Source: Starkeya sp. ORNL1
Lineage (GTDB): Bacteria > Pseudomonadota > Alphaproteobacteria > Rhizobiales > Xanthobacteraceae
Assembly: GCF_012971745.1 (NCBI RefSeq)
Contig: NZ_CP048834.1
Span: 4,340,001 to 4,404,000 of the forward strand
Length of the DNA: 64,000 nucleotides
Direction: 5' to 3'
Of the stretch, positions 1-64,000 are shown piece after piece (within the stretch, counting starts at the first letter, position 1; each line of letters starts with the position of its first letter). The notes under the pieces are model-generated. The model was not told the origin of the DNA. It saw only the letters and a list, made by a program, of their open reading frames with translations, and ran no database searches. The position numbers and the translations under genes are program-made.

Positions 1-2
1 TC

Positions 3-983
3 GTCTCGCTGTCGGTCGGCCCGGTGGTGATCCCGTTCCAGCGGGTGCTGGAAGTGCTGTGGCATGGGCTCTCCGGCCCGACGGTGGTGCGGGCGACCCG
101 GGAGGCGATCATCGTGCTCGATGTGCGCCTGCCGCGCAGCGTGCTCGGCTTCCTGGTCGGCGGCGCCATCGCCAGCGCCGGCGCGGTGATGCAGGGCATC
201 TTCCGCAATCCGCTGGCCGATCCCGCGCTGGTCGGCATCTCCAACGGCGCCGCGCTCGCCGCGGTGATGTGGATCGTGCTCGGGGCGAGCGCGGCGGCGT
301 ACCTGCCACATGTCGTCAACACTTTCGGCCTGCCGATCATGGCGTTTCTCGGCGCCTTGCTGGCGACCGGGCTGCTGCATGCCATCGCCACCCACAAGGG
401 CCGCACCTCGGTGGCGACCATGCTGTTCGCCGGCATTGCGGTGAGCGCGCTGGCCGGCGCCGGCACCGGGGTGATGGTGTTCATGTCCTCGGACCAGCAA
501 CTGCGCGACTTTACCTTCTGGACCTTCGGCAGCCTCGGTGGCGCCACCTGGGCCAAGGTGGTGGCGGCGACGCCCTTCGTCCTGTTCCTGATGGCCGCCT
601 GCTGGCCGCTGGCGCGTGCGCTCGATGCGCTGGCGCTCGGCGAGGCCGAAGCCTTCCATGTCGGCATCGATGTCGAGCGCACCAAGCGCCTGGCGATCGC
701 AGCGGTGGCGGCGGGAGCGGGGGCCGCGGTAGCGGTGGCGGGTGTGGTCGGCTTTGTCGGCCTCGTGGTGCCGCATCTGCTGCGCCTGATGATCGGCTCC
801 GGCCACCGCAAGCTGCTGCCTGCTTCCATGCTGCTGGGCGGCGCGCTGCTGCTGCTGGCCGATGTCGCTGCGCGCACGCTGGCGAGCCCGGCGGAGCTGC
901 CGCTCGGCGTCGTCACCGCGGCGCTCGGCGCCCCGTTCTTCATCGGCCTGCTGCTGCGGCGGCGCGCCGCGCTGTTCGGGTGA
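3..983 (+). CDS. hmuU: Haem/iron ABC importer permease (FecCD family), 5'-truncated by window edge
   Basis: Inner-membrane permease of a FecCD/BtuC-type importer; haem is the likeliest substrate because an HmuV-like ATPase follows. The frame is open through the left edge (326 residues visible, no start seen), so only the extreme N-terminus is missing compared with the usual 330-360. Family landmarks are visible: the segment 'RLPRSVLGFLVGGA', then 'FRNPLADPALVGISNGA', and near the C-terminus 'GFVGLVVPHLLRL', which contacts the ATPase. Hydrophobic helices cover the whole length. The TGA lies 4 nt before the hmuV ATG, so the two are translationally linked. The binding protein (hmuT) presumably lies to the left. 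Siderophore or cobalamin as substrate cannot be excluded from sequence alone. Confidence 0.9.
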   Translation, partial: VSLSVGPVVIPFQRVLEVLWHGLSGPTVVRATREAIIVLDVRLPRSVLGFLVGGAIASAGAVMQGIFRNPLADPALVGISNGAALAAVMWIVLGASAAAYLPHVVNTFGLPIMAFLGALLATGLLHAIATHKGRTSVATMLFAGIAVSALAGAGTGVMVFMSSDQQLRDFTFWTFGSLGGATWAKVVAATPFVLFLMAACWPLARALDALALGEAEAFHVGIDVERTKRLAIAAVAAGAGAAVAVAGVVGFVGLVVPHLLRLMIGSGHRKLLPASMLLGGALLLLADVAARTLASPAELPLGVVTAALGAPFFIGLLLRRRAALFG

Positions 984-987
984 TGTG

Positions 988-1758
988 ATGTACACCGCAA
1001 CAGCCATCGGGGTGCGGGCGGGCGGCAAGACGCTGCTGGAGGCCGCGGATGTGACCGTCGTGCCGGGCAGCGTGACGGTGCTGGTCGGGCCGAACGGCGC
1101 GGGCAAATCCACCTTGCTGAAGGTGCTGGCCGGCGAGATCCGGCCCCGCGAAGGCAACGTGACGATCAATGGCCGGATGTTGCGGGAGCTGGCCCCGCGC
1201 CAGCTTGCGGCGATGCGCGCGGTGCTGCCGCAAAGCGTACATGTCGCCTTCCCGTTCAGCGTCGCCGAAGTGGTGGGTATCGGTGCTTCCGGGCACCAGG
1301 TCGAGCTCAAGGTGCGGCGGGTGCTGGCGCGGGTCGATATGCTCGCCTTCCACGATCATCCGTATGATCGGCTCTCCGGCGGCGAGATGCAGCGGGTGCA
1401 GCTGGCGCGCGTGCTGCTGCAGCTGGAGAATGGCGAGCCGCCCGGCTATCTCCTGCTGGACGAGCCGACGGCGAGCCTCGATCTCGCCCATCAGCTCATG
1501 GTCATCCGGCTGATGCGCACGCTCGCCGGCGAGGGCCTGGGCGTGCTTGCCATCCTCCACGATCTCAATCTCGCCGCCATGGCCGCGGACCGCATCGTGG
1601 CGCTGCGCCACGGTCGCGTCGCCGCGGCGGGCACGCCGGCCGAGATCATGACCGACGAGGCGATCGAGCATATTTACGGCGTGCGATCCCGGGCCAACTG
1701 GACGCCCGGCACGCCATTCCTGCTGCCGCAGGGTGTGGGGGACGCGGCTCGCCCCTGA
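988..1758 (+). CDS. hmuV: Haem ABC importer ATP-binding protein HmuV
   Basis: Cytoplasmic ATPase of 256 residues that powers the permease encoded just upstream. Walker A is at residues 34-42 (GPNGAGKST), the signature is LSGGE (in 'YDRLSGGEMQRVQLAR') and Walker B is 'YLLLDEPTASLD', followed by the switch His in 'AILHDLNLA'. The insertion around 'LENGEPPGYLLLDEPT', between signature and Walker B, is typical of HmuV rather than FecE or BtuD. The ATG at 988 sits 4 nt after the hmuU stop; longer in-frame starts reach into hmuU and lack support. It is the last gene of this operon, and the next gene is convergent. Confidence 0.9.
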   Translation: MYTATAIGVRAGGKTLLEAADVTVVPGSVTVLVGPNGAGKSTLLKVLAGEIRPREGNVTINGRMLRELAPRQLAAMRAVLPQSVHVAFPFSVAEVVGIGASGHQVELKVRRVLARVDMLAFHDHPYDRLSGGEMQRVQLARVLLQLENGEPPGYLLLDEPTASLDLAHQLMVIRLMRTLAGEGLGVLAILHDLNLAAMAADRIVALRHGRVAAAGTPAEIMTDEAIEHIYGVRSRANWTPGTPFLLPQGVGDAARP

Positions 1759-1793
1759 GCGCGGGTTCGGCCGCCTGCCAGCACCGCTGCCGA

Positions 1794-2318
1794 CTATCCG
1801 CGGGCCTTGTCCTTGCCGGTCTCCTCATCGAACGCCAGCGCGGCAACATCCGCCAGGACGCCGCGAAGCTCCTCGGCGCGGCCGGCGCCGAAGGCGCGCT
1901 CGAAGCGTGCTTGAGCCTCCACCCAGAGCGGCATCGAGCTTTTGAGCTTCGCCATGCCGGCCGCGGTCAGGGCGACCCGGCGGCTGCGCCGGTCCGTCGC
2001 GTCCGGCCGCGTCGCGACCAAGCCGTCGCGCTCCAGCGGCTTCAGATTATGAGCGAGAGCGGACCGGTCCAGCACCAACAAGGCGGCCAGTTCGCCCATG
2101 GTCGGTGAACCCGCGCGGGCGATGTGAGCCAGGATCGAACGCTGCGTCGATCGTAACCCGGTCGGCGCGAGCACGTCGTCGAACAGCTGCGAAATCCGCC
2201 GCGTCGCCTTGCGTAGTGCCGTGGCGCTGCAGGCATTGGCGGGCGGCAGCCAGTCGAGCGTCGCTGCCTTCTCATTGAGAGCTGCACGCAGCTGCTCGGA
2301 GTTTTGAACGTGCGCCAT
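1794..2318 (-). CDS. MarR-family transcriptional regulator
   Basis: DNA-binding regulator of 174 residues. A winged helix-turn-helix occupies about residues 55-125 ('TMGELAALLVLDRSALAHNL' is the recognition region) and the wing carries the MarR-type 'DATDRRSRRVALTAAG'. A single Cys30 sits in helix 1, roughly where OhrR-type MarR proteins keep their redox Cys; that is only a positional hint. The ATG at 2318 is preceded by a GGGGGA tract about 9 nt upstream. The gene is divergent from the MATE exporter at 2421, with a paired palindrome between them, so it probably represses the exporter and itself. The inducer is unknown. Confidence 0.88.
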   Translation of the reverse strand: MAHVQNSEQLRAALNEKAATLDWLPPANACSATALRKATRRISQLFDDVLAPTGLRSTQRSILAHIARAGSPTMGELAALLVLDRSALAHNLKPLERDGLVATRPDATDRRSRRVALTAAGMAKLKSSMPLWVEAQARFERAFGAGRAEELRGVLADVAALAFDEETGKDKARG

Positions 2319-2351
2319 TCGGCGTTTCCCCCTGGTTGCTTGACGACATTA

Positions 2352-2386
2352 GCATATGCACCTAAACGACATAAATGTGCATATGC
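2352..2386. promoter_or_regulatory. Paired palindromic operator in the MarR-MATE intergenic region
   Basis: Perfect 10-bp inverted repeat: GCATATGCAC at 2352-2361 and GTGCATATGC at 2377-2386. Each arm contains its own 8-bp palindrome GCATATGC, giving two sites 25 bp apart, about 2.5 helical turns. It lies between the MarR start (2318) and the exporter start (2421). This is the position and architecture expected for a MarR dimer pair; the assignment is inferred. Confidence 0.6.
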
Positions 2387-2420
2387 CAGTAATTTCCGCT
2401 GCGGGATATGGTCGGCATCG

Positions 2421-3830
2421 ATGGAAGCCACACTCACTGATTTCGAAGGCAGCGACGAGGCGCCCGCGCCGCCGGCCTCGGCGCCGCGGATGGATGCGCG
2501 GACCCGTATGCTGCTCGAAGCGCCGCCGCTCGTCGTGCTGCTGCGGCTGGCCTGGCCCAATATCCTGGTGATGATGGCGCACTCCGCCACCGGCCTGGTC
2601 GAGCTCTGGTACGTGGCGCATCTCGGCGTCGAGGCGCTCACTGCCATGGCGCTGGTCACACCGGTGCTGATCCTGATGCAGAACATGTCGCAAGGCGCCA
2701 TGGGCGGCGGCATCTCCTCGGCCATCGCCCGCGCGCTCGGTGCCGGGCAGCGCGACAAGGCCGATGCCTTCGTGTTCCACTCCATCGTCATCTGCGCCGT
2801 CTTCGGCCTGTTCTTTATGCTGGTGATCCTCTTTGCCGGGCGTCCGCTCTACCGGCTGCTCGGCGGGGAGGGCGCCTCGCTCGAGGCGGCACTGACCTAT
2901 TCCGGCATCATCTTCTCCGGCATGCTGCTGATCTGGATCTTCAGCGCGCTGGCCAGCATCATCCGCGGCACCGGCAATATGCTGGTGCCGGGCGTGGTGA
3001 TCTGCGGCGGCCTGGTGCTGCTGATCCCGCTGTCGCCCTGCCTGATCTTCGGCTTCGGCCCGATCCCGGCAATGGGGATCGCCGGCGGCGGCATCGCGCT
3101 GCTGATCTACTACGCGCTCGGCACGCTGGTGCTCGGCTGGTATGTCGCCAGCGGGCGCAACCTCGCACGATTCCGCGTGGTGCGGCTGCGCTGGGCACCG
3201 GCGCGGGAGATCCTCGCCGTCGGCGCGGTCGGTGCGGTCAACACGCTGCAGATCAACATCACCATTGCCGGGGCGATGGCGCTGGTCGCCGCCCATTCCA
3301 ATGCGGCGAGCGTCGCCGGCCTCGGCACCGGCACTCGCCTCGAATATTTGCTGCCGCCGCTCGGCTTCGGCCTCGGCGCGCCGTTGGTCGCCCTCGTCGG
3401 CACCAATATCGGCGCCGGGCAAGGCCGGCGGGCGCTGCGCATCGCGCTGATCGGTGGTGCGCTGGCCTTCGCGCTCACCGAGGCGATCGGCATCGCCGCC
3501 GCCATCTGGCCCGAGGCCTGGCTGCGATTGTTCGAGACCGATCCCGAGGTGCTCGCCACCGGCACCGCCTATCTGCGCACCGTCGGTCCGTTCTTCGGCT
3601 TCTTCGGCCTCGGCATCACGCTGTACTTCGCCTGCCAGGGCGCCGGCCGCCTCGGCTGGCCACTGCTCGGAGGATTGCTCCGCGTTATGACGGTGCTCGG
3701 CGGCGGCTGGATCGTGCTCCAGCTCACCGGCTCGTTGGAGAGCTTCTTTGCCGTCTATGGAATTGGCCTCGCGGCGTATGGCCTGACCATCGCGATTCCC
3801 GTGGCGCGCGGCAGCTGGTTCCGGCGCTAG
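2421..3830 (+). CDS. MATE-family multidrug/Na+ efflux transporter
   Basis: Inner-membrane exporter of 469 residues with about 12 hydrophobic helices in two MatE repeats (about residues 30-195 and 255-420), consistent with the usual 440-480. Recognisable segments include 'LAWPNILVMMAHSATGLVELWYVAHLG' in helix 1-2 (quoted in part) and 'GAPLVALVGTNIGAGQ' in the second half. I place the start at the ATG 2421 ('MEATLTDFEG'); the longer frame from 2304 would translate the operator region and overlap the MarR start. It exports cationic drugs or metabolites using an ion gradient. The divergent MarR gene suggests it is induced by its substrate. Specificity cannot be read from sequence. Confidence 0.88.
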   Translation: MEATLTDFEGSDEAPAPPASAPRMDARTRMLLEAPPLVVLLRLAWPNILVMMAHSATGLVELWYVAHLGVEALTAMALVTPVLILMQNMSQGAMGGGISSAIARALGAGQRDKADAFVFHSIVICAVFGLFFMLVILFAGRPLYRLLGGEGASLEAALTYSGIIFSGMLLIWIFSALASIIRGTGNMLVPGVVICGGLVLLIPLSPCLIFGFGPIPAMGIAGGGIALLIYYALGTLVLGWYVASGRNLARFRVVRLRWAPAREILAVGAVGAVNTLQINITIAGAMALVAAHSNAASVAGLGTGTRLEYLLPPLGFGLGAPLVALVGTNIGAGQGRRALRIALIGGALAFALTEAIGIAAAIWPEAWLRLFETDPEVLATGTAYLRTVGPFFGFFGLGITLYFACQGAGRLGWPLLGGLLRVMTVLGGGWIVLQLTGSLESFFAVYGIGLAAYGLTIAIPVARGSWFRR

Positions 3831-3849
3831 GCGAGGAGATTCGCCGCCC

Positions 3850-4785
3850 TCACGCCTGGCGCGGGGTCGGCTCGCTGGCGGGACTGTCGGTCACCAGCTG
3901 ATTGCGGCCGGCGAGCTTGGCGGCATAGAGCGCCTTGTCCGCCCGCGTGTAGAGGCTGGCGACGCTATCATCGGGCAGGGTCTCCGAGACGCCGGCGGAG
4001 AAGGTGTAGCCGAATTCCGGCCGGTCGCTCAGCGGCCGCGAGCGCCGGATCACGGTGAGCATGCGCTCGATCAGCAGCGCCGCCTGGGCGGCCGAGGTGC
4101 CGGGAAGCACCAGGATGAACTCCTCGCCACCGACCCGGCCGAAGCAATCGGTGCGCCGCACCTGCGCCTGGATCCGCCGCGCGAAATCCCGCAGCACCAC
4201 GTCGCCGACATGGTGGCCATAGCGGTCATTGATGTACTTGAAATTGTCGAGATCGAGCACGGCGACGCTGCCCGCTGTGCTGCCATCAGCAGCAGCCTGG
4301 CCGAGCATGTCCTCGATCCGCGTCGTGACATAGCGCCGGTTGGCGATGCCGGTGAGATCGTCGGTCTGGGCGGCCTTGATGGCGAAGTCGCGATCCTGCC
4401 GGACCGCGCGGTCCTCGGCGCGCAGCGAGGTGATGTCGCTGGCGATGCACAGCATCCAGCCCTCGGCATCGACCGTCTCCGTCATCCATAGCCAGCGGCC
4501 GTCGGCAAGGTCGGTCTCGAACGCGCGGAAGCCGGCCTTCCCGCGACGAGACAGCGTGGAGACCAGCCATTCCTCGAAATCCGGTGCGCGGATCACGGTG
4601 CCGCGGCCGGCGTGGAAATTGCGCCGCATCAGCTCGGGCCAGAACGGCTCTTCCGCGGGCTCGATGAAGAAGGCGCCGCGGAACGCGCGATTGGCATAGC
4701 GCAGGCGATCGAACGGATCATAGGCGGCAACGAGAACCGGAGTGTCCTCATACATTGCGCGCAAATGATCGGTCACGTTGTGCAT
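3850..4785 (-). CDS. PAS-fold diguanylate cyclase (GGDEF)
   Basis: Makes cyclic di-GMP from two GTP. The 311-residue protein has an N-terminal PAS-like sensor (about residues 15-120, 'PVLVAAYDPFDRLRYANRAF') and a C-terminal GGDEF domain (about 140-300) starting with 'TDDLTGIANRRYV'. The active site is GGEEF at 219-223 and should be catalytic. An allosteric I-site RxxD (RRTD, 210-213) lies exactly five residues before it, so product inhibition is expected. There are no membrane helices, so it is probably cytosolic. I chose the ATG at 4785 ('MHNVTDHL'); the frame extends to 4851 but those residues are unconserved in appearance. It is convergent with the MATE gene and stands alone. Confidence 0.88.
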   Translation of the reverse strand: MHNVTDHLRAMYEDTPVLVAAYDPFDRLRYANRAFRGAFFIEPAEEPFWPELMRRNFHAGRGTVIRAPDFEEWLVSTLSRRGKAGFRAFETDLADGRWLWMTETVDAEGWMLCIASDITSLRAEDRAVRQDRDFAIKAAQTDDLTGIANRRYVTTRIEDMLGQAAADGSTAGSVAVLDLDNFKYINDRYGHHVGDVVLRDFARRIQAQVRRTDCFGRVGGEEFILVLPGTSAAQAALLIERMLTVIRRSRPLSDRPEFGYTFSAGVSETLPDDSVASLYTRADKALYAAKLAGRNQLVTDSPASEPTPRQA

Positions 4786-4966
4786 GGGAGAAATATACAC
4801 GGCTTGACGACGGCGCGAATGACACATGGCAGCGCATCCGCCTTCACGCATCTCGGCCGGGCTTCGGAGCTGCGCCTGGGTAAACTAGCCGTGAGGTCGG
4901 TAATTCCCGCCAAAATACAACGTACATCCCAATATGCCGGCGTCGCCGGCGCGGAGGGGTTTCGTC

Positions 4967-5446
4967 ATGATTGCAAGACGCCGGCTGCTGATCGGTGGAG
5001 CGCTCGGGCTCGCGGCCATGTCCTCGTCGTGGCGTGCGCTTGCTGCCGGGGCTTTCCCCGTCGCCTACAGCGATGAGGAATGGCGCAAGCGGCTGACGCC
5101 GCAGCAATATACGGTGCTGCGCAGGAGCGGCACCGAGCGGCCCTATAGCAGCCCGCTGAACGACGAGCATCGTCGCGGCGACTTTGCCTGCGCCGGTTGC
5201 GACCAGCCGCTGTTCTCCTCCACCACCAAGTTCGACAGCCAGACCGGCTGGCCGAGCTTCTGGGCGCCAATCGACAAGGCGGTGGGCACCGAGAGCGACA
5301 CCACCTACGGCATGGTACGCACCGCGGTGCATTGCAGCCGCTGCGGCGGCCATCTCGGGCATCTGTTCGACGACGGCCCGAAGCCGACCGGCTTGCGCTA
5401 CTGCATGAATGGCGTCGCCATGACCTTCAAGCCGGTGACGGCGTGA
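4967..5446 (+). CDS. msrB: Exported methionine-R-sulfoxide reductase MsrB
   Basis: Reduces methionine-R-sulfoxide in proteins. The 159-residue protein begins with a twin-arginine-like leader ('MIARRRLLIGGALGLAAM') ending near 'ALAAGAF', so it should act in the periplasm. The SelR domain follows: zinc Cys pairs C75/C78 (CAGC) and C123/C126 (CSRC), substrate motif 'TGWPSFW', and catalytic Cys146 in 'RYCMNG'. The start at 4967 is favoured by GGAGGGG at 4953-4959, and the leader begins there. It is followed 47 nt downstream by an exported MsrA, so both stereoisomers would be repaired outside the cytoplasm. Confidence 0.92.
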   Translation: MIARRRLLIGGALGLAAMSSSWRALAAGAFPVAYSDEEWRKRLTPQQYTVLRRSGTERPYSSPLNDEHRRGDFACAGCDQPLFSSTTKFDSQTGWPSFWAPIDKAVGTESDTTYGMVRTAVHCSRCGGHLGHLFDDGPKPTGLRYCMNGVAMTFKPVTA

Positions 5447-5493
5447 GCGCGCGCACCATCGAATCCGTTTCCTCGATCCCCTCGGAGCTGACC

Positions 5494-6243
5494 ATGACCG
5501 AAGCGATGCCTGATCCGATCCGCACCGGCGCCGCAAAGCCGCGCCGCTTCGTCCTTGCACTTGGCGCGCTGCTGGCGGTGGCCGGCCTCGGTCTTGCCGC
5601 CACGCGCGCGTCGGCCGAAGATGCGCGGGTCATCCCGGCGCCCGCCGTCGACGAAGCCGCGCCGCCAGCGGGATCCGAAGTCGCGGTGCTTGCCGGCGGC
5701 TGCTTTTGGGGCGTGCAGGGCGTGTTCCAGCATGTCGAGGGCGTCAGCAATGCCGTCTCCGGCTATGCCGGCGGCGAGAAATCCACGGCGCACTACGAGA
5801 CGGTGGGCAGCGGGCGCACCGGCCATGCGGAATCGGTGCAGGTCACCTTCGATCCGCGCAAGATCAGCTATGGGCGCATCCTGCAGATCTATTTCTCGGT
5901 GGCGCACGACCCGACCGAGCTGAACCGGCAGGGCCCGGATGTCGGCACGCAATATCGTTCCGCCATCTTCCCGGTGAGCGCGGAGCAGGCCAGCGTCGCC
6001 AAGGCCTATGTCGCCCAGCTGGGTCAAGCGCGGGTGTTTCCGGCGGCCATCGTCACCAGGATCGAGATGGACCGCAGCTTCTATCCGGCCGAGGACTACC
6101 ATCAGGATTTCCTGGTGCAGAACCCGACCTACCCCTACATCGTCTTCAATGACCTGCCGAAGGTGGCGAACCTGAAGCGGCTGTTCCCGGATCTCTACCG
6201 CGTCAAGCCGGCACTGGTGGCGGAAGCGCGCGCCTCGAACTAG
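5494..6243 (+). CDS. msrA: Exported methionine-S-sulfoxide reductase MsrA
   Basis: Reduces methionine-S-sulfoxide. The 249-residue protein has a basic, hydrophobic N-terminal leader (about residues 15-41, ending 'TRASA') with an RR pair at 17-18, followed by the MsrA fold with catalytic Cys70 in GCFWG. Supporting motifs are 'VSGYAGG' and 'YHQDFL'. The start ATG at 5494 follows GGAG at 5484-5487; a longer in-frame ORF from 5197 is antisense-free overlap with msrB and is not credible. Cotranscription with msrB is likely from the 47-nt gap. A leader on MsrA is less common than the cytosolic form, and here both partners carry one. Confidence 0.92.
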   Translation: MTEAMPDPIRTGAAKPRRFVLALGALLAVAGLGLAATRASAEDARVIPAPAVDEAAPPAGSEVAVLAGGCFWGVQGVFQHVEGVSNAVSGYAGGEKSTAHYETVGSGRTGHAESVQVTFDPRKISYGRILQIYFSVAHDPTELNRQGPDVGTQYRSAIFPVSAEQASVAKAYVAQLGQARVFPAAIVTRIEMDRSFYPAEDYHQDFLVQNPTYPYIVFNDLPKVANLKRLFPDLYRVKPALVAEARASN

Positions 6244-6356
6244 AGCATTTCCCGATCAGATGGAATCATCTGGTCGAAGAGGGAGTGCTCCAGCCTATTG
6301 AATCTCAAGCGCTTTCTTATCGTTCGGAGGTTTCCATCCGAACGGAAAGAGCTCTA
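6241..6356. repeat. Intergenic palindromic repeat element with TAGAGC/GCTCTA ends
   Basis: The element starts with TAGAGC at the msrA stop (6241-6246) and ends with the complementary GCTCTA (6351-6356). Internally it holds further dyads: CAGATGGAATCATCTG near 6258, and GTTCGGA/TCCGAAC around 6323-6343. This looks like the short intergenic palindromic elements seen repeatedly in rhizobial genomes; only one copy is in this window. It may form a structured 3' end for msrA. Confidence 0.55.
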
Positions 6357-6401
6357 GGTCGTCGATTCCCGGGCACGGAAATCCGGCCATTTGGCCGGGT
6401 T

Positions 6402-6887
6402 TCACGTGTTCTCGCGGTCGTAGTAATCGACCGTGTTCTCGGCGCGCACCATTTTCCGGAGTGTCGGCTTCCCTCGTTTGCCGGCGACAATCAGCACCTT
6501 GCCGGAATCCGGGTATTCGCATGCCTCGACCTCGACCAGCGTCGACAGTGCGAGGTAGCGCATCGTCGTGGTACCGGTGTTGATGATCTGGTGCGCGACC
6601 TCCGGGCCGCCGGGCGGGCAGGCAATGATGTCGTGCCGGCGCAGCGGAAAGCGCTTGTCGCCGAAGCGGAGTTCGCCCTCGCCCTCGAGGATGAAGAACA
6701 TTTCCTCTTCGCCATGGTGGCAGTGGAACGGGCACTGAACCTTGCCCGGCGGCAGGACGGTCAAATTGTATCCAAGGTTTCTCGCGCCGATATGGTCGCT
6801 GATCGTCGCCCGGCTCGACGTATAGATGCCGTTCTCCTCGACGTCGTCGAACTCGACCTCGTCCAGGTTCATGACTGGCTTCACCAT
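6402..6887 (-). CDS. Cupin-domain protein
   Basis: Small single-domain beta-barrel protein of 161 residues. Cupin motif 1 spans about residues 46-68 ('FHCHHGEEEMFFILEGEG') with likely metal ligands H55, H57 and E62; motif 2 lies near 90-103 ('CPPGGPEVAHQIINTG') with H99. The start at 6887 is chosen because AGGAG ends 6 nt before this ATG; the ATG at 6893 has no spacing from it. The domain resembles cupins that bind a metal and a small acid or sugar, but no specific reaction can be assigned. It stands alone between msrA and the TetR gene. Confidence 0.8.
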   Translation of the reverse strand: MVKPVMNLDEVEFDDVEENGIYTSSRATISDHIGARNLGYNLTVLPPGKVQCPFHCHHGEEEMFFILEGEGELRFGDKRFPLRRHDIIACPPGGPEVAHQIINTGTTTMRYLALSTLVEVEACEYPDSGKVLIVAGKRGKPTLRKMVRAENTVDYYDRENT

Positions 6888-7004
6888 GCGCATCTCCTGA
6901 TAAGCGCCGCGCGAGCCGATGGCCGCATCGCGTCGCCGAGAATGACCACTGCGCGAATGCCGGACAACCACCCGTGCGTCCGCTCGGGGAAATAGCGACG
7001 CGAC

Positions 7005-7736
7005 CTAGCCGACGGACATCCGTCGGCGGCCTGTCTTGCCGGGCGAAGATGCTGGCGGCTGGAATTCATTCAGGAAGCTGGCGACGATGCGCGCCACCAG
7101 GGCCGGCTTGTCCTCCATCACCGGCAGGCGATGAATGTATTTGCGCACCAGGAAATAGATGAAGGTGGAATGCAGGTGCCACGCCAACTCGAATTCGAGC
7201 GGGTCGATCACGTCATCCTCGAGTCCGCGATAGACGCGCAGCTCCCGCACGATGATCTCCAGCAGGACATTGACACGGGTCTGGATGTAGCGGGCGATGA
7301 TGTCGTGGCCGGCGAGGCTGGCATAGAGCGAGACGCGTATCCAATGATACTCGTCCACAGCATCAAAATAGGACAGGTAGAAATTCTCCAGGCGCTTGGG
7401 GAAGGGGACGCTGCGGTCCTTCAGCCCGGCTTCCCATGACGGCGACCAGCGCTGCAGGAACACCTTCTCATAGACCTGCTCGACCAGATTCTGCTTGGTG
7501 CCGAAATAGCGGAAGATCAGACCCTGCGACACCCCGATGCGCTGGGCTAGTTCCTTGGTCTGCGCCTCGAAGCCATGCTCGGCGAAGAACTCCACCGCGG
7601 CGTCGAGGATCATGCGGGCGCGCACGCCGGGGTCGAGCCGCGTGCGGGGCCTGCGGCGCGGCGCAGGCGCGGGTGGCGCGCCGGCCTTCCTGCGCGGCGA
7701 AGCGGCGTCTGCGTCGGTCTTGATCGGCTTCTTCAC
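7005..7736 (-). CDS. TetR-family transcriptional regulator
   Basis: Regulator of 243 residues with a long basic Pro/Ala/Arg-rich N-terminal arm (about 1-35) and a TetR helix-turn-helix at about 40-85 ('AAVEFFAEHGFEAQTKELAQ' then 'GVSQGLIFRYFGTKQNLV'). The C-terminal ligand-binding helices follow. The start is GTG at 7736, preceded by GGAGG about 7 nt upstream. It is divergent from the Liv-type ABC operon at 8007, with a three-half-site palindrome in the gap. It likely controls that importer in response to the substrate or a metabolite. Confidence 0.88.
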   Translation of the reverse strand: MKKPIKTDADAASPRRKAGAPPAPAPRRRPRTRLDPGVRARMILDAAVEFFAEHGFEAQTKELAQRIGVSQGLIFRYFGTKQNLVEQVYEKVFLQRWSPSWEAGLKDRSVPFPKRLENFYLSYFDAVDEYHWIRVSLYASLAGHDIIARYIQTRVNVLLEIIVRELRVYRGLEDDVIDPLEFELAWHLHSTFIYFLVRKYIHRLPVMEDKPALVARIVASFLNEFQPPASSPGKTGRRRMSVG

Positions 7737-7793
7737 CCGCTCCCTCCGGCCGCTCGCGTGCGGTGTCGGCTCACAATGCTGTAGACCCGTCGG

Positions 7794-7843
7794 GCGCTAT
7801 TGACAATCGGCTCAATATGTAATGCGTTCCTGCTCAATAGCGC
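7794..7843. promoter_or_regulatory. Candidate TetR operator with three TATTGA half-sites
   Basis: TATTGA (7798-7803) and TCAATA (7812-7817) form a 20-bp dyad with an 8-bp centre, a usual TetR operator size. A second TCAATA at 7834-7839 extends to a perfect 10-bp inverted repeat with the first half-site: GCGCTATTGA 7794-7803 and TCAATAGCGC 7834-7843. It lies 58 nt before the TetR GTG and about 160 nt before livJ. Function is inferred from position and symmetry. Confidence 0.55.
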
Positions 7844-8006
7844 TGCGCCCAGCAGCCGACTCCCGGCCGCATGGCCCGCCTGCTCGATGTGCACAATTCC
7901 AGCCGAACACCGTGGCGAGCGGGCGCCAAGCCGCCGCCGCGGATGAGAGAACGGGACATCAAACCCGTCGACCCGCCCACAAGGCCATCGCCTCGGAGGA
8001 GACGTC

Positions 8007-9287
8007 ATGGGGTTCAATCAGGGTATCACCCGCCGTGCGGCCGTTGCCGCCCTGGCGTCGGGGCTGGCGGTCGCCAGCATTCCCGCCTTCGCGCAATCCA
8101 ATGCTGCGCCGATCCGCATCGGCATGGGCATCGCGCTGTCCGGCGGGCTCGCCGCCTTCGGCAAGTCGGCGCTGCTCGCCATGCAGCTCTGGGCGGAGGA
8201 TGTGAACGCCAAGGGCGGCCTGCTCGGGCGCAAGGTCGAGCTGGTCTATTATGACGACCAGAGCACGCCGGCGACCGTGCCGGGCATCTATGCCAAGCTG
8301 ATCGATGTCGACAAGGTCGACCTGGTGGTGTCGGGCTATGCCACCAACCAGATCGTCGCCGCCATGCCCACCGTGATGCAGAAGAAGAAGGTCTTCATGA
8401 CCCTCTTCGGGCTCGCCGCGAACGACAAGTTCAAGTATGGCCGCTATTTCCAGATGCAGCCCAATGGCCCGGACGCGCAGGCCGAATTCTCCAAGGGCTT
8501 CATCCAGGCGGCGCTGTCGATGGATCCGAAGCCGAAGACCATCGCCATCGTCGGGGGCGACGCCGAGTTCCCCGCCATCGCCACCGCCGGCGCGCGCGAC
8601 AACGCCAAGGCGGCCGGCCTCAAGGTGGTCTATGACCGCACCTATCCACCCAACACCATCGAGTTCGCCTCGGTGGTGCGGGCGATCAAGGCGAGCAATC
8701 CCGACGTAGTGTTCGTCGCGTCCTATCCGCCGGACTCCGCCGGCATGGTCCGCGCGGTGCGCGAGGTCGGGCTCGACGTGAAGATGTTCGGCGGCGGCAT
8801 GATCGGCCTGCAATCCGCCGCCCTGAAGAGCCAGCTCGGCGCCGCGCTCAATGGCGTGGTCGCCTATGACCTCTATGCCCCCGAGCCGACCATGAAATTC
8901 CCCGGCGTCGAGGATTTCCTGGTGCGCTACCGGAAGGAAGCGGAGAAGCAGGGCGTCGATCCGCTCGGCTTCTACATCGCGCCGCTCGCCTATGCCGAAT
9001 TGCAGATCCTCGGCCAGGCAGTGGAGGCGACCAAGTCGCTCGATGACGCCAAGCTGGCGGACTACATCCACCAGACGTCGTTCAATACCATTGGCGGCGA
9101 GATAAAGTTCCAGGATCGCGGCGAATGGGCCGAGCCGCGCATCCTCTGGGTGCAGTACCAGGGCATCGTCGGCAACGACCTCGGGCAATTCAAGGAAGCC
9201 GGCAAACAGGTCATCATCTATCCGGACAAGTTCAAGTCCGGGAACCTGAAGTATCCGTTCGGCGCGCTGGCGAGGCCCGCTCCGTGA
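8007..9287 (+). CDS. Branched-chain amino-acid-type ABC importer, periplasmic binding protein
   Basis: Periplasmic substrate-binding protein (426 residues, type I periplasmic-binding fold, Peripla_BP_6 class). A twin-arginine-like leader ('GITRRAAVAALASGLAVAS') ends at 'AFA' near residue 30. The mature start 'IRIGMGIALSGGLAAFGKSA' is the classic LivJ/amide-binding opening. It is the first gene of a five-gene operon with two permeases and two ATPases. The family carries amino acids, amides, urea or aromatic acids; the sequence does not decide which. The ATG at 8007 is preceded by GGAGGAGA (7996-8003), a strong ribosome-binding site. Confidence 0.9.
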   Translation: MGFNQGITRRAAVAALASGLAVASIPAFAQSNAAPIRIGMGIALSGGLAAFGKSALLAMQLWAEDVNAKGGLLGRKVELVYYDDQSTPATVPGIYAKLIDVDKVDLVVSGYATNQIVAAMPTVMQKKKVFMTLFGLAANDKFKYGRYFQMQPNGPDAQAEFSKGFIQAALSMDPKPKTIAIVGGDAEFPAIATAGARDNAKAAGLKVVYDRTYPPNTIEFASVVRAIKASNPDVVFVASYPPDSAGMVRAVREVGLDVKMFGGGMIGLQSAALKSQLGAALNGVVAYDLYAPEPTMKFPGVEDFLVRYRKEAEKQGVDPLGFYIAPLAYAELQILGQAVEATKSLDDAKLADYIHQTSFNTIGGEIKFQDRGEWAEPRILWVQYQGIVGNDLGQFKEAGKQVIIYPDKFKSGNLKYPFGALARPAP

Positions 9288-9319
9288 TGCGCGCCAAGTG
9301 TCTCACTCAAATCGCCACG

Positions 9320-9430
9320 TCATCCTGAGGTGCGAGCGAAAGCGAGCCTCGAAGGATGTTGAAGCCGGGCAACGGCCATCGCCACGAACATCCTTCGAGG
9401 CTCGGGCTTTGCCCGAGCGCCTCAGGATGA
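9320..9430. repeat. Intergenic palindromic repeat (TCATCCTGAGG family)
   Basis: A 111-bp element between the binding-protein gene and the first permease gene. Outer arms are TCATCCTGAGG (9320-9330) and CCTCAGGATGA (9420-9430). Inner arms are GCCTCGAAGGATGTT and AACATCCTTCGAGGC. RNA from it would fold into a long, strong hairpin inside the liv operon, which could stabilise the upstream mRNA or reduce downstream expression. Confidence 0.75.
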
Positions 9431-9463
9431 GGTCGCTCTCTATCAGGAGAAGTAGGGACGGAT

Positions 9464-10339
9464 ATGGAATTCAGCTGGGACCTGCTGCTGAATGCGGTGG
9501 CCTCCGGGATCATGCTCGGCGGCTTCTATGCCGCCGTGGCGCTCGGCGTGACCATCGCCTTCGGCATGCTGGACATCGTCAATATCGCCCATCCCGCCTT
9601 CGTCGTGCTCGGCTCGTTCCTGGCCTTCCTCAGCATCAATACCCTCGGTGTCGACCCCTTCCTGTCAGCGCCTGTGTTCGCGATCGGCGGCTTCCTGTTC
9701 GGCCGGTTGTTCTACCGGGTTTACTATCATTTCTTCGAACGGCGCGGCGACGATTCGCTGCAAGGGCTGGCGTTCTTCTTCGGCATCATGTTCATCGTCG
9801 AGATCAGCCTGGTGCTGACCTTCGGCGTCGACTACCGGCTGATCGACCTGCCTTATCTTGCCACGACCTACGAGATCGGCGCCGTCCAGATCCCGCTGCG
9901 CCTCGCCGTGCCCTGCATCGCCGGCGTCGCCATGCTGCTTGGCGTACAGCTTTATCTCTCCAGGAGCTTCACCGGCCGCGCCATCCTCGCGGTGGCGCAG
10001 GATCCGGAGGCGGTGCGGCTCATCGGCGCCAGCCCTGTGAAGACCAAGGAGATTGCCTTCGGCATCGCGGTCGGAACCGCCATCGTCGCCGGCGTGCTGC
10101 TGATCCTCATCCAGTCGGTGGAGCCGTCGATCGGGCGCGAATTCATCGGCCGCGCCTTTGCCATCTGCGTGCTGGGAGGCATGACCAGCCTGCCGGGAAC
10201 GCTGATCGCGGCGATGATCCTCGGCATCGCCGAGACCATGACCTCGACCTTCTTCGGCCCGTCCTGGTCGCCGGCGGTGGCGTTCGGCGTGCTGCTGCTG
10301 ACCCTTGCCTTCCGTCCCGCGGGGATACTCGGCCGATGA
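9464..10339 (+). CDS. livH: Liv-type ABC importer permease (LivH)
   Basis: Inner-membrane permease of 291 residues with 8-9 hydrophobic helices. The LivH N-terminus is clear ('SGIMLGGFYAAVALGVTIAFG', quoted in part, then 'DIVNIAHPAFVVLGSFLAF'), and 'FIGRAFAICVLGGMTSLPGTL' (in part) is the conserved segment near the ATPase contact. It follows the binding-protein gene after a 111-bp palindromic repeat, and its stop overlaps the livM start (ATGA). The symbol denotes family position in the operon, not proof of branched-chain amino acid transport. Confidence 0.9.
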   Translation: MEFSWDLLLNAVASGIMLGGFYAAVALGVTIAFGMLDIVNIAHPAFVVLGSFLAFLSINTLGVDPFLSAPVFAIGGFLFGRLFYRVYYHFFERRGDDSLQGLAFFFGIMFIVEISLVLTFGVDYRLIDLPYLATTYEIGAVQIPLRLAVPCIAGVAMLLGVQLYLSRSFTGRAILAVAQDPEAVRLIGASPVKTKEIAFGIAVGTAIVAGVLLILIQSVEPSIGREFIGRAFAICVLGGMTSLPGTLIAAMILGIAETMTSTFFGPSWSPAVAFGVLLLTLAFRPAGILGR

Positions 10340-11328
10340 GCGCTGTCCTGCCCTCCGTCGCGGCGCCCGCCGCTCGCCGCGCGCCGCGGCCCTTCAGCTT
10401 GCCGATCCTGGTCGTCGGCCTCGCGCTGATCGCGCTGGAAATGGCGCTCGGTGACAAGGTGAGCGAGTACTACTTCCTCGCTGCCTACGTCATCCTGCAA
10501 TATGTCGTGCTCGCCACCGGCTGGAACATCCTCGGCGGCTATGCCGGCTATGTGAATTTCGGCACTGCCGGCTTCTTCGCGGTCGGCTGCTACACCACCA
10601 TCGCGCTGGAGAACCTCGTCGAACTGCCCTTGCCGGTGGCGATCCTCGCCGCCGGCGTGGTGGCGGGGCTGCTCGGGCTCGGCACCGGCTTCCTCACGCT
10701 GCGGCTGCGCGGCGTATTCTTCTCCATCGCCACGCTGGCTCTGGCGGTGGTGCTGCAGACCCTGATCGTCAATTGGAGCTTCGTCGGCGGCGCGCGCGGC
10801 GCCTATATGCTGCGCCCCGACGCGACCGCGCCATTCGCCAGCTATGTGCAGTATCTGCTGGTGGTGATGACGGCACTGGCCATCTTCGCCGTGCTGATCG
10901 CGGTGGCGGTGGAGCGGTCCTGGGTCGGCATGGGGCTCGCCGCGATTCGCGACGACGAACTCGCCGCGGAGGCGAGCGGCGTGCCGGGGCTGCGGCTCAA
11001 GCTGCTCGCCACCACGCTGTGCGGCGCGCTGATGGGCATGGCCGGCGCGCCGTTTCCCTATTTCATCACCTATGTCGATCCGCCCTCCGCCTTCAGCCTC
11101 GCCATTGCGGTGAACGCCATCGCCATGCCGTTGATCGGGGGCACCGCGACGTGGTGGGGACCGGTGCTGGGCGCGATCCTGCTCGGCGCCACCCAGCAGG
11201 TGCTCACCGTCACCATCTCCTCGGCGGCGAATCTCTTGATCGTCGGCATCGTGCTGGTGGTGTTCGTCACCGTGGCGCCGACCGGCGTGGTGGGCCTGGT
11301 GCGGGCTTGGCAGGGGAAGCGCTCATGA
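10336..11328 (+). CDS. livM: Liv-type ABC importer permease (LivM)
   Basis: Second inner-membrane permease, 330 residues. The LivM hallmarks are 'YVILQYVVLATGWNILGGYAG' (in part) followed by 'NFGTAGFFAVGCY', and the cytoplasmic loop 'WVGMGLAAIRDDELAAEASG', a conserved ATPase-contact segment. The start ATG at 10336 overlaps the livH TGA, and the stop overlaps the livG start at 11325, so translation is coupled through three genes. It pairs with LivH to form the translocation pore. Confidence 0.9.
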   Translation: MSAVLPSVAAPAARRAPRPFSLPILVVGLALIALEMALGDKVSEYYFLAAYVILQYVVLATGWNILGGYAGYVNFGTAGFFAVGCYTTIALENLVELPLPVAILAAGVVAGLLGLGTGFLTLRLRGVFFSIATLALAVVLQTLIVNWSFVGGARGAYMLRPDATAPFASYVQYLLVVMTALAIFAVLIAVAVERSWVGMGLAAIRDDELAAEASGVPGLRLKLLATTLCGALMGMAGAPFPYFITYVDPPSAFSLAIAVNAIAMPLIGGTATWWGPVLGAILLGATQQVLTVTISSAANLLIVGIVLVVFVTVAPTGVVGLVRAWQGKRS

Positions 11329-12044
11329 CGCCGATCCTGGAGGCACGCTCCATCACCAAGCAGTTCGGCGGCTTCACCGCGCTCGACGCCGTCGATTTCA
11401 TCGTCGCGCCCGGCGAGCGGGTGGGGCTGATCGGCCCCAATGGCTCGGGCAAGAGCACCTTTGTGAACTGCATCTCCGGCGCGCTCGATCCGGAGCGCGG
11501 CGATATCCTGTTCGAAGGCGCCAGCGTCGCCGGCCTTCCCGCGTGGCAGCGGGCGCGACGCGGCCTGGTGCGCTCTTTCCAGATCCCACGCCCGTTCAAG
11601 AAGCTCAGCGTGGTCGAGAATGTGATGGTGCCGCTGCGCTTCGCGCTGGCGACGCCTCCGGTGGAGGGCAGCGAACACCGGGCGCTGGCGATACTGGAGA
11701 GCATCGGCCTTGGGGCCAAGGCCTACCGCAGTCCCAGGGATCTCAGCCAGGTCGAGTTGCGCAAGCTGGAGCTCGGCCGCGCGCTCGCTGCCAGCCCGCG
11801 CCTCCTTATCGCCGACGAGGCGATGGCCGGCCTCTCCGACAGCGAGGTCGACGAGATCGTCGAGCTGCTGGAGCGGCTAAACGGCGAGGGCATCGCCATC
11901 ATCCTCATCGAGCACATCATGCGCGCGGTGATGCGCTTCTCGCAGCGCATCGTGGTGCTGGTGGCCGGCCGCAAGATCGCCGACGGCGATCCCCACGAGG
12001 TGATGGCGCACGCCGATGTGGAGAGGGCGTATCTTGGCCAATAG
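11325..12044 (+). CDS. livG: Liv-type ABC importer ATPase (LivG)
   Basis: Cytoplasmic ATPase, 239 residues. Walker A is 'GPNGSGKST' at about residues 36-44; the motif 'RGLVRSFQIPRPFKKLSVVENV' (in part) is the LivG-type Q-loop. The signature is degenerate: 'DLSQVELRKLELGRAL' replaces the usual LSGGQ with LSQVE, an arrangement common in LivG proteins (LSYGQ). Walker B is 'LLIADEAMAGLSDSE', with A in place of the usual P after DE, and switch His in 'IILIEHIMRAV'. The start overlaps livM by 4 nt. Confidence 0.88.
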   Translation: MTPILEARSITKQFGGFTALDAVDFIVAPGERVGLIGPNGSGKSTFVNCISGALDPERGDILFEGASVAGLPAWQRARRGLVRSFQIPRPFKKLSVVENVMVPLRFALATPPVEGSEHRALAILESIGLGAKAYRSPRDLSQVELRKLELGRALAASPRLLIADEAMAGLSDSEVDEIVELLERLNGEGIAIILIEHIMRAVMRFSQRIVVLVAGRKIADGDPHEVMAHADVERAYLGQ

Positions 12045-12768
12045 CATCACCATAGAGGGGCTGCATGCCGGCTATGGCGCGGTCCGCGTGCTGACCGGCA
12101 TCGATATCAAGGTCGCCTCCGGCGAGACCGTCGCGCTGCTCGGCACCAATGGCAACGGCAAGAGCACGCTGATGAAATGCGTGACCGGCCAGATTCGACC
12201 GACGCAGGGACGCGTGCGCGCCACCATAGACGGTGTCGAGCATGATCTTGTCGGTCGTTCCACCGAGGACATTGTCGGTCTCGGCATCGCCCTCGTGCCG
12301 GAAGGGCGGCGCCTGTTCCCGAAGCTCACGGTCGAGGAGAATCTGCTGCTCGGCGCCTTCCGCGCGGCGGCGCGACCGAAGCGGGTGGAGACGCTGGCCT
12401 TTTGCTACGAGGCGTTTCCGCGCCTGAAGGAGCGCCGCGGCCAGCTTGCCGGCTCGATGAGCGGCGGCGAGCAGCAAATGCTCGCCATAGGCCGGGCGCT
12501 GATGACGTTGCCGAAGATCCTGCTGGTCGACGAGCCCTCGGTCGGCCTCGCGCCGATCCTGGTGGCGCGCACCATCGATACCATAGCCGAGCTCAAGCAA
12601 AGGCTTGGCCTTACCGTGCTCATGGCAGAGCAGAACTTCCCGCAGGCCATCCGCATTGCCGATCGCGGCTATGTGCTGGTGCACGGCCGGATCGAGCACG
12701 CGGCGGAGGATCCGCAGGCGCTGCGCGACAGCGACATCGTGCGCCGGCTCTATCTCGGCGGCGCCTGA
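12034..12768 (+). CDS. livF: Liv-type ABC importer ATPase (LivF)
   Basis: Cytoplasmic ATPase, 244 residues from the TTG at 12034 ('MANSITIEGLHAGYG'). GAGAGGG at 12021-12027 lies 6 nt before that TTG; an in-frame ATG at 12016 is possible but would sit before this ribosome-binding site. Walker A is 'GTNGNGKST', the signature is 'GSMSGGEQQMLAIGRAL' and Walker B is 'ILLVDEPSVGLAP', the SVGLAP form being diagnostic for LivF. It overlaps livG at its 5' end and its 3' end overlaps the convergent LysR gene by 19 bp. Confidence 0.9.
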   Translation: MANSITIEGLHAGYGAVRVLTGIDIKVASGETVALLGTNGNGKSTLMKCVTGQIRPTQGRVRATIDGVEHDLVGRSTEDIVGLGIALVPEGRRLFPKLTVEENLLLGAFRAAARPKRVETLAFCYEAFPRLKERRGQLAGSMSGGEQQMLAIGRALMTLPKILLVDEPSVGLAPILVARTIDTIAELKQRLGLTVLMAEQNFPQAIRIADRGYVLVHGRIEHAAEDPQALRDSDIVRRLYLGGA

Positions 12769-13646
12769 GCCTCACTCAGCCGCTCCATCATCCAGTTGCG
12801 GAAGCGGTTGATGCGCAACGGGCGCGGCCATTCATTACGGCAACTGAGATAGAAGCCGTCCTGCGATTCATAGAAGCGGTCGAACGGCGCGACGAGGTTG
12901 CCCTTCTGCTGGTCGGCCTCGAAGAAACCGCGCCGGCCGAGCACGATGCCGACACCATCCAGCGCGGCACTATAGGCGATGTCAGTGCTGGAGAAGGTCA
13001 TGCGATGCAGCATCGGGACCGCGGGCGCGCCGGTGACGGCGTACCAGCGGTTCCAGTCTTCGGCGCCGCCCGGGGTCTGCAAAAGCGCGTGGTGCTCGAG
13101 ATCCTGCGGCTTTTCCAGTGGCGGGCTGCTGCGCAGATAGGCCGGGCTGCACATCGGCCGCACCGCGCAGTGCATCAACAGGTCGGAACTCAGGTCGGAG
13201 CGTTCCTCCCGGCCGAGCCGGATGGCGACATCGACATCGCCCGGCATCGGGTCGCCGGGCAGGGCCGGGCTGATGATGACTTCCTGGTCGGGAAAGCGCA
13301 GGTGGAAATCCGGCAGACGCGGCACCAGCCACAGCCGGATGAAATAGCGCGATCCCCAGATGTGCAGCGGATGCGCGGCCTGCTGCGCATCCATGTTGCG
13401 CGTCGCGCTCTCCAGGCGCCGGAATGAGTCCTGCACCGAGGCGAGATAGGTCCGCCCGTGCTCGGTCAGCCGTACCTCGGTGCCCTCGCGGGCGAACAGC
13501 CGGATGCCGAGATGGTCCTCCAGCTTGCGCACCTGCCGGCTGACCGCGCCCGGCGTGACGTTCAGCTCGGCGGCGGCCTTGCTGAAATTCGCGAGCCGGC
13601 CGGCCACTTCGAAGGTGCGTACCGCATTGAGGGGAGGCAGGCGCAT
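12750..13646 (-). CDS. LysR-family regulator (GcvA-like)
   Basis: Regulator of 298 residues. The N-terminal winged helix is at about residues 1-62: 'LPPLNAVRTFEVAGRLANFS' then 'AAAELNVTPGAVSRQVRKLE' are the GcvA-type opening. The C-terminal substrate-binding domain (about 90-290) follows. The ATG at 13646 gives this canonical N-terminus; the open frame continues to 13967 but encodes nothing LysR-like. It is convergent with livF (19-bp overlap) and divergent from the MBL/TTT cluster at 13891, so it more likely controls the latter. A short inverted repeat sits 25 nt upstream of its start. Confidence 0.9.
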   Translation of the reverse strand: MRLPPLNAVRTFEVAGRLANFSKAAAELNVTPGAVSRQVRKLEDHLGIRLFAREGTEVRLTEHGRTYLASVQDSFRRLESATRNMDAQQAAHPLHIWGSRYFIRLWLVPRLPDFHLRFPDQEVIISPALPGDPMPGDVDVAIRLGREERSDLSSDLLMHCAVRPMCSPAYLRSSPPLEKPQDLEHHALLQTPGGAEDWNRWYAVTGAPAVPMLHRMTFSSTDIAYSAALDGVGIVLGRRGFFEADQQKGNLVAPFDRFYESQDGFYLSCRNEWPRPLRINRFRNWMMERLSEAQAPPR

Positions 13647-13670
13647 GCGAGGAGCTTTGAGTTTGAGTCT

Positions 13671-13685
13671 TTGAGTTTTTCTCAA
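13671..13685. promoter_or_regulatory. Inverted repeat TTGAG-N5-CTCAA upstream of the LysR gene
   Basis: Perfect 15-bp dyad TTGAG/CTCAA with a T5 centre, 25 nt upstream of the LysR start and about 205 nt before the first MBL gene. Additional TTGAG half-copies lie at 13657-13674. LysR regulators typically bind T-N11-A dyads in the divergent promoter they share; this is the only obvious candidate here, and its role is inferred. Confidence 0.4.
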
Positions 13686-13890
13686 TGACCTCGCACTATA
13701 AGTCGTTTGACCCGCTGCGGAAGTCCTTTCTAGATCGCTTTCAATATGAGCCTCGCCGGTCGCCGCGTCAGCGGCGGGATGAGCAGGGCCATGCGGGGAG
13801 GATCGATGAGGGCACCAGCGAGGCGCGAACGCCTGCGGGGAATCGCGCGCACGCGGCAGATGTTCGCTGCGGCAATCAAGGAAATTCCGA

Positions 13891-14823
13891 ATGGCTGAAC
13901 AGGCTCTCGCGGCCAGCGCTCCTCCGCGTATTTTTGCGCCCGCGACCACTCCTGTCATGGGTCCCATCGCCGAACTGGTGCCGGGCCGGCTCTATGCGTT
14001 GCAGAACGTGATCGCACTCGACGGGCGCGTCAGCGCCTATCCGGCCGATGCGCGCGGCTACACGGTGTCGAACTGCTATCTGATCAAGGAAGGCGACGAT
14101 GCCGTGCTGCTGGACAGCGGCTTCACCGCCCATGCGCCGTCGCTGATCGCGCAGATCGGCAGCATCCTTGAACCTGAGGCAACGCTGTCGGTCTATCCAC
14201 TGCGCATCAACGAATACATGTCGGTGTGCAATGTCGAGGCGATCGCCGCCAACTTCAATGTCATCCAGTGCTATTCGGGCAATGCCGACGCGGCGCTCTG
14301 GGTGGATTTCGGCGGGCGCTCGGATGCCGCCGAGCAGAAGCCCTATTCGCTGAAGACCACGCTGGTGGCGCGCAAGCAGACGCTTTTCGTCGGCCGCGAC
14401 AAGAGCCGCGCCATCGATGCCTTCCAGGCGCCGATCCGGCTGATCGGCACGCGCTGGATTTACGACGGCGCCACCCGCACGCTGTTCACCTCCGACAGCT
14501 TCTCCCATGAATGGAGCCAGAGTCCGGCCGGGCCGTGGACCACGTCGGTCGACGACAACACCACGACGCCGGCGCAGTTGCGCAGCTTCCTGCTGAACAC
14601 CCGCTACTGGTGGCTGGAGGGCGGCGACACCGAATCGCTGCGCAGCAAGCTCGCCGCGGTGTTCGACAAATACGACATCGAGACTATCGCCCCGGGCTAT
14701 GGCCGCATCCTCACCGGCCGCGACCTCGTCGAGAAGCAGGTCGCCATGTTCGAAGACGTGCTGCGCAACCTCGATCGCGGCGTGGTCGCCCCCCATTATG
14801 TCGATCGCGACGAGCTGAGGTGA
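13891..14823 (+). CDS. Metallo-beta-lactamase-fold protein lacking the canonical metal ligands
   Basis: A 310-residue soluble protein without a leader. The fold is suggested by 'NCYLIKEGDDAVLLDSGF' (about 61-78), 'LFTSDSF' (198-204) and 'IAPGYGRIL', which line up with the MBL strands of the next gene. Where that paralogue has H-x-E-x-x-H, this one reads N107-E108-Y-M-S, and the final His is Y270 (PGYG versus PSHG). Only Asp202 is kept. It is therefore probably a non-catalytic or differently acting member. It lies 5 nt before the next MBL gene, in a TTT operon divergent from LysR. The alternative is a substrate-sensing or scaffold subunit. Confidence 0.6.
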   Translation: MAEQALAASAPPRIFAPATTPVMGPIAELVPGRLYALQNVIALDGRVSAYPADARGYTVSNCYLIKEGDDAVLLDSGFTAHAPSLIAQIGSILEPEATLSVYPLRINEYMSVCNVEAIAANFNVIQCYSGNADAALWVDFGGRSDAAEQKPYSLKTTLVARKQTLFVGRDKSRAIDAFQAPIRLIGTRWIYDGATRTLFTSDSFSHEWSQSPAGPWTTSVDDNTTTPAQLRSFLLNTRYWWLEGGDTESLRSKLAAVFDKYDIETIAPGYGRILTGRDLVEKQVAMFEDVLRNLDRGVVAPHYVDRDELR

Positions 14824-14828
14824 AAGCC

Positions 14829-15680
14829 ATGTGCGAGCACAACATGGTGCAACGCAAGACGCTGCCGCGCGAACTCGCCGAAGGCGTGTTCTGGCTTGGC
14901 GACTGCCTGGAGCAGCGCGCCAACGGCAAGATCTACCACACCTACAACGCCGCCTTCCTGCTGGTCGGCACCGAAGCCTCGATGCTGATAGAGACCGGGC
15001 ATCCCAAGGATTTCCCGCTGCTCGACAAGCAGATGAAGCAGATCCTCGCGGGTCGCCCGCCGCTCAAATACCTGTTCGTCACGCATCAGGAGACGCCGCA
15101 TTCCGGCGGGCTCGGCCGGGTGCTCAGCCGCTATCCCGAGGCGGTGCTGTGCGGGGATTTGTGCGACTACCACCTCGCCTTCCCCTGGCTGGAAGGCCGG
15201 CTCATGGACATGAAGGGCGGCGACAGCATCGATCTCGGCGGGCGCTCCTTCGTCGCCGTGGAGCCGGTGATCCGCGATCTGCGCACCACATGGTGGGGCT
15301 TCGACACCAAGGAGCGGGTGCTGTTCCCGGGCGATGGCTTCGCCTACAGCCACTATCACGAGGACGGCCATTGCGGCCTGTTCGCCGAGGAGGCGGTGTC
15401 GCTGAACCTGCCGGAAGTCTCCGCGGTGTTCGCCGACCGCGCGCTGTTCTGGACCAAGTTCACCGACATGAATCTCTATGCCGACCGGCTGCAATGGCTG
15501 GTCGACGATCTCGACGTGCGCGTCATCGCCCCCAGCCACGGCTTGCCGATCCTCGACCCGGCGCAGACCGTGCCGAAGGTGAAGGAAGGGCTGCTCTATG
15601 GCAGCTCGGTGCCGGAATCCGGCACCGAGACCGGGCTCGCGCCGCCACCCAGGGAGTTGGAAGAGACGGCGCGTCGCTAA
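14829..15680 (+). CDS. Metallo-beta-lactamase-fold hydrolase (flavodiiron-like domain)
   Basis: A 283-residue soluble protein from the ATG at 14829. MBL landmarks are 'NAAFLLVGTEASMLIETGH' (about 40-58), 'VTHQETPHSGGL' with H86, E88 and H91, 'LFPGDGF' with D169, and 'IAPSHGLP' with H237. The H-x-E-x-x-H spacing recalls the diiron MBL domain of flavodiiron proteins rather than HxHxDH hydrolases, but no flavodoxin domain follows and the Asp of the motif is Pro90. The gene is 5 nt after its degenerate paralogue and about 60 nt before tctC, implying a shared operon. The reaction is unknown. Confidence 0.7.
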   Translation: MCEHNMVQRKTLPRELAEGVFWLGDCLEQRANGKIYHTYNAAFLLVGTEASMLIETGHPKDFPLLDKQMKQILAGRPPLKYLFVTHQETPHSGGLGRVLSRYPEAVLCGDLCDYHLAFPWLEGRLMDMKGGDSIDLGGRSFVAVEPVIRDLRTTWWGFDTKERVLFPGDGFAYSHYHEDGHCGLFAEEAVSLNLPEVSAVFADRALFWTKFTDMNLYADRLQWLVDDLDVRVIAPSHGLPILDPAQTVPKVKEGLLYGSSVPESGTETGLAPPPRELEETARR

Positions 15681-15739
15681 AAGGCCCCGCCGGACAACGA
15701 ACAGACAAACGACAAACAAGACGACAGAGGGAGGAAAAC

Positions 15740-16744
15740 ATGGACTTCAGGACACGCACGCTACGGCTTTCGCGGCGCGCCGCATGCCTCGCCGGTGCGG
15801 CCTTCGCGGCCGGCCTGATGCTGCCGCTGGTGGCGCAGGCCGATGATTATCCGAGCCGGCCGATCAAGCTCGTAGTGCCCGGCACCGCCGGCGGCGGCAT
15901 GGACGTCATTGCCCGCGTCATCGGCGACAAGATCAGTGCGAGCCTGAAGCAGCCGGTGGTGGTGGAGAACAAGGCCGGCGCCGGCGGCAACATCGCCGTC
16001 GACTATGTCGCCAAGGCTGCGCCGGATGGCTACACCATCGTCATCGGCCAGACCGCGCATTTCTCCATCAATCCGTCGCTTTATGCCAAGCTGCCGTTCG
16101 ACACCATCAAGGACTTCATCCCGGTGGTTATGCTGGCGGAATCGCCGAACGTCATGGTGGTCGGCGCGCAGTCGCCCTACAAGACGCTCGCCGACGTGGT
16201 GAAGGCGGCGAAGGAATCGCCCGATGGGCTCGCGCTGGCGACGCCCGGAAATGGCACCGTCTCGCACCTCACCGGCGAACTTTTCCAGAAGGCCGCCGGC
16301 ATCAAGTTCACCCATATCCCCTACAAGGGCGCGGCGCCGGCTTTGACCGACGTGATGGGCGGGCGTGTGCCGGTGATGCTGTCGTCGGTGCCGACCGCGC
16401 TGTCGCAGATCAAGGCCGGCAAGCTGCGCCCCGTCGCGGTCTCGGCGGTGAAGCGCAGCCCGGCGCTGCCGGACGTGCCGACGATCGGCGAGCAGGGCTA
16501 TCCCGGCTTTGACGCCGGCACCTGGTATGGCCTGCTGGTCCCCGCCGGCACGCCGCCGGACGTGGTGAAGAAGCTGAACGCCGCCGCCAATGAGGCGATC
16601 AAGCTCCCGGAGGTCCGCGAGAAGATCCTGGCTGAAGGCGGTGACGTCGTCGGCGGCACCAGCGACCAGTTCGCGACCATGCTGAAGGCCGACTATGACA
16701 AATGGTCGAAGGTCGTGAAGGAATCGGGCGCCAAGATCGACTGA
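15740..16744 (+). CDS. TTT-family periplasmic binding protein (TctC), set A
   Basis: Periplasmic solute-binding protein of a tripartite tricarboxylate transporter, 334 residues. The leader ('RLSRRAACLAGAAFAAGL', ending 'VAQA') precedes the typical mature start 'DDYPSRPIKLVVPGTAGGG'. The family motifs 'VVENKAGAGGNIAVDYVAKA' (in part) and 'FTHIPYKGAAPALTDVMGG' are present. GAGGGAGGAA at 15727-15736 precedes the ATG at 15740. Substrates in this family are di- and tricarboxylates and many other acids; not decided here. A strong hairpin separates it from tctB. Confidence 0.92.
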   Translation: MDFRTRTLRLSRRAACLAGAAFAAGLMLPLVAQADDYPSRPIKLVVPGTAGGGMDVIARVIGDKISASLKQPVVVENKAGAGGNIAVDYVAKAAPDGYTIVIGQTAHFSINPSLYAKLPFDTIKDFIPVVMLAESPNVMVVGAQSPYKTLADVVKAAKESPDGLALATPGNGTVSHLTGELFQKAAGIKFTHIPYKGAAPALTDVMGGRVPVMLSSVPTALSQIKAGKLRPVAVSAVKRSPALPDVPTIGEQGYPGFDAGTWYGLLVPAGTPPDVVKKLNAAANEAIKLPEVREKILAEGGDVVGGTSDQFATMLKADYDKWSKVVKESGAKID

Positions 16745-16759
16745 TTGCCCGCTCCGCGT

Positions 16760-16796
16760 ACCGCGCCGGCCGGGGTGATACCCGGGCCGGCGCGGT
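16760..16796 (+). terminator. Hairpin between tctC and tctB (set A), possible attenuator
   Basis: Perfect 12-bp stem ACCGCGCCGGCC (16760-16771) with GGCCGGCGCGGT (16785-16796); the loop contains a further GGG/CCC pairing. A run mixing T and C (TTGCGTCTCTTCCTC) follows, weaker than a textbook U-tract. It would allow high tctC expression with partial read-through into the membrane genes, or protect the tctC mRNA 3' end. Confidence 0.55.
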
Positions 16797-16834
16797 TGCG
16801 TCTCTTCCTCACCTCGCATTCGGGAACGACCACG

Positions 16835-17299
16835 ATGCGTCTTGCCATTCGTGCGCCCAGGGAATTCTGGCTCGGCCTCGTCTATCTCGCCTTTGGCGGC
16901 TTCGGCCTGTGGTTCGCGCAGGACTATCCGATGGGCACCGCCGGGCGGATGGGCCCCGGCTACATGCCCGGCGCGGTCTGCCTGCTGCTGATCCTGTTCG
17001 CGGTCATCTCCTTCGTGCGCTCGGTGCAATTCACCGGCGAGCCGGTCGGCACGCTGGCGCTGAAACCGCTGCTGCTGGTGCTTGCCGGCGTCGTCGCCTT
17101 CGCCGTGCTCGCCGAGCCGCTCGGGCTCATCGGGGCGATCCTGGCCCTGGCGTTGCTCAGCGCCGCCGGCAGCTCGGAATTCCGCCTGCAATGGATGCCG
17201 ATGCTCGGCCTCGCCGGGCTTATCGCCTTCTGCAGTCTCGTCTTCGTCCGGGGGCTCGGCGTTCCGCTGCCGCTCATCGGCACCTGGTTCGGCAACTGA
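16835..17299 (+). CDS. TTT-family small membrane subunit (TctB), set A
   Basis: Small inner-membrane subunit with four hydrophobic helices, 154 residues, normal for TctB. 'FAQDYPMGTAGRMGPGYMPG' is the family motif after helix 1. I use the ATG at 16835; the frame opens upstream at a TTG (16745), but that would translate the hairpin. It ends 10 nt before tctA. It assembles with TctA and takes substrate from the TctC protein encoded upstream. Confidence 0.85.
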   Translation: MRLAIRAPREFWLGLVYLAFGGFGLWFAQDYPMGTAGRMGPGYMPGAVCLLLILFAVISFVRSVQFTGEPVGTLALKPLLLVLAGVVAFAVLAEPLGLIGAILALALLSAAGSSEFRLQWMPMLGLAGLIAFCSLVFVRGLGVPLPLIGTWFGN

Positions 17300-17309
17300 G
17301 GACGCTGGC

Positions 17310-18815
17310 ATGGAACTTCTCGGCGATCTCGGCCTCGGGCTGCAAACCGCGCTCAGCTTCACCAATCTGGCTTATTGCTTCATCGGCGTGCTGCTCGGCA
17401 CCGCGATCGGCGTGCTGCCCGGCCTCGGGCCGGTGGCGACCATCGCCATGCTGCTGCCGCTCACCTTCGGCCTGCCGGCGGAGACCGCGCTGATCATGCT
17501 CGCCGGCATCTATTACGGTGCGCAATATGGCGGCTCGACCACGGCGATCCTAGTGAACCTGCCGGGCGAGAGCTCCTCGGTCGTCACCACGCTCGACGGC
17601 TACCAGATGGCGCAGCGCGGCCGCGCCGGCGTCGCCCTGGCTACCGCGGCGATCGGCTCATTCGTTGCCGGCACCATCGCCACGCTGGTGATCATCCTGT
17701 TCGCTCCGCCGCTGGCGGATCTCGCGCTCGAATTCGGCCCGGCCGAGTATTTCTCGCTGATGGTGCTGGGTCTCATCGCCTCGATCGTGCTGGCGCACGG
17801 CTCGCTGCTGCATGCGCTGGGCATGATCCTGATCGGCCTGCTGCTCGGCTTTGTCGGCACCGACGTCAATTCCGGCATGCAGCGCTATGTGTTCGATTTT
17901 CCCGAACTCGGCGACGGGCTGAACTTCGTCATCCTCGCCATGGGCATGTTCGGGCTCGGCGAGATCATCGCCAATCTCGGCAGCGGCGTCAGCCAGGACG
18001 TACAGACCAAGACCATCACCACGCTGATGCCGTCGCGCGAGGATTTCCGGCGCATGGCGATGCCCATCCTGCGCGGCACGCTGTTCGGCTCGGTGCTCGG
18101 CATATTGCCGGGCGGCGGCGCCATGCTGGCCTCGTTCGGCGCCTATTCGCTGGAGAAGAAGATCTCGCGGCGGCAATGGGAGTTCGGCAAGGGCGCGATC
18201 GAAGGCGTGGCTGCTCCCGAGTCCGCCAACAATGCCGGCGCCCAGACCTCCTTCATCCCGATGCTGACGCTCGGCATCCCCTCGAATGCGGTGATGGCGC
18301 TGATGATCGGCGCCATGATCATCCAGGGCATCCAGCCGGGGCCTTCGGTGATGACCGAGCAGCCGGCGCTGTTCTGGGGGCTGATCGTCTCGATGTGGAT
18401 CGGCAACCTGATGCTGCTGATCCTCAATCTGCCCCTCGTCGGGTTCTGGGTGAAGCTGATCTCGGTGCCGTACCGGTACCTCTATCCGATCATCCTGGTG
18501 TTCTGCTGCATCGGCGTGTTCAGCCTGAACAACTCGACCTTCGACGTCTACTGCATGGCGCTGTTCGGCCTTGTCGGCTACGTGTTCCGCCGGCTTGGCG
18601 CGGAACCGGCGCCGATGCTGCTCGCCTTCATCCTCGGCCCGATGATGGAGGAATATTCCCGCCGCGCGATGCTGCTGTCGCATGGCGATCCGATGATCTT
18701 CATCACCAGCCCGATCAGCGGCGCAATGCTGCTGGCGGCTGTCGTGCTGATCATTATTGTGCTGCTGCCGACCATCAGCCGCGGCCGCGTCGAGGCGTTC
18801 CAGGAGGAAGCCTGA
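17310..18815 (+). CDS. TTT-family large membrane subunit (TctA), set A
   Basis: Large permease subunit, 501 residues, about 11-12 helices. The duplicated TctA signature is visible: 'GVLLGTAIGVLPGLGPVAT' near the N-terminus and 'GTLFGSVLGILPGGGAML' in the second half. 'YYGAQYGGSTTAILVNLPGE' and 'APESANNAGAQTSFIPMLTL' are also typical. It resembles the set C TctA more than those of sets B and D. It lies 10 nt after tctB and 37 nt before a GlcG/HbpS-like gene. Confidence 0.92.
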   Translation: MELLGDLGLGLQTALSFTNLAYCFIGVLLGTAIGVLPGLGPVATIAMLLPLTFGLPAETALIMLAGIYYGAQYGGSTTAILVNLPGESSSVVTTLDGYQMAQRGRAGVALATAAIGSFVAGTIATLVIILFAPPLADLALEFGPAEYFSLMVLGLIASIVLAHGSLLHALGMILIGLLLGFVGTDVNSGMQRYVFDFPELGDGLNFVILAMGMFGLGEIIANLGSGVSQDVQTKTITTLMPSREDFRRMAMPILRGTLFGSVLGILPGGGAMLASFGAYSLEKKISRRQWEFGKGAIEGVAAPESANNAGAQTSFIPMLTLGIPSNAVMALMIGAMIIQGIQPGPSVMTEQPALFWGLIVSMWIGNLMLLILNLPLVGFWVKLISVPYRYLYPIILVFCCIGVFSLNNSTFDVYCMALFGLVGYVFRRLGAEPAPMLLAFILGPMMEEYSRRAMLLSHGDPMIFITSPISGAMLLAAVVLIIIVLLPTISRGRVEAFQEEA

Positions 18816-18852
18816 CACCAGCGGCTCGGTTCAATCGTTCAGGGGGTTCTTC

Positions 18853-19269
18853 GTGAAGCTGGAAGTCGCTCAATCGATCCTTGCCGGCGTGCTCGCGGAT
18901 GCGGGTGCGCGCGGTTTCAATCCGCTCGCCGTGGCGGTGCTCGACGCGCGGGGCGCAGTGCGTGCGCTCGCCGCGCAGGACGGCACCAGCACCAAGCGCG
19001 CCGAGATCGCCATGGGCAAGGCCAATGCCGCCATCTCGATGGGCCTCGGCACCCGCGACATCGCCAAGCGCCCGCCGCATTTCCTGGCGGCGGTGACCCA
19101 TGCGGTCGGGGGCCTGTTCGTGCCGGTGCCCGGCGGCGTACTGGTCAAGGACGCGGCAGGAGAGATCCTCGGCGCGGTGGGCGTATCGGGCGAGACCTCG
19201 GACAATGACGAGATCGTGGCCGTCGCGGGCATCACCGGCCAGGGGCTGGTGGCGGATACGGGGGCGTAA
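18853..19269 (+). CDS. GlcG/HbpS-like protein (DUF336)
   Basis: A 138-residue soluble protein of the GlcG/HbpS domain family, recognised by 'LAVAVLDARGAVRALAAQDG', 'KRAEIAMGKANAAISMG' and the glycine-rich 'VPGGVLVKDAAGEILGAVGV' (in part), 'SGETSDNDE'. The start is GTG at 18853, with AGGGGG about 7 nt upstream. Members occur beside glycolate, diol and aromatic-acid catabolic genes, some bind haem, and others seem to act as accessory or sensor proteins. It closes the set A transporter operon. There is no secretion signal, so it should be cytosolic. Function here is unknown. Confidence 0.82.
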   Translation: MKLEVAQSILAGVLADAGARGFNPLAVAVLDARGAVRALAAQDGTSTKRAEIAMGKANAAISMGLGTRDIAKRPPHFLAAVTHAVGGLFVPVPGGVLVKDAAGEILGAVGVSGETSDNDEIVAVAGITGQGLVADTGA

Positions 19270-19281
19270 AGAAGTCTTGAC

Positions 19282-19376
19282 GTCATCCCGGAACGGCCGC
19301 AAGGCCGTATCCGGGATCGCGTGACGCACTCTACGGGCACGCGATCCCGGCTCTCGCTACGCTCGGCCGGGATGAC
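19282..19376. repeat. GTCATCCCGG palindromic repeat, copy 1
   Basis: Bounded by GTCATCCCGG (19282-19291) and CCGGGATGAC (19367-19376), with internal dyads GGCCGCAAGGCC and CGCGATCCCGG. It lies between two convergent genes and so could form a bidirectional transcript end. Three more copies or part-copies are in this window (22204, 31251, 50591). Confidence 0.8.
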
Positions 19377-19389
19377 GACATACCAATGA

Positions 19390-20154
19390 TCACCGCGTCG
19401 CGACGATGAACAGGCGCGGGAAGGCCAGCAGCACCTTGCCGTCCGGCTGGCGCGGATAGCGCTCGGTGATGAGCCGCGTATAGGCCTCCAGGAAGGTCGG
19501 GCGCTCGTCCTCGTCCAGCTTGCCGAGCAGGGGGCGCAGCGCCGAGCCCTTGAACCATTCGACGATCGCCTCAGGGCTGTCCATCACATGGTGATAGACG
19601 GTGCGCCAGATGTCGATCTGCGAGCAGATCGGCGACAGCAGGGCGTAATAGCCGGCCGGCGACAGCAGGTCGTCGCGAATGCGGGCCGCTTCGAGCCGGC
19701 TTGACCATGGCCCGGCGGCGACGGTGTCGGCCATGGAGACGTGGCTCGGCTCGCCGAGATTGTCCGGCATCTGGAAGGCGACCGTGCCGCCCGGCGCGAG
19801 ATGCCCGGCGAGCTTCGGCACCAGCGTCCGGTGGTCCGGCAGCCATTGCAGCACGGCATTGCCGTAGATCAGGTCATAGTCGCGGTCCGGCTGCCATTCG
19901 TCGAGCCGCGCCAGTTCGAAGCGGGTGCCGGGCAGCGCCTTGCGCGCTTCCTCCAGCATGGCCGGCGAGGAATCGAGCCCGGCTACCGCCGCGTCCGGAA
20001 AGCGCTCGACCAGCAGCGCCGTCGAATTCCCCGGGCCGCAGCCAATGTCGATCACCTCCTTGGGAGAGAAGTTCGGCACGGCATCCAGCAGGTTGCGGGC
20101 CGGCCTCGTGCGCTCGTCGCGGAACCGGAGATATTGGGTAGCTGACCAATCCAT
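19390..20154 (-). CDS. tam: Trans-aconitate 2-methyltransferase
   Basis: SAM-dependent methyltransferase, 254 residues. It methylates trans-aconitate, a spontaneous isomer that inhibits aconitase. The N-terminus 'DWSATQYLRFRDERTRPARN' is the Tam signature; the SAM site is 'VIDIGCGPGNSTALL' and the next acidic strand is 'VAGLDSSPAM'. 'YGNAVLQWLPDH' is also characteristic. Full length, no leader. It is divergent from the enolase-superfamily gene. Being next to a carboxylic-acid catabolic region may mean that it protects against trans-aconitate or a related by-product; that link is inference. Confidence 0.9.
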   Translation of the reverse strand: MDWSATQYLRFRDERTRPARNLLDAVPNFSPKEVIDIGCGPGNSTALLVERFPDAAVAGLDSSPAMLEEARKALPGTRFELARLDEWQPDRDYDLIYGNAVLQWLPDHRTLVPKLAGHLAPGGTVAFQMPDNLGEPSHVSMADTVAAGPWSSRLEAARIRDDLLSPAGYYALLSPICSQIDIWRTVYHHVMDSPEAIVEWFKGSALRPLLGKLDEDERPTFLEAYTRLITERYPRQPDGKVLLAFPRLFIVATR

Positions 20155-20265
20155 GGATCACCTGATCTCGTCACGGCTCGCGGCCGTCGACTTCGAATCC
20201 CACAAAAACAACGTGTCGAGCAATCGCTTTCCTGACGTGCCGAGAGCGATGCCCGTGCGTCAGGT

Positions 20266-20293
20266 ATTGCACTATAACGCCATCTCGTGCAAT
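20266..20293. promoter_or_regulatory. Inverted repeat ATTGCAC-N14-GTGCAAT in the tam/enolase gap
   Basis: Perfect 7-bp arms at 20266-20272 and 20287-20293, centres 21 bp apart (two helical turns), 49 nt before the enolase-superfamily GTG. A further ATTGCAC lies at 23453-23459 before the first tctC of set B, and a related TTGTGCACTGCAA at 23386-23398, so the TTGCAC half-site may mark one regulon. The regulator is unknown; the GntR protein at 31369 is a candidate. Confidence 0.4.
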
Positions 20294-20341
20294 CACGATG
20301 GTTGATCGGCGCAAAGCCGGCACGAAGCTGCGGAGGAAATT

Positions 20342-21469
20342 GTGAGCACCGTCGAGTCCGTGACCGCCCACCCGTTGCGGGCACCGCTGCGCAGGAAACA
20401 CCACACCGCCCATGAGGCGCGCGAAGACGTCACCTTGGTGCTGGTCGAGATCCGCTCCAGCGACGGGCTGGTCGGTTACGGGCAGGTCTCATCGACGCCG
20501 ATGAACGAGATCTGCAAGTGGATCGAGCGCTTCGCGGAGACCGTCATCGGCATGGATGCGCGCTCGCCGATCGGGGTCTGGGAGAAGCTGTTCTCGCTCA
20601 CCGCGCCGCGGGTCGGCGGCGGCGGCCTGCCGCGTGGCGCGCGCCCGCAAATCATGAGCGCGATCGGCGGCATCGACATGGCGATGTGGGACCTGCACGG
20701 CAAGGCGGCGGGCATGCCGCTGTTCCGCCTGCTCGGTGCCGAGAACAAGCCGATCTTCACCTATGCGACCGGCGGCTATTATGTCGAAGGCGAGAAGCTC
20801 ACCGCCTGCGCCGACGAGATGGCGAGCTTCGTCGATGCCGGCTTCAAGGCGGTGAAGCTCAAGACCGGCGCCGGACGGATGGACGACGAGGTCGAACGCG
20901 TGCGGGCGACGCGCGCGGCGATTGGCGACGATATCGGTCTGATGCTCGACATGAACGGCGCCTACGACCTGACCGACTGCATCGCCTTCGCCAAGGCGGT
21001 GGCGCCCTTCAACATCACCTGGCTCGAGGAGCCGCTGCACTGGTACTTGCAGCCGGTGGATTTCGGCCGGCTCGCGGCGGCCTCGCCGATCCCGCTGGCC
21101 CATGGTGAGCGCGAGATCACCCGCTTCACCTGCCGCGACTTCATTACCCTCGGCGGCGTGCGCTACATGCAGTTCGACGCCACGCGCTATGGCGGCCTCA
21201 CCGAGGCGCTGCGGGTGGCGCACATCGCCGATCACCACGACGTACTGATCACACCGCATCATGCGCCGGAGCTGCATTGCCATCTGGTCGCGGCGTTCCC
21301 GCGCGGCGGCTATGCGGTGGAATCCCACGGCTCGCCCTACCGCGACCCGCTGTGGCACGGCATGTATTCCGACCGCGCGCAGATCAAGGACAGCTACGTC
21401 TACATGAACGAGAAGCCGGGCTTCGGCTATGAGCTCGACTGGGACTTCATCAACAAGAACAGAGCCTGA
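20342..21469 (+). CDS. Enolase-superfamily dehydratase (mandelate racemase group)
   Basis: A 375-residue enzyme that abstracts the proton next to a carboxylate, typically dehydrating a sugar acid or hydroxy acid. Catalytic K172 and K174 form the KxK motif ('VKLKTG'); Mg2+ ligands are D203 ('LMLDMNG'), E229 ('WLEEP') and E256 ('HGE'); D279 ('QFDATRYGG') and H306 or H307 ('TPHHAPE') form the His-Asp dyad. All are present, so it should be active. The start is GTG at 20342 after AGGAAA. It is 26 nt before an HpcH/HpaI aldolase gene, suggesting dehydration followed by retro-aldol cleavage. The exact acid is not decidable. Confidence 0.87.
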   Translation: MSTVESVTAHPLRAPLRRKHHTAHEAREDVTLVLVEIRSSDGLVGYGQVSSTPMNEICKWIERFAETVIGMDARSPIGVWEKLFSLTAPRVGGGGLPRGARPQIMSAIGGIDMAMWDLHGKAAGMPLFRLLGAENKPIFTYATGGYYVEGEKLTACADEMASFVDAGFKAVKLKTGAGRMDDEVERVRATRAAIGDDIGLMLDMNGAYDLTDCIAFAKAVAPFNITWLEEPLHWYLQPVDFGRLAAASPIPLAHGEREITRFTCRDFITLGGVRYMQFDATRYGGLTEALRVAHIADHHDVLITPHHAPELHCHLVAAFPRGGYAVESHGSPYRDPLWHGMYSDRAQIKDSYVYMNEKPGFGYELDWDFINKNRA

Positions 21470-21495
21470 CTCAAAGCACAAAACGAGGAACGCCA

Positions 21496-22188
21496 ATGGC
21501 TGACACGATCAAGCAGAAGGTGCTGGCGGAGAAGGTCATCGCCGTCTGCAATTGCGATTTCCCGACGCCGCAAATGGTCGAGTTCGTCGGCGGGCTCGGC
21601 TTCGACGCGCTGTTCATCGATTGCGAGCAGAGCAGCACCGATTTCAAGCTGGTGGAAGAACTGGCGCGCGCGGCGCGGGTGTCGGGCATGGCTTCGGTGC
21701 TGCGGCCCTACAACAAGGATCCCGGGCTGATAAACCGCTATCTGAGTTGCGGCGCCGGCGGCATCCAGGCGCCCAAGATCGGCAGCCGCGAAGAGGCGGA
21801 ATCGTTGATCGAGGGCATGTCCCACTGGGACAAGGGCGACTATCGCGACAAGATCATCATCGCCATGATCGAGTCCAAATCGGGTGTCGACGCGCTGCCG
21901 GAAATACTGGAGCTCGGCGGCATCGACGTCTTCTATTTCGGCCAGAACGACCTTGCCGAATCGATGGGGCTGAAGGGCGACCGCAAGAACCCTAGGGTGC
22001 GCGCATTGGTCGAGGACGGCATCAAGCGCGTTGCCGATGCCGGCAAGGTCGCCGGCATGAATGTGCAGGACGAGATCGATTCGGTCGCACACTACATGGA
22101 CATCGGCCTGCGCTGGATCAACGTCCACCAGAAGCAGTTCATGATGCGTGGTTCGAAGGCGTTCCTCAGCGCCGCCAAGGGGCGGTGA
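21496..22188 (+). CDS. HpcH/HpaI-family aldolase
   Basis: Metal-dependent aldolase or lyase of 230 residues in a TIM barrel. Family features: 'FDALFIDCEQSSTDF' (strand with metal-associated acid), 'SVLRPYNKDPGLINRYLSCG' (substrate Arg; in part), 'GGIQAPKI', and 'AMIESKSGV' with the metal Glu. 'FYFGQNDLAESMG' is typical of 2-dehydro-3-deoxy acid aldolases. A GAGGAA lies 7 nt before the ATG. It cleaves 2-keto-4-hydroxy acids to pyruvate plus an aldehyde or keto acid. Placed right after the enolase-superfamily dehydratase, it would act on the keto-deoxy product. It is followed by a palindromic repeat. Confidence 0.85.
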   Translation: MADTIKQKVLAEKVIAVCNCDFPTPQMVEFVGGLGFDALFIDCEQSSTDFKLVEELARAARVSGMASVLRPYNKDPGLINRYLSCGAGGIQAPKIGSREEAESLIEGMSHWDKGDYRDKIIIAMIESKSGVDALPEILELGGIDVFYFGQNDLAESMGLKGDRKNPRVRALVEDGIKRVADAGKVAGMNVQDEIDSVAHYMDIGLRWINVHQKQFMMRGSKAFLSAAKGR

Positions 22189-22203
22189 GGGCTCTCACAC
22201 TGC

Positions 22204-22303
22204 GTCATCCCGGCCGCAGGCGCAGCCGGAGAGCCGGGATCGCGTGACATTGAAGAGCGTTTGCACGATCCCGGATACGGCCTTGCGGCCGTTCCGGGAT
22301 GAC
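22204..22303. repeat. GTCATCCCGG palindromic repeat, copy 2
   Basis: GTCATCCCGG at 22204-22213 and CCGGGATGAC at 22294-22303, inverted relative to copy 1 in its internal order (ATACGGCCTTGCGGCCGT lies near the right end). It sits between convergent genes. Confidence 0.8.
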
Positions 22304-22326
22304 GAATGTTTTTCGGCTCTCAGGCC

Positions 22327-23367
22327 CTAGCTCCCCACTAGATTGCCCAGATCCGCCTTGAGCTCCCCGCGTTCGATGCGGTGCACGATCTCGACCACGC
22401 GCGCATTGGCCGGCGTCGGAATGCCCGCCTCGAGGCCCTTGTCGACGACATAGCCATTGAGGAAGTCGATCTCGGTGCGGCGGCCCTTCTGCACGTCCTG
22501 GCCCATCGAGGACAGGCGCTCGACGGGCAAGGTATCCGCCAGCGCGATGAGCTTCTGTTCGAGTTCGGCGCGCGCGTCCTGGTTCCCGTTCGCGGTGCGC
22601 ACGAAGAGGCCGGCATCCAGCTTGGCGATCTTCTCCAGGCGATGGCCCAGGCGGTCCGCGATGCCGGCGGCTTCGCTGGCAAGATCGATCATAAAGCCGC
22701 GCAGCACCGGGTGGGCGATGCCCTGTTTGGCGGAGAGGCCGGTAGTGGCACCGATGCCGCTGTTCATGGCGTTGTTGGCGAGTTTCGACCAGCGCTCGCC
22801 GATCAGATTGCCTGTCACGGTGGCGTTGTCAACGCTCTGCAAGGCGTCGGCAATGAGGCTGGCGCGCTCGCTCATCCGTCCGTCGATCTCGCCGACCCGG
22901 AACACATTGTGTCCCTCGGTGCGGCGGGCGCGCTCGCGGCGGATGCGGCCCGGCTCGAACAGGGCGACCGAGATGCTGGCGACCACGCAGCCGAGCGTGC
23001 GTTCGCGACCAATAACGCGGGCGATGGTCTCCTCGTTCAGGCAATTCTGCAGCGAGACGACGCAGCCGTCCTTGGCGAGGTACGGCTTGATCAGCGTCGC
23101 TATCCATTCGGTGTCGTAGGATTTCACCGACACGAAGGCGACATCGATCGGCTCGGATTTCACCAGCGAGGACACCTCGCCGATGCCGAGGACCCGCGGC
23201 GTCACGCGGGTGGCGCCTTCCGGCCCGGACAGTTCGAGCCCGCTCGTTCTGATGGCCTCGATATGGGCCGGCCAAAGGTCGATCAGCGTTACGTCATGAC
23301 CCGCATGCGCCAGGTATCCGCCGACATAGCCGCCGACCGCGCCGGCTCCGAATAGTGCCATCCGCAT
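22327..23367 (-). CDS. 2-dehydropantoate 2-reductase family protein (PanE/ApbA)
   Basis: NADPH-dependent reductase, 346 residues. The Rossmann motif is 'ALFGAGAVGGYVGGYLAHAG' with 'VTLIDLWPAHIEAI' following; 'FVSVKSYDTE' carries the Lys/Asp-type active-site strand, and 'KLANNAMNSGIGA' has the K-x-x-N-x-x-x-N segment. It is longer than E. coli PanE (about 303). It is divergent from the set B tctC and near catabolic genes, so it may reduce or oxidise a keto/hydroxy acid of this pathway instead of ketopantoate. The annotation as PanE proper is uncertain; the family is clear. Confidence 0.82.
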   Translation of the reverse strand: MRMALFGAGAVGGYVGGYLAHAGHDVTLIDLWPAHIEAIRTSGLELSGPEGATRVTPRVLGIGEVSSLVKSEPIDVAFVSVKSYDTEWIATLIKPYLAKDGCVVSLQNCLNEETIARVIGRERTLGCVVASISVALFEPGRIRRERARRTEGHNVFRVGEIDGRMSERASLIADALQSVDNATVTGNLIGERWSKLANNAMNSGIGATTGLSAKQGIAHPVLRGFMIDLASEAAGIADRLGHRLEKIAKLDAGLFVRTANGNQDARAELEQKLIALADTLPVERLSSMGQDVQKGRRTEIDFLNGYVVDKGLEAGIPTPANARVVEIVHRIERGELKADLGNLVGS

Positions 23368-23520
23368 TGCATTTCCCCGCGTGGTTTGTGCACTGCAACC
23401 TTACGTTTGGGCCGTTCAAAATGCTCACGAACGTCGATTGCGTTTCGTTGACATTGCACTGATCGATGTTAACGTACAATCCTAATCCACGCGCCATGAA
23501 CGACGTGGACGGAGGAAGCG

Positions 23521-24504
23521 ATGACGTCATTTGTTCTGAAGGCCGCAGCACTCGGGTTCGGGCTGCTTGCGATTGCGGGTTCGGCTCAAGCCGAGGATTT
23601 CGTGCCGACCAAGCCGGTCCAGGTCGTGACTCATGCTGGGCCGGGCGGCGCGAATGACGTGTTCGGCCGCGCCATGATCAGCGTGCTGGAGAAGGAGAAG
23701 CTCAATCCGGTGCGCTTCGTCATGGTCAACAAGACCGGCGGCGGCAGCACCAATGCGATGAACTTCGTCACCGGCCTGGCCGGCGACAACAACACGATCG
23801 CGCTGTTCGCCAGCAACTGGACCAGCGACTACATCGTGCAGAAGGACGCCACCAATTCGCTGCAGGGCCTGACGCCGATCGCCAATCTGATCGTCGAGCC
23901 GGCGCTTGTGGTGGTGCGCGCCGATTCGCCGTTCAAGACGCTGAAGGACTTCGTCGACGCGGCAAAGGCCGCGCCGAACAAGTACAAGCAGTCCGGCGGC
24001 TCGCCGCTCGGCCGCGATGCGGTGGTGCGCTATCTGCTGATGGCCAATACCGGGGCGCAATGGTCCTATGTGTCGTTCCAGGGCGGCGGCGAGCGTATCG
24101 CGGCCGTGCTCGGCGGCCACACCGACATCTACGTGCTCGACGCCACGGAAGCCGGTGACCTGGTCCGTTCCGGCCAGTTGCGCGCGCTTGCCCAGGTCGC
24201 CGACAAGCGGGTCGACGGCTTCCCGGCGGACGTGCCGACCATCAAGGAGGCCGGCTTCGATATCGACATACCGGTCCAGGCGCGAGGCGTCGTCGGCCCT
24301 CCCGGCATGTCGAAGGAGGCAGTCGCCTTCTACCAGAACATGTTCGCCAAGATGATCCAGACGCCGTCCTGGAAGAAGTACGTTGCCGACTACCAGCTGC
24401 AGGAGGCCTTCATGCCGGCCGACCAGCTCGGTCCGTTCCTGGTGAAGTATGCCGCGGATCTCAAGGCTATCATCAAGGGCGCCGGCATCGAGACCGCCCG
24501 CTGA
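23521..24504 (+). CDS. TTT-family periplasmic binding protein (TctC), set B first copy
   Basis: Periplasmic binding protein, 327 residues. The leader runs to 'GSAQA' near residue 22; the mature start is 'FVPTKPVQVVTHAGPGG'. It carries 'FVMVNKTGGGSTNAMNFV' where most TctC proteins have the N-K-x-G-A-G-G motif, and shares this variant with the next gene. GGACGGAGGAAG at 23508-23519 precedes the ATG. It is divergent from the PanE-like gene; a TTGACA at 23448-23453 overlapping an ATTGCACT could be part of its promoter. Followed by a hairpin and a second TctC gene. Confidence 0.9.
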   Translation: MTSFVLKAAALGFGLLAIAGSAQAEDFVPTKPVQVVTHAGPGGANDVFGRAMISVLEKEKLNPVRFVMVNKTGGGSTNAMNFVTGLAGDNNTIALFASNWTSDYIVQKDATNSLQGLTPIANLIVEPALVVVRADSPFKTLKDFVDAAKAAPNKYKQSGGSPLGRDAVVRYLLMANTGAQWSYVSFQGGGERIAAVLGGHTDIYVLDATEAGDLVRSGQLRALAQVADKRVDGFPADVPTIKEAGFDIDIPVQARGVVGPPGMSKEAVAFYQNMFAKMIQTPSWKKYVADYQLQEAFMPADQLGPFLVKYAADLKAIIKGAGIETAR

Positions 24505-24512
24505 ACGTATCT

Positions 24513-24542
24513 CCCGCGGCAGCCCATGAAAGCCGCCGCGGG
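24513..24542 (+). terminator. Hairpin between the two set B tctC genes
   Basis: CCCGCGGC (24513-24520) pairs with GCCGCGGG (24535-24542), 8-bp stem and 14-nt loop, flanked by ATCTC repeats. No U-tract follows, so it is more likely an mRNA-stabilising or processing structure than a terminator. Confidence 0.35.
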
Positions 24543-24588
24543 TATCTCAAGAAGGCGCACAAAGCACCTCGATCTCAGGGAGAGAAAC

Positions 24589-25572
24589 ATGAAGCTCAAT
24601 ATGGGCCATATGAGTAGCTTGGCAGCACTAGCGCTGTCGCTGGCCTTCACCGGCGCGGCGCATGCGGAGTTCAAGCCGACCCAGCCGGTCACCGTCATCG
24701 TCCATGCCGGTCCCGGCGGCGGCAACGACATATTCGGCCGCGCTCTGCTCACCATCATGGACAAGGAAGGGCTGCTGCCCGTCCGCTTCCAGATCGTGAA
24801 CAAGACCGGCGGCGGCAGCGCCAATGCCCGCAACTATCTGGGCGAGAAGAAGGGCGACAATTACACGATCGGGCTCTATTCGAGCACCTATCTGATCGAT
24901 CCGCTGGTCCAGGAAGTCTCGACCACGACGATGCAGGACCTGACCCCGATCGCCAACCTGGTCTATGAGCCGGCGCTGATCTGCGTGCGCGCCGACTCGC
25001 CCTTCAAGACGCTGAAGGACTTCATCGACGCGGCGAAGGCCGAGCCGAACAAGTACAAGCAGTCGGCCGGCAATGCGCTGGCGCGCGAAGGCATCATCCG
25101 CCATCTCCTGATGGCGAAGACCGGCGCGCAATGGTCCTACGTATCGTTCCCCTCCGCCGGCGAGCGCATGTCCGCGCTGCTCGGCGGCCATACCGACATG
25201 ATGATGATCGAGCCGAGCGAGGAAGCCGGCCTGGTGAAGAGCGGCAAGCTTCGGGCGCTGGCGCAGATCGCCAATTCCCGCATCAGCACCTTCCCGGATG
25301 TGCCGACGCTGAAGGAAGCCGGTTTTGAGATCGCCAATGTGCCCCAGGTGCGCGGCGTCATTGGGCCGCCGGACATGCCGCCGGACGTGCTGAAATACTA
25401 CTCCGACCTGTTCGCCAAGGCGGTCAAGACCGCGGGCTGGAAGAAGTACCTCACCGAGACCCAGCTCGAGGACGGCTACATGGATCCGGAACAGCTCAAG
25501 GCGTTCGAGGCGAGCTACGTCGCCACCATGCGCGACGTGCTGAAGTCGGCCGGCATCAAGACCAATCCCTGA
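24589..25572 (+). CDS. TTT-family periplasmic binding protein (TctC), set B second copy
   Basis: Periplasmic binding protein of 327 residues, a close relative of the preceding gene ('VHAGPGGGNDIFGRALL' and 'IVNKTGGGSANARNYL' align directly). The leader ends at 'GAAHA' near residue 24. The start ATG at 24589 follows AGGGAGAG; the longer frame from 24526 is not supported. Two adjacent binding proteins feeding one TctBA pair could broaden substrate range. A true intrinsic-terminator-like hairpin follows, before the CapA-like gene. Confidence 0.9.
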   Translation: MKLNMGHMSSLAALALSLAFTGAAHAEFKPTQPVTVIVHAGPGGGNDIFGRALLTIMDKEGLLPVRFQIVNKTGGGSANARNYLGEKKGDNYTIGLYSSTYLIDPLVQEVSTTTMQDLTPIANLVYEPALICVRADSPFKTLKDFIDAAKAEPNKYKQSAGNALAREGIIRHLLMAKTGAQWSYVSFPSAGERMSALLGGHTDMMMIEPSEEAGLVKSGKLRALAQIANSRISTFPDVPTLKEAGFEIANVPQVRGVIGPPDMPPDVLKYYSDLFAKAVKTAGWKKYLTETQLEDGYMDPEQLKAFEASYVATMRDVLKSAGIKTNP

Positions 25573-25594
25573 GCGGCGGTTAGCACCGTCCGCC

Positions 25595-25626
25595 TGCCCC
25601 GGCCCCTGATTGGGCCGGGGCATTTT
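25595..25626 (+). terminator. Rho-independent-type terminator after the set B tctC pair
   Basis: Perfect 11-bp GC-rich stem TGCCCCGGCCC (25595-25605) and GGGCCGGGGCA (25612-25622), 6-nt loop, then TTTT (25623-25626). It should stop or reduce transcription before the CapA-like gene, giving more binding protein than membrane components. Confidence 0.75.
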
Positions 25627-25658
25627 CACCCTTAGAGAACTGAGTGCAGGACCGGATC

Positions 25659-26699
25659 ATGAGTTCTTCGAAGCAATTGACGATGCTTCTTGTCGGAGAC
25701 GTCTTCGTGCAGCGCGACGACCCGCCAAGTGTGTTCAAGCATGTTGGTCAATTGCTGCGGGACGGTGATTTCACCTTCGGCAATCTCGAAGGCTCGACCG
25801 CCGATTCCGGTGCCCCATGGTCGGTCAAGGAAACCAACTGGAAGGCTGATGCGCGGCAAGTGCAGGCGCTCGCCGCTGCCGGCTTCGATGCCGTCACCGT
25901 CGCCAACAACCACATGCTCGATTTCGGCTATCCAGCACTGCTGGAGACCATCGGTCATCTCGACCGGCTCGGCATCAGGCACACCGGCGGCGGCCGCAAC
26001 TTTGCCGAGGCGCACCAGCCGGCCATCGTCGAGAAGGATGGCTGCCGCATCGCCCTGCTCGGCTACACCTCGGTGTTCATTCCGGAATGGGCGGCGGGCA
26101 AGGATCATCCCGGCCTCGCGGTGATGCGGGCGCGGACCTCCTATGAGGCGCCCTCGCGGGTGTTCGAGGTGCCCGGCACGCCGCCCATCGTGCGCACCCG
26201 CCTGCATGAGGAAGACCGCGAGCAACTCACCGCCGACATCAAGGCGGCGCGCGAACAGGCCGATATCGTGGTCTGCGCCTTCCATTGGGGGGTATCGCGC
26301 GGCTTCATGAAGATCGCCGAATACCAGACCGAACTTGGCCGCCATGCCATCGATGTCGGCGCCGATATCGTGTTCGGCCACCACCCGCACGTCATCCAGG
26401 GCATCGAAGTCTATAGAGGCAAGGCGATCTTCTATTCGCTCGGCAATTTCACCTTTGCCCAGCACAATCTGAAGAAGGGCCACGAGGCGGAATCGCTGAT
26501 CGTGCGCTGCACGATCGCGGACAGGAAAATCGTCGCGGTCGAGTATCTGCCGGCCGAGATCGACGGCGAGATCAATCCGCAGGCGCTCGACCTGAAGGCC
26601 GGAGCCCATGTCGTCGAGATGGTGGCGCAGCGCTCGGCGGCTTTCGCAACGCAGTTCCAGCCGAACGGTGACGCCATGAAGCTGCGGATCCATGGCTGA
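25659..26699 (+). CDS. CapA-like metallophosphatase-superfamily protein
   Basis: A 346-residue protein of the PGA_cap / calcineurin-like fold. All core motifs are present: 'LLVGDVFV', 'GNLEGS', 'TVANNHMLDFG', 'AFHWGVS', 'GHHPHVIQGIEVY' and 'FYSLGNFTF'. Unlike poly-gamma-glutamate CapA it has no membrane anchor or leader, so it is probably cytosolic. The ATG at 25659 is preferred over GTG 25644 because GCAGG lies between them at suitable spacing. The gene overlaps the first CHR gene by 8 nt and no capBC genes are near, so polymer synthesis is unlikely. A phosphoesterase or acid-amide-related role within this transport operon is inferred only. Confidence 0.8.
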   Translation: MSSSKQLTMLLVGDVFVQRDDPPSVFKHVGQLLRDGDFTFGNLEGSTADSGAPWSVKETNWKADARQVQALAAAGFDAVTVANNHMLDFGYPALLETIGHLDRLGIRHTGGGRNFAEAHQPAIVEKDGCRIALLGYTSVFIPEWAAGKDHPGLAVMRARTSYEAPSRVFEVPGTPPIVRTRLHEEDREQLTADIKAAREQADIVVCAFHWGVSRGFMKIAEYQTELGRHAIDVGADIVFGHHPHVIQGIEVYRGKAIFYSLGNFTFAQHNLKKGHEAESLIVRCTIADRKIVAVEYLPAEIDGEINPQALDLKAGAHVVEMVAQRSAAFATQFQPNGDAMKLRIHG

Positions 26700-27261
26700 C
26701 ACCGAGGCACGCACCCTTCCCACGGTCTCCCTGCACGAGATCGTCCTGCTGACCGCGCGGATCGGCATCTTCGCGTTCGGCGGAGGCATGTCCGGTATTG
26801 TCTTCCAGGAGGTGGTAACCAAGCGCAAATGGCTGAGCGAAGACGAGTTCCTCAGTGGCCTCGCGGTCAGCCAGATCATTCCCGGCGCCAATGTCACCAA
26901 CCTCGTCGTCTATATAGGCCAGCAACTGCGGGGCGCGCCGGGTGCCGCGTCGGCCGTGTTCGGGCTGCTGTTCGGCCCGTTCTTCTTCGTCATCGGCGCC
27001 TTCCTGATCTATGACAGCATCAAGGATATTGGCGAGATCTCGGCAGGGTTGATGGGGATCACGGCGGCGGCGATGGGCATCGTGCTCATGGTCGTCATCC
27101 GCGGTGCGCTGCGGGGCGGCCAAGGCAGCATCGGCCTTGTCGTGACGGCCGCGACCACCGCTGCCGTCGCCCTGCTGCATTTCCCGCTTATTCCCGTCGT
27201 GCTGCTGCTGGCGCCGATCAGCGTGGCGCTGGCCTGGCTGAGGCTGCATCGCCATGGCTGA
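26692..27261 (+). CDS. Half-size CHR-family transporter, first subunit
   Basis: Membrane protein of 189 residues with about 5-6 helices and one CHR (chromate transporter) domain. 'RIGIFAFGGGMSGIVFQEVV' (in part) carries the family FGGG motif, and 'GLAVSQIIPGANVTNLVVYIG' (in part) matches the second conserved block. It overlaps the CapA-like gene by 8 nt and the next CHR gene by 8 nt, so translation is coupled. Paired short CHR proteins make one antiparallel transporter. Chromate export is the best-known role, but the placement inside a TTT operon suggests another anion. Confidence 0.83.
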   Translation: MADTEARTLPTVSLHEIVLLTARIGIFAFGGGMSGIVFQEVVTKRKWLSEDEFLSGLAVSQIIPGANVTNLVVYIGQQLRGAPGAASAVFGLLFGPFFFVIGAFLIYDSIKDIGEISAGLMGITAAAMGIVLMVVIRGALRGGQGSIGLVVTAATTAAVALLHFPLIPVVLLLAPISVALAWLRLHRHG

Positions 27262-27793
27262 ATCGAATCCGCTCTGGACCTTGCTTGCGGTGTTCGCGCC
27301 ATTCTCGCTCGCCTCGATCGGCGGCGGCGTCGCCACCTTGCCGGCGATCCAGCACCAGGCGGTCGATGTCCAGCACTGGGTCACGGCGCGCGAGTTCGTG
27401 GATCTGTTCGCGGTCGCCCGGCTGTCGCCGGGACCGGGTTCGATGCTGGTCACCCTGATCGGCTGGAAGGTCTCGGGATGGAGCGGCGCCCTGGTCGCGA
27501 CCCTGGCCATGTTCGTGCCGTCCTCGATCCTCTGCTACGCGGTGGCGCACACCTGGACGCAGCACAAGGGCAAGATCTGGCACACCGCGCTGGAGCAGGG
27601 GCTGGCGCCGATCGGCACCGGCCTGCTGCTCGCCGGCGTCATCGGCATCTTTCGTATTTCGGGAGCCGGCTGGCCGTCCTGGCTGGTTGCCGGATCGGTG
27701 GCAGGCCTGATGCTGTTGCGTCCGCGCTTCCAACCCTTGGTCGCACTGCTCTGCGCGGGCGTGCTGTTTGCCGCATGGAGCTTGGTAGATTGA
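27254..27793 (+). CDS. Half-size CHR-family transporter, second subunit
   Basis: Membrane protein of 179 residues, the partner of the preceding gene. 'FAPFSLASIGGGVATLPAIQ' (in part) is the CHR motif 1 and 'FAVARLSPGPGSMLVTLIGW' (in part) is motif 2. About five hydrophobic segments follow. The 8-nt overlap with the upstream gene and the 34-nt gap to tctB indicate one transcript. Substrate unknown; sulfate/chromate-type anion exchange is the family precedent. Confidence 0.83.
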   Translation: MAESNPLWTLLAVFAPFSLASIGGGVATLPAIQHQAVDVQHWVTAREFVDLFAVARLSPGPGSMLVTLIGWKVSGWSGALVATLAMFVPSSILCYAVAHTWTQHKGKIWHTALEQGLAPIGTGLLLAGVIGIFRISGAGWPSWLVAGSVAGLMLLRPRFQPLVALLCAGVLFAAWSLVD

Positions 27794-27827
27794 ACAACAA
27801 CAATAATAAAACCGGTCGGTGAGAGAA

Positions 27828-28298
27828 ATGCTGAGTAGAAACATCGCATATGGAGACTTGTTCGCAAGTCTCGGGCTGATCGCCCTGAGTGCCTATATCC
27901 TGAAAGAAGGCAGCGGGTGGGTGGTCTATGGCAGCGAGGGGCCGGGTCCCGGCTTCTTTCCGATCATGTATGGCGTCATCATGCTCGGCCTGTCGCTCTA
28001 TCTCTTCCAGCGCAGCGTTCGGAAGGGCACGGGCAAGTCAAAAGGGCCGCTCGATTATCAGGGCATCGCCAGGGCGCTGGCGACCTGGGCCGCGCTTGCG
28101 GTCTGCGTCCCGCTGATGGTGGTGGTGGGCTTCGTCGTCGGCTTCGGCTTCGTTGCCTTGTTCCTGATCCGGTTCGTGTTCGAGCGCTCGTGGCGGACCA
28201 GCATCATCACCGCGGTGTGCATCGCCATAGCGCTTCATCTCGTCTTCCCCGTCATGCTGGATGCTCCGCTTCCAGTCGGCATGCTGTGGGGGTTCTGA
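27828..28298 (+). CDS. TTT-family small membrane subunit (TctB), set B
   Basis: Membrane protein of 156 residues with four helices. 'YGSEGPGPGFFPIMYGVIML' (in part) is the TctB G-P-G-x-x-P motif. The ATG at 27828 is chosen; an alternative GTG at 27819 is in frame with no better ribosome-binding site. It ends 3 nt before tctA. A short AT-rich stretch (27794-27811) separates it from the CHR genes. Confidence 0.85.
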   Translation: MLSRNIAYGDLFASLGLIALSAYILKEGSGWVVYGSEGPGPGFFPIMYGVIMLGLSLYLFQRSVRKGTGKSKGPLDYQGIARALATWAALAVCVPLMVVVGFVVGFGFVALFLIRFVFERSWRTSIITAVCIAIALHLVFPVMLDAPLPVGMLWGF

Positions 28299-28301
28299 GC
28301 C

Positions 28302-29819
28302 ATGGACGCAATTTATGGCCTGGCGCATGGCTTCAGCATCGCGCTGCTGCCGGCGAACCTCATGTGGTGTTTCGTCGGCTGCTTCCTCGGAACCGTGGTC
28401 GGCATCCTGCCCGGCCTCGGCCCGTCGGCGACGATCGCCATCCTGCTGCCACTGACTTTCAACATGGACCCGACCGGCGGCATCATCATGCTGTCGGGTA
28501 TCTATTACGGGGCAAAGTATGGCGGCTCGACCACCTCGATCCTGCTCAACATGCCGGGTGAGCCGTCATCGGTGATCTCCTGCGTCGACGGCTACCAGAT
28601 GGCCCGCAAGGGCCGGGCCGGCGCCGCGCTCGGCATCGCCGCGATCGCTTCCTTCATCGCCGGCACTGTGGGCGTGCTGATCCTCTCCTTCATCGCCCCG
28701 CCGATCGCGGCGTTCGCGCTGTCGTTCTCGTCGCCGGAATATTTCGCGCTGATGGTGATGGGTCTCTCGCTAGTGGTGCTGCTCGGCGGCGACGACTTCG
28801 TCAAAGCCTTGCTCGCCATGCTCGTCGGCCTGTGGCTCGCCAGCATCGGCACCGACCTCTTCACGGCACAGTCACGCTTCGTGTTCGGCCAGAGTTCGCT
28901 GCTCGGCGGCATCGAGTTCATGTCGCTCGCCGTCGGCCTGTTCGCCATCTCGGAGATCCTGCTCAATGTCGAGGCCGGGCAGAAGGCCGAACTGCTGAAG
29001 GTGCCGAAGGGCATCCGCAACCTCCTGCCCAATTGGGAGGAACTGAAGCGCTGCCGGTTCGCCTTCCTCAACGGCTCGATCACCGGTTTCATCATCGGCA
29101 TGCTCCCCGGTGCCGGCTCGACCATCGCCTCCTTCGTGTCCTACGGCATAGAGAAGGCGGTCTCGCGCCGTCCGGAAGAGTTCGGCCACGGCGCTCCCGA
29201 GGGCCTCGCGGCTCCGGAAGGGGCGAACAACGCCGACACTGGCGGCGCGCTGCTGCCGCTGCTCACCCTCGGCATTCCCGGCGGCGCGTCCACCGCGATC
29301 CTGCTGTCGGCGCTGGTGCTGTGGGGCATCAAGCCGGGCCCGCTGATGATGCAGCAATCGCCTGACGTGTTCTGGGGCCTCGTCGCCTCGATGTATGTCG
29401 GCAATATCGTGCTGCTGATCATGAACCTGCCGCTGGTCGGCGTGTTCGCGCAGATCCTTCGGGTGCCGCTCTATGTACTGCACCCGGCGATCCTCGGCGT
29501 CGCGATTGCGGGTGCCTATGGCGTGTCCGGCAACATGTTCGATGTCGGCCTCTTGGTCTTCTTCGGCCTGCTTGGCTACGGCATGAGCAAGATGAGCTTC
29601 CCGGTCGCGCCGCTGATCCTCGGCTTCGTCCTCGGCGATGCCATGGAGCGGGCGGTGCGCCAGTCGCTCACCATGTCGAACGGCGATCCGCGCATCCTGG
29701 TGGAGCGTCCGATCTCCGCCGTGCTGCTGATTTGCGCCGTGCTCATCCTGCTGTCGCCGATGTTCCGGCGGGTGAAGAAGATGCGCAAGGTGGTGGCCGA
29801 GGCGGAAGCCGAGGCATAG
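28302..29819 (+). CDS. TTT-family large membrane subunit (TctA), set B
   Basis: Permease subunit of 505 residues with about 11-12 helices. It has 'GILPGLGPSATIAILLPLTF' and the second repeat 'IIGMLPGAGSTIASFVSYG', and 'YYGAKYGGSTTSILLNMPGE'. Its ANN motif reads 'APEGANNADTGGALLPLLTL', different from the 'APESANNAGAQTSFIP' of sets A and C, so it belongs to a separate subgroup. It is served by two TctC proteins upstream. A hairpin follows. Confidence 0.92.
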   Translation: MDAIYGLAHGFSIALLPANLMWCFVGCFLGTVVGILPGLGPSATIAILLPLTFNMDPTGGIIMLSGIYYGAKYGGSTTSILLNMPGEPSSVISCVDGYQMARKGRAGAALGIAAIASFIAGTVGVLILSFIAPPIAAFALSFSSPEYFALMVMGLSLVVLLGGDDFVKALLAMLVGLWLASIGTDLFTAQSRFVFGQSSLLGGIEFMSLAVGLFAISEILLNVEAGQKAELLKVPKGIRNLLPNWEELKRCRFAFLNGSITGFIIGMLPGAGSTIASFVSYGIEKAVSRRPEEFGHGAPEGLAAPEGANNADTGGALLPLLTLGIPGGASTAILLSALVLWGIKPGPLMMQQSPDVFWGLVASMYVGNIVLLIMNLPLVGVFAQILRVPLYVLHPAILGVAIAGAYGVSGNMFDVGLLVFFGLLGYGMSKMSFPVAPLILGFVLGDAMERAVRQSLTMSNGDPRILVERPISAVLLICAVLILLSPMFRRVKKMRKVVAEAEAEA

Positions 29820-29836
29820 TAGGCAGAACCAATCTG

Positions 29837-29867
29837 GCCTGCGCGGAGATGATCCGCGCAGGCATTT
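29837..29867 (+). terminator. Hairpin after set B tctA
   Basis: Perfect 11-bp stem GCCTGCGCGGA (29837-29847) and TCCGCGCAGGC (29853-29863), 5-nt loop, followed by ATTT. The T-run is short, so partial read-through into the MmgE/PrpD gene 27 nt later is plausible. Confidence 0.6.
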
Positions 29868-29889
29868 GCTTGTCCAGGGGGAGATCGAA

Positions 29890-31236
29890 ATGCCATCCAA
29901 GAGCCAGGCGCTCGCCGAATTCGGAACCAGCCTCGCCTACAACGACATTCCGGAGACCGTGCGCGGGCAGGCGGTCGGCGCGATCCTCGACACGGTCGGG
30001 GTTTCGATCTTCGGCTCGACCTTGCCGTGGAGCCGTATCGTCATCGACTACGCGGTGGCCTATGGCTCGGGCGGCACCAGCACCATCCTCGGCACCAGCC
30101 ACCGCGTCGTCGCGCCGTTCGCGGCGCTGGCCAATGGCGCGCTGGGACATGCCTTCGAGATGGACAATCTGCGCCAGCCCAGCGCCGGCGTGCATTCCGG
30201 CTCGACGCTGGGGCCGGCGCTGTTCGCCGTCGGCGAGGAAGTCGAGGCGAACGGCAAGGACCTCATTACTGCCTTCGTCGCCGGCTGCGAGATCATGTCC
30301 CGCATCGGCGACGCCGCGGGCAATACCGCTGAGAAGCTCGGCTTCCATTCGCCGGGCCTGACCGGGGTGTTCGGCTCCACCGTCGTCGCCGGACGCCTGC
30401 TTGGGCTCGATGCCGGGCAGATGGCGCAGGCGTTCGGCATTGCCGGCTCGCTGTGCTCCGGTCTGCTCGCTTTCTCCAAGGCAGGAAACGGCGGCACGGT
30501 GAAACGGCTGCACACCGGCCGGGCCTCTGAAGGTGGCGTGCTCGCCGCACGCCTCGCCAAGGGCGGCTTCGAGGGGCCGGACGTGATCCTCGAGGGCAAG
30601 TTCGGCTTCTTCGACGCCTTCACCCGCGAGCCGCGCATGGAAAAGCTGCTGGCCGGCCTTGGCAGCCAGTGGGAGACCTCGAAGATCTGCGTGAAATGCT
30701 ATTCGTGCCATGTCACCGCACACACGCCGGTGCAGGCGCTGGAGAATCTGCGGGCCGAGCACGGCTTTGCCGCCGAAGATGTGGCCGAGATCCATATCGC
30801 CACCAGCGAGAAGGTGCTGAGCCATCACAACATCACCCGGCCAAGCGATATCGGCACGGCGCAGTACAGCCTGCCCTTCTGCATCGCCACCGCGCTCTAT
30901 CGCGACCCGAAGGAGCCGGCCTCGTTCCTCGACAATCCGCACGAGGATCCCGCCATCATCGACATGGCGCAGCGGGTGCACCTCACGCTGAACCCCGCCA
31001 GCGAGCCGCCCGGGCCGGCCTGGGCCACGGTGCTGACCGTGGTGCTGAAGGATGGCCGCCGGCTGTCCATCGAGCGCAGCGATTTCCGCGGCGCACCGAG
31101 CAATCCGATGAGTGCCGAAGAGCTCGACGCCAAGTTCCTGACACTGTCGAGCGATGTGGTGCCGGATGCGCCCGGCCTGCTGCGTCGGCTGCGCGGGCTG
31201 GAGGATATCGGCAACGTCCGCGGGCTGTTCGGCTGA
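29890..31236 (+). CDS. MmgE/PrpD-family protein
   Basis: A 448-residue cytosolic protein of the 2-methylcitrate/aconitate dehydratase-like MmgE/PrpD family, which also includes cis-aconitate decarboxylase and iminodisuccinate epimerase. 'DTVGVSIFGSTLPWSR', 'NGALGHAFEMDN', 'GCEIMSRIGDAAG', 'GFHSPGLTGVFGSTVVAGRL' and 'KCYSCHVTAHTP' are family blocks. The ATG at 29890 follows GGGGGAG. It lies downstream of the set B transporter and acts presumably on the imported acid or an intermediate. Lyase, isomerase and decarboxylase activities all occur in the family, so the reaction is not assigned. Confidence 0.85.
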   Translation: MPSKSQALAEFGTSLAYNDIPETVRGQAVGAILDTVGVSIFGSTLPWSRIVIDYAVAYGSGGTSTILGTSHRVVAPFAALANGALGHAFEMDNLRQPSAGVHSGSTLGPALFAVGEEVEANGKDLITAFVAGCEIMSRIGDAAGNTAEKLGFHSPGLTGVFGSTVVAGRLLGLDAGQMAQAFGIAGSLCSGLLAFSKAGNGGTVKRLHTGRASEGGVLAARLAKGGFEGPDVILEGKFGFFDAFTREPRMEKLLAGLGSQWETSKICVKCYSCHVTAHTPVQALENLRAEHGFAAEDVAEIHIATSEKVLSHHNITRPSDIGTAQYSLPFCIATALYRDPKEPASFLDNPHEDPAIIDMAQRVHLTLNPASEPPGPAWATVLTVVLKDGRRLSIERSDFRGAPSNPMSAEELDAKFLTLSSDVVPDAPGLLRRLRGLEDIGNVRGLFG

Positions 31237-31250
31237 CAAAGCCCATTGTC

Positions 31251-31351
31251 GTCATCCCGGACGGCCGAAGGCCGATCCGGGATCGCGAGGTAAGGTGTTG
31301 CGCGGGACTTCACGCGATCCCGGCTCTACGCTTCGCTGCGGCCGGGATGAC
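31251..31351. repeat. GTCATCCCGG palindromic repeat, copy 3
   Basis: GTCATCCCGG at 31251-31260 and CCGGGATGAC at 31342-31351, with internal GGCCGAAGGCC and CGCGATCCCGG. It lies between convergent genes (MmgE/PrpD and GntR), like copies 1 and 2. Confidence 0.8.
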
Positions 31352-31368
31352 GGAATGGGGCGAAAAAA

Positions 31369-32307
31369 TCAGACCGGCTCGTTCTTCCGTCTGGCCGGCT
31401 CGGGGAACTCCTCGTCGGCCGGCACCATTTTCTGCCAGACGGCGCGCTGCATCAGTGCGCCGCTGAGGTGGCGCTTGAGCACGAAGGAGCATTCGAGGTT
31501 CTCGCCGCGCTCCAACAGGTCGACCATGCGCAGATGGTCGCGGGCCTGGTCGTAGAAGCGGTCGCGGTCGACCAGGGTGCGGTAGTTCAACAGGCGCCGC
31601 ATCCGGTTGGCGCGGACCACCGCCTGATAGACGAACGAATTGTTCGACATGCGCGCCAGCGCTTCGTGGAAATTGGTGCCGGTCATCAGCAGCCGGTCGG
31701 GCGACATGCGCTCGATCTCGCCCTGGAACATCGTTTCCTGCACGCGGCGCTGCTCGGCGAGCGAGGCGCGGTCCAGGCTGAAGGTCGGCTCCAGCAGACC
31801 GGCGGGCTCGACGATGGCGCGGAAACGGTAGATCTGCTCCAGCGTCTCGGTCGCCTTGGCGACGACGAGGAACCGCCAGCCGCGGCCCTCCTTGCGCTCG
31901 GCCCAGCCTTCATTGGCGGCACGGCTGAGGATCTCGATGACCTGCGCCTTGGTGAGCTTATAGCGGTCGCGCAGGAACTGCTCGGTAACCTCCGGCGGGA
32001 TGCGATCGTTCAGCCAGTCGTCGGCGAGGCGATAATGCACGTCCGGTGCGTCGAGCTGGTCGGGCATGCCAGCATGGCTGAACTGCGAGGCCACGCCCTC
32101 GCGGACGAAGAAGCCGCGATTGACCTTCTGTTCGAGGACGCCGCGGGATTCGAGCAGCTGCAGCGCCTGGCGGATCGGCGAGCGCGACACTCCGAAGGCT
32201 TCGGAGAGCTGCTCGGCGCGCAGATGCGCATGAGGCCCGAGCTCGCCATCGAGGACGCGCTTGTTGATCTCATTGGCGATGCGTTCGGAAAGGGTGCTGA
32301 CGCGCAT
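31369..32307 (-). CDS. GntR-family regulator (FCD) with an extra winged-helix-like segment
   Basis: Regulator of 312 residues from the ATG at 32307; a TTG at 32340 would add 11 residues, and neither has a strong ribosome-binding site. The N-terminal GntR winged helix is at about residues 4-70 ('LRAEQLSEAFGVSRSPIRQA' is the recognition region). An insert of about 90 residues then contains a second helix-turn-helix-like stretch ('RYKLTKAQVIEILSRAANEG' then 'WAERKEGRGWRF'). The FCD ligand domain follows, with 'NFHEALARMSNNSF' and 'DHLRMVDLLERGE'. Usual FCD regulators have about 220-250 residues. It probably senses a carboxylic acid and controls the neighbouring set B or set C genes. Confidence 0.82.
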   Translation of the reverse strand: MRVSTLSERIANEINKRVLDGELGPHAHLRAEQLSEAFGVSRSPIRQALQLLESRGVLEQKVNRGFFVREGVASQFSHAGMPDQLDAPDVHYRLADDWLNDRIPPEVTEQFLRDRYKLTKAQVIEILSRAANEGWAERKEGRGWRFLVVAKATETLEQIYRFRAIVEPAGLLEPTFSLDRASLAEQRRVQETMFQGEIERMSPDRLLMTGTNFHEALARMSNNSFVYQAVVRANRMRRLLNYRTLVDRDRFYDQARDHLRMVDLLERGENLECSFVLKRHLSGALMQRAVWQKMVPADEEFPEPARRKNEPV

Positions 32308-32497
32308 CTTGTGATTGCTCGAATATGCCTGTTGAGCCAATCGTGTTCATGCTCACCATATCCGATATCATGTCCTCTTGCTTTGGAAAACTTCAACAAA
32401 AGGAGAGGGCTCGTCCGTTTTTCAATCCCCGGTACATGGTGGATCGTCGACCATGCCGATCATACGCGCGCCGGCATCAGAGCAATCCGTGATGGCG

Positions 32498-34003
32498 TCA
32501 GGTCTCTTCCTGGAAGGCGATCTCGCGGGTGCGTCGCAGCGAGGGTAGCACGATCAGGATCAAGAGGCCGAGTGCGAGCAGCAGCAGCACGGCGCTGATC
32601 GGGCGTGTGACGAAGACGGCCGGATCGCCTTTCGAAATCTGCATGGCGCGGCGCAGATTCTCCTCCATCAGCGGTCCCAGCACGAAGGAGAGCAGCAGCG
32701 GCGCGGGCTCGCAGCGCAGCTTCAAGAGCACATAGCCCACGAAGCCGAACAGCACGAGCAGCAGCACCTCGAACATGCTGTTGTTGAGCGAATAGACGCC
32801 GATACAGCAGAACACCAGGATGGTCGGGTAGAGGAAGCGATAGGGCACCTTCAGCAGCCAGACCCAGACCTGGATCAGCGGCAGGTTGATGATGACCAGC
32901 ATCAGATTGCCGACGATCATCGAGGCCACCACGCCCCAGAACAGCTCCGGATTCTTGGTCATCACCTGGGGGCCGGGCTGGATGCCGTGGATCATCATCG
33001 CCCCGGCCATCAGCGCGATCACCGCATTGGCCGGGATGCCCAGGGTGAGCAGCGGGATGAAGGAGGTCTGCGCGCCGGCGTTGTTGGCGGATTCCGGCGC
33101 GGCGACGCCTTCGATCGCGCCCTGACCGAAGCGCTGCGGCTCGCGCGACAGCCGTTTTTCCAGCGCGTAGGCGGCGAAGGAGGAGAGCATGGCGCCGCCG
33201 CCGGGCAGCAGGCCGAGCACCGAGCCGAGCGCGGTGCCGCGCACCGCCGCCGGCCAGCTGCGCCGGAAATCCTCGCGCGTCGGCCAGAGGTCGGTGATCC
33301 TGCCAGTGAAGATGCTGCGCTTTTCCGGGCTTTCGAGGTTCTTGATGATCTCGCCGACCGCGAACAGGCCCATCGCCAAAGGCACGAAGCCGATGCCGTC
33401 GGCAAGTTCCGGTATGCCGAAGGTCATGCGCGCGCCGCCGGAATTGACGTCGGTGCCGACCGAGGACAGCACCAGTCCGAGCACGATCATGCCCAGCGCC
33501 TTGGGGATCGAGCCCTGTGCCAGCACGATGGCGGCGATCAGGCCGAGCAGCATCAGCGAGAAATACTCCGCCGGGCCGAAGGCGAGCGCGACCTCGGCGA
33601 GCGGCGGGGCGAACAGGATGATGAAGAGGGTGGCGACGCAGCCGGCAAACAGCGAGCTCAGTGCGGCCACCGCGAGCGCCGGGCCCGCGCGGCCGCGGCG
33701 CGCCATCTGGTAGCCGTCGAGGCAGGTGACCACCGACGAGTTCTCGCCGGGCAGATTGACCAGGATCGCCGTGGTCGAACCGCCATACTGCGCGCCGTAA
33801 TAGATGCCGGCGAGCATGATCAGCGCCGAGACCGGCTGCAGATAGAAGGTGACGGGCAACAGCATCGCCACCGTCGCCACCGGGCCGAGCCCCGGCAGCA
33901 CGCCGATCAGCGTGCCAACCAGCGCGCCGACCAGGCAATAGAACAGGTTGATCGGCTCGAGCGCGACCAGCATGCCGTGGGAGAAGGCGATCAGCGTGTC
34001 CAT
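32498..34003 (-). CDS. TTT-family large membrane subunit (TctA), set C
   Basis: Permease subunit of 501 residues. 'GTLIGVLPGLGPVATVAMLL' and the second repeat 'GSVLGLLPGGGAMLSSF' are the TctA signatures; 'APESANNAGAQTSFIPLLTL' is nearly the same as in set A, so the two are close paralogues. The start ATG at 34003 overlaps the tctB TGA by one base (TGATG). It is the last gene of a tctC-tctB-tctA operon on the minus strand, the same order as set A. The frame stays open far upstream through tctB and tctC but that is not coding. Confidence 0.92.
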   Translation of the reverse strand: MDTLIAFSHGMLVALEPINLFYCLVGALVGTLIGVLPGLGPVATVAMLLPVTFYLQPVSALIMLAGIYYGAQYGGSTTAILVNLPGENSSVVTCLDGYQMARRGRAGPALAVAALSSLFAGCVATLFIILFAPPLAEVALAFGPAEYFSLMLLGLIAAIVLAQGSIPKALGMIVLGLVLSSVGTDVNSGGARMTFGIPELADGIGFVPLAMGLFAVGEIIKNLESPEKRSIFTGRITDLWPTREDFRRSWPAAVRGTALGSVLGLLPGGGAMLSSFAAYALEKRLSREPQRFGQGAIEGVAAPESANNAGAQTSFIPLLTLGIPANAVIALMAGAMMIHGIQPGPQVMTKNPELFWGVVASMIVGNLMLVIINLPLIQVWVWLLKVPYRFLYPTILVFCCIGVYSLNNSMFEVLLLVLFGFVGYVLLKLRCEPAPLLLSFVLGPLMEENLRRAMQISKGDPAVFVTRPISAVLLLLALGLLILIVLPSLRRTREIAFQEET

Positions 34004-34452
34004 CACAGGCCCTTCCAGATCGGGATGGGCAGTTGCAGGCCGGTGACGAAGACCAGTACCGAGAAGCCGGCAAGCAGCGCGCCGAGCGCCGCCGCCTCCC
34101 ATATTCTTGTGCCGTGATAGGTGAGACAGGCCAGCACGGTGAGGCCGAACACCGCGACGACGAGCCCGAAGCGCTCGATGGTCAGCGCGAAGAAAGTGAC
34201 GCTGGCGAGGATGCCGATGATCGGCCGTGGCACCCAGGGCTCCCACGGCACACCCACACCGAAGAAGCTCTGCGCGACGATCATCAGGCCGAGCGCGATT
34301 TGCAGATAGCAAAGCGCCTGCGGCAGGTAGCCGGGGCCCATGCGGAAGCTGGTGCCGGTGCGAAGCGGCCAGGCGAGCCACAGCGCCAGCAGCGCCACCG
34401 CGATCAGCAGGAGGCCGGCCACGAGGTCCGGGACATTGACGCTGCGCCGCAT
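34003..34452 (-). CDS. TTT-family small membrane subunit (TctB), set C
   Basis: Membrane protein of 149 residues, four helices, with 'RTGTSFRMGPGYLPQALCYL' as the TctB motif. The ATG at 34452 follows AAGGAA about 7 nt upstream; the frame extends to 34491 but without a ribosome-binding site. It is coupled to tctA by a one-base stop/start overlap. The tctC gene lies 75 nt upstream. Confidence 0.87.
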   Translation of the reverse strand: MRRSVNVPDLVAGLLLIAVALLALWLAWPLRTGTSFRMGPGYLPQALCYLQIALGLMIVAQSFFGVGVPWEPWVPRPIIGILASVTFFALTIERFGLVVAVFGLTVLACLTYHGTRIWEAAALGALLAGFSVLVFVTGLQLPIPIWKGL

Positions 34453-34527
34453 GGTGCTGGTTCCTTGATTGGCGCAGATGCCTTCGCGCACGGCGAAGGC
34501 TGCGTGGCGCGTGCCCGCGGGGCGGGA

Positions 34528-35523
34528 TCAGCCGAGCTTGATGTTGGCATCCTTGATGACCTTGGACAGCACCTCGGTCTGCTCCTTCAGGAAGGCCTCG
34601 AACTGTGCCGTGGTGCTGCCGACCAGCTGGGTGCCGAGCGGGGTGAGGCGGGCCACCACCGCCGGGTCCTTGCTGGCCTCGGCGATGGCCACCTGCATCT
34701 TCGCCAATATGTCGTCCGGCACGCCCTTGGCGGCGAACAGGCCGTTCCAGTCGTCCATGTCGAAGCCTGGCATGCCGTTCTCGGCGAAGGTCGGCTTGTC
34801 GGGCATGGTCGGCACGCGCTTGGCGCTGGTCACCGCGAGAATGCGCACCTTGCCGGACTGCAGCGGCGGCTGGATGGTCGAGACCGTGAGAAACACCGAA
34901 TCGAGTGTGCCGCCGGCAACGTCGCGCGCCGCCTCGGTGGCGATGCGATAGGGCACGTGCTCGAGCTTGATGTCCTTGAGCCGCTGGAACTGGGCGCAGG
35001 CCATGTGACCCATGCCGGCGGAAGGGGGCGTGCCGCACGTGACGTCGCCGGGCTGCTGCCTGGCGTACTCGACATAGTCCGCCAGCGTCTGCGCCGGGAA
35101 ATCGGTGCGCACCGCGAGCACCTGCGGATAGGAGGACAGCTTGGTGATCGGCGCGAAGGCGGTGCGGAAATCGAACGGCACGTCGGTCATCAGGATCGGG
35201 TTCACGATGACCTGCGACGAGTTCACCATGAAAGTGTAGCCGTCAGGCGGCGCCTGCAGCGTGGCGGAGGCCGCAACCACGGTGTTGCCGCCGGTGCGGT
35301 TCTCGATGACGAAGGGCTGGCCGAGGATCTCCGAGACCCGCGTGAACACGGTGCGGCACACGGTGTCGGCCGCGCCGCCGGGGCCGTAGGGCACCAGCAC
35401 GTGGATCGGCTGCGAGGGCCACTTGGCCTGCGCCGAGGCCTGCGAGACGCGAAGGATGGCCGGGGCGGCGAGCAGCCCGGTCAGGACGGTCCGGCGATCG
35501 AGGCGATGGTCGGGGCGTTTCAT
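34528..35523 (-). CDS. TTT-family periplasmic binding protein (TctC), set C
   Basis: Periplasmic binding protein, 331 residues. A twin-arginine-like leader ('LDRRTVLTGLLAAPAILRV') ends around 'ASAQA'. The mature start is 'WPSQPIHVLVPYGPGGAADT', and 'VIENRTGGNTVVAASATLQA' (in part) and 'EHVPYRIATEAARDV' match the family. It is the first gene of the minus-strand set. The GAATGAACC stretch before the ATG includes a GGGAGGAATG tract, a good ribosome-binding site. Divergent from set D across a 473-nt gap that contains a palindrome. Confidence 0.9.
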   Translation of the reverse strand: MKRPDHRLDRRTVLTGLLAAPAILRVSQASAQAKWPSQPIHVLVPYGPGGAADTVCRTVFTRVSEILGQPFVIENRTGGNTVVAASATLQAPPDGYTFMVNSSQVIVNPILMTDVPFDFRTAFAPITKLSSYPQVLAVRTDFPAQTLADYVEYARQQPGDVTCGTPPSAGMGHMACAQFQRLKDIKLEHVPYRIATEAARDVAGGTLDSVFLTVSTIQPPLQSGKVRILAVTSAKRVPTMPDKPTFAENGMPGFDMDDWNGLFAAKGVPDDILAKMQVAIAEASKDPAVVARLTPLGTQLVGSTTAQFEAFLKEQTEVLSKVIKDANIKLG

Positions 35524-35621
35524 GGTTCATTCCTCCCGGTAGGCTCTTGTTTGTGGCGCTGCTTGTTGCGCGCCGACTTGACGGAACGAGACCGCAGCAG
35601 GTCTGAAAAGTCAACGGTAAT

Positions 35622-35633
35622 TATAGATCTATA
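35622..35633. promoter_or_regulatory. Palindrome TATAGATCTATA, candidate operator for TTT set C
   Basis: A perfect 12-bp palindrome about 100 nt upstream of the set C tctC start, in an otherwise GC-rich stretch. GntR and related dimeric regulators use operators of this size; the GntR gene at 31369 is nearby, but the link is speculative. Confidence 0.4.
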
Positions 35634-35757
35634 GACACCTCGCCGGCTGCCGCCCGGCTGACCTAGAGGCCGCGCGAGACATCGGAATCCGACCCGCCCC
35701 GGTCAAAGCAGACCAGCAATCTTCGCCCGAAAGCATGGCAGCCTGCCGTAGAGGAGG

Positions 35758-35785
35758 TTGACGCTCATTCGGGAATAAGTATTAT
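35758..35785 (+). promoter_or_regulatory. Candidate sigma-70-type promoter for TTT set D
   Basis: TTGACG (35758-35763), 16-bp spacer, TATTAT (35780-35785), close to consensus. It would give a transcript with a leader of about 200 nt before the tctB start at 36009. Confidence 0.4.
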
Positions 35786-36008
35786 CATATTAATGACTGC
35801 GGCGGGCGATGCACCTGCGGCAGCGGCTCCGCACTACGACGCGACGGGGCAGAGGTCTGGGGAACGCCAACAGTACGCCGCCGCTACGGCGACACGACGC
35901 CAACACGTCCGAACGTCGCTTCCCATTCCCAACTCGACAGGGCCGTGCGACCGCGCATCTCGTCACCGCGAGAGGCGTGCGCGATGTCGTGTATCAATGG
36001 GGTTGTTC

Positions 36009-36512
36009 GTGAAAGAAGCGCGCCGCTTCGCTGCCACCAATCTGGCATTCGGCCTGTCGACGCTTGCGGTCAGCGCCATCGTCTGGTGGGAAGCCAGTAA
36101 AGTACGTCCGTCCCCTTACGATCCACTTGGCGCCGGCGCGTTTCCGAAACTGGTCAGCGTGCTGCTGGCGGGCCTGGCGATCCTGCTGATCGCTCGCGTG
36201 CTGCTTGGCTATGCGATCGGGGATTCCGACACCAGCCTGATCAGCGGGCTCACCGACGACGGCGACCAGACGCATCGTAGGCGGCCTTTCCTCGCCGTCG
36301 GCGTGCTCGCCGGCCTCACCCTCTACATCGCGGCGCTGACCCTGACCTCGGTCGGCTTCCTGTGGGCGACCATCGTCTTCGTCGCGGTGATCGGCTTTGC
36401 GATGTCGGACCGGCGTCCGCGCGACCTCGTCGTTGCCGGCCTGATCGCCGTCTTCATCGGCGTCGCGCTGAACTTCCTCTTCACCCGCGTCCTCATCGTC
36501 GCGCTGCCATAG
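36009..36512 (+). CDS. TTT-family small membrane subunit (TctB), set D
   Basis: Membrane protein of 167 residues from the GTG at 36009, which has GGGG 6 nt upstream; an ATG at 35997 adds four residues but lacks a ribosome-binding site. Four helices and 'PYDPLGAGAFPKLVSVLLAG' (in part) mark TctB. A cytoplasmic loop of about 30 residues with 'DDGDQTHRRRPF' separates helix pairs. It is the first gene of a B-A-C order operon, unlike the C-B-A order of sets A and C. Confidence 0.82.
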   Translation: MKEARRFAATNLAFGLSTLAVSAIVWWEASKVRPSPYDPLGAGAFPKLVSVLLAGLAILLIARVLLGYAIGDSDTSLISGLTDDGDQTHRRRPFLAVGVLAGLTLYIAALTLTSVGFLWATIVFVAVIGFAMSDRRPRDLVVAGLIAVFIGVALNFLFTRVLIVALP

Positions 36513-36521
36513 GACGCCCGC

Positions 36522-38030
36522 ATGCTCGACGCCTTCACGCATCTGCTGACGCCGCTGCCGTTCTTCATCATGCTGTGCGGCGTGCTGCTCGGCATCATGG
36601 TCGGGGTGCTGCCGGGCATCACCGCCGGCATGCTGATGGCGCTGGTGTTGCCCTTCACCTACTACATGACCAGCGTCAACGCGGTCACCTTGCTCATCGC
36701 CATCTTCGTCGGCGGTGTTAGCGGCGGGCTCATCACCGCGACCCTGATGCGCATTCCCGGCGAGCCGAACGCCATCATGACCTGCCTCGACGGCCATGCG
36801 CTGGCCAAGGCCGGCCACCCCGGGCGGGCGCTCGGCCTCGGCAATGCCGGCTCGATCGTCGGCGGCGTGCTGTCCTGGTTCGCTCTGGTACTGCTCGCCC
36901 CGCCGCTGGCGCGGCTCGCCATCGCCTTCGGGCCATGGGAGAATTTCGCCATCGTCTGCGTCGCGCTGATGCTGATCGCCTCGCTCAGCGGCGGCTCGCT
37001 GCTCAAGGGCCTGATGGCGGCACTGCTCGGCGCCATGCTGTCCTTGCCGGGCGTCGACGAGAGTTCCGGCACGCTGCGCCTCACCTTCGGCTTCCACCAG
37101 CTGGATGCCGGGCTCGACGTCATGCCGGTGATGATCGGCCTGTTCGCGGTGAGCCAGGTGCTGGCGGACACCTTCAATATCGAACAGCAGGACACCGACC
37201 GGGTGCGCGCCAATATGCGCGGCATCCTCACCTCGTTCGCCGACTATGTGCGCTATGGCTGGAACATGCTGCGCTCATCATTGATCGGCATCGCCATGGG
37301 CGTGCTGCCGGGCGTCGGCGCCACCATCGCCTCGATCGTCGCCTACACCACGGCGAAGAACCTCTCGAAGACGCCGGAAGAGTTCGGCAAGGGCAGCGAG
37401 GAAGCTATCGTCGCCGCCGAGACCGCGAACAACGCGACCACCGGCGGCAGCCTGATCCCGCTACTCACGCTCGGCATTCCCGGCGGCCTGACCGACGCCA
37501 TCCTGCTCGGCGCGCTGACCATCCACAATCTCCAGCCGGGCCCGCTGCTCTATCTGAAGAGCCCGCAAGTGGTGAACACCATCATCGCCGCGCATCTGTT
37601 CGCGCATGTGGTGATGTTCGTGTTCATGACCGTCGGGGTGATGCTGTTCGCCCGGATGATGCTGCTGTCGCGCGCCTGGCTGTTCCCGGCGATCCTGGTG
37701 TTCTGCGTGGTCGGCTCCTATGCGCTCAACAACCGGGCCTTCGATTCCTGGATCATGCTGGCGTTCGGCCTGGTCGGCGTCGCGCTGGAATTCGCGCGGG
37801 TGCCGCTCGCTCCGTTCCTGATCGGCTTCCTGCTCGGACCGCTGGCGGAGAAGGAACTGCGCTCCGGCCTGATGTCGTCGGGCGGCGATCTCTCGGAGAT
37901 CCTCACCCGGCCGATCGCCATGACATTGCTGCTGGTCGCGGTCGCGTTGCTGGCGTGGCCGCTGCTGCGTGGCGGCGGTCGCCGACCCGCCATTGCCGGC
38001 GGCCTGCCGGTTCCGCCGGACCAGCGATGA
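36522..38030 (+). CDS. TTT-family large membrane subunit (TctA), set D
   Basis: Permease subunit of 502 residues. TctA signatures are 'GIMVGVLPGITAGMLMALVL' and 'IAMGVLPGVGATIASIVAYT'; the ANN motif is 'AAETANNATTGGSLIPLLTL', closer to set B than to sets A and C. The first repeat reads 'VGGVSGGLITATLMRIPGEP' where others have a Y-G-G-S-T-T block, so the substrate groove may differ. It lies 9 nt after tctB and 47 nt before tctC. Confidence 0.9.
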   Translation: MLDAFTHLLTPLPFFIMLCGVLLGIMVGVLPGITAGMLMALVLPFTYYMTSVNAVTLLIAIFVGGVSGGLITATLMRIPGEPNAIMTCLDGHALAKAGHPGRALGLGNAGSIVGGVLSWFALVLLAPPLARLAIAFGPWENFAIVCVALMLIASLSGGSLLKGLMAALLGAMLSLPGVDESSGTLRLTFGFHQLDAGLDVMPVMIGLFAVSQVLADTFNIEQQDTDRVRANMRGILTSFADYVRYGWNMLRSSLIGIAMGVLPGVGATIASIVAYTTAKNLSKTPEEFGKGSEEAIVAAETANNATTGGSLIPLLTLGIPGGLTDAILLGALTIHNLQPGPLLYLKSPQVVNTIIAAHLFAHVVMFVFMTVGVMLFARMMLLSRAWLFPAILVFCVVGSYALNNRAFDSWIMLAFGLVGVALEFARVPLAPFLIGFLLGPLAEKELRSGLMSSGGDLSEILTRPIAMTLLLVAVALLAWPLLRGGGRRPAIAGGLPVPPDQR

Positions 38031-38077
38031 CGGGCACTGCCTATCCAGACAAAGAACGAGTACCAGGGAGGACTATC

Positions 38078-39037
38078 ATGAAGAAACGGTCGTTACTTGC
38101 TGCCGGTGCGCTGGCGCTGGCCTCGATGCTGCTCACCCCGCCTGCCGCCCGGGCGCAGGCGTTCCCGGACAAGCCGATCCGCCTCATCGTGCCGTTCGGG
38201 GTCGGCGGGACCAGCGACATCTATGCCCGCATCATCACGCGCATCATCGAAGAGAAGAAGATCCTGCCGCAGCCGGTCGTGGTGCTGAACGTGCCGGGCG
38301 CCGGCAGTGCGGTGGGCAGCCGGCAGGTGAAGGATTCGCCAGCCGACGGCTACACGCTGCTGCTCTCGCACCAGGGCATCATGACCGCGCAGGTGATGGG
38401 GCTCGCCGATTTCGGGCCGGATGCGCTGGAGCCGGTCGCCGAGTTCGGCAAGTTCTGCCTCGTCTACGCTGTCGCCGAGACCTCGCCCTACAAGACCTTC
38501 GGCGATCTGCTGGCCGCCGCGAAGAAGAACCCCGGCTCGATCCGCGAATCCACCAATATCGGCTCGGGCATCCATTTCGCCTCGCTGACGCTGTCGCGCG
38601 CTTCCGGGCTGAACCCGCGCTATATCCGCGCCAGCGCCACCCCGGAGCGCATCACCCACCTGATGGGCGGCCATGCCGAGGTGGCGGTGTTCTCGATCGG
38701 CGAACTCGGTGCGATCCAGTCGAACGGCGTGCGCCTGATCCTGTCCTTCTCACCGGAGCCGGACCGTTTTGCGCCGGGCGTCCCGACCGCGCGTTCGCTC
38801 GGCTATGATTCGACCTTCTGCATCCGCAACTGGGTGTTCGCGCCGAAGGGCACGCCGGCTGACCGCATCGCCACCATCGTCAAGGCGTTGCGCGCGGTGT
38901 TCGACACGCCGGAGATGAAGACGGAGTTCGAGCGCTGGAGCACCCAGCCGACCTTCCTCGAGGGTGCCGAGCTGGCGCAACTGATCGCCGCAGAGAACAA
39001 GATGTTCCAGTCGCTGGCAGATGCCGTGCCGAAGTGA
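38078..39037 (+). CDS. TTT-family periplasmic binding protein (TctC), set D
   Basis: Periplasmic binding protein, 319 residues. The leader ends at 'AARAQA' near residue 27; the mature start is 'FPDKPIRLIVPFGVGGTSDI'. 'VVVLNVPGAGSAVGSRQVKD' replaces the usual N-K-x-G-A block. CAGGGAGGA precedes the ATG at 38078. It is the last gene of the operon and is followed by a palindromic repeat. It diverges most from the other four TctC proteins in this window. Confidence 0.9.
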   Translation: MKKRSLLAAGALALASMLLTPPAARAQAFPDKPIRLIVPFGVGGTSDIYARIITRIIEEKKILPQPVVVLNVPGAGSAVGSRQVKDSPADGYTLLLSHQGIMTAQVMGLADFGPDALEPVAEFGKFCLVYAVAETSPYKTFGDLLAAAKKNPGSIRESTNIGSGIHFASLTLSRASGLNPRYIRASATPERITHLMGGHAEVAVFSIGELGAIQSNGVRLILSFSPEPDRFAPGVPTARSLGYDSTFCIRNWVFAPKGTPADRIATIVKALRAVFDTPEMKTEFERWSTQPTFLEGAELAQLIAAENKMFQSLADAVPK

Positions 39038-39049
39038 GGGGACTTACTT

Positions 39050-39162
39050 CCCTCTCCCCGTTGGGGAGAGGTGGCCCGCGAAGCGGGTCGGTGAGGGGGC
39101 GCACGATTGCAGGGCAGCGGATCTCCCCTCACCCCAACCCTCTCCCCCTCGGGGAGAGGGGG
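39050..39162. repeat. CCCTCTCCCC/GGGGAGAGG palindromic repeat, copy 1
   Basis: A 113-bp element with CCCTCTCCCC-GTTG-GGGAGAGG at its left, GGCCCGCGAAGCGGGTC in the middle, and CCCTCTCCCCCTCGGGGAGAGGG at its right. It lies between convergent genes (tctC set D and the SDR gene). The second full copy is at 50447 and a half-copy is at 56758. Confidence 0.8.
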
Positions 39163-39215
39163 CTTGGTGCTCCTTCGGCGCTGCGGTCACGCTCCGAAGA
39201 CGACGTGGTGCCTGC

Positions 39216-39995
39216 TCAAGCCGTGCCCATCTCCTGCAGCGCCATGAGCGATTCCGGCAGCACCTGGCCGCCATCGATCACCATGGTCTGGCCGGTGATG
39301 TAGGCCGCCTCCTCGGAGGCGAAGAACAGCGCGGAATTGGCGATGTCGGTGACGTTGCCGAGCCGCTTCATCGGGATCGAGGCCGCCATCGAGGCGATGT
39401 AGTCGGCGCCCATGCCGTCCATCCCCTCGGTATGGATGTTGCCGGGCATCACCGCATTGACGGTGATGTTCCACGGCGCCAGCTCTATCGCCGCGGTGCG
39501 CATGAAGCCGAGCTGGCCGGCCTTCGAGGCGCCATAGTGCGACCAGCCGGGATAGCCGGTGATCGGGCCGGTGATGGAGGAGGTCAGCACGATGCGGCCC
39601 TTCTTCTTCGCCTTCATCTCCGGCAGCACGGCGGAGACCGAGAGGAAGGTGCCCTTGAGATTGGTGCCGATGACATGGTCGAAATCGGCCGCGGTCATCG
39701 AGCCGAGCTTGGCTGCCGGGAAGATGCCGGCATTGGCGCACAGCACGTCGATGCTGCCATAGCGGTCGATGGCGCAGGCGGCCATCGCCGAGCAGTCCCC
39801 GGGCACGCTCACATCGCCGGCGAAGGCCGACGCATGCGCGCCGATCTCGGCGGCGACCTTCTCGCCCTCTTCGAGGTTGCGACTGACGACGAGGACGTTC
39901 AGCCCGGCCTCGCCGAACCGCCGCGCAATGCCGCGCCCGATGCCCTTGCTGGCACCGGTGACGATGACGGTCTTCCCCGCTAGCGACGTGAACAT
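39216..39995 (-). CDS. Short-chain dehydrogenase/reductase
   Basis: NAD(P)-dependent SDR of 259 residues. The cofactor motif is TGASKGIG (in 'VIVTGASKGIGRGIA'), the structural motif is 'LCANAGIFPAA' (NAG), catalytic Ser in 'VLTSSITGPITG' and the YxxxK motif in 'HYGASKAGQLGF'. It resembles FabG-type 3-oxoacyl reductases by fold but has no fatty-acid genes around it. The ATG at 39995 gives a normal SDR N-terminus; the frame continues to 40160 without support. It is divergent from the Pot-type operon, so it may act on the substrate imported there. Substrate unknown. Confidence 0.88.
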   Translation of the reverse strand: MFTSLAGKTVIVTGASKGIGRGIARRFGEAGLNVLVVSRNLEEGEKVAAEIGAHASAFAGDVSVPGDCSAMAACAIDRYGSIDVLCANAGIFPAAKLGSMTAADFDHVIGTNLKGTFLSVSAVLPEMKAKKKGRIVLTSSITGPITGYPGWSHYGASKAGQLGFMRTAAIELAPWNITVNAVMPGNIHTEGMDGMGADYIASMAASIPMKRLGNVTDIANSALFFASEEAAYITGQTMVIDGGQVLPESLMALQEMGTA

Positions 39996-40049
39996 AGTCT
40001 CGCAATCCCTCTGTTTTTGCTGAAACGGCAAAGGCTTAAGCTCTCCTTC

Positions 40050-40072
40050 GCAGCATCGGACAGTGATGCTGC
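40050..40072. promoter_or_regulatory. Inverted repeat GCAGCATC-N7-GATGCTGC in the SDR/Pot gap
   Basis: Perfect 8-bp arms at 40050-40057 and 40065-40072, 23 bp in all, 55 nt before the SDR start and 180 nt before the binding-protein gene. A DeoR-type regulator is encoded within the divergent operon and is the natural candidate to bind here; not demonstrated. Confidence 0.45.
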
Positions 40073-40252
40073 CGAAAGATTGGGCTGCCTGCGTTTTCAG
40101 CAGGGTGCGATGCATGTTTGATGTTGTAAAGCCCAAACAGGGATGTTTAGGTTCGCACAAACTCCAACATCAGAACCACACGTGACCGGCCTGATGCGTG
40201 GCGAATGCGCGGAGATAGCATCCCGCGCCAACAAACGAGGGGATATTTCGTG

Positions 40253-41395
40253 ATGGCAGGGATTTCCAGAAGGTCTGTGCTGCAGGGCATGGGCGCACTC
40301 GCCGCCGCCGGCCCGATGCTCGGCATCAACAAGGCGTTCGCGGCGCGCGAGAAGGAGCTGAACATACTGTGCTGGGAGGGCTACAACTCCGCCCAGGTGC
40401 TCGACCCGTTCCGCCAGCTCAAGGGCGCGACGGTGAAGGCCGAGAGCCTCACCAACGACCCCACCATGATCAACCGCCTGCGCGCCGGCGAGATCAACAC
40501 CTGGGACCTGATCAACGTCAATAATCCCTGGGCACGCAAGGTGATGCTGCCCGAGAAGCTCATCAAGCCGCTGCCGCGCGCCGAGTTCGAGCCGTTCTTC
40601 GACAAGATGCTGCCGATGTTCAAGCCGCCCTACAAGTGGGCGATGAGCGCCGACGGCAAGGAGCTGATCGGCAGCTGCCAGCGCTTCGGGCCCTACAGCT
40701 TCGTCGTCAACACCGACAAGGTGAGCCGCAAGACCGCCGAGGGCGAGGGCTGGAACATCTTCAACGAGCCGTCCATGGCCGGCAAATACGGCATCCTGGA
40801 ATCCGACGACTGGAACGTCTTCAACATCTTCGTGCTCGCCAATATCGACCCGTTCAAGGTCCACACGCCCGACGAGATGGCGAAGTTCGAGGAGACCGCC
40901 AAGCGGATCTTCAAGGGCGCCAAGCTGATCGGCGACATCGCCTCGATGAACCAGGCGCTGATCTCCGGCGAGATCGACCTGCATCTCACCGGCGGCACCT
41001 ATTCGGTCTCGCCGGCGCGCGCCGACGGCCACCCGAACCTGCGCGGCATCACTCCGCTGAAGGGGCCGATGGAAGGCGGCAAGGGCGGCATCTCCTGGAT
41101 CGAGGTGACCTCGACGGTGAACAACCCGAACCTGTCGCCGCTCGCCATCGAATTCCTGAAATATGTGCAGGATCCCAAGGTGGCGCACACCGTGGCGTTC
41201 GCCGAGGGCACGTTCAATCCGGTGGCGCAGATGGGCAACAAGGCGTGCTTCGATCTCTTCACCAAGGAAGAGCTTGACGCCATCCAGTGGGACAGCCTCG
41301 AAGAGGAAATGGCCCGCTCGGTCGAGTACGATATCGTGCCCGATTACGACAAGGCGCTCGACGTGATGAATGCCGCCAAGCGGCTTCGCGGCTGA
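40253..41395 (+). CDS. Polyamine-type ABC importer, periplasmic binding protein (PotD-like)
   Basis: Periplasmic binding protein, 380 residues, of the spermidine/putrescine-binding group. A twin-arginine-like leader ('ISRRSVLQGMGALAAAG') ends at 'KAFA' about residue 31. The mature start 'KELNILCWEGYNSAQVLDPF' is the classic PotD opening (W-E-G-Y). GAGGGG lies about 10 nt upstream of the ATG; a GTG three bases earlier is equally usable. It is the first gene of a nine-gene operon. The family binds polyamines but also many other amines and amino acids, and the downstream kinase/phospholyase pair suggests an amino-alcohol-like ligand. Confidence 0.88.
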   Translation: MAGISRRSVLQGMGALAAAGPMLGINKAFAAREKELNILCWEGYNSAQVLDPFRQLKGATVKAESLTNDPTMINRLRAGEINTWDLINVNNPWARKVMLPEKLIKPLPRAEFEPFFDKMLPMFKPPYKWAMSADGKELIGSCQRFGPYSFVVNTDKVSRKTAEGEGWNIFNEPSMAGKYGILESDDWNVFNIFVLANIDPFKVHTPDEMAKFEETAKRIFKGAKLIGDIASMNQALISGEIDLHLTGGTYSVSPARADGHPNLRGITPLKGPMEGGKGGISWIEVTSTVNNPNLSPLAIEFLKYVQDPKVAHTVAFAEGTFNPVAQMGNKACFDLFTKEELDAIQWDSLEEEMARSVEYDIVPDYDKALDVMNAAKRLRG

Positions 41396-41474
41396 TCGAC
41401 CAGGCGGATGGATTGGGCCGGTGCGCGGGAGCGCGCCGGCGGCGGGCTGTAGCCTGCCCAAAACGGAAGACACG

Positions 41475-42578
41475 ATGCTCCAGACTTCGCCCAGCGCGGT
41501 GATCGATACCCAGCCGAAGCCGATCCTCCAGCTTGTCGGCGTGCGCAAGACCTTCGGCACCTTCACCGCGGTGGAGAGCATCGACCTCGATGTCGTCGAG
41601 GGCGAGTTCCTCACCATTGTCGGCCCGTCCGGCTCCGGCAAGACCACGCTCTTGCGCATGCTCGCGGGCATGGACTATCCGACCGAGGGCAACATCACGC
41701 TGCACGGCAAGCTGATCAATGACGTGCCGCCGAACAAGCGGCCGACCTGCCTGGTGTTCCAGTCGCTGGCGCTGTTCCCGCACAAGAGCGTCGGCGACAA
41801 CATCGCCTTTCCGCTGAAGGTGAAGGGCATCGACACTGCGGCGCGCAAGGTGCGGGCGCTGGAGCTGATGCGCCTCGTCCGCTTGCCTGAGAACTATCAC
41901 GACAAGAACGTGATGAAGTGCTCCGGCGGCGAGCGCCAGCGCGTCGCGCTCGCCCGTGCGCTCGCCTACGATCCCGAAGTGCTGTTCTTCGACGAGCCGC
42001 TCTCGGCCATCGACTACAAGCTGAAGAAGACGCTGGAGAAGGAGCTGAAGGATCTCCATCGCGAGACCGGCAAGACCTTCATCTACATCACCCACAGCCT
42101 CGAAGAAGCGATGGTGATGTCCGATCGCATCGGCGTGATGCGCGCGGGAAAGCTGGTGCAGGTCGGTACCCCCGAGGAGATCTATGGCGCCCCGGTCGAC
42201 CGCTTCGTCTGCGAGTTCCTCGGCGAGGTGAACACCATCAAGGTGCGGCGCGGCCCGGACGACGTATGGTCCGGCATCGATGTCGAAGGCAGCTTTCGGC
42301 TGCGCCCGCCGGATGACGGCGCCGAGCTCGACGAGGCGCTCATCATGGTACGCCCGGAATATATGCGCTTCCTTGGTCCCGGCGACGTCGCCGACAATCG
42401 CATCGAGGGCCTCGTCTACAACGAATATTCGCTCGGCTCGCGCATCCAGTACCAGGTCCGCGTCGGCGAGAAGGTCATGCTGGTCGAGCTTTCGCGTGGC
42501 CGCGCCTTGCGGGCCGGCGCCGACCGCCGCGTCACCATAGGCTGGGACGCCGCCGACGCCTTCACCCTCGGGAGTTGA
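41475..42578 (+). CDS. Polyamine-type ABC importer ATPase (PotA-like)
   Basis: Cytoplasmic ATPase, 367 residues. Walker A is 'GPSGSGKTT', the signature is 'CSGGERQRVALARAL' (C in place of L), Walker B is 'VLFFDEPLSAID' and the switch His is in 'FIYITHSLEEAM'. The C-terminal TOBE regulatory domain runs from about residue 280 to the end. The ATG at 41475 follows CGGAAGA; an open frame begins at 41370 but overlaps the binding-protein gene. Followed 4 nt later by the first permease gene. Confidence 0.9.
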   Translation: MLQTSPSAVIDTQPKPILQLVGVRKTFGTFTAVESIDLDVVEGEFLTIVGPSGSGKTTLLRMLAGMDYPTEGNITLHGKLINDVPPNKRPTCLVFQSLALFPHKSVGDNIAFPLKVKGIDTAARKVRALELMRLVRLPENYHDKNVMKCSGGERQRVALARALAYDPEVLFFDEPLSAIDYKLKKTLEKELKDLHRETGKTFIYITHSLEEAMVMSDRIGVMRAGKLVQVGTPEEIYGAPVDRFVCEFLGEVNTIKVRRGPDDVWSGIDVEGSFRLRPPDDGAELDEALIMVRPEYMRFLGPGDVADNRIEGLVYNEYSLGSRIQYQVRVGEKVMLVELSRGRALRAGADRRVTIGWDAADAFTLGS

Positions 42579-42582
42579 GCGG

Positions 42583-43488
42583 ATGGCCGACATCGCTCTC
42601 GCCCGCCTGCCGGAGACCGCCAACGAGCTGCGCCGCGCCCGCATGCTGTCGCTCGGCGCGCGCTGCGCGCTGCCCGTCGCCATCCTGCTCGGCATAGGCT
42701 TCCTGGCGCCGATGATCGCCATTCTCGGCTATGCCTTCGCCACGCCGCGCAGCTTCGACGTGTTTCGCAGCTTCACGCTGGAGAACTTCGCCACCCTCTT
42801 CGACCCCACCAACACGGTGTGGCTGTCCTTCCTGTGGTCGTGCGGCTTCGCGCTGTTCACCGTGGCGATCCTCGCGGTCATCTCCTATCCGATCGCCTAT
42901 GGGCTCAACATGGTGTTCGGCCGCGCCTCGCCGCTGATCAGCGTGCTGTTCGTCTTCCCGCTGTTCGTCTCGGAGAACGTGCGGCTCTATGGCTGGGTGC
43001 TGTTCTACATCAAGAACGGCGTGCTCGACGGCACGCTGAAGTATTTCGGGCTCGGCGGCGGGCCCGAGGTGCTGTTCACGCCGGGCATGACGCTGTTCGG
43101 CATGGTCTATACCTATCTGCCCTTCATGCTGTTCCCGATGACGCTCGGCCTCGCGCTGGTGCCACGCGACCTGGTCGACGCCGCGCGCGACCTGGGAGCC
43201 GGCCGGCTGTTCATCTGGCGCGAGATCGAACTGCCGCTGGCGATGCCGGGCATCCTCATCGGCATGCTGCTCACCTTCGTGCTCGGCATCGGCGCCACGG
43301 CGGAGGCGAAGATCCTCGGCGGGCAGTCGGTGATCGTCATCTCCCACGATATCGAGATCGCTTTCACCTATTCGCAGAACTGGCCGCTCGGCTCGGCGCT
43401 CTCGGTGGTGGTTACCGTCTTCATCGCGGCGCTGACGCTGTTCGCGCTGTCGAAGCTCGACCTCGACCGCATGCTGGGGAGGCGCTGA
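42583..43488 (+). CDS. Polyamine-type ABC importer permease (PotB-like)
   Basis: Inner-membrane permease, 301 residues, six helices. The EAA loop is 'LVDAARDLGAGRLFIWREIE', followed by 'LPLAMPGILIGMLLTFVLGIG' (in part). Its start follows GGAGTTGAG, and its stop is 1 nt before the potC-like ATG. It pairs with the next gene product. Confidence 0.9.
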   Translation: MADIALARLPETANELRRARMLSLGARCALPVAILLGIGFLAPMIAILGYAFATPRSFDVFRSFTLENFATLFDPTNTVWLSFLWSCGFALFTVAILAVISYPIAYGLNMVFGRASPLISVLFVFPLFVSENVRLYGWVLFYIKNGVLDGTLKYFGLGGGPEVLFTPGMTLFGMVYTYLPFMLFPMTLGLALVPRDLVDAARDLGAGRLFIWREIELPLAMPGILIGMLLTFVLGIGATAEAKILGGQSVIVISHDIEIAFTYSQNWPLGSALSVVVTVFIAALTLFALSKLDLDRMLGRR

Positions 43489-43489
43489 G

Positions 43490-44290
43490 ATGCGACGCGC
43501 GGTGAAGCGGACCAACGCACTGATCTGGGCCTGGACGATCTTCGTCCTGGTCGTGATCTATCTGCCGATCATCTGTGGCGGGCTCGCCAGCTTCAACAAG
43601 AGCCGCTATTTCGGCTTCCCGATCAAGGCGTACTCCACCGACTGGTGGGACAAGATGTTCGCCTCGATCGAGATCGGCATGATCGTGAAGACCTCGATCA
43701 CCGTTGCGCTGCTGGTGACGGTGTTCTCGGTGGTGATCGCCACCTTCGGCGCGCTGGCCTTCGCCCGCTATGACTGGAAGGGGCGGCGGCTCTACCAGAA
43801 GCTCATCATCCTGCCGATCTTCTTCCCACAGCCGGTGCTCGGCCTCGCGCTGCTGCTCGGCTTCAATGCCGTGGGTATCCAGACCACCTGGATGACCGCG
43901 GTGTTCGCCCACATGGTGTGGATCGTGCCGGTGGTGACGCTGGTGATCGCCATCCAGGTCTATGGCTTCGACCCCTCGCTGGAGGAAGCGGCGTTCGACC
44001 TCGGCTGCTCGCGCCTCCAGGTGCTGCGCGAGGTGACGCTGCCGCTGCTGTGGCCGGGCATATGGTCCGGCATGCTGTTCGCGTTCCTGCTGTCCTGGAG
44101 CAACTTCCCGCTGTCGCTCTATACGACGGGCGCCGACAGCACGATCCCGGAATGGCTCTATGCCAAGATGGTCGCCGGCTATACGCCGATGGTGCCGGCG
44201 CTCGGCACTATGGCGACCGTATGCGCTGCCGCCATTCTCCTCGCCGGCGGGCTGGTCGGCGTGCTGGTACGACGGCGGCAAGCGGCATGA
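43490..44290 (+). CDS. Polyamine-type ABC importer permease (PotC-like)
   Basis: Inner-membrane permease, 266 residues, six helices. EAA loop: 'EEAAFDLGCSRLQVLREVTL'. 'LASFNKSRYFGFPIKAYSTD' (in part) after helix 1 is the PotC hallmark (F-N-x-S-R). It overlaps the DeoR gene by 4 nt (ATGA), so the regulator is produced together with the transporter. Confidence 0.9.
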   Translation: MRRAVKRTNALIWAWTIFVLVVIYLPIICGGLASFNKSRYFGFPIKAYSTDWWDKMFASIEIGMIVKTSITVALLVTVFSVVIATFGALAFARYDWKGRRLYQKLIILPIFFPQPVLGLALLLGFNAVGIQTTWMTAVFAHMVWIVPVVTLVIAIQVYGFDPSLEEAAFDLGCSRLQVLREVTLPLLWPGIWSGMLFAFLLSWSNFPLSLYTTGADSTIPEWLYAKMVAGYTPMVPALGTMATVCAAAILLAGGLVGVLVRRRQAA

Positions 44291-45102
44291 ACAAGCTCGA
44301 TCCACCGCCGCGCAACCTCCCGCCCCCGCGGAAATTGCGGCTGGACAAATCCTCGCGGCAGGAGCGCATCCTCGCGGAGATGATGGCGTCCGCCACGCTG
44401 CGGGTCGGCGATCTCGCCGCCGATCTCGACGTCTCCACAGAGACCATCCGGCGCGATCTGTTCGAATTGCAGGAGCGCGGCCTCATCAGCCGCACCTATG
44501 GCGGCGCGGTGCGCCCGTTCGCCGCCGAGCCCTCCGTCACCGAGCGCCACCGGCTGATGGTGGCGGAGCGCGAGGCGATCGCGGCGCTCACCGTGAAGTT
44601 CATCAAGCCGAAGGAAGTCATTGCCATCGGCGCCGGCGCCACCACCACCCATGTCGCCCGCCGCATGGCCGCGGAATGCCGCGACCTCACCGTCATCACC
44701 CATTCCTTCTCGGTGGCGACGGTGGTGGCGGCCAATCCGACCATCGACGTCATCATGTGCCCCGGCCGCTATGATGCGCGCGAGGGCATGATGGTCGGCG
44801 CCGAGACCATCGACTTCCTGCAATCCTACAATGTGAACCGCGCCATCCTCGGCATTTCCGGGCTCACCACCGAGGGCCTAGCGGACGCCGAGGCGGGAGC
44901 CGCCTGGGTCTACAAGGCGATGATGAACCGGGCGTCGGAGACCATCATCGTCTCCGACCACAAGAAGTTCGACGTGCAGGCGCTCGCCATCTGGGCGCGC
45001 ATTCCGGACATACAGCGCCTCGTCGTCGACGAGCCGCCCGAGGGCGCGATCAGCCGCGCTCTGGAGCGTGCTCGGGTCGAGGTGTCGGTGGCGGGGAAAT
45101 AG
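44287..45102 (+). CDS. DeoR-family transcriptional regulator
   Basis: Regulator of 271 residues. The DeoR helix-turn-helix is at about 20-75 ('RQERILAEMMASATLRVGDL' then 'LDVSTETIRRDLFELQERGL', 'SRTYGGAV'). The effector domain carries the sugar-phosphate-isomerase-like 'AIGAGATTTHVARRMA' phosphate-binding segment, so the inducer is probably a phosphorylated metabolite; this fits the kinase encoded two genes later. It overlaps potC by 4 nt and is 2 nt before the hydrolase gene. The ATG at 44287 gives the usual length. Confidence 0.88.
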   Translation: MNKLDPPPRNLPPPRKLRLDKSSRQERILAEMMASATLRVGDLAADLDVSTETIRRDLFELQERGLISRTYGGAVRPFAAEPSVTERHRLMVAEREAIAALTVKFIKPKEVIAIGAGATTTHVARRMAAECRDLTVITHSFSVATVVAANPTIDVIMCPGRYDAREGMMVGAETIDFLQSYNVNRAILGISGLTTEGLADAEAGAAWVYKAMMNRASETIIVSDHKKFDVQALAIWARIPDIQRLVVDEPPEGAISRALERARVEVSVAGK

Positions 45103-45104
45103 TC

Positions 45105-46010
45105 ATGTGGCAGCAACGCCCGGCAGACGAGCGGATCGAGATCGAGGTCGATGGCCATCGCGTCGTCGCCTATTCCTACGGGGTCGGCGAGGAGGTGGTG
45201 TTCCTGCTGAATGGCGGGCCCGGCCTGCCGTGCGACTATCTGCGCGACGCCCACAGCTTCCTGACGGATCATGACTATCGCGTTGTCGCCTTCGACCAGC
45301 TCGGCTGCGGTGCCTCGGACCGACCGGAGGACCCGGCATTCTGGTCGATCACCCGCTATGTCGAGGAGACCGAAACGGTGCGGCGCGCGCTCGGGCTCGG
45401 CAAGGTGCACCTCATCGGCCACAGCTGGGGCGGCTGGCTCGCCATCGAATATGCGCTCACCTACCCGGAAGCGCTGAAGACGCTAATCCTCGAGGACACC
45501 GCTGCCGACCTGCCGCATCTGATGCAGGAGATGCACCGGCTGCGCTCGGCGCTGGGCACCGAGACGGTGGAGATGCTGCTCGCCCATGAGGCGGATGGCA
45601 GCTACCACCATCCGGAATATCAGGCGGCGATCACGCTGATGAACTACCGACATGTGTGCCGGCTCAGCATCTGGCCGAAACCCTTGATGGCTTCGCTGAA
45701 TGACTGGAACGTCGTGCCCTATATGACGATGCAGGGACCGAACGAATTCCTCTATATCGGCAACCTCAAGGACTGGAACCGCACCGCCGATCTGCCGCGC
45801 ATCGCCTGCCCGGTGCTGATCACCGTCGGAAAGCATGATGAGATCACCCCGGCCTGCGCATTGCGCATGAAGCAGGGGCTCGCCCAGGCCGAGCTGGTCG
45901 TGTTCCCGAACTCCAGCCACATGCCGTTCTATGAGGAACCCGCCGCCTATGACTCGGTGTTGCTCGGCTTCCTCGACAAGCACGCAGCCGGCGCGAAGGA
46001 TGCGGCGTGA
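45105..46010 (+). CDS. Proline-iminopeptidase-like alpha/beta hydrolase
   Basis: Soluble alpha/beta hydrolase, 301 residues, peptidase S33 group. The oxyanion segment is NGGPG (36-40, as HGGPG in proline iminopeptidases), the nucleophile is Ser107 in GHSWGG, and the Asp and His are in 'VGKHDEITPA' and 'NSSHMPFYEEP'. It should hydrolyse an N-terminal peptide bond, amide or ester. Embedded in the Pot-type operon, with a TGATG overlap to the next gene. It could release the amine or amino acid used by later enzymes; substrate unknown. Confidence 0.87.
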   Translation: MWQQRPADERIEIEVDGHRVVAYSYGVGEEVVFLLNGGPGLPCDYLRDAHSFLTDHDYRVVAFDQLGCGASDRPEDPAFWSITRYVEETETVRRALGLGKVHLIGHSWGGWLAIEYALTYPEALKTLILEDTAADLPHLMQEMHRLRSALGTETVEMLLAHEADGSYHHPEYQAAITLMNYRHVCRLSIWPKPLMASLNDWNVVPYMTMQGPNEFLYIGNLKDWNRTADLPRIACPVLITVGKHDEITPACALRMKQGLAQAELVVFPNSSHMPFYEEPAAYDSVLLGFLDKHAAGAKDAA

Positions 46011-46708
46011 TGGGCTGGAAGACCGAGAACCGTTCCTTCTATTACGCGCTGGCGCCGGAGCCGGACAATCCGGTGCTCGACCCGGCGACCACCGCGCTGC
46101 TGGTCATCGACGTGCAGAACACCTATCTGGCGCGGCCCGACCGCGCGGGCCTCATGAGCGAGGCCGAGCGCGCCCACTATGACGCTTGGTCGCCGTTCCA
46201 TGAGCGCATGCACGGCACGGTGATCCCCAACATCGCCGAGTTGCTCGCGCTGTTCCGGGGTGCCGACATCGAGCGGCTGTTCGCCCGCATCGCCTGCCGT
46301 ACCAAAGACGGTCGCGACCGCTCGCTGAGCCAGAAGAAGCCGGGCTTCAACAATCTGCTGTTGCCGAAGGATGAGGACCCTTCGCAACTGGTCGAGGCTC
46401 TGGCGCCCGAGGGCGACGAGATCGTTGTCATCAAGACCACGGACAGCGCGCTGACCGGTACCAATCTGCGGCTTGTCCTCGCCAATCTCGGCATCCGCAC
46501 CGTGATCTGCGTCGGCATCTTCACCGACCAGTGCATCTCCTCAACCGTGCGCAGCCTGGCAGACGAGAGCTTCGACGTCGTGGTGCTGGAGGATTGCTGC
46601 GCGGCGGCGACCGATGAGCTGCACAGGCGCGAGCTTGAAATCATCAACATGATCTACTGCAACGTGATGAGACTGTCGGACCTCAAGGCGCTGATGAGGC
46701 TCGGATGA
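46010..46708 (+). CDS. Isochorismatase-like cysteine hydrolase
   Basis: Soluble hydrolase of 232 residues with the isochorismatase fold. Catalytic triad D34 ('LLVIDVQN'), K142 ('VVIKTTDSA') and C175 ('FTDQCISST') are all present, so it should be an active cysteine amidase of the nicotinamidase/ureidohydrolase group. The ATG at 46010 overlaps the stop of the upstream gene. An N-terminal extension of about 25 residues precedes the first strand. It would hydrolyse an amide or carbamoyl group of a pathway intermediate. Confidence 0.87.
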   Translation: MGWKTENRSFYYALAPEPDNPVLDPATTALLVIDVQNTYLARPDRAGLMSEAERAHYDAWSPFHERMHGTVIPNIAELLALFRGADIERLFARIACRTKDGRDRSLSQKKPGFNNLLLPKDEDPSQLVEALAPEGDEIVVIKTTDSALTGTNLRLVLANLGIRTVICVGIFTDQCISSTVRSLADESFDVVVLEDCCAAATDELHRRELEIINMIYCNVMRLSDLKALMRLG

Positions 46709-47727
46709 CCGACACCATGTATGACGCGCACTTCCTCGATCGGCTGGAATCCGGGCTGCGCGCCGCGCTGCCGCGCTGGGGCCTGTCGAACGGGACCGAC
46801 CTGCGCCTGCTCACCATTTCCGAGAACGCCACCTTCCGCGCCCATGATCCCGCCACCGGCCGCGACGTGGTGTTCCGGGTCCACCGGCCCGGCTACCACA
46901 CCCGGGCGGAGATCGCCTCGGAACTGGCCTGGCTCGGTGCGCTCGGGGGCACTGAAGTGGTGCCGACGCTGACGCCGATCCCGCAGGTGGATGGCGAACT
47001 GATCGCCGATATCGACGATGACGGCGTCACCCGCCATGTCGTCGCCTTCGGTCTGGTCCAAGGACGCGAGCCGGCTGAGAATGAGGACATGGCGCGCTGG
47101 TTCCGCGAGCTCGGCGCCATCAATGCGCGGCTCCATGCCCATGCCAGGGGCTGGCAGCGTCCTGATGGTTTCGTGCGCAAGGTCTGGGACTTCGACGCCA
47201 TGCTCGGCGCGGTGCAGCTCTGGGGCGACTGGCGCGCCGGGCTCGGCCTGACGCCGGAGGGCAGGGCGGTGCTGGAGCGCACCGCGCGCGTGCTACGCCA
47301 AAAGGTCGAGGCCTATGGCAAGAGCGAGCGCCGCTTCGGCCTGGTCCATGCCGACATGCGCGTCGCCAATCTGCTGGTCGACGGTGACACGCTCTCGGTG
47401 ATCGACTTCGATGATTGCGGCTTCTCCTGGTATCTCTATGACTTCGCCGCCGCGATCAGCTTCATCGAGCATGAGCCGCACATTCCCGAGCTCCAGGCCG
47501 CCTGGATCGCCGGTTACCGCACCGTGGCGCCGCTTCCCGATGAGGAGTGCGCCATTCTGCCGGTCTTCATCATGCTGCGGCGCATGCTGCTGACCGCCTG
47601 GATTGCCTCGCATTCGGAAACGCCGACGGCTCAGGCGCTGGGCGAAGGCTACACGCAGGGCACCGTCGCCCTGGCGCGCGCCTTCCTCGAGACCCATGCC
47701 GTGGAAGGCGAGAAAGCAGCGTCATGA
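46705..47727 (+). CDS. APH/choline-kinase-fold small-molecule kinase
   Basis: Kinase of 340 residues with the aminoglycoside phosphotransferase fold. The catalytic loop is 'LVHADMRVANLLVD' (H-x-D-x-x-x-x-N) and the metal motif is 'VIDFDDCGFSWYLYDFA', both complete. Homologues phosphorylate hydroxyls of choline, ethanolamine, homoserine, hydroxylysine or antibiotics. It overlaps both neighbours by 4 nt, and the next gene encodes a phospholyase-like enzyme; in vertebrates hydroxylysine kinase and its phospholyase use exactly these two folds. Resistance is therefore less likely than phosphorylation of a hydroxylated amine for breakdown. Confidence 0.85.
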   Translation: MTDTMYDAHFLDRLESGLRAALPRWGLSNGTDLRLLTISENATFRAHDPATGRDVVFRVHRPGYHTRAEIASELAWLGALGGTEVVPTLTPIPQVDGELIADIDDDGVTRHVVAFGLVQGREPAENEDMARWFRELGAINARLHAHARGWQRPDGFVRKVWDFDAMLGAVQLWGDWRAGLGLTPEGRAVLERTARVLRQKVEAYGKSERRFGLVHADMRVANLLVDGDTLSVIDFDDCGFSWYLYDFAAAISFIEHEPHIPELQAAWIAGYRTVAPLPDEECAILPVFIMLRRMLLTAWIASHSETPTAQALGEGYTQGTVALARAFLETHAVEGEKAAS

Positions 47728-49049
47728 AAACCCAGGAACTGCAAATCCTTGCCTTGAACGCCTTCGGCGAACGGCCGACCTCCGGATTAGATCCGGACAT
47801 CGCCGCGCTGGTTGAGCGGCGCAGGAAGAGCTTCGGCGCCGGTTCGGTGCTGTTCTATGACGAGCCGTTGAAGATGGTACGCGCGGAGGGCGCCTATCTC
47901 TACGCCTCGGACGGGCGGGCTTATCTCGACTTCTACAATAACGTGCCGACCGTCGGGCATTGCCATCCCAAGGTGGTCGAGGCGGTTCGCAGGCAGGTCG
48001 GCGAGCTGAACATCCATTCGCGCTACCTGTTCGACGTGTTGCACGATTATGCCGAGAAACTGCTCGCCACTTTCCCGTCCGAGCTCTCCAATCTGGTGTT
48101 GACCTGCACCGGGAGCGAGAGCAATGACCTCGCCTTGCGCCTCGCCAGGAAAGCGTCCGGGGGCAGCGGCTTTGTCGTTACCCGCACCGCCTATCACGGC
48201 AATACCGCCGCGGTGACCGAGGTCTCGCCGTCTTCCTACAAGACCGGCGGTCCGCCGCCGCATGTGCGCATGGTGCCGCCGCCCGATCCCGCGATCTTCG
48301 GCAATGACGTGGCGCAGGGCTTTGCCGACGCGGTGTCCGGCGCCATCGCCGCGATGGAGGCCGACGGCATCCGCTTTGCCGGCTTGCTGGTGGATACCAT
48401 CTTCTCGTCCGATGGCGTGTTCGCCGATCCGCCCGGCCTGCTGAAGCCCGCGATCGAGGCGGTGCATGCCGCCGGCGGCCTGTTCATCGCCGACGAGGTG
48501 CAGCCCGGCTTCGGGCGCACCGGCGAGGGCATGTGGGGTTTCGCCCGCCACGGCGTGATGCCGGATGTCGTCACCATGGGCAAGCCGATGGGCAACGGCT
48601 ATCCAATCGCCGGCGTGGTGACGCGGCCGGAGATCCTCGCCGATTTCTGCGCCGATTTCGGCTATTTCAACACCTTCGCCGCGAGCCCTGTCGCCACCGC
48701 TGCGGCGCTCGCCGTGCTGGAGGCGATCGAGGAGGACGGGCTGATCGCCAATGCGGCGAACGTCGGCCGCCATCTGATGGGGCGCTTGAGGCGGCTGCAG
48801 GGCAGCGCGCCGATCACCGCGGTGCGCGGCGCCGGTCTCTATCTCGGCGTCGAGTTCGGCACCGAGGATGGCCCCAGGCCCGGCATCGCCAAGGGGCTGA
48901 TCAATGGCCTCAGGGCGAGTGGCATATTGATCGGTGCCGCCGGGCAATATGGCAATGTGCTGAAGATACGCCCGCCGCTCTGCGTCACCACCGAGCATGC
49001 GGACATACTGGTCGACACCATGGAAGAACTGCTCGACGGGATGGCTTAG
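47724..49049 (+). CDS. Class-III aminotransferase-fold PLP enzyme, phospholyase subgroup
   Basis: PLP enzyme of 441 residues. The Schiff-base Lys is K287 in 'VTMGKPMGNGYPIAG'; the PLP Asp is D257 in 'IADEVQPGFGRTGEGMWGF'. Two segments, 'NNVPTVGHCHPKVVEAV' with 'ELNIHSRYLFD' after it, and 'MGKPMGNG', match the ethanolamine-phosphate and phosphohydroxylysine phospholyases more than ordinary omega-transaminases. Such enzymes remove phosphate and ammonia from an O-phospho amino alcohol to give an aldehyde. It overlaps the kinase by 4 nt (ATGA), supporting a two-step route. Plain transamination remains possible. Its 3' end overlaps cbiZ by 4 bp. Confidence 0.83.
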   Translation: MKTQELQILALNAFGERPTSGLDPDIAALVERRRKSFGAGSVLFYDEPLKMVRAEGAYLYASDGRAYLDFYNNVPTVGHCHPKVVEAVRRQVGELNIHSRYLFDVLHDYAEKLLATFPSELSNLVLTCTGSESNDLALRLARKASGGSGFVVTRTAYHGNTAAVTEVSPSSYKTGGPPPHVRMVPPPDPAIFGNDVAQGFADAVSGAIAAMEADGIRFAGLLVDTIFSSDGVFADPPGLLKPAIEAVHAAGGLFIADEVQPGFGRTGEGMWGFARHGVMPDVVTMGKPMGNGYPIAGVVTRPEILADFCADFGYFNTFAASPVATAAALAVLEAIEEDGLIANAANVGRHLMGRLRRLQGSAPITAVRGAGLYLGVEFGTEDGPRPGIAKGLINGLRASGILIGAAGQYGNVLKIRPPLCVTTEHADILVDTMEELLDGMA

Positions 49050-49741
49050 CGCGCGTCGATCCATGCGGTGAGCGCGGCCGTCGTCGCCTCCAGCACGCAG
49101 GCGCCGACCGCTTCGCCGACCGCGGTGTGCATGCCGGCGAAGGCGGCGGGCTCGGGTCCGAGCGGCGCCGCCATCACGATGCAGTCGGTCCCGGTGCCGG
49201 TGACGGTGAGCGACTGGCCGACGCGGTGATAATCGGCCTCAACGATCGCGACGGTGCGCGCCTGCGCCGCGAGGGAGGCGGCCTCCAGCAGCGCCGCATC
49301 GGTAAGCGGCTGCGACACGTGGCACAGTATGTTCACGGTGCCCGGCTGATAGCGGCGCGGCTGGGCGATCCTGCTGCCGACCCGCTCGCCATTATTGAGG
49401 CCGAGCGTCACCACGCAATGCGCCTCGACCGCTTCGACCAAGACCGCGCGATGCACGAAGCTGGCGATGTCGCGGGCGGTCATCATGCCTACCGCGTCTG
49501 CAAGCCCGACCGATGCGAGCTTCTCCGCGAACCACTCGGCCGGTTCGCGATCCGCTGGCAGGTCGGCATCGCGCACCTGAAGCCACGCCACGTCCGTCGC
49601 GTCGACGAGACCGGGCCGGTTCAGCGACCAGCTCACCGCCCGCTGCGGCGCGCGGAAGCGCACGGTGAGCCAGGGAGGCGCGCACTGGACGGCGAAGGTG
49701 GCGCCCGTGTCGTGGCTGGGGAGCGGAAACACATGGTTCAT
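49046..49741 (-). CDS. cbiZ: Adenosylcobinamide amidohydrolase (CbiZ)
   Basis: A 231-residue soluble enzyme that cleaves the aminopropanol-linked amide of salvaged cobinamides to return adenosylcobyric acid. Family segments: 'AVSWSLNRPGLVDATDVAWL' (in part), 'GMMTARDIASFVH', 'CVVTLGLNNGERVG', 'GTVNILCHVSQPLTDAALLE' (in part) and the terminal 'TGTGTDCIVMAAP'. The ATG at 49741 gives the expected length; the open frame upstream overlaps the haem oxygenase gene. No cobalamin riboswitch or other cob genes are in view. Convergent with the phospholyase gene and divergent from haem oxygenase. Confidence 0.82.
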   Translation of the reverse strand: MNHVFPLPSHDTGATFAVQCAPPWLTVRFRAPQRAVSWSLNRPGLVDATDVAWLQVRDADLPADREPAEWFAEKLASVGLADAVGMMTARDIASFVHRAVLVEAVEAHCVVTLGLNNGERVGSRIAQPRRYQPGTVNILCHVSQPLTDAALLEAASLAAQARTVAIVEADYHRVGQSLTVTGTGTDCIVMAAPLGPEPAAFAGMHTAVGEAVGACVLEATTAALTAWIDAR

Positions 49742-49837
49742 CGGCAGATAGAAAGATTCCAGAGTTATCGGCGATGGCAGGTGGGGAATTGCATCGCTCA
49801 AACGTCTTGGTATTGAGGGGTATTGGAGTGGAACAAC

Positions 49838-50431
49838 ATGACGATAGCAGCAACGAATATCAGTCCGGAAGGGCGGGCCAAGCGGCTGAGGGCGGCTTCC
49901 ACCGCGCTGCATGAGCAGGTCGACCAGGCGGTGATGGCGGCGGAGCCCTTTGCCAGCCGCGAGCATTATGCGCGCTTCCTGCACTTCCAGCACCGCCTGC
50001 ATCGGCGAGTGGCGCCGCTCCATGCGGATGCACAGCTCCAGGCCGTGCTGCCGGACCTCACGGAGCGCGCTCGCCTCATCGCGGTGGAGTGCGACTTCGC
50101 CGATCTCGGCCTGTCGGTGCCGGAGCTGGACGAGCGCGCGCCTGCGCTTCCGGTGCCGGAGGCGCTGGGCTGGCTCTATGTGGTCGAAGGCTCGAACATG
50201 GGCGCCGCCATCCTCGCCAGGGAAGCCGGCAAGCTTGGCCTGTCGGACGGTTTCGGCGCGCGGCACCTCGCCGGTCACGCCGAAGGGCGCGGGCTGCACT
50301 GGCGCCGTTTCACCGCGGCGCTCGACGCCGTGGAGCTGACGCCGGACGAGGATCTGCGCGCCCAGGCCGGCGCGGTAGCGGCATTCAGCTATGTGCTCGA
50401 ACTCGTCGGGCAGGAATTGAATGCCGGGTGA
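49838..50431 (+). CDS. Biliverdin-producing haem oxygenase
   Basis: A 197-residue soluble haem oxygenase that opens haem to biliverdin, iron and CO. The proximal His is H25 in 'STALHEQVDQAV', and the distal glycine helix is 'YVVEGSNMGAAILAREAG'. The length suits the bacterial BphO/HemO class. ATG 49838 follows GGAG at about 9 nt; the TTG at 49823 is less likely. It lies 213 nt upstream of the stop of the convergent haem-receptor gene, so it may release iron from haem taken up there. No bacteriophytochrome is adjacent, arguing for iron acquisition over chromophore supply. Confidence 0.87.
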   Translation: MTIAATNISPEGRAKRLRAASTALHEQVDQAVMAAEPFASREHYARFLHFQHRLHRRVAPLHADAQLQAVLPDLTERARLIAVECDFADLGLSVPELDERAPALPVPEALGWLYVVEGSNMGAAILAREAGKLGLSDGFGARHLAGHAEGRGLHWRRFTAALDAVELTPDEDLRAQAGAVAAFSYVLELVGQELNAG

Positions 50432-50446
50432 TCAAACTGAAACTTT

Positions 50447-50555
50447 CCCTCTCCCCGGCGGGGAGAGGTGGCCCGCAAAGCGGGTCGGTGAGGGGGAACT
50501 CCATTGCGGAGCCGTAGAGCCCCCTCACCCCGACCCTCTCCCCCTCGGGGAGAGG
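50447..50555. repeat. CCCTCTCCCC/GGGGAGAGG palindromic repeat, copy 2
   Basis: Same layout as the copy at 39050: left CCCTCTCCCCGGCGGGGAGAGG, middle GGCCCGCAAAGCGGGTC, right CCCTCTCCCCCTCGGGGAGAGG. It lies between the convergent haem oxygenase and receptor genes, immediately followed by a GTCATCCCGG-family half-element. Confidence 0.8.
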
Positions 50556-50590
50556 AGGGAAGATACCGAATCGACTGAGCCCATTGGCGT

Positions 50591-50631
50591 CACGCGATCC
50601 CGGATACGGCCTGCGGCCGTTCCGGGATGAC
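50591..50631. repeat. GTCATCCCGG-family half-element (copy 4)
   Basis: Only the right half of the element: CACGCGATCCCGG (50591-50603), GGCCTGCGGCC and CCGGGATGAC (50622-50631). It directly abuts the haem-receptor stop and could serve as its hairpin terminator. Confidence 0.7.
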
Positions 50632-50643
50632 GGGATCGGGTTA

Positions 50644-53196
50644 TCAGAACCGCCAGCTCACGCTGGTGCGCATGGTTCGTCCGGGCGAGGGCAGCAGGCC
50701 GGTCGAGAGCGGGTCGAGATAATAGCGGTCGAAGGCGTTCTCCAGGCTGAAATCCCAGGTGACGTCGTCGTTGAATTTGTAGCTGCCGAAGAAGTCGACG
50801 ATGGTGTTGGACGTCCAGTAGGTGGGCGCATTGACGGCACCGCCGAGCAGGCGATAGCCGCCATAGCGCTCGCCGAAGAAATAGGCCCGGCCGCCAAGCG
50901 TGAGCGCCTCGTCGAACAGGCGGATGCCGGCGGTGATGGTTCCCGAATATTCCGGGGGAATGCTCACCAGGCCGTAGTCGCCTGAGGCCACATCGAAGCC
51001 GCATACGCCGCCTTCGCCGCAGAACTGGATATCGGTGTATCTGGTGAAACTGGCTTCGACGAAGAATTTGCCGGCATCGTAGGAGCCGGACAATTCATAG
51101 CCTACGAACTTCGCCCGCGGAATATTCGTCCATGTATAATAGGACGGGTTGTCCGGAATGCGCGTGCGGATGATGTAATTGTCGTAGTTGTTGTTGAAAT
51201 AGGATGCCTTCAGCCGCAGCTTGTCGCCGGCGATGAAGACATCATCACGCAGCAGGTTGGTGCCGAACTCGGCATTCTTGGACGTCTCCGGCTCCAGGTC
51301 CGGGTTCGGCAGCACGGTCGCGAAGGTCAGCGACGCCGATTCACGCAGGCTCGGCGGCCGCCAGCCCTCGGTGTAGAGCCCGAACAGCTGGAAGCCTTTC
51401 GCCAGAGTAAGCTCGACGCCGGCCGACGGATTGAGCCGGCCGCCATCCTTTGCGGGATAGTCGCTGAGTTGGTCGGTCGGCGTGAGCTCGTAATAATCGT
51501 ACCGCAGGCCGCCAAGCAGGGCGAGCCAGTCCGTCATCTCCAGCTTCGACTGGTTGAAGGCGCTGAGCAGAAGCCGATTACCGCTCGGGTTCTTGCTCTG
51601 GAGCCCGTAAGAATAGACGGGGTTCTCGTCCGCCATCTCATAGACCGTTTCTGCGCCGTTGTTCACGCGCAGCTGTCCAAGCGGAGTGTCGAACAGCGAA
51701 ATGTTGGCGGCGTCGCCACCATAGGTGCGGATATGGGTCTTGCCGTCGGCTTCCGGCACGGCGTTGAAATCCTTCAGCACCTGGCTGAAGGTCTCGACAT
51801 CGGAGACCCACGCGTGGGCGGTGAAGTTGATGTAGTCGCTGTCCGGATCGTAGGTATATTTCGAGGTGAAGGTATTGGTCGTCGTCTCGGCAAGACCGAA
51901 TTGTTCATAAGGCGTTATGATGGTCGGATGACCGACGAAGGACAGCAGCGTCTCATTATAGTCACCATATTTATTGTTGTAATAGATATAGCCGAGTTCC
52001 AGCGCCTGCCCGTCGCCCCAGCCGACCTTGCCCTTGGTGAGGAACGAGGCGACATCCTGCGAGGTGTTGAAGGCCTCCCATCCCGGCTTGATCGGCGACA
52101 ACGCGCGTTCGACCGGTGTCCCGCCGGTTCGATCGTCGAGGAAGCTGTCGGCGCCATTGGTGCCGACGAAGTAATTGCCGGCCTTGCGCCGTGAGGCTGC
52201 GGCGACGAACTCGTAATTGTCCTTCTTCAAGCCGGCGGCGACGCTTCCCGACCATGCGTCGCCATTGAAGAAATCGGGGGCGCTGGTCTCGTAGTCGTAG
52301 GAATGGGCTCCGGGCGGCGTGACGGTGTTGCTGCCGAGACTGCCCTTCAGCCGCGCGCCATACTCGGCGCCGGGCTTCAATATGTCGCCGGCCTCGATGG
52401 TGCGCATATTGACGACGCCGCCCATGGCGCCGACGCCGCCGGCGCCGCCATAGGGACCCTTGTTGATGTCGACGCCGCCAATGAAGTCCGGGTCGATATA
52501 GACCTCGTTGCGGCTGCCGCGATAGCCGCGATAGGAGCTGTTGGTCTGGCGGGTGCCGTCGACCATGACATTGATGCGGTTCTGGCCCTGCAGGCCGCGT
52601 ATGTTGAGGTCCACCGAGGCGCCGATGCGGTTGCCGGTCGCGATTACGCCGGGCGTGTCGCGGAAGATGTCGCCGAGCGAGGTCGGCGGCAGCCGCTCCA
52701 CCTGCTCGCCGGAAATATAGCTCACCGGCCCCGGCGTCGCGTAAGGCGCGTCGGCCGGCGGGACATTGGCGGTGACGTCGATGGGATCGAGTTCTTCCGA
52801 TCCGTCCGGCGCGACGCCGACGGGCCGCGTGGCCTCGCCGGGCCGCGACAGCACGACCGTCGAGGCATTGGTAAAGCGGGCGGAAAGTCCGGTGCCGGCG
52901 AGCAACCTCGCCAGCGCCTGCGCCGCGGTGAGCGTGCCGGAGACCGGCGCCGAGGAGCCGCCCAGCGCTTCCCCGCTCGAGCGCACCACCTGCACGCCGG
53001 TCAAGGCGGTGAAGTCGGCCAGCGCGGCGAGCAGCGGCTTGGCCGGGATGTTGAATTGCCAGGATCTGGCCTGCGGCTGCGCCGCCGCCTGCGCGAGCGC
53101 TGCTCCCGGATGCAGCAGCGACATCGCCGCCATCGTCAGCACCAGCGCGGAGGCGCCGCACAGCAGGCGCCGACGCGCCGAGACACGTCTCTTCAT
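50644..53196 (-). CDS. TonB-dependent haem/hemophore-type receptor with STN signalling domain
   Basis: Outer-membrane receptor, 850 residues. Signal peptide about 1-35 ('ALVLTMAAM' to 'GAALAQA'), STN domain about 42-120 ('WQFNIPAKPLLAALADFTAL' in part), plug from about 150 ('DPIDVTANVPPADAPYATPG'), then the beta-barrel ending in 'TSVSWRF' with terminal Phe. The plug segment 'TRQTNSSYRGYRGSRNEVY' and the barrel motif 'NPDLEPETS' are of the haemoglobin/hemophore receptor type. The STN domain relays ligand binding to FecR, encoded upstream. I start at ATG 53196; the frame to 53283 would precede the signal peptide. An ICE-like box lies about 90 nt upstream. Confidence 0.88.
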   Translation of the reverse strand: MKRRVSARRRLLCGASALVLTMAAMSLLHPGAALAQAAAQPQARSWQFNIPAKPLLAALADFTALTGVQVVRSSGEALGGSSAPVSGTLTAAQALARLLAGTGLSARFTNASTVVLSRPGEATRPVGVAPDGSEELDPIDVTANVPPADAPYATPGPVSYISGEQVERLPPTSLGDIFRDTPGVIATGNRIGASVDLNIRGLQGQNRINVMVDGTRQTNSSYRGYRGSRNEVYIDPDFIGGVDINKGPYGGAGGVGAMGGVVNMRTIEAGDILKPGAEYGARLKGSLGSNTVTPPGAHSYDYETSAPDFFNGDAWSGSVAAGLKKDNYEFVAAASRRKAGNYFVGTNGADSFLDDRTGGTPVERALSPIKPGWEAFNTSQDVASFLTKGKVGWGDGQALELGYIYYNNKYGDYNETLLSFVGHPTIITPYEQFGLAETTTNTFTSKYTYDPDSDYINFTAHAWVSDVETFSQVLKDFNAVPEADGKTHIRTYGGDAANISLFDTPLGQLRVNNGAETVYEMADENPVYSYGLQSKNPSGNRLLLSAFNQSKLEMTDWLALLGGLRYDYYELTPTDQLSDYPAKDGGRLNPSAGVELTLAKGFQLFGLYTEGWRPPSLRESASLTFATVLPNPDLEPETSKNAEFGTNLLRDDVFIAGDKLRLKASYFNNNYDNYIIRTRIPDNPSYYTWTNIPRAKFVGYELSGSYDAGKFFVEASFTRYTDIQFCGEGGVCGFDVASGDYGLVSIPPEYSGTITAGIRLFDEALTLGGRAYFFGERYGGYRLLGGAVNAPTYWTSNTIVDFFGSYKFNDDVTWDFSLENAFDRYYLDPLSTGLLPSPGRTMRTSVSWRF

Positions 53197-53285
53197 TCCC
53201 CGTACCCCATAGCATTCGTGGCCGCTTTTGCTGCCTTCAGCTATGGAACGGTTGGCAGTGATCGAGTCCTCAAGATTTTTCAAAG

Positions 53286-53302
53286 ATTAGAATTGGCCTA
53301 AA
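53286..53302. promoter_or_regulatory. ICE/Irr-box-like site upstream of the haem receptor gene
   Basis: ATTAGAATTGGCCTAAA matches the rhizobial iron-control-element consensus TTTAGAA-N3-TTCTAAA at 11 of 14 defined positions. It is 90 nt before the receptor ATG. Irr normally represses uptake genes when haem or iron is plentiful or activates them when scarce, depending on the species. The consensus is recalled from the literature; the match is counted by eye. Confidence 0.5.
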
Positions 53303-53331
53303 CACCTTGGCGATAGAAGTGTCGCGGTGAA

Positions 53332-54357
53332 TTATCTCATGATGAGCGTAGCAATGCCGGGGATCGACACCGTCCTCAAGCCGAGCGCGCTGCGCAGCGC
53401 TTCCAGCACCGCGCCCGGTTCATCGGCGCGGAACACTCCGGACAAGGTCAGCGCGCGCAAATGCGGGTCGGTCAGCACCACCCGGCCGGGCATGGCGCGG
53501 TCGAGATCCTCGACGACTTCGGCGAGCGAGGCGCGGTCGAACACGATAAGGCCGCGGCGCCAGGCGAGCGCAGTCTCGGTATCCACCGTCTGCGTGGCGC
53601 TGACCTTGCCGTCCGCCACCTTCACCCGCTGGCCCGGTGTCAGCAGGGCGTTGCCTGCCGGAGTGCCTTGGGCGGCAACTGCAACCTGCCCGCGCTCCAC
53701 AGTGACGACGACCGCTTCCGCGTCGCGCGCGACGCCGAACGCCGTGCCGAGCACCTGCACCTCGGCGCCGCCGGCATGGACGCGGAACGGCCGGGCGGCG
53801 TCGTGCGCGACATCGACGAAGGCGCGTCCGCGCAGCAGCGTCAGCTCGCGGGTGCGCTCATCGATCCGCACATCGGCGGCGCCGTCGCCATCGAGATAGA
53901 GCCGGGTGCCATCAGTGAGCGTGCGTTCGATATGCGAGCCGGGGGCGGCGGCATAGTCCGCGGTGAGCCGGTCGAACAGGCCGGGATCGCGCCAGATCGC
54001 GCCGCCCGCCACCAGCAGCAGTGCGGCGACGGCGAATGCGGCGCGGGTGAGCAGGCCTCCACGCCAGTGCGGCGTCTCGGCTTCCTGCGGCGTGCGATAC
54101 CAATGGCCGGCGCCCAGAGCGCCCGCGACCTCCCGCGTCCCCTCCCACAATTCGCCCATGCGGGCATAGGCGGCGGCGTGGGTGGGGCTCGCGGAGTGCC
54201 AGCGTTGGAAATCCGCCTGGTCCGCGGTGCTGGCCGAGGGGTCGTTCAGGCGCACGAACCAGGCCGTGGCCTCGCGGGCGATCCGCTCGGAGATCTCATC
54301 CGGCCCGTTTCGATCGGTCAAATCGGTACGCCTTCCTGCGGTGCGGCTTCCGCTCAT
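53332..54357 (-). CDS. fecR: FecR-family anti-sigma/signal-transduction protein
   Basis: Inner-membrane regulator, 341 residues. The N-terminal cytosolic domain (DUF4880-like, 'EATAWFVRLNDPSASTADQA' in part, 'RWHSASPTHAAAYARM') binds the sigma factor, one helix spans the membrane ('AAFAVAALLLVAGGAIW', about 118-134), and the periplasmic FecR domain ('LYLDGDGAADVRIDERTREL' in part, 'VQVLGTAFGV') contacts the receptor's STN domain. The ATG at 54357 overlaps the fecI stop (ATGA). It completes a cell-surface signalling set with the adjacent sigma factor and receptor. Confidence 0.9.
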   Translation of the reverse strand: MSGSRTAGRRTDLTDRNGPDEISERIAREATAWFVRLNDPSASTADQADFQRWHSASPTHAAAYARMGELWEGTREVAGALGAGHWYRTPQEAETPHWRGGLLTRAAFAVAALLLVAGGAIWRDPGLFDRLTADYAAAPGSHIERTLTDGTRLYLDGDGAADVRIDERTRELTLLRGRAFVDVAHDAARPFRVHAGGAEVQVLGTAFGVARDAEAVVVTVERGQVAVAAQGTPAGNALLTPGQRVKVADGKVSATQTVDTETALAWRRGLIVFDRASLAEVVEDLDRAMPGRVVLTDPHLRALTLSGVFRADEPGAVLEALRSALGLRTVSIPGIATLIMR

Positions 54358-54878
54358 GGAACGTCCGTCCCATCGGAATCCCTCATCGCCCACTCATTCC
54401 TGAACCGCCGGCACAGCTCCAGCGCGCGGATCATGTCCTTCTCCACCGTGCTGACCGACACCTTGAGGGTGGCCGCGATGGCCTTGTAGGTCATGCCGTC
54501 CAGCCGGTTGAGCAGGAAGACACGCTGGGTGCGCTCGGGCAGCGTGCGCAGCGCCGCCATGAAGTGCGCGAACTCCTCGCGGGCGATCATCGCCTCGTCG
54601 GCCTGCGGCTCGTCGCCGGCCTCCTGGCGCGGCACGCTCTCGGCATAGGCGGCGCGGACCTTGCCGGCGCGCAGATGGTCGATGGCGAGGTTGCGGGCGG
54701 TGCGAAACAGCAGGCCTTTGTCGCTGCCGGTCACAGGCTGGCCCTGGAGCCGCAGATAGGTGTCCTGCGCAATGTCCTCGGCGGTCGCATGGCTGCCGAC
54801 GATGCGCCCGATGGCGCGCACCAGCCGGCTGCGCTCGGCGAGGAAGAGCTTCAAGAGGTCGCCGGCCGTGGTCGCCAT
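54354..54878 (-). CDS. fecI: FecI-type ECF sigma factor
   Basis: ECF RNA polymerase sigma factor of 174 residues. Region 2 is at about 10-75 ('SHATAEDIAQDTYLRLQGQ', then 'LLFRTARNLAIDHLRAGK'); region 4 at about 105-165 ('LPERTQRVFLLNRLDGMTYK', 'LKVSVSTVEKDMIRALELC'). The STVEKDM segment is typical of the FecI group. It transcribes the receptor operon when FecR signals haem. The gene overlaps fecR and has an ICE-like box 81 nt upstream, linking it to iron status. Confidence 0.9.
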   Translation of the reverse strand: MATTAGDLLKLFLAERSRLVRAIGRIVGSHATAEDIAQDTYLRLQGQPVTGSDKGLLFRTARNLAIDHLRAGKVRAAYAESVPRQEAGDEPQADEAMIAREEFAHFMAALRTLPERTQRVFLLNRLDGMTYKAIAATLKVSVSTVEKDMIRALELCRRFRNEWAMRDSDGTDVP

Positions 54879-55191
54879 CGTCGCCGCGTTCGCCTGCCGG
54901 GCATCTTCCCGGATCGGCGGGCATTAGCCGAACCAACCGGCGTTCTCAATCGCTATGTTTTTGAATACTTATAAAGCGCAACTTGTTCTGGTCGCATGAT
55001 GTCGATCAGCTTCGCGCAATTGCGTGGAGACAGGTTTCTTCTGCCGCGTCCCTGGGGCGCGCGGCCGGCGCACGCCGTTCACCGCCGCTGCCTTCAGGGC
55101 AATCGGGTGGCCATTGCGGAAGGTCTCGGCTATTCCATCGCTCCCCGCCGGAGTTCTCCGGTGGCAGTGCCTTGATGCGGAGACACCGATC
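54879..55191. other. Divergent intergenic region between fecI and the DHA2 exporter
   Basis: About 313 nt without a credible gene. The AT-rich patch at 54950-54990 contains the ICE-like box for fecI. The remainder up to 55191 is GC-rich with GC-type repeats but no clear promoter or operator; short overlapping frames have no family features. Confidence 0.5.
54959..54975. promoter_or_regulatory. ICE/Irr-box-like site upstream of fecI
   Basis: TTTTGAATACTTATAAA matches TTTAGAA-N3-TTCTAAA at 12 of 14 defined positions and lies 81 nt before the fecI ATG, nearly the same distance as the box before the receptor gene. Counted by eye against the recalled consensus. Confidence 0.5.
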
Positions 55192-56712
55192 ATGTTGCAG
55201 CCCGGTACGTCGGCGGCGCCCAGGGCGACGCGCCGGGAATGGATCGGGCTGGCGGTGATCGCGCTGCCGTGCCTGGTCTATTCGATGGACCTCACCGTGC
55301 TGAACCTCGCCGTTCCGCACCTTGCCCTCGATCTCGCGCCGTCCGCCGCGCAACTGCTCTGGATCATCGATATCTACGGCTTCCTGCTGGCCGGCGCACT
55401 CATCGTCATGGGCACGCTCGGCGACCGCATCGGCCGGCGTCGCCTGCTGCTGATCGGGGCGGCGGCGTTCGCCTTCGCCTCGACGCTCGCCGCCTTCGCC
55501 ACCAGCGCGGCGACGCTGATCGCCGCGCGGGCGCTGCTCGGCATTGCCGGGGCGACCTTGGCGCCCTCCACGCTCTCGCTGATCCGCAACATGTTCCTCG
55601 ACGATCGCCAGCGCACCTTCGCCATCGGTGTATGGATCGCCTGCTTCTCCGCCGGCGCCGCCATCGGGCCGCTGATCGGCGGTGCGGTGCTGGCGCATTT
55701 CTGGTGGGGCGCAGTGTTCCTGCTCGGCGTGCCGGTGATGCTGCTGCTGCTCGTGCTCGGCCCGTTCCTGCTTCCGGAATATCGCGACGACCATGCCGGG
55801 CGCATGGACATCCTCAGCGCCGTGCAGTCAGTCATTGCGGTGCTGGCGGTGATCTATGGCGTGAAGCGGATCGCCGAGGACGGGCTCGGTTCGGAAAGCC
55901 TGTTCGCTATCCTCATCGGCATCGCCGTTGGCGCGCTGTTCGTGCGCCGCCAGCATCGGCTGGCCGATCCGCTGATCGATCTCGGCCTGTTCCGCGATCC
56001 GGCGATTGGCACCGCTTTGACGGTGAACATGCTGGCGCTGTTCAGCGCCATGGGCATCTTCCTGTTCATCTCGCAATATCTCCAGCTGGTCATCGGCATG
56101 GGGCCGTTCGAAGCCGGGCTGTGGACGGCGCCGTCCGGGCTGGCCTTCATCACCGGTTCGCTGGGCACGCCTTTCGTGGTGCGCTTTGTCCGGCCGGTCT
56201 ATGTCGTGGTCGGCGGCCTGTTGCTCGCCACCCTCGGCTTTGCGCTGATGACGCAGATGGATCCGGCGGCGCCACTGCCGGTGCTGGTGCCGGCCATCGT
56301 GATGTTCTGCCTGGGCTTGTCGCCGGTCGGCACGCTGACCACCGATCTGGTGATGCGGGTGGCGCCGCCGGAGCGGGCCGGGGCAGTCTCCGCCATATCC
56401 GAGACCAGCTTCGAATTCGGCGCCGCGCTCGGCATTGCCGTGCTCGGCAGCATCGTGGCGGCGCTCTATCGTCTCACCATGGCGGATATCGCGCTGGATG
56501 TGCCGGCGGACGCGCTCGCTGCCGCGCGGCGCACGCTCGACGGCGCGGTGGTCGCCGCCGGGAAACTATCGCCGGAGATCGCCGCGCCGCTGCTGGCCGC
56601 CGCGCATGGCGCCTTCGCCCACGCGCTTGTCATCGCGGCGACGGTGTGTGCGGGGGTGACAGCTTTCGCCGCCGGGTTGGCGGCGCTGATGCTGCGGCGT
56701 GTCGGTTCATAG
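55192..56712 (+). CDS. DHA2-family MFS exporter
   Basis: Inner-membrane proton antiporter of 506 residues with 14 helices, the DHA2 (EmrB/QacA) layout. Motif A between helices 2 and 3 is 'GTLGDRIGRRRLLLIG', and motif C lies in helix 5 ('GAAIGPLIGGAVLAHFWW'). The ATG at 55192 follows GCGGAGA; the frame to 55024 is not supported. It belongs to the smvA/QacA-like group by the 'DLTVLNLAVPHLALDLAPS' helix 1 segment. It stands alone, divergent from fecI; a siderophore or drug export role cannot be told apart here. Confidence 0.87.
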   Translation: MLQPGTSAAPRATRREWIGLAVIALPCLVYSMDLTVLNLAVPHLALDLAPSAAQLLWIIDIYGFLLAGALIVMGTLGDRIGRRRLLLIGAAAFAFASTLAAFATSAATLIAARALLGIAGATLAPSTLSLIRNMFLDDRQRTFAIGVWIACFSAGAAIGPLIGGAVLAHFWWGAVFLLGVPVMLLLLVLGPFLLPEYRDDHAGRMDILSAVQSVIAVLAVIYGVKRIAEDGLGSESLFAILIGIAVGALFVRRQHRLADPLIDLGLFRDPAIGTALTVNMLALFSAMGIFLFISQYLQLVIGMGPFEAGLWTAPSGLAFITGSLGTPFVVRFVRPVYVVVGGLLLATLGFALMTQMDPAAPLPVLVPAIVMFCLGLSPVGTLTTDLVMRVAPPERAGAVSAISETSFEFGAALGIAVLGSIVAALYRLTMADIALDVPADALAAARRTLDGAVVAAGKLSPEIAAPLLAAAHGAFAHALVIAATVCAGVTAFAAGLAALMLRRVGS

Positions 56713-56757
56713 GTGTTTGACACGTAATTTAATCTGGGCGGTCCGAGGAGTTTTCTC

Positions 56758-56781
56758 CACCTCTCCCCATCGGGGAGAGGG
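56758..56781. repeat. GGGGAGAGG half-repeat (copy 3 of the CCCTCTCCCC family)
   Basis: CACCTCTCCCCATCGGGGAGAGG forms one hairpin, matching the outer part of the elements at 39050 and 50447. It lies between the convergent exporter and anti-sigma genes. Confidence 0.65.
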
Positions 56782-56806
56782 AAGTCCTAGTCCGATATCA
56801 AGGCGG

Positions 56807-57610
56807 TCAGGATTTCGAATCCTCCGCTGCCTCCATCTGCTCGAAGGCGGCGTCCGAGACCTGTCCGAGCCGCGCGCGGTCGAACTTGCCGGCAATCGCA
56901 TAGCCACAGCCATCGTCGCGCCAGACGAAGGTGGAGACGCCGGCATGGCTGATGAATTCCGGGCGGCTCGTGCCGGTCTCGCCCGTCTTGATGTAGATGG
57001 TCAGGCGCTGGTGCTGCGCATCCTCGTACATGATCTGCGCCGCCGCATCCTCGCCCCCCGGCAGGATCCGCCCGCCGATCAGCCGGAAGCCATTGGCGCT
57101 GAGGTCGGGCACGGGCAGCACATGGTTCAGCCGCGTCGAGATCCAGTTGGCGAGATGGTCGCCGCGCTCGGCGCCGACCTCGACAGGGTGTGCAGCGTCG
57201 GAAACGAACAGGCGGTGCGCGGCGACGGCGAGCTGGGCGACCTGGTCCGGCGCGGACATGGCCGCCTGCTGCGCAGGCCCGCTCATGGCGTTGGCCAGCC
57301 AGCCGGTGCCGGCCCCCGCGGTGAAGATCAGGCACGCGGCGGCGACCCGGCCGAGCAGCGCCCGGTGGCGCCGATTGCGATGGGCGGCGATGGCGGCGAT
57401 GCGCAGCCGCGCCGGGATCGGCGCCTCGGCGCGGTGGCGCAGGCGCGCGGCCAGCTGGTCGCGATGGCTGCGATAGGCGGCAAGCCGGTTCTCCAGCGCG
57501 GGATTGCCGTGGACGAAATCTTCGACGAAGGCGAGGCGCGATGGCGCCACCCGCCCGTCGACATAGGCCTGCAGGTCGTCTTCCCCGATCGGGCCGCCGG
57601 GCTCACTCAC
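56807..57610 (-). CDS. Membrane anti-sigma factor
   Basis: Single-pass membrane protein, 267 residues. The N-terminal cytosolic region (1-80, 'DDLQAYVDGRVAPSRLAFVE') has the helical anti-sigma form without a clear zinc HxxxCxxC; one helix is at about 84-102 ('LLGRVAAACLIFTAGAGTGW'), and an exported domain of about 155 residues follows. It overlaps the sigma gene by 4 nt (ATGA), the usual pairing. It should hold the sigma factor inactive until an envelope signal arrives. It is cotranscribed after the sigma gene, away from the PKS operon. Confidence 0.85.
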   Translation of the reverse strand: MSEPGGPIGEDDLQAYVDGRVAPSRLAFVEDFVHGNPALENRLAAYRSHRDQLAARLRHRAEAPIPARLRIAAIAAHRNRRHRALLGRVAAACLIFTAGAGTGWLANAMSGPAQQAAMSAPDQVAQLAVAAHRLFVSDAAHPVEVGAERGDHLANWISTRLNHVLPVPDLSANGFRLIGGRILPGGEDAAAQIMYEDAQHQRLTIYIKTGETGTSRPEFISHAGVSTFVWRDDGCGYAIAGKFDRARLGQVSDAAFEQMEAAEDSKS

Positions 57611-58179
57611 TTCACCCTCCTCAAACCGGCCTGGCCGGTGCCGAGAAATTGCCGCAGCCGCTCGCGGCCGCGGCTGAGGCGCGACATGACGGTGCCGATC
57701 GGCACATCCAGTATCCGCGCCACTTCCTGATATTCGAGCTCCTCGACGCCCACGAGCAGCAGCACGCTGCGCTGCTCGGCCGGCAAGGCGTCGACCCCGG
57801 CCAGCACGTCGCGCAGCATCAGCCGTCCCTCCGGATCGCTCTCGCCGGTGGCGGGGATGTCGTCATCCTCGAAGGTGACGTGCTCGCCGCGCCGCCGCCG
57901 TGCCCTCAGGCCGCTGATGAAGAGGTTGTGCAGGATGGTGAACAGCCAGGCGCGGACATTGCCGTCGCGCCGCCGCAAGTGCCAGCGGCCGATGGCGCGC
58001 TCCAGGCAGTCCTGCACCAGATCGTCGGCGCCTTCCTCGTCGCGCAGCAGCGCCCAGGCGAAGCGGCGCAGCGCCGGTATGTGCGGTTCGACAAGGGTGG
58101 CGATCTCTTCCATGGCCTCGGGGTCCGGGCGGGCTGGTAGCAACAGCCGCCCTATGGACGTCGGCGACATGCGATTCAT
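57607..58179 (-). CDS. ECF sigma factor
   Basis: RNA polymerase sigma factor of 190 residues. Region 2 is at about 30-95 ('ALLRDEEGADDLVQDCLERA', 'NVRAWLFTILHNLFIS') and region 4 at about 125-178 ('LPAEQRSVLLLVGVEELEYQ', 'LDVPIGTVMSRLSRGRERLR'), an ordinary RpoE-like set-up. The ATG at 58179 overlaps nothing upstream; the divergent PKS gene begins 123 nt away. Its regulon probably includes itself and may include the PKS operon. The promoter gap holds a CGTGATCACG palindrome (58214-58223) inside a larger dyad. Confidence 0.9.
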   Translation of the reverse strand: MNRMSPTSIGRLLLPARPDPEAMEEIATLVEPHIPALRRFAWALLRDEEGADDLVQDCLERAIGRWHLRRRDGNVRAWLFTILHNLFISGLRARRRRGEHVTFEDDDIPATGESDPEGRLMLRDVLAGVDALPAEQRSVLLLVGVEELEYQEVARILDVPIGTVMSRLSRGRERLRQFLGTGQAGLRRVK

Positions 58180-58302
58180 TCCCGTTTCCCACTCAGGCGG
58201 TGTGTAACGAGGTCGTGATCACGTTCACGGCGACGCGATGGAATGCCGGCGCGCGGGGCGGCGTCTGCCTCATGAAGCGGGGGCTCCGCACGAGTGACAT
58301 CC

Positions 58303-59433
58303 ATGCGCCTGATATCCGACAGCGATCCCTCTGCCCCGAACACTTACGCTGACACGCGCGGCGTGCCGGCCCGCGACGAGCGCGTGCCGCGTGCCAGCCT
58401 GCTCTCGCTCGCCACCGCGGTGCCCGAGCACGTACTGGTGCAATCCGAAGTCGCCACGCAGATGCATCGGTTCTTCGCCGACATATTTGCCAATTCCGAG
58501 ACCATGGGCGGCATCTTCGCCTCGACCGGCATCCGCCAGCGCTACGCGGCGCGCCCGCTCGACTGGTATCTGGAGCCGCGCGGCTGGCCGGAGCGCACCG
58601 CCGTCTATATGGAGACCGGCTGCGCCTTGTTTGTCGAGGTGGCGAGGCGCGCCCTCGATGGTGCCGGCTGCACCGCCGCGGACGTCGATACAATTGTCTT
58701 CATCTCCACAAGCGGCATCGCCACCCCCAGCATCGATGCGGTGGTGCATGAGCGCATGGGGTTCCGTCCCGATGTCGAGCGCGTGCCGGTGTTCGGCCTC
58801 GGCTGCGCCGGCGGCGTCACCGGGCTCGCGGTGGCGGCGCGCCTCGCCCAGGCGCGGCCCGGATCGACGGTGCTGATGGTGACGGTCGAGCTCAGCACGC
58901 TGGCCTTCCGCCTCGACCGGCCGGACAAGGCGAACCTGATCTCGACCGCGCTGTTCGGCGACGGCGCCGCGGCGTGCGTGCTGCGCACCGGGGAAGAGGG
59001 CATCGCACTGGTCGAGGGCGCCGGCGAGCATCTCTGGCCCGACACGCTCGGCATCATGGGCTGGAGCATCGATCCGGTCGGCTTCGGCGTGGTGCTGGTG
59101 CCGGACGTGCCGTCGTTCGCCGCCACCAACCTCAAGCCCGCCGTCACCAATATACTCGGCCGGATCGGGCTGACGCTGGAGGATATAGGCCGCTTCGTCT
59201 GCCATCCCGGCGGCACCAAGGTGGTGGCGGCGATCGAGCGCTCCTTCGGTCTCGACCAGGGCTCGCTCGATCACGAGCGCGGCGTGCTGGCGGAGTTCGG
59301 CAACATGTCGGCGCCAACCGTGCTATTCATCTTCGAGCGCGTGATCGCGGATGGATTGCCGGAGCGGGCGACTTTGGTCTCGATGGGACCTGGCTTCACC
59401 GCTTCCTGCGTTTCGCTCGCCCGCGCGGCCTGA
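58303..59433 (+). CDS. Type III polyketide synthase (chalcone/stilbene synthase fold)
   Basis: Homodimeric ketosynthase of 376 residues that extends an acyl-CoA starter with malonyl-CoA and cyclises it, for example to alkylpyrones or alkylresorcinols. The catalytic triad is complete: Cys168 ('GLGCAGGV'), His301 ('CHPGGTK') and Asn334 ('FGNMSAPT'); the C-terminal loop reads 'SMGPGFTA'. The start is ATG 58303; an in-frame GTG at 58294 is possible. It is followed 13 nt later by an ICMT-like methyltransferase and then an exporter. The same PKS-methyltransferase pairing occurs in the Streptomyces srsAB phenolic lipid operon. The product is likely a methylated lipid, but the exact starter is unknown. 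Confidence 0.9.
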   Translation: MRLISDSDPSAPNTYADTRGVPARDERVPRASLLSLATAVPEHVLVQSEVATQMHRFFADIFANSETMGGIFASTGIRQRYAARPLDWYLEPRGWPERTAVYMETGCALFVEVARRALDGAGCTAADVDTIVFISTSGIATPSIDAVVHERMGFRPDVERVPVFGLGCAGGVTGLAVAARLAQARPGSTVLMVTVELSTLAFRLDRPDKANLISTALFGDGAAACVLRTGEEGIALVEGAGEHLWPDTLGIMGWSIDPVGFGVVLVPDVPSFAATNLKPAVTNILGRIGLTLEDIGRFVCHPGGTKVVAAIERSFGLDQGSLDHERGVLAEFGNMSAPTVLFIFERVIADGLPERATLVSMGPGFTASCVSLARAA

Positions 59434-59446
59434 GAGGGCGGGAGCT

Positions 59447-59953
59447 ATGGAAGCCATCCTCATCCTCGGCTTCGTCACGCTGCAACGGCTTGGCGAACTG
59501 GTACTCTCGAACCGCAACACGGCGCGGCTCAAGGCGAGCGGGGCGCGCGAGGTGGGGCGCGAGCATTATGCCTATATGGTCGCGCTGCACGCGCTGTGGC
59601 TGGCCGGGCTGTGGTGGCTCGCTCCCGGACGGCCGGTCAGCCTTTTGCTGCTGGTCGTCTACGCCCTGCTGCAGGTGCTGCGGGTCTGGGTGATCGGCTC
59701 GCTGGGCCGGCGCTGGACCACGCGCATCATCGTGCTGCCCGACGCCCCGCTGGTGCAGCGCGGCCCCTACCGGTTCTTCTCGCATCCGAACTATGTGGTG
59801 GTTGCCGGTGAGATCGCGGTGCTGCCGCTGATGTTCGGCCTCATCTGGTTCGCCGTGCTGTTCTCGGCGCTGAACGCGGTCATCCTCTATGTCCGCATCC
59901 GCACGGAGAATGCCGCGCTCGGCATCGGTGGCGGGCGGGAGGTGCAGGCGTGA
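59447..59953 (+). CDS. Isoprenylcysteine-carboxyl-methyltransferase-like membrane methyltransferase
   Basis: A 168-residue membrane protein with 4-5 helices of the ICMT/SrsB-type family. The SAM-binding C-terminal part carries 'GPYRFFSHPNYVVVAGEI' (R-x-x-x-H-P-x-Y) and 'YVRIRTENAAL' (R-x-x-x-E). A GGAG lies 5 nt before the ATG at 59447. Located 13 nt after the PKS gene and overlapping the next exporter by 4 nt, it probably O-methylates the polyketide lipid at the membrane. SrsB is the functional precedent; no prenylated proteins are expected. Confidence 0.87.
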   Translation: MEAILILGFVTLQRLGELVLSNRNTARLKASGAREVGREHYAYMVALHALWLAGLWWLAPGRPVSLLLLVVYALLQVLRVWVIGSLGRRWTTRIIVLPDAPLVQRGPYRFFSHPNYVVVAGEIAVLPLMFGLIWFAVLFSALNAVILYVRIRTENAALGIGGGREVQA

Positions 59954-61551
59954 AGGCGGACGCCGCGCCGCCTCCCGAGACGGTGCAGGCACAGACTTGG
60001 CTTGGCTTCGCCGCCATGTGCCTCGGCATGTTCATGGCGGTGCTGGACATCCAGGTGGTGGCGACCTCGCTGCCGGCGATCCGCGACGCGCTCGGCATCC
60101 CCGCCGAGCTGATGAGCTGGATCCAGACCGCCTATCTCATCGCCGAGGTGATCGCGATCCCGCTGACCGGCCTTTTGACCCGCGCGCTTGGCATGCGACG
60201 GCTGTTCGCGTTTGCGGTCGGCGCCTTCACACTCGCCTCCATCGGTTGCGCCGCCAGTACCGGCTTTGCCTCGCTGGTGACGGCGCGGGTGGTGCAGGGG
60301 TTCTCCGGCGGCATGCTGATCCCGCTGGTGTTCTCCGCGGTGTTCCTGCTGTTCCCGTTCCGCCTGCAGGGCTTCGCCACCACTCTCGCCGGCATGCTCG
60401 CGGTGCTGGCGCCGACCGTCGGCCCGGTGGTCGGCGGCTGGATCACCGAGACCACCTCCTGGCATTGGCTGTTCCTGGTCAATGTCGTGCCCGGCATCCT
60501 CGCCTGCGCCATCGGCCTCATGATGCTGGCACGGGAGGATACCGACCGCGCGCTGCTGCGGACGCTGGATGCGTTCGGCCTCGCTCTGCTCGCCATCTGC
60601 CTCGCCAGCCTCGAGATCGGGTTGAAGGAGGCACCGCAGCGCGGCTGGTTGTCGCCCGCGGTGCTCGCCCTGCTCGGCGCCAGCCTGTTCGCCGGAGGCT
60701 TCTTCGTGCGGCGCATGCTCGGCGGCGCGACGCCGATCGTCGAATTGCGCACGTTCCGCGACCGAGGCTTCGCCATTGGCTGCGCGCTCAGCTTCATCCT
60801 CGGCATGGGGCTCTATGGCTCGGTCTATCTGATGCCGGTGTTCCTCGCCTTCGTGCGCGAACATGGGCCGCTCGCCATCGGTGTGGTGATGCTGGTCACC
60901 GGCGTCACCCAGCTCGTCACCTCGCCGCTGGCGGTGGCGCTGGAGCGCCGGACCGAGGCGCGGCTACTCACCATCGCCGGCTTCCTGCTGTTCGGCATCG
61001 GCCTCGCATTAAGCGCGTTCTCGACCCGCGAGACCGATTATGACGGCATGTTCTGGCCGCAGATCGTACGCGGCGCCGCGATCATGCTGTGCCTGCTGCC
61101 GCCGACCCGCCTGGCGCTCGGCCGGCTGGCGCCCGAACAGGTGCCCGATGCCAGCGGCCTGTTCAATCTGATGCGCAATCTCGGCGGCGCCATCGGCATC
61201 GCGTTGATCGACACCGTCATGTTCGGGCGGGCGCCGGTGCTTGGCGAAGCCTTGAGGCAGCGCCTGGTGGCCGGCGACGCCTCCGCGGCCGACCTCATCG
61301 GCCTGCCGCCGGGCACGCTGACCGGGCCGATCACGCTGCCGATCGACCCCGACATCGAGGCCTTTGTGCGTCCGCTGGTGGAGAAGGTGGCGCTGACCCA
61401 GGCCATCAACGAGGCCTGGGCCATGCTCGCGCTCGCCATGTTCGTCGGCTGCGCGCTGGCGCTGCTGGCGCCGGCGAGCACCGTTCCAGCGGCGGCGCTC
61501 AGTCCGAGCTCGCGAGACGGGACACGATCAGCCGGTCATCCTGCCGGCTGA
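59950..61551 (+). CDS. DHA2-family MFS exporter of the PKS operon
   Basis: Inner-membrane exporter of 533 residues with 14 helices. 'CLGMFMAVLDIQVVATSLPA' (in part) is the EmrB-type helix 1; motif C is 'VLAPTVGPVVGGWITETTSW' (in part). The start is GTG at 59950, overlapping the methyltransferase stop. It likely exports the PKS product or a precursor. The last 53 nt overlap antisense with a small secreted-protein gene. It is a different subgroup from the exporter at 55192. Confidence 0.87.
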   Translation: MKADAAPPPETVQAQTWLGFAAMCLGMFMAVLDIQVVATSLPAIRDALGIPAELMSWIQTAYLIAEVIAIPLTGLLTRALGMRRLFAFAVGAFTLASIGCAASTGFASLVTARVVQGFSGGMLIPLVFSAVFLLFPFRLQGFATTLAGMLAVLAPTVGPVVGGWITETTSWHWLFLVNVVPGILACAIGLMMLAREDTDRALLRTLDAFGLALLAICLASLEIGLKEAPQRGWLSPAVLALLGASLFAGGFFVRRMLGGATPIVELRTFRDRGFAIGCALSFILGMGLYGSVYLMPVFLAFVREHGPLAIGVVMLVTGVTQLVTSPLAVALERRTEARLLTIAGFLLFGIGLALSAFSTRETDYDGMFWPQIVRGAAIMLCLLPPTRLALGRLAPEQVPDASGLFNLMRNLGGAIGIALIDTVMFGRAPVLGEALRQRLVAGDASAADLIGLPPGTLTGPITLPIDPDIEAFVRPLVEKVALTQAINEAWAMLALAMFVGCALALLAPASTVPAAALSPSSRDGTRSAGHPAG

Positions 61552-61837
61552 ATTCCAGCGCGACTGGTGCCGTGCCGGCCGGCCCGGGTGCGGAAAAGGT
61601 CACGCTCTGGCCCGGCGCCAGCACGGCCCTGACGCGGAGAGGAGGTTCGCCGGTCTCAACGCGGGCGAGGGTGGCGACGAGATGGAAGCCGTCCGCCGCG
61701 ACCGTGTAATAGGCGCAGCCCGCGGCGCCGGCGATGTCGATGCTATGCGCCGCTCCCGGCTTCAGCGTCTGCGCTTGTGCGCTGCCAATGGTGGCCAGCA
61801 GGAGGCCGGCGGCAGCAATGCTGCGTTGGATATACAT
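61499..61837 (-). CDS. Small secreted protein of unknown function
   Basis: A 112-residue protein with a clear signal peptide ('AAAGLLLATIGSAQA' ending near residue 22) and a mature domain of about 90 residues, rich in beta-type sequence with a single Cys in 'AAGCAYYTVAADGF'. No family is recognised. The codon pattern and the signal peptide support it as a real gene although its 3' end overlaps the MFS gene by 53 nt. It lies 26 nt downstream of the SDR stop and could be cotranscribed with that gene. Confidence 0.6.
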   Translation of the reverse strand: MYIQRSIAAAGLLLATIGSAQAQTLKPGAAHSIDIAGAAGCAYYTVAADGFHLVATLARVETGEPPLRVRAVLAPGQSVTFSAPGPAGTAPVALEFSRQDDRLIVSRLASSD

Positions 61838-61863
61838 GGGTCTGTCTCCCGGATCGGCGGCGC

Positions 61864-62676
61864 TCAGGCTGCCGGACGCTGCGTAGCGCCATAGCGAGTG
61901 GCCGGCTTGATGGCGGAAAGCCTGGGCGCAAAGGCGCGTCGCGCGGCTTCAAAGGTGTCCCATTCGGCGATGTCCGGCAGTGCCGGGATGGTCACGATCT
62001 CGCCGGCATCGAGCCCGGCGAGGGAGGCATCGACCATATCCTCCGCGCTCATCACCCATTCTTTCGGCAGATTCTCGATCGGCATGCCGGCGTTGCTCCA
62101 CAAATCGGTCGCGGTAGCTCCCGGCAGCACGGCCTGGACACGCACGCCCTTGTCCGCCAGCTCATGCTGGAGGGACTGGGTGAAGGCGAGCACATAGGCC
62201 TTGGTTCCGCCATAGACGCCATTGAGCAGTTCCGGCGCGATGGCGACGATGGAGGCGATGTTGATGATGGTGCCGCCGCCGCGGGCAACGAAGCCGGGCG
62301 CCGCGGCATAAGTCAGCCGGGTGAGTGCGCCGACATTCAGCGTGATCATCTCGTCCATCTTGCCGGCATCGGACGCGAGCAGCGGCGTGGTGGCGGCGAA
62401 GCCCGCATTGTTGACCAGCAAGGTGATGCTGGCATCGGTGGCGAGCGTGGCTGCGACGCGCTCGAGATCGGCGGCATTGCCGAGATCGGCGCCGATCGTC
62501 TCGACCGAGCGGCCGGTCTCGTCCGAGATGCGGCGGGCGAGGGCGTCGAGCCGGTCGCGGCGGCGGGCTACCAGGATGAGATCATAGCCGCGGCGCGCCA
62601 GCCGGTCGGCATAGACGGCGCCGATGCCGCTGGAAGCGCCGGTGACGAGGGCGGTACCTTTGGAGAGGGTGGTCAT
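61864..62676 (-). CDS. Short-chain dehydrogenase/reductase
   Basis: NAD(P)-dependent SDR of 270 residues. Cofactor motif 'VTGASSGIGAVYADRLARRG', NAG motif 'LLVNNAGFAATTPL', catalytic Ser in 'NIASIVAIAPE' and YxxxK in 'VYGGTKAYVLAF'. It belongs to the classical group with a longer C-terminus ('KEWVMSAEDMVDASLAGLD') seen in DltE-like SDRs. The ATG at 62676 follows AAAGGAC. It is divergent from the GlxA-type regulator, an arrangement in which the regulator often controls the SDR. Substrate unknown. Confidence 0.88.
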   Translation of the reverse strand: MTTLSKGTALVTGASSGIGAVYADRLARRGYDLILVARRRDRLDALARRISDETGRSVETIGADLGNAADLERVAATLATDASITLLVNNAGFAATTPLLASDAGKMDEMITLNVGALTRLTYAAAPGFVARGGGTIINIASIVAIAPELLNGVYGGTKAYVLAFTQSLQHELADKGVRVQAVLPGATATDLWSNAGMPIENLPKEWVMSAEDMVDASLAGLDAGEIVTIPALPDIAEWDTFEAARRAFAPRLSAIKPATRYGATQRPAA

Positions 62677-62749
62677 TGGGTAAGTCCTTTGCTCTGCCGG
62701 CGATGGCCGGCTCCATGGGCAAAGGGTTTACATCCGCTGCCTCCTGTCT

Positions 62750-62783
62750 CATATGTCGTATATACCTCGTTTCAGGACATATG
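62750..62783. promoter_or_regulatory. Inverted repeat CATATGTC-N18-GACATATG in the SDR/GlxA gap
   Basis: Perfect 8-bp arms at 62750-62757 and 62776-62783, centres 26 bp apart, flanking an AT-rich stretch that includes TATATA. It lies 23 nt before the regulator ATG and 74 nt before the SDR ATG, so it can serve both promoters. The likely binder is the AraC-type protein encoded to the right. Confidence 0.5.
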
Positions 62784-62805
62784 CGTCCGCCACAGGAGCC
62801 CGCCC

Positions 62806-63762
62806 ATGCAACGCATCGGCTTCATCGCGTTCCCCGACTTCCAGGTGATGACCTTCGCTGCGGTTTCGGTGTTCGAGATCGCCAACGTCACCGGCAACGC
62901 CCCACTTTATGATCTGCATTTCCTGTCGGAGCATGGTGGGTCGGTGCGCACCTCCCTCGGGCTGACGATGGACACCGAACCCTTCGGCGATGCGCCGTTC
63001 GACACGCTGATCGCGGGCGGCGGGCTCGAGCCGGTGGAATCGACACCGGGCCTGATCGAATATGTACGCGCGGCGCCCACGATCGCGCGGCGCGTCGCCG
63101 CGATCTGCACCGGCGCTTTCGTCCTCGCGGAAGCCGGGCTGCTGGACGGCCGGCGCGCGACCACGCACTGGGGCTTCGCGCGCCAGCTTCAGGCGCAGTT
63201 TCCCAAGGTCAGGGTCGAGGAGGACCGCATCTTCATCATTGACGGGCCGATATGGACCTCGGCCGGCATGACGGCCGGCATCGATCTCGCACTGGCGATG
63301 GTGGAGAAGGACCATGGCGCCGCGCTTGCCCGAAGCGTCGCTCGCAAGCTCGTGGTCTATCATCGCCGGGCCGGCGGCCAGTCGCAATTCTCCGCGCTGC
63401 TGGAGCTGGAACCGAAGTCGGACCGCATCCAGGTGGCGCTGGACTATGCGAAGCGGAACCTGCACACCGCGCTTTCGGTCGAGCAGCTTGCCGAGGCGGC
63501 GCATCTCAGCCCGCGCCAGTTCAGCCGCGCCTTCCGTTCGGAGACCGGGCAGTCACCGGCGAAAGCGGTGGAGCATTTGCGGGTCGAAGCGGCGCGGCTG
63601 ATGATGGAGAGCAGCCGACATCCGATCGATGTGGTGGCCAGCGAGACCGGTTTTGCCGATCGCGAGCGCATGCGCCGCGCGTTTCTCCGCGCCTTCGGTC
63701 AGCCGCCGCAGGCGATCCGCCGCAACGCGCAAATCGAAGGCGTGCCGCTTCTCACCACCTGA
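62806..63762 (+). CDS. GlxA-family AraC-type transcriptional regulator
   Basis: Regulator of 318 residues with an N-terminal DJ-1/PfpI-like domain (1-185, 'RIGFIAFPDFQVMTFAAVSV', nucleophile-elbow segment 'VAAICTGAFVLAEAGLLDG' with Cys102) and a C-terminal AraC DNA-binding domain (about 215-312, 'LSVEQLAEAAHLSPRQFSRA' and 'DVVASETGFADRERMRRAF'). The ATG at 62806 follows CAGGAG; the very long upstream frame is antisense to the SDR. It is divergent from the SDR gene with a palindrome between. Its 3' end overlaps the next gene by 11 bp. Confidence 0.9.
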   Translation: MQRIGFIAFPDFQVMTFAAVSVFEIANVTGNAPLYDLHFLSEHGGSVRTSLGLTMDTEPFGDAPFDTLIAGGGLEPVESTPGLIEYVRAAPTIARRVAAICTGAFVLAEAGLLDGRRATTHWGFARQLQAQFPKVRVEEDRIFIIDGPIWTSAGMTAGIDLALAMVEKDHGAALARSVARKLVVYHRRAGGQSQFSALLELEPKSDRIQVALDYAKRNLHTALSVEQLAEAAHLSPRQFSRAFRSETGQSPAKAVEHLRVEAARLMMESSRHPIDVVASETGFADRERMRRAFLRAFGQPPQAIRRNAQIEGVPLLTT

Positions 63763-64000
63763 GCACGCGATTCCCCACGAGATAGCCGACCAGCGTGACG
63801 AAGCCGATCGCGATCGGATACCAGGTGGCGACGAACAGCGGGCTGTCGTCGGTGCAATTGGCGGCATAGAAGGTCGCGGCGATGCCGCTCGCCGCCAGCC
63901 CGGCCACCGCGCCGGCAACGCCCGGACGGGTCGGCGCACCCTGCCGCAGCGCCAGCAGCAGCAGCGCGAGCGGGCCGATCGCCAGCATCGGGATCAGCGT
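63752..64000 (-). CDS. DUF1109/NrsF-type anti-sigma factor, C-terminal part
   Basis: Open through the right edge; 82 residues of the C-terminus are visible. Two to three hydrophobic helices and the 'FYAANCTDDSPLFVATWY' segment with a conserved Cys match the DUF1109 family, represented by NrsF, the membrane anti-sigma of SigF. 'PIAIGFVTLVGYLVGNRVLRW' is in the last helix. The start must lie beyond 64000; the methionine at 63988 is internal. A SigF-type ECF sigma factor would be expected just outside the window. Confidence 0.7.
   Translation of the reverse strand, partial: TLIPMLAIGPLALLLLALRQGAPTRPGVAGAVAGLAASGIAATFYAANCTDDSPLFVATWYPIAIGFVTLVGYLVGNRVLRW

Follow-up and report, generated by a model that had tools for sequence, protein, structure and literature searches.

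The nine-gene operon at positions 40253–49049 of the window (the whole stretch of 64,000 nucleotides that was analysed) is likely to serve the DeoR-controlled catabolism of 1-amino-2-propanol (and/or aminoacetone), and it would represent a shell-free variant of the route known from the RMM/Aut microcompartments. The amine, which the original prediction had left unknown, is named on the basis of the resemblance of the SDR and the kinase to the RMM/Aut enzymes and of the neighbouring CbiZ gene, both of which point to 1-amino-2-propanol. This assignment provides one testable substrate for a gene set that is annotated as "FabG", "aspartate aminotransferase family" and "phosphotransferase".

Gene content and conserved linkage

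Nine open reading frames of the + strand form a co-directional operon that is conserved in relatives, and each of them has a Pfam match. Their coordinates agree with the initial description of genes that overlap or nearly touch: the junctions, in gene order, are gaps of 79, 4 and 1 nt, an overlap of 4 nt, a gap of 2 nt, and overlaps of 1, 4 and 4 nt. The system reaches beyond these limits, with the SDR on one side and CbiZ on the other:

39216–39995, − strand: SDR, (S)-1-amino-2-propanol dehydrogenase homologue (best PDB matches 6ci8/6ci9, 57% identity to 6ci8)
39996–40252, no strand: divergent SDR/SBP regulatory region, with GTTGTAAA at 40123–40130 and TGTTG/CAACA half-sites at 40122, 40165 and 40229
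40253–41395, + strand: SBP of predicted PotD/PotF fold, with a twin-arginine-like signal (SRRSVL) (PF13416; model pLDDT 84)
41475–42578, + strand: PotA-like ABC ATPase (PF00005 and TOBE_2)
42583–43488, + strand: PotB-like ABC permease (PF00528)
43490–44290, + strand: PotC-like ABC permease (PF00528)
44287–45102, + strand: DeoR/GlpR-family regulator (HTH_DeoR and DeoRC above cut-offs)
45105–46010, + strand: proline-iminopeptidase-family (PIP) alpha/beta hydrolase (TIGR01250, 267 over 168 bits)
46010–46708, + strand: isochorismatase-family cysteine amidohydrolase (PF00857)
46705–47727, + strand: APH-fold kinase, (S)-1-amino-2-propanol kinase homologue (PF01636; 44% identity to 6ef6)
47724–49049, + strand: class-III PLP enzyme of the ETNPPL-type phospholyase clade (match to 5g4i, trees, signature residues)
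49046–49741, − strand: CbiZ, adenosylcobinamide amidohydrolase family (PF01955, 160 bits over a cut-off of 27, profile positions 1–191 of 191; the start M at 49741 is the analysts' choice)

The conservation of this arrangement was evaluated in 82 kinase-anchored loci, chosen as close relatives of the kinase and scored with gene-content thresholds set by the analysts; 68 of them have 8 kb of context on both sides. The full core (SDR, SBP, ATPase, two permeases, DeoR, kinase and PLP enzyme) is complete in 53 of these 68, which argues that the linkage goes beyond chance. The SDR is divergent from the operon, as had been proposed, and is likewise divergent in 54 related loci. The gene set is present in many Alphaproteobacteria, and plasmid At of Agrobacterium fabrum C58 is one of its carriers. 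The three annotations quoted above are found in plasmid relatives.

Compared with the importers of spermidine and putrescine, the Pot-type importer of the operon is alike in fold and gene set, but it remains below the listed NCBIfam Pot cut-offs (PotA 305 against 482 bits, PotB 126 against 348, PotC 133 against 326 and PotD 21 against 582). Two comparisons of the modelled SBP fold rank PotD/PotF-type structures first, at 13–20% identity to those listed, while the SBP sequence has no match in the PDB at 1e-3.

Enzymes of the proposed route

Among PDB entries, the SDR matches 6ci8/6ci9 best (315/313 bits), followed by 3rih (288), 3pk0 (275) and the FabG 2uvd (172). The kinase, with the catalytic motifs HADMRVAN and IDFDD, matches 6ef6 with 272 bits, and the next entry, an amicoumacin kinase, with 59; its closest relative is thus no antibiotic kinase, which speaks against the possibility, raised at the outset, that it might act on antibiotics only. 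We take 6ci8/6ci9 and 6ef6 to be a dehydrogenase and a kinase of 1-amino-2-propanol, both named for the (S) isomer, and a published study of the kinase reportedly describes it as widespread and often placed beside a candidate phospholyase. Several observations count against an aminopropanol specificity: 3rih, 3pk0 and FabG are likewise kin of the SDR, which also exceeds the cut-off of the NCBIfam FabG model NF004202 (427 over 333 bits). In trees, the SDR and the kinase of the operon branch separately and do not fall among the mycobacterial and RMM proteins, so their specificity may have shifted.

The PLP enzyme matches 5g4i with 342 bits and 6tor with 307, the next PDB entry reaching 167. In two trees it groups with human ETNPPL (6tor) and the Arthrobacter phospholyase (5g4i), with support of 98/99 when a Geminicoccus row was dropped and of 100/100 when the rows of eleven relatives were left out, and it is separated from seven of the eight other class-III enzymes of its own genome. 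Residues N72, R100, N316 and K414 are found in all 42 rows of the clade, and the PLP-binding lysine lies in TMGKPMG. Placed in a class-III phylogeny with ETNPPL, as the original prediction had proposed, the enzyme does not fall among ordinary omega-transaminases; it is probably a phosphate-eliminating phospholyase, and the suggested pairing of kinase and phospholyase appears to hold.

In the proposed pathway, whose order of steps we infer, the importer would take up a cationic amine or a small amide thereof, and the PIP hydrolase, the isochorismatase-family hydrolase and CbiZ would release the amine from amides, the corrinoid linker among them. The SDR would interconvert aminoacetone and 1-amino-2-propanol, in a direction that is likewise putative, the kinase would convert 1-amino-2-propanol to its O-phosphate, and the phospholyase would yield propanal, ammonia and phosphate. 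Elimination to propanal is favoured because an ETNPPL-type phospholyase is found here in place of the microcompartment PLP enzyme. The propanal would be oxidised by dehydrogenases encoded elsewhere. It counts against this route that among the 15 window proteins scanned (36.5–53.3 kb) there is no aldehyde dehydrogenase of any kind, CoA-acylating ones included. In the 82 loci, tblastn with a threshold of 40% identity detects no CoA-acylating aldehyde dehydrogenase. Two relatives have an aldehyde dehydrogenase gene after the phospholyase, SSADH-like in L041 (TIGR01780, 712 over 646 bits) and BADH-like, under the cut-off, in L152; these do not single out propanal.

Hydrolases, CbiZ and the divergent promoter

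The catalytic residues of both hydrolases had been described as intact, and their motifs are indeed found so. The PIP hydrolase contains GHSWGG, HDEITP and SSHM, and in alignment with 1mt3 keeps the Glu of GPNEF and the Asp-Glu pair; the isochorismatase-family enzyme, for which no NCBIfam model is above cut-off, has the D/K/C motifs, with Lys and Cys kept in alignment with 6azo. The notion that the pair performs a required step does not survive the comparison of loci. Of the loci with a complete core, 53 in number, 14 lack all five hydrolase types that were sought (the D-aminopeptidase genes in this count are separated from the kinase by over 6 kb), 11 have PIP only, nine have the isochorismatase type only and two have both, which rules out an essential pair. 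The hydrolases are interchangeable accessories.

The CbiZ gene is convergent with the operon, which it overlaps by 4 nt, and it is the single match in its genome; it scores well under the cut-off of the NCBIfam CbiS model (74 against 250). CbiZ is found in 18 of the 82 kinase-subfamily loci (three partial) and not in the remaining 64, against none of 33 other loci. In a survey of 397 genomes, 19 have both genes, with CbiZ at most 2.4 kb from the kinase in six and not within 10 kb of it in 13. The 18 loci and the six genomes speak for the aminopropanol reading, the 64 loci and the 13 genomes against it. The operon-linked copies do not form one clade (three changes, p-AU 0.0066, two duplicate rows left out; the starred branches by themselves force just one change), and on this tree CbiZ appears to adjoin such operons in three separate lineages. 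Membership of a corrinoid-uptake cluster was considered and is not supported: the genes scanned beyond CbiZ in Ancylobacter relatives encode proteins of the PLD/VTT, endo/exonuclease-phosphatase and USP families, an iron permease and a P-type ATPase, and neither the window nor any of seven related loci has an Rfam match at the gathering score, the cobalamin riboswitch included.

The product of CbiZ is the (R) isomer of 1-amino-2-propanol, a mismatch with the (S)-named 6ci8 and 6ef6 enzymes that counts against the connection. In corrinoids, CbiZ cuts the amide that adjoins the aminopropanol linker (PMC7733943). The link of CbiZ with the operon suggests a possible fate for the aminopropanol freed by cobamide remodelling. 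Only tentatively can it be proposed that CbiZ, together with amidases of unrelated families that occupy one slot (PIP, isochorismatase family, P1 peptidase and amidase-signature), feeds a shell-free salvage of the corrinoid aminopropanol arm and of other aminopropanol amides, in which the kinase and the phospholyase would convert the freed 1-amino-2-propanol to propanal, ammonia and phosphate. With the same reserve, this salvage would connect carbon and nitrogen catabolism with the remodelling of cobamides, and the differently rooted class-III enzyme of the microcompartment loci would carry out the same elimination and no transamination.

In the divergent promoter region, GTTGTAAA is a conserved operator-like motif: it is present in 51 of 55 SDR|SBP regions, against a shuffle mean of 0.33 and a top 8-mer count of 10 in 100 shuffles, a statistic that still includes shared descent among the 55 regions. 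The motif may be the site of the DeoR regulator, whose effector is equally conjectural. Clusters of half-sites lie upstream of the kinase in 24 of the 47 loci in which it does not directly follow a core gene, against none of the 31 in which it does and 32 of 3200 control windows, by a rule fixed after the separate-unit promoters had been viewed; with a stricter pattern, 7 of 46 such promoters have at least two sites, compared with 21 of 1600 control windows. Three half-sites within 60 bp are found in 17 of the 55 SDR|SBP regions, the window's own not among them, and in seven shell-type loci no cluster of the kinase-promoter kind was found.

Alternative substrates and known systems

The default annotations of the relatives ("aspartate aminotransferase family" and "phosphotransferase") would suit an unrelated polyamine operon with an ordinary omega-transaminase and an aminoglycoside-resistance-like kinase. 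This is scarcely credible in view of the phylogeny and signature residues of the PLP enzyme and of a kinase with 44% identity to 6ef6 against 24% to the amicoumacin kinase, and it was rejected on the kinase match scores and the PLP trees. The chemistry of the kinase and the phospholyase could act on ethanolamine or on many amino alcohols, 1-amino-2-propanol being one of them: in Chimaeribacter and R. jostii, genes annotated as ethanolamine permeases are found close to related kinase/PLP pairs, ethanolamine ammonia-lyase genes (EutBC) adjoin a set on a Moraxella plasmid that comprises the kinase, the SDR, a permease, two class-III enzymes and aldehyde dehydrogenases, and human ETNPPL, named for phosphoethanolamine, belongs to the clade. 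The Moraxella set also counts in favour of the aminopropanol reading. We consider this rather unlikely, as the linkage of CbiZ argues against it, together with a 6ci8-type SDR that is conserved in 59 of the 68 full-context loci and has no clear role with ethanolamine.

A longer 1-amino-2-ol, for instance 2-hydroxyputrescine or 4-amino-3-hydroxybutyrate, would lead to 4-aminobutanal or succinic semialdehyde. The PotD/PotF-type SBP, whose fold list includes GABA-bound PotD (8jv1), and the SSADH-like gene of L041 would fit such a substrate; however, that SSADH is present in one of the 82 loci at a 60% threshold, and both CbiZ and the connection with the microcompartment favour aminopropanol, which makes the longer compounds improbable.

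Apart from the Pot importers, the operon can be compared with three known systems. The PLP enzyme shares a clade, the PLP lysine and clade-specific residues with ETNPPL (6tor) and the Arthrobacter phospholyase (5g4i), but it has 40–44% identity to them and a putative substrate. Like the CbiZ of cobamide remodelling in Rhodobacter sphaeroides (PMC7733943), the one at the operon has a full-length domain, but it adjoins catabolic genes. In the RMM/Aut microcompartment of Rhodococcus and Mycobacterium (PMC4207490, PMC6620236), the SDR and the APH-type kinase are homologous to those of the operon, a class-III PLP enzyme is found on both sides, and hydrolases are reported in RMM1. The initial view that no described bacterial pathway was known for this set is not supported, since the SDR–kinase pair resembles that of this aminoacetone/1-amino-2-propanol route. 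A Pot-linked aminopropanol operon was not found in the literature consulted, which covered few subscription papers.

Other features differ from RMM/Aut. A GabP-like permease and GntR stand there in place of the Pot importer and DeoR, and the shell loci of this order that were examined have a PLP enzyme of a lineage other than the operon's. One published model assigns to the microcompartment PLP enzyme a transamination that yields lactaldehyde (PMC6620236). The genome has no PF00936 match that would indicate BMC shell genes, with positive controls in E. coli and Synechococcus. In favour of the aminopropanol reading, four loci (L155, L157, L158 and L172) have the importer (SBP 55–74%), SDR (54–62%) and kinase (41–45%) next to genes for a shell and for an acylating aldehyde dehydrogenase, as detected by tblastn, with shell domains Pfam-confirmed in L157 alone; the class-III enzyme of the shell-type relatives is of a different kind. 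An importer–SDR–kinase module that exists with and without a microcompartment offers a natural comparison on the purpose of the shell.

The operon, its flanks and its enzymes

The original prediction of nine co-directional genes between positions 40253 and 49049 is confirmed, with open reading frames that overlap or almost touch beyond an initial gap of 79 nt, and the unit extends past both ends, where SDR and CbiZ genes flank it:

39216-39995, divergent from the operon: SDR gene
40253-49049, + strand: PotD-fold binding protein, ABC ATPase, two permeases, DeoR regulator, proline-iminopeptidase-family hydrolase (PIP), isochorismatase-family hydrolase (ISO), APH-fold kinase and class-III PLP enzyme, in that order
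49046-49741, convergent with the operon: CbiZ gene

TctA and TctC genes of a tripartite tricarboxylate transporter (36522-39037) adjoin the SDR gene. Beyond CbiZ lie a haem-oxygenase-family gene (49823-50431) and a gene for an STN-domain TonB-dependent receptor (50644-53283); a haem-oxygenase gene is again close to CbiZ in the related locus L007.

The best PDB match of the kinase is 6ef6 (272 bits, 44% identity), with amicoumacin kinase next (59 bits), and those of the SDR are 6ci8 and 6ci9 (315 and 313 bits, 57% identity), followed by 3rih (288 bits), 3pk0 (275 bits) and FabG (172 bits). Entries 6ef6, 6ci8 and 6ci9 bear generic names; we take them to be the (S)-1-amino-2-propanol kinase (6ef6) and dehydrogenase (6ci8 and 6ci9) of Mycobacterium smegmatis. 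The substrate is likely to be 1-amino-2-propanol or aminoacetone. A 581-aa database protein (P0071) combines PF00857 and PF01636 in an apparent isochorismatase-kinase fusion, in which a missed stop codon is possible, and this domain pair matches the adjoining ISO and kinase genes of the window.

In the PDB, the PLP enzyme matches Arthrobacter phospholyase 5g4i best by sequence (342 bits), then human ETNPPL 6tor (307 bits); the third match reaches 167 bits. A maximum-likelihood tree of 48 rows unites it with 5g4i and ETNPPL in a group of 41 (support 98/99), while the eight other class-III enzymes of the genome fall outside this group in seven cases and inside in one (L098). Residues N72, R100, N316 and K414 are common to all 42 phospholyase-clade rows and occur in at most one of the genome's seven transaminase-type rows. 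All NCBIfam matches are below threshold, the best being PRK06148 (422 of 1128 bits) and PRK06149 (367 of 973), both of them longer proteins that are matched towards their C-terminal end. Judged from the protein families, the operon would phosphorylate its substrate and then eliminate the phosphate, a mode that is well supported.

The operon holds no aldehyde dehydrogenase. An aldehyde as the phospholyase product fits the genes that follow the phospholyase in two relatives, an SSADH-like gene above the model cut-off in L041 (Methylopila jiangsuensis, 12773-14278) and an aldehyde dehydrogenase gene in L152 whose best model is BADH (516 bits, below the cut-off of 669), which do not single out its identity. 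The SSADH-like gene is the single hint of another aldehyde product. As for import, PotD/PotF-type structures are the nearest folds of the binding-protein model (pLDDT 84), which is consistent with a cationic ligand.

Conservation, regulation and the hydrolases

A profile search of genome contigs with an alignment of three kinases gave 163 relatives, and the best 80, plus two Agrobacterium plasmids, make up 82 kinase loci, 68 of them with at least 8 kb on each side of the kinase. In this sample, the core of eight genes (SDR, binding protein, ATPase, two permeases, DeoR, kinase and PLP enzyme) is complete in 53 of the 68 and lacks some genes in 15. Four of the 82 loci have an APC permease, and in none of these was the Pot binding protein seen.

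The hydrolases vary. Among the 53 core-complete loci (from the best 80 of 163 plus two plasmids; CbiZ left out of the tally), 14 have none, 11 PIP, ten ISO with P1 peptidase (P1), nine ISO, four D-aminopeptidase, two ISO with PIP, and one each P1, P1 with PIP, and D-aminopeptidase with P1. An amidase-signature protein takes the hydrolase place, directly before the kinase, in a Bradyrhizobium locus. This variation leads us to regard the hydrolases as interchangeable accessories, which probably cleave amides ahead of the kinase step.

Of the 55 loci with an intergenic region between SDR and binding protein, 51 have the motif GTTGTAAA there (shuffle mean 0.33). Where the kinase is not directly behind a core gene, at least three TGTTG/CAACA half-sites within 60 bp are found in 24 of 47 upstream regions, compared with 0 of 31 where it directly follows one and 32 of 3200 control windows, under a rule (three or more in 60 bp) fixed after the promoters had been inspected; the window's own region has only two within 60 bp. 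The shared motifs suggest a single regulon, and DeoR is the predicted binder of these sites.

The link with CbiZ

The CbiZ protein beside the operon is full-length (160 bits, cut-off 27) and is the sole copy in the genome. According to passages of PMC7733943, CbiZ hydrolyses the amide bond adjoining the aminopropanol linker. CbiZ is present in 18 of the 82 kinase loci (best 80 of 163 plus two plasmids), three of them partial, and in none of 33 other loci (L145-L177). It follows the phospholyase on the opposite strand in Xanthobacteraceae, precedes DeoR in Rhizobiaceae and plasmid At, often after ISO, and precedes DeoR on the opposite strand in Methylopilaceae. Across 397 genomes of the order, 43 have CbiZ and 19 have both CbiZ and the kinase (hypergeometric 0.005), at most 2.4 kb apart in six of the 19, five of these six in one family. 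Kinase-linked CbiZ proteins do not form a single clade (three changes; one change in 0% of 200 bootstrap trees; p-AU 0.0066). We read this as repeated recruitment of CbiZ to kinase operons, a point in favour of 1-amino-2-propanol being the amino alcohol. The link is new. The window and seven related loci yielded no Rfam family.

Relation to the microcompartment pathway

The kinase is found at E<=1e-50 in 104 of the 397 genomes, and 20 places were fetched, all among the more distant matches (at most 54% identity). By tblastn, six (L146, L151, L155, L157, L158 and L161) encode a BMC shell protein, each with an RMM-type acylating aldehyde dehydrogenase; in L157 Pfam confirms the dehydrogenase and shell domains PF00936 and PF03319. 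The same Pot importer and SDR occur in L155, L157 and L158, L146 and L161 have the SDR and, at the edge, portions of the importer, and neither was found by tblastn in L151. The remaining 14 places have no shell protein in view (tblastn), and two of them, L150 and L152, carry kinase, SDR, APC permease and ISO.

The importer's binding protein is matched at E<=1e-80 in 13 of 337 genomes of the class, and 13 places from 12 genomes, the genome under study excluded, were fetched. SDR and kinase stand beside the importer in six: L165 is of the shell-free type, and L166, L167, L168, L170 and L172 have the acylating dehydrogenase and a class-III enzyme of the other type, with a shell gene in view only in L172. 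No kinase was seen in the other seven, two of which are on contigs shorter than 13 kb. L150 and all the shell loci of the first six except L155, where none is in view, have class-III enzymes that group as a distinct clade of six (100/99), apart from the phospholyase clade. Two separate PLP lineages are thus combined with the same importer, SDR and kinase.

Some of the same parts occur in other gene sets. A second operon in the same genome (L182, C1:3276500-3292500, positions 6279-15754) has ABC importer genes, an APH-fold kinase weakly similar to 6ef6, an enzyme of the phospholyase clade with 51% identity to that of the window, and CT_C_D/CT_A_B carboxyltransferase genes, and may serve another amine. 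A 35-kb plasmid of Moraxella osloensis (L178, 7818-18759) carries a compact amino-alcohol set in which kinase, SDR and APC permease genes are joined by those for ethanolamine ammonia-lyase, two class-III enzymes and two aldehyde dehydrogenases. On a Variovorax paradoxus plasmid (L179, 2411-12636), a gene annotated as N,N-dimethylformamidase is directly followed by an SDR of the same family as the window's; the set also includes ABC transporter genes and a class-III enzyme gene.

Parts of PMC4207490 describe RMM1 loci in which a phosphotransferase and an SDR are accompanied by hydrolases, a permease and a GntR regulator; amino-2-propanol is cited there as inducer and as substrate of the SDR. 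The gene set has been named Aut, its PLP enzyme being taken for a transaminase (sections of PMC6620236), and the proposed RMM route leads from aminoacetone to propionyl-CoA (sections of PMC8156839). The operon is excluded from the RMM microcompartment type, as its locus has neither shell nor aldehyde dehydrogenase, and no shell domain was found in the genome. In trees, its proteins branch apart from the RMM proteins of mycobacteria and R. jostii and are not nested within them. We read the operon as a shell-free variant of this pathway for amino alcohols, which is already known, and its proposed substrate is credible.
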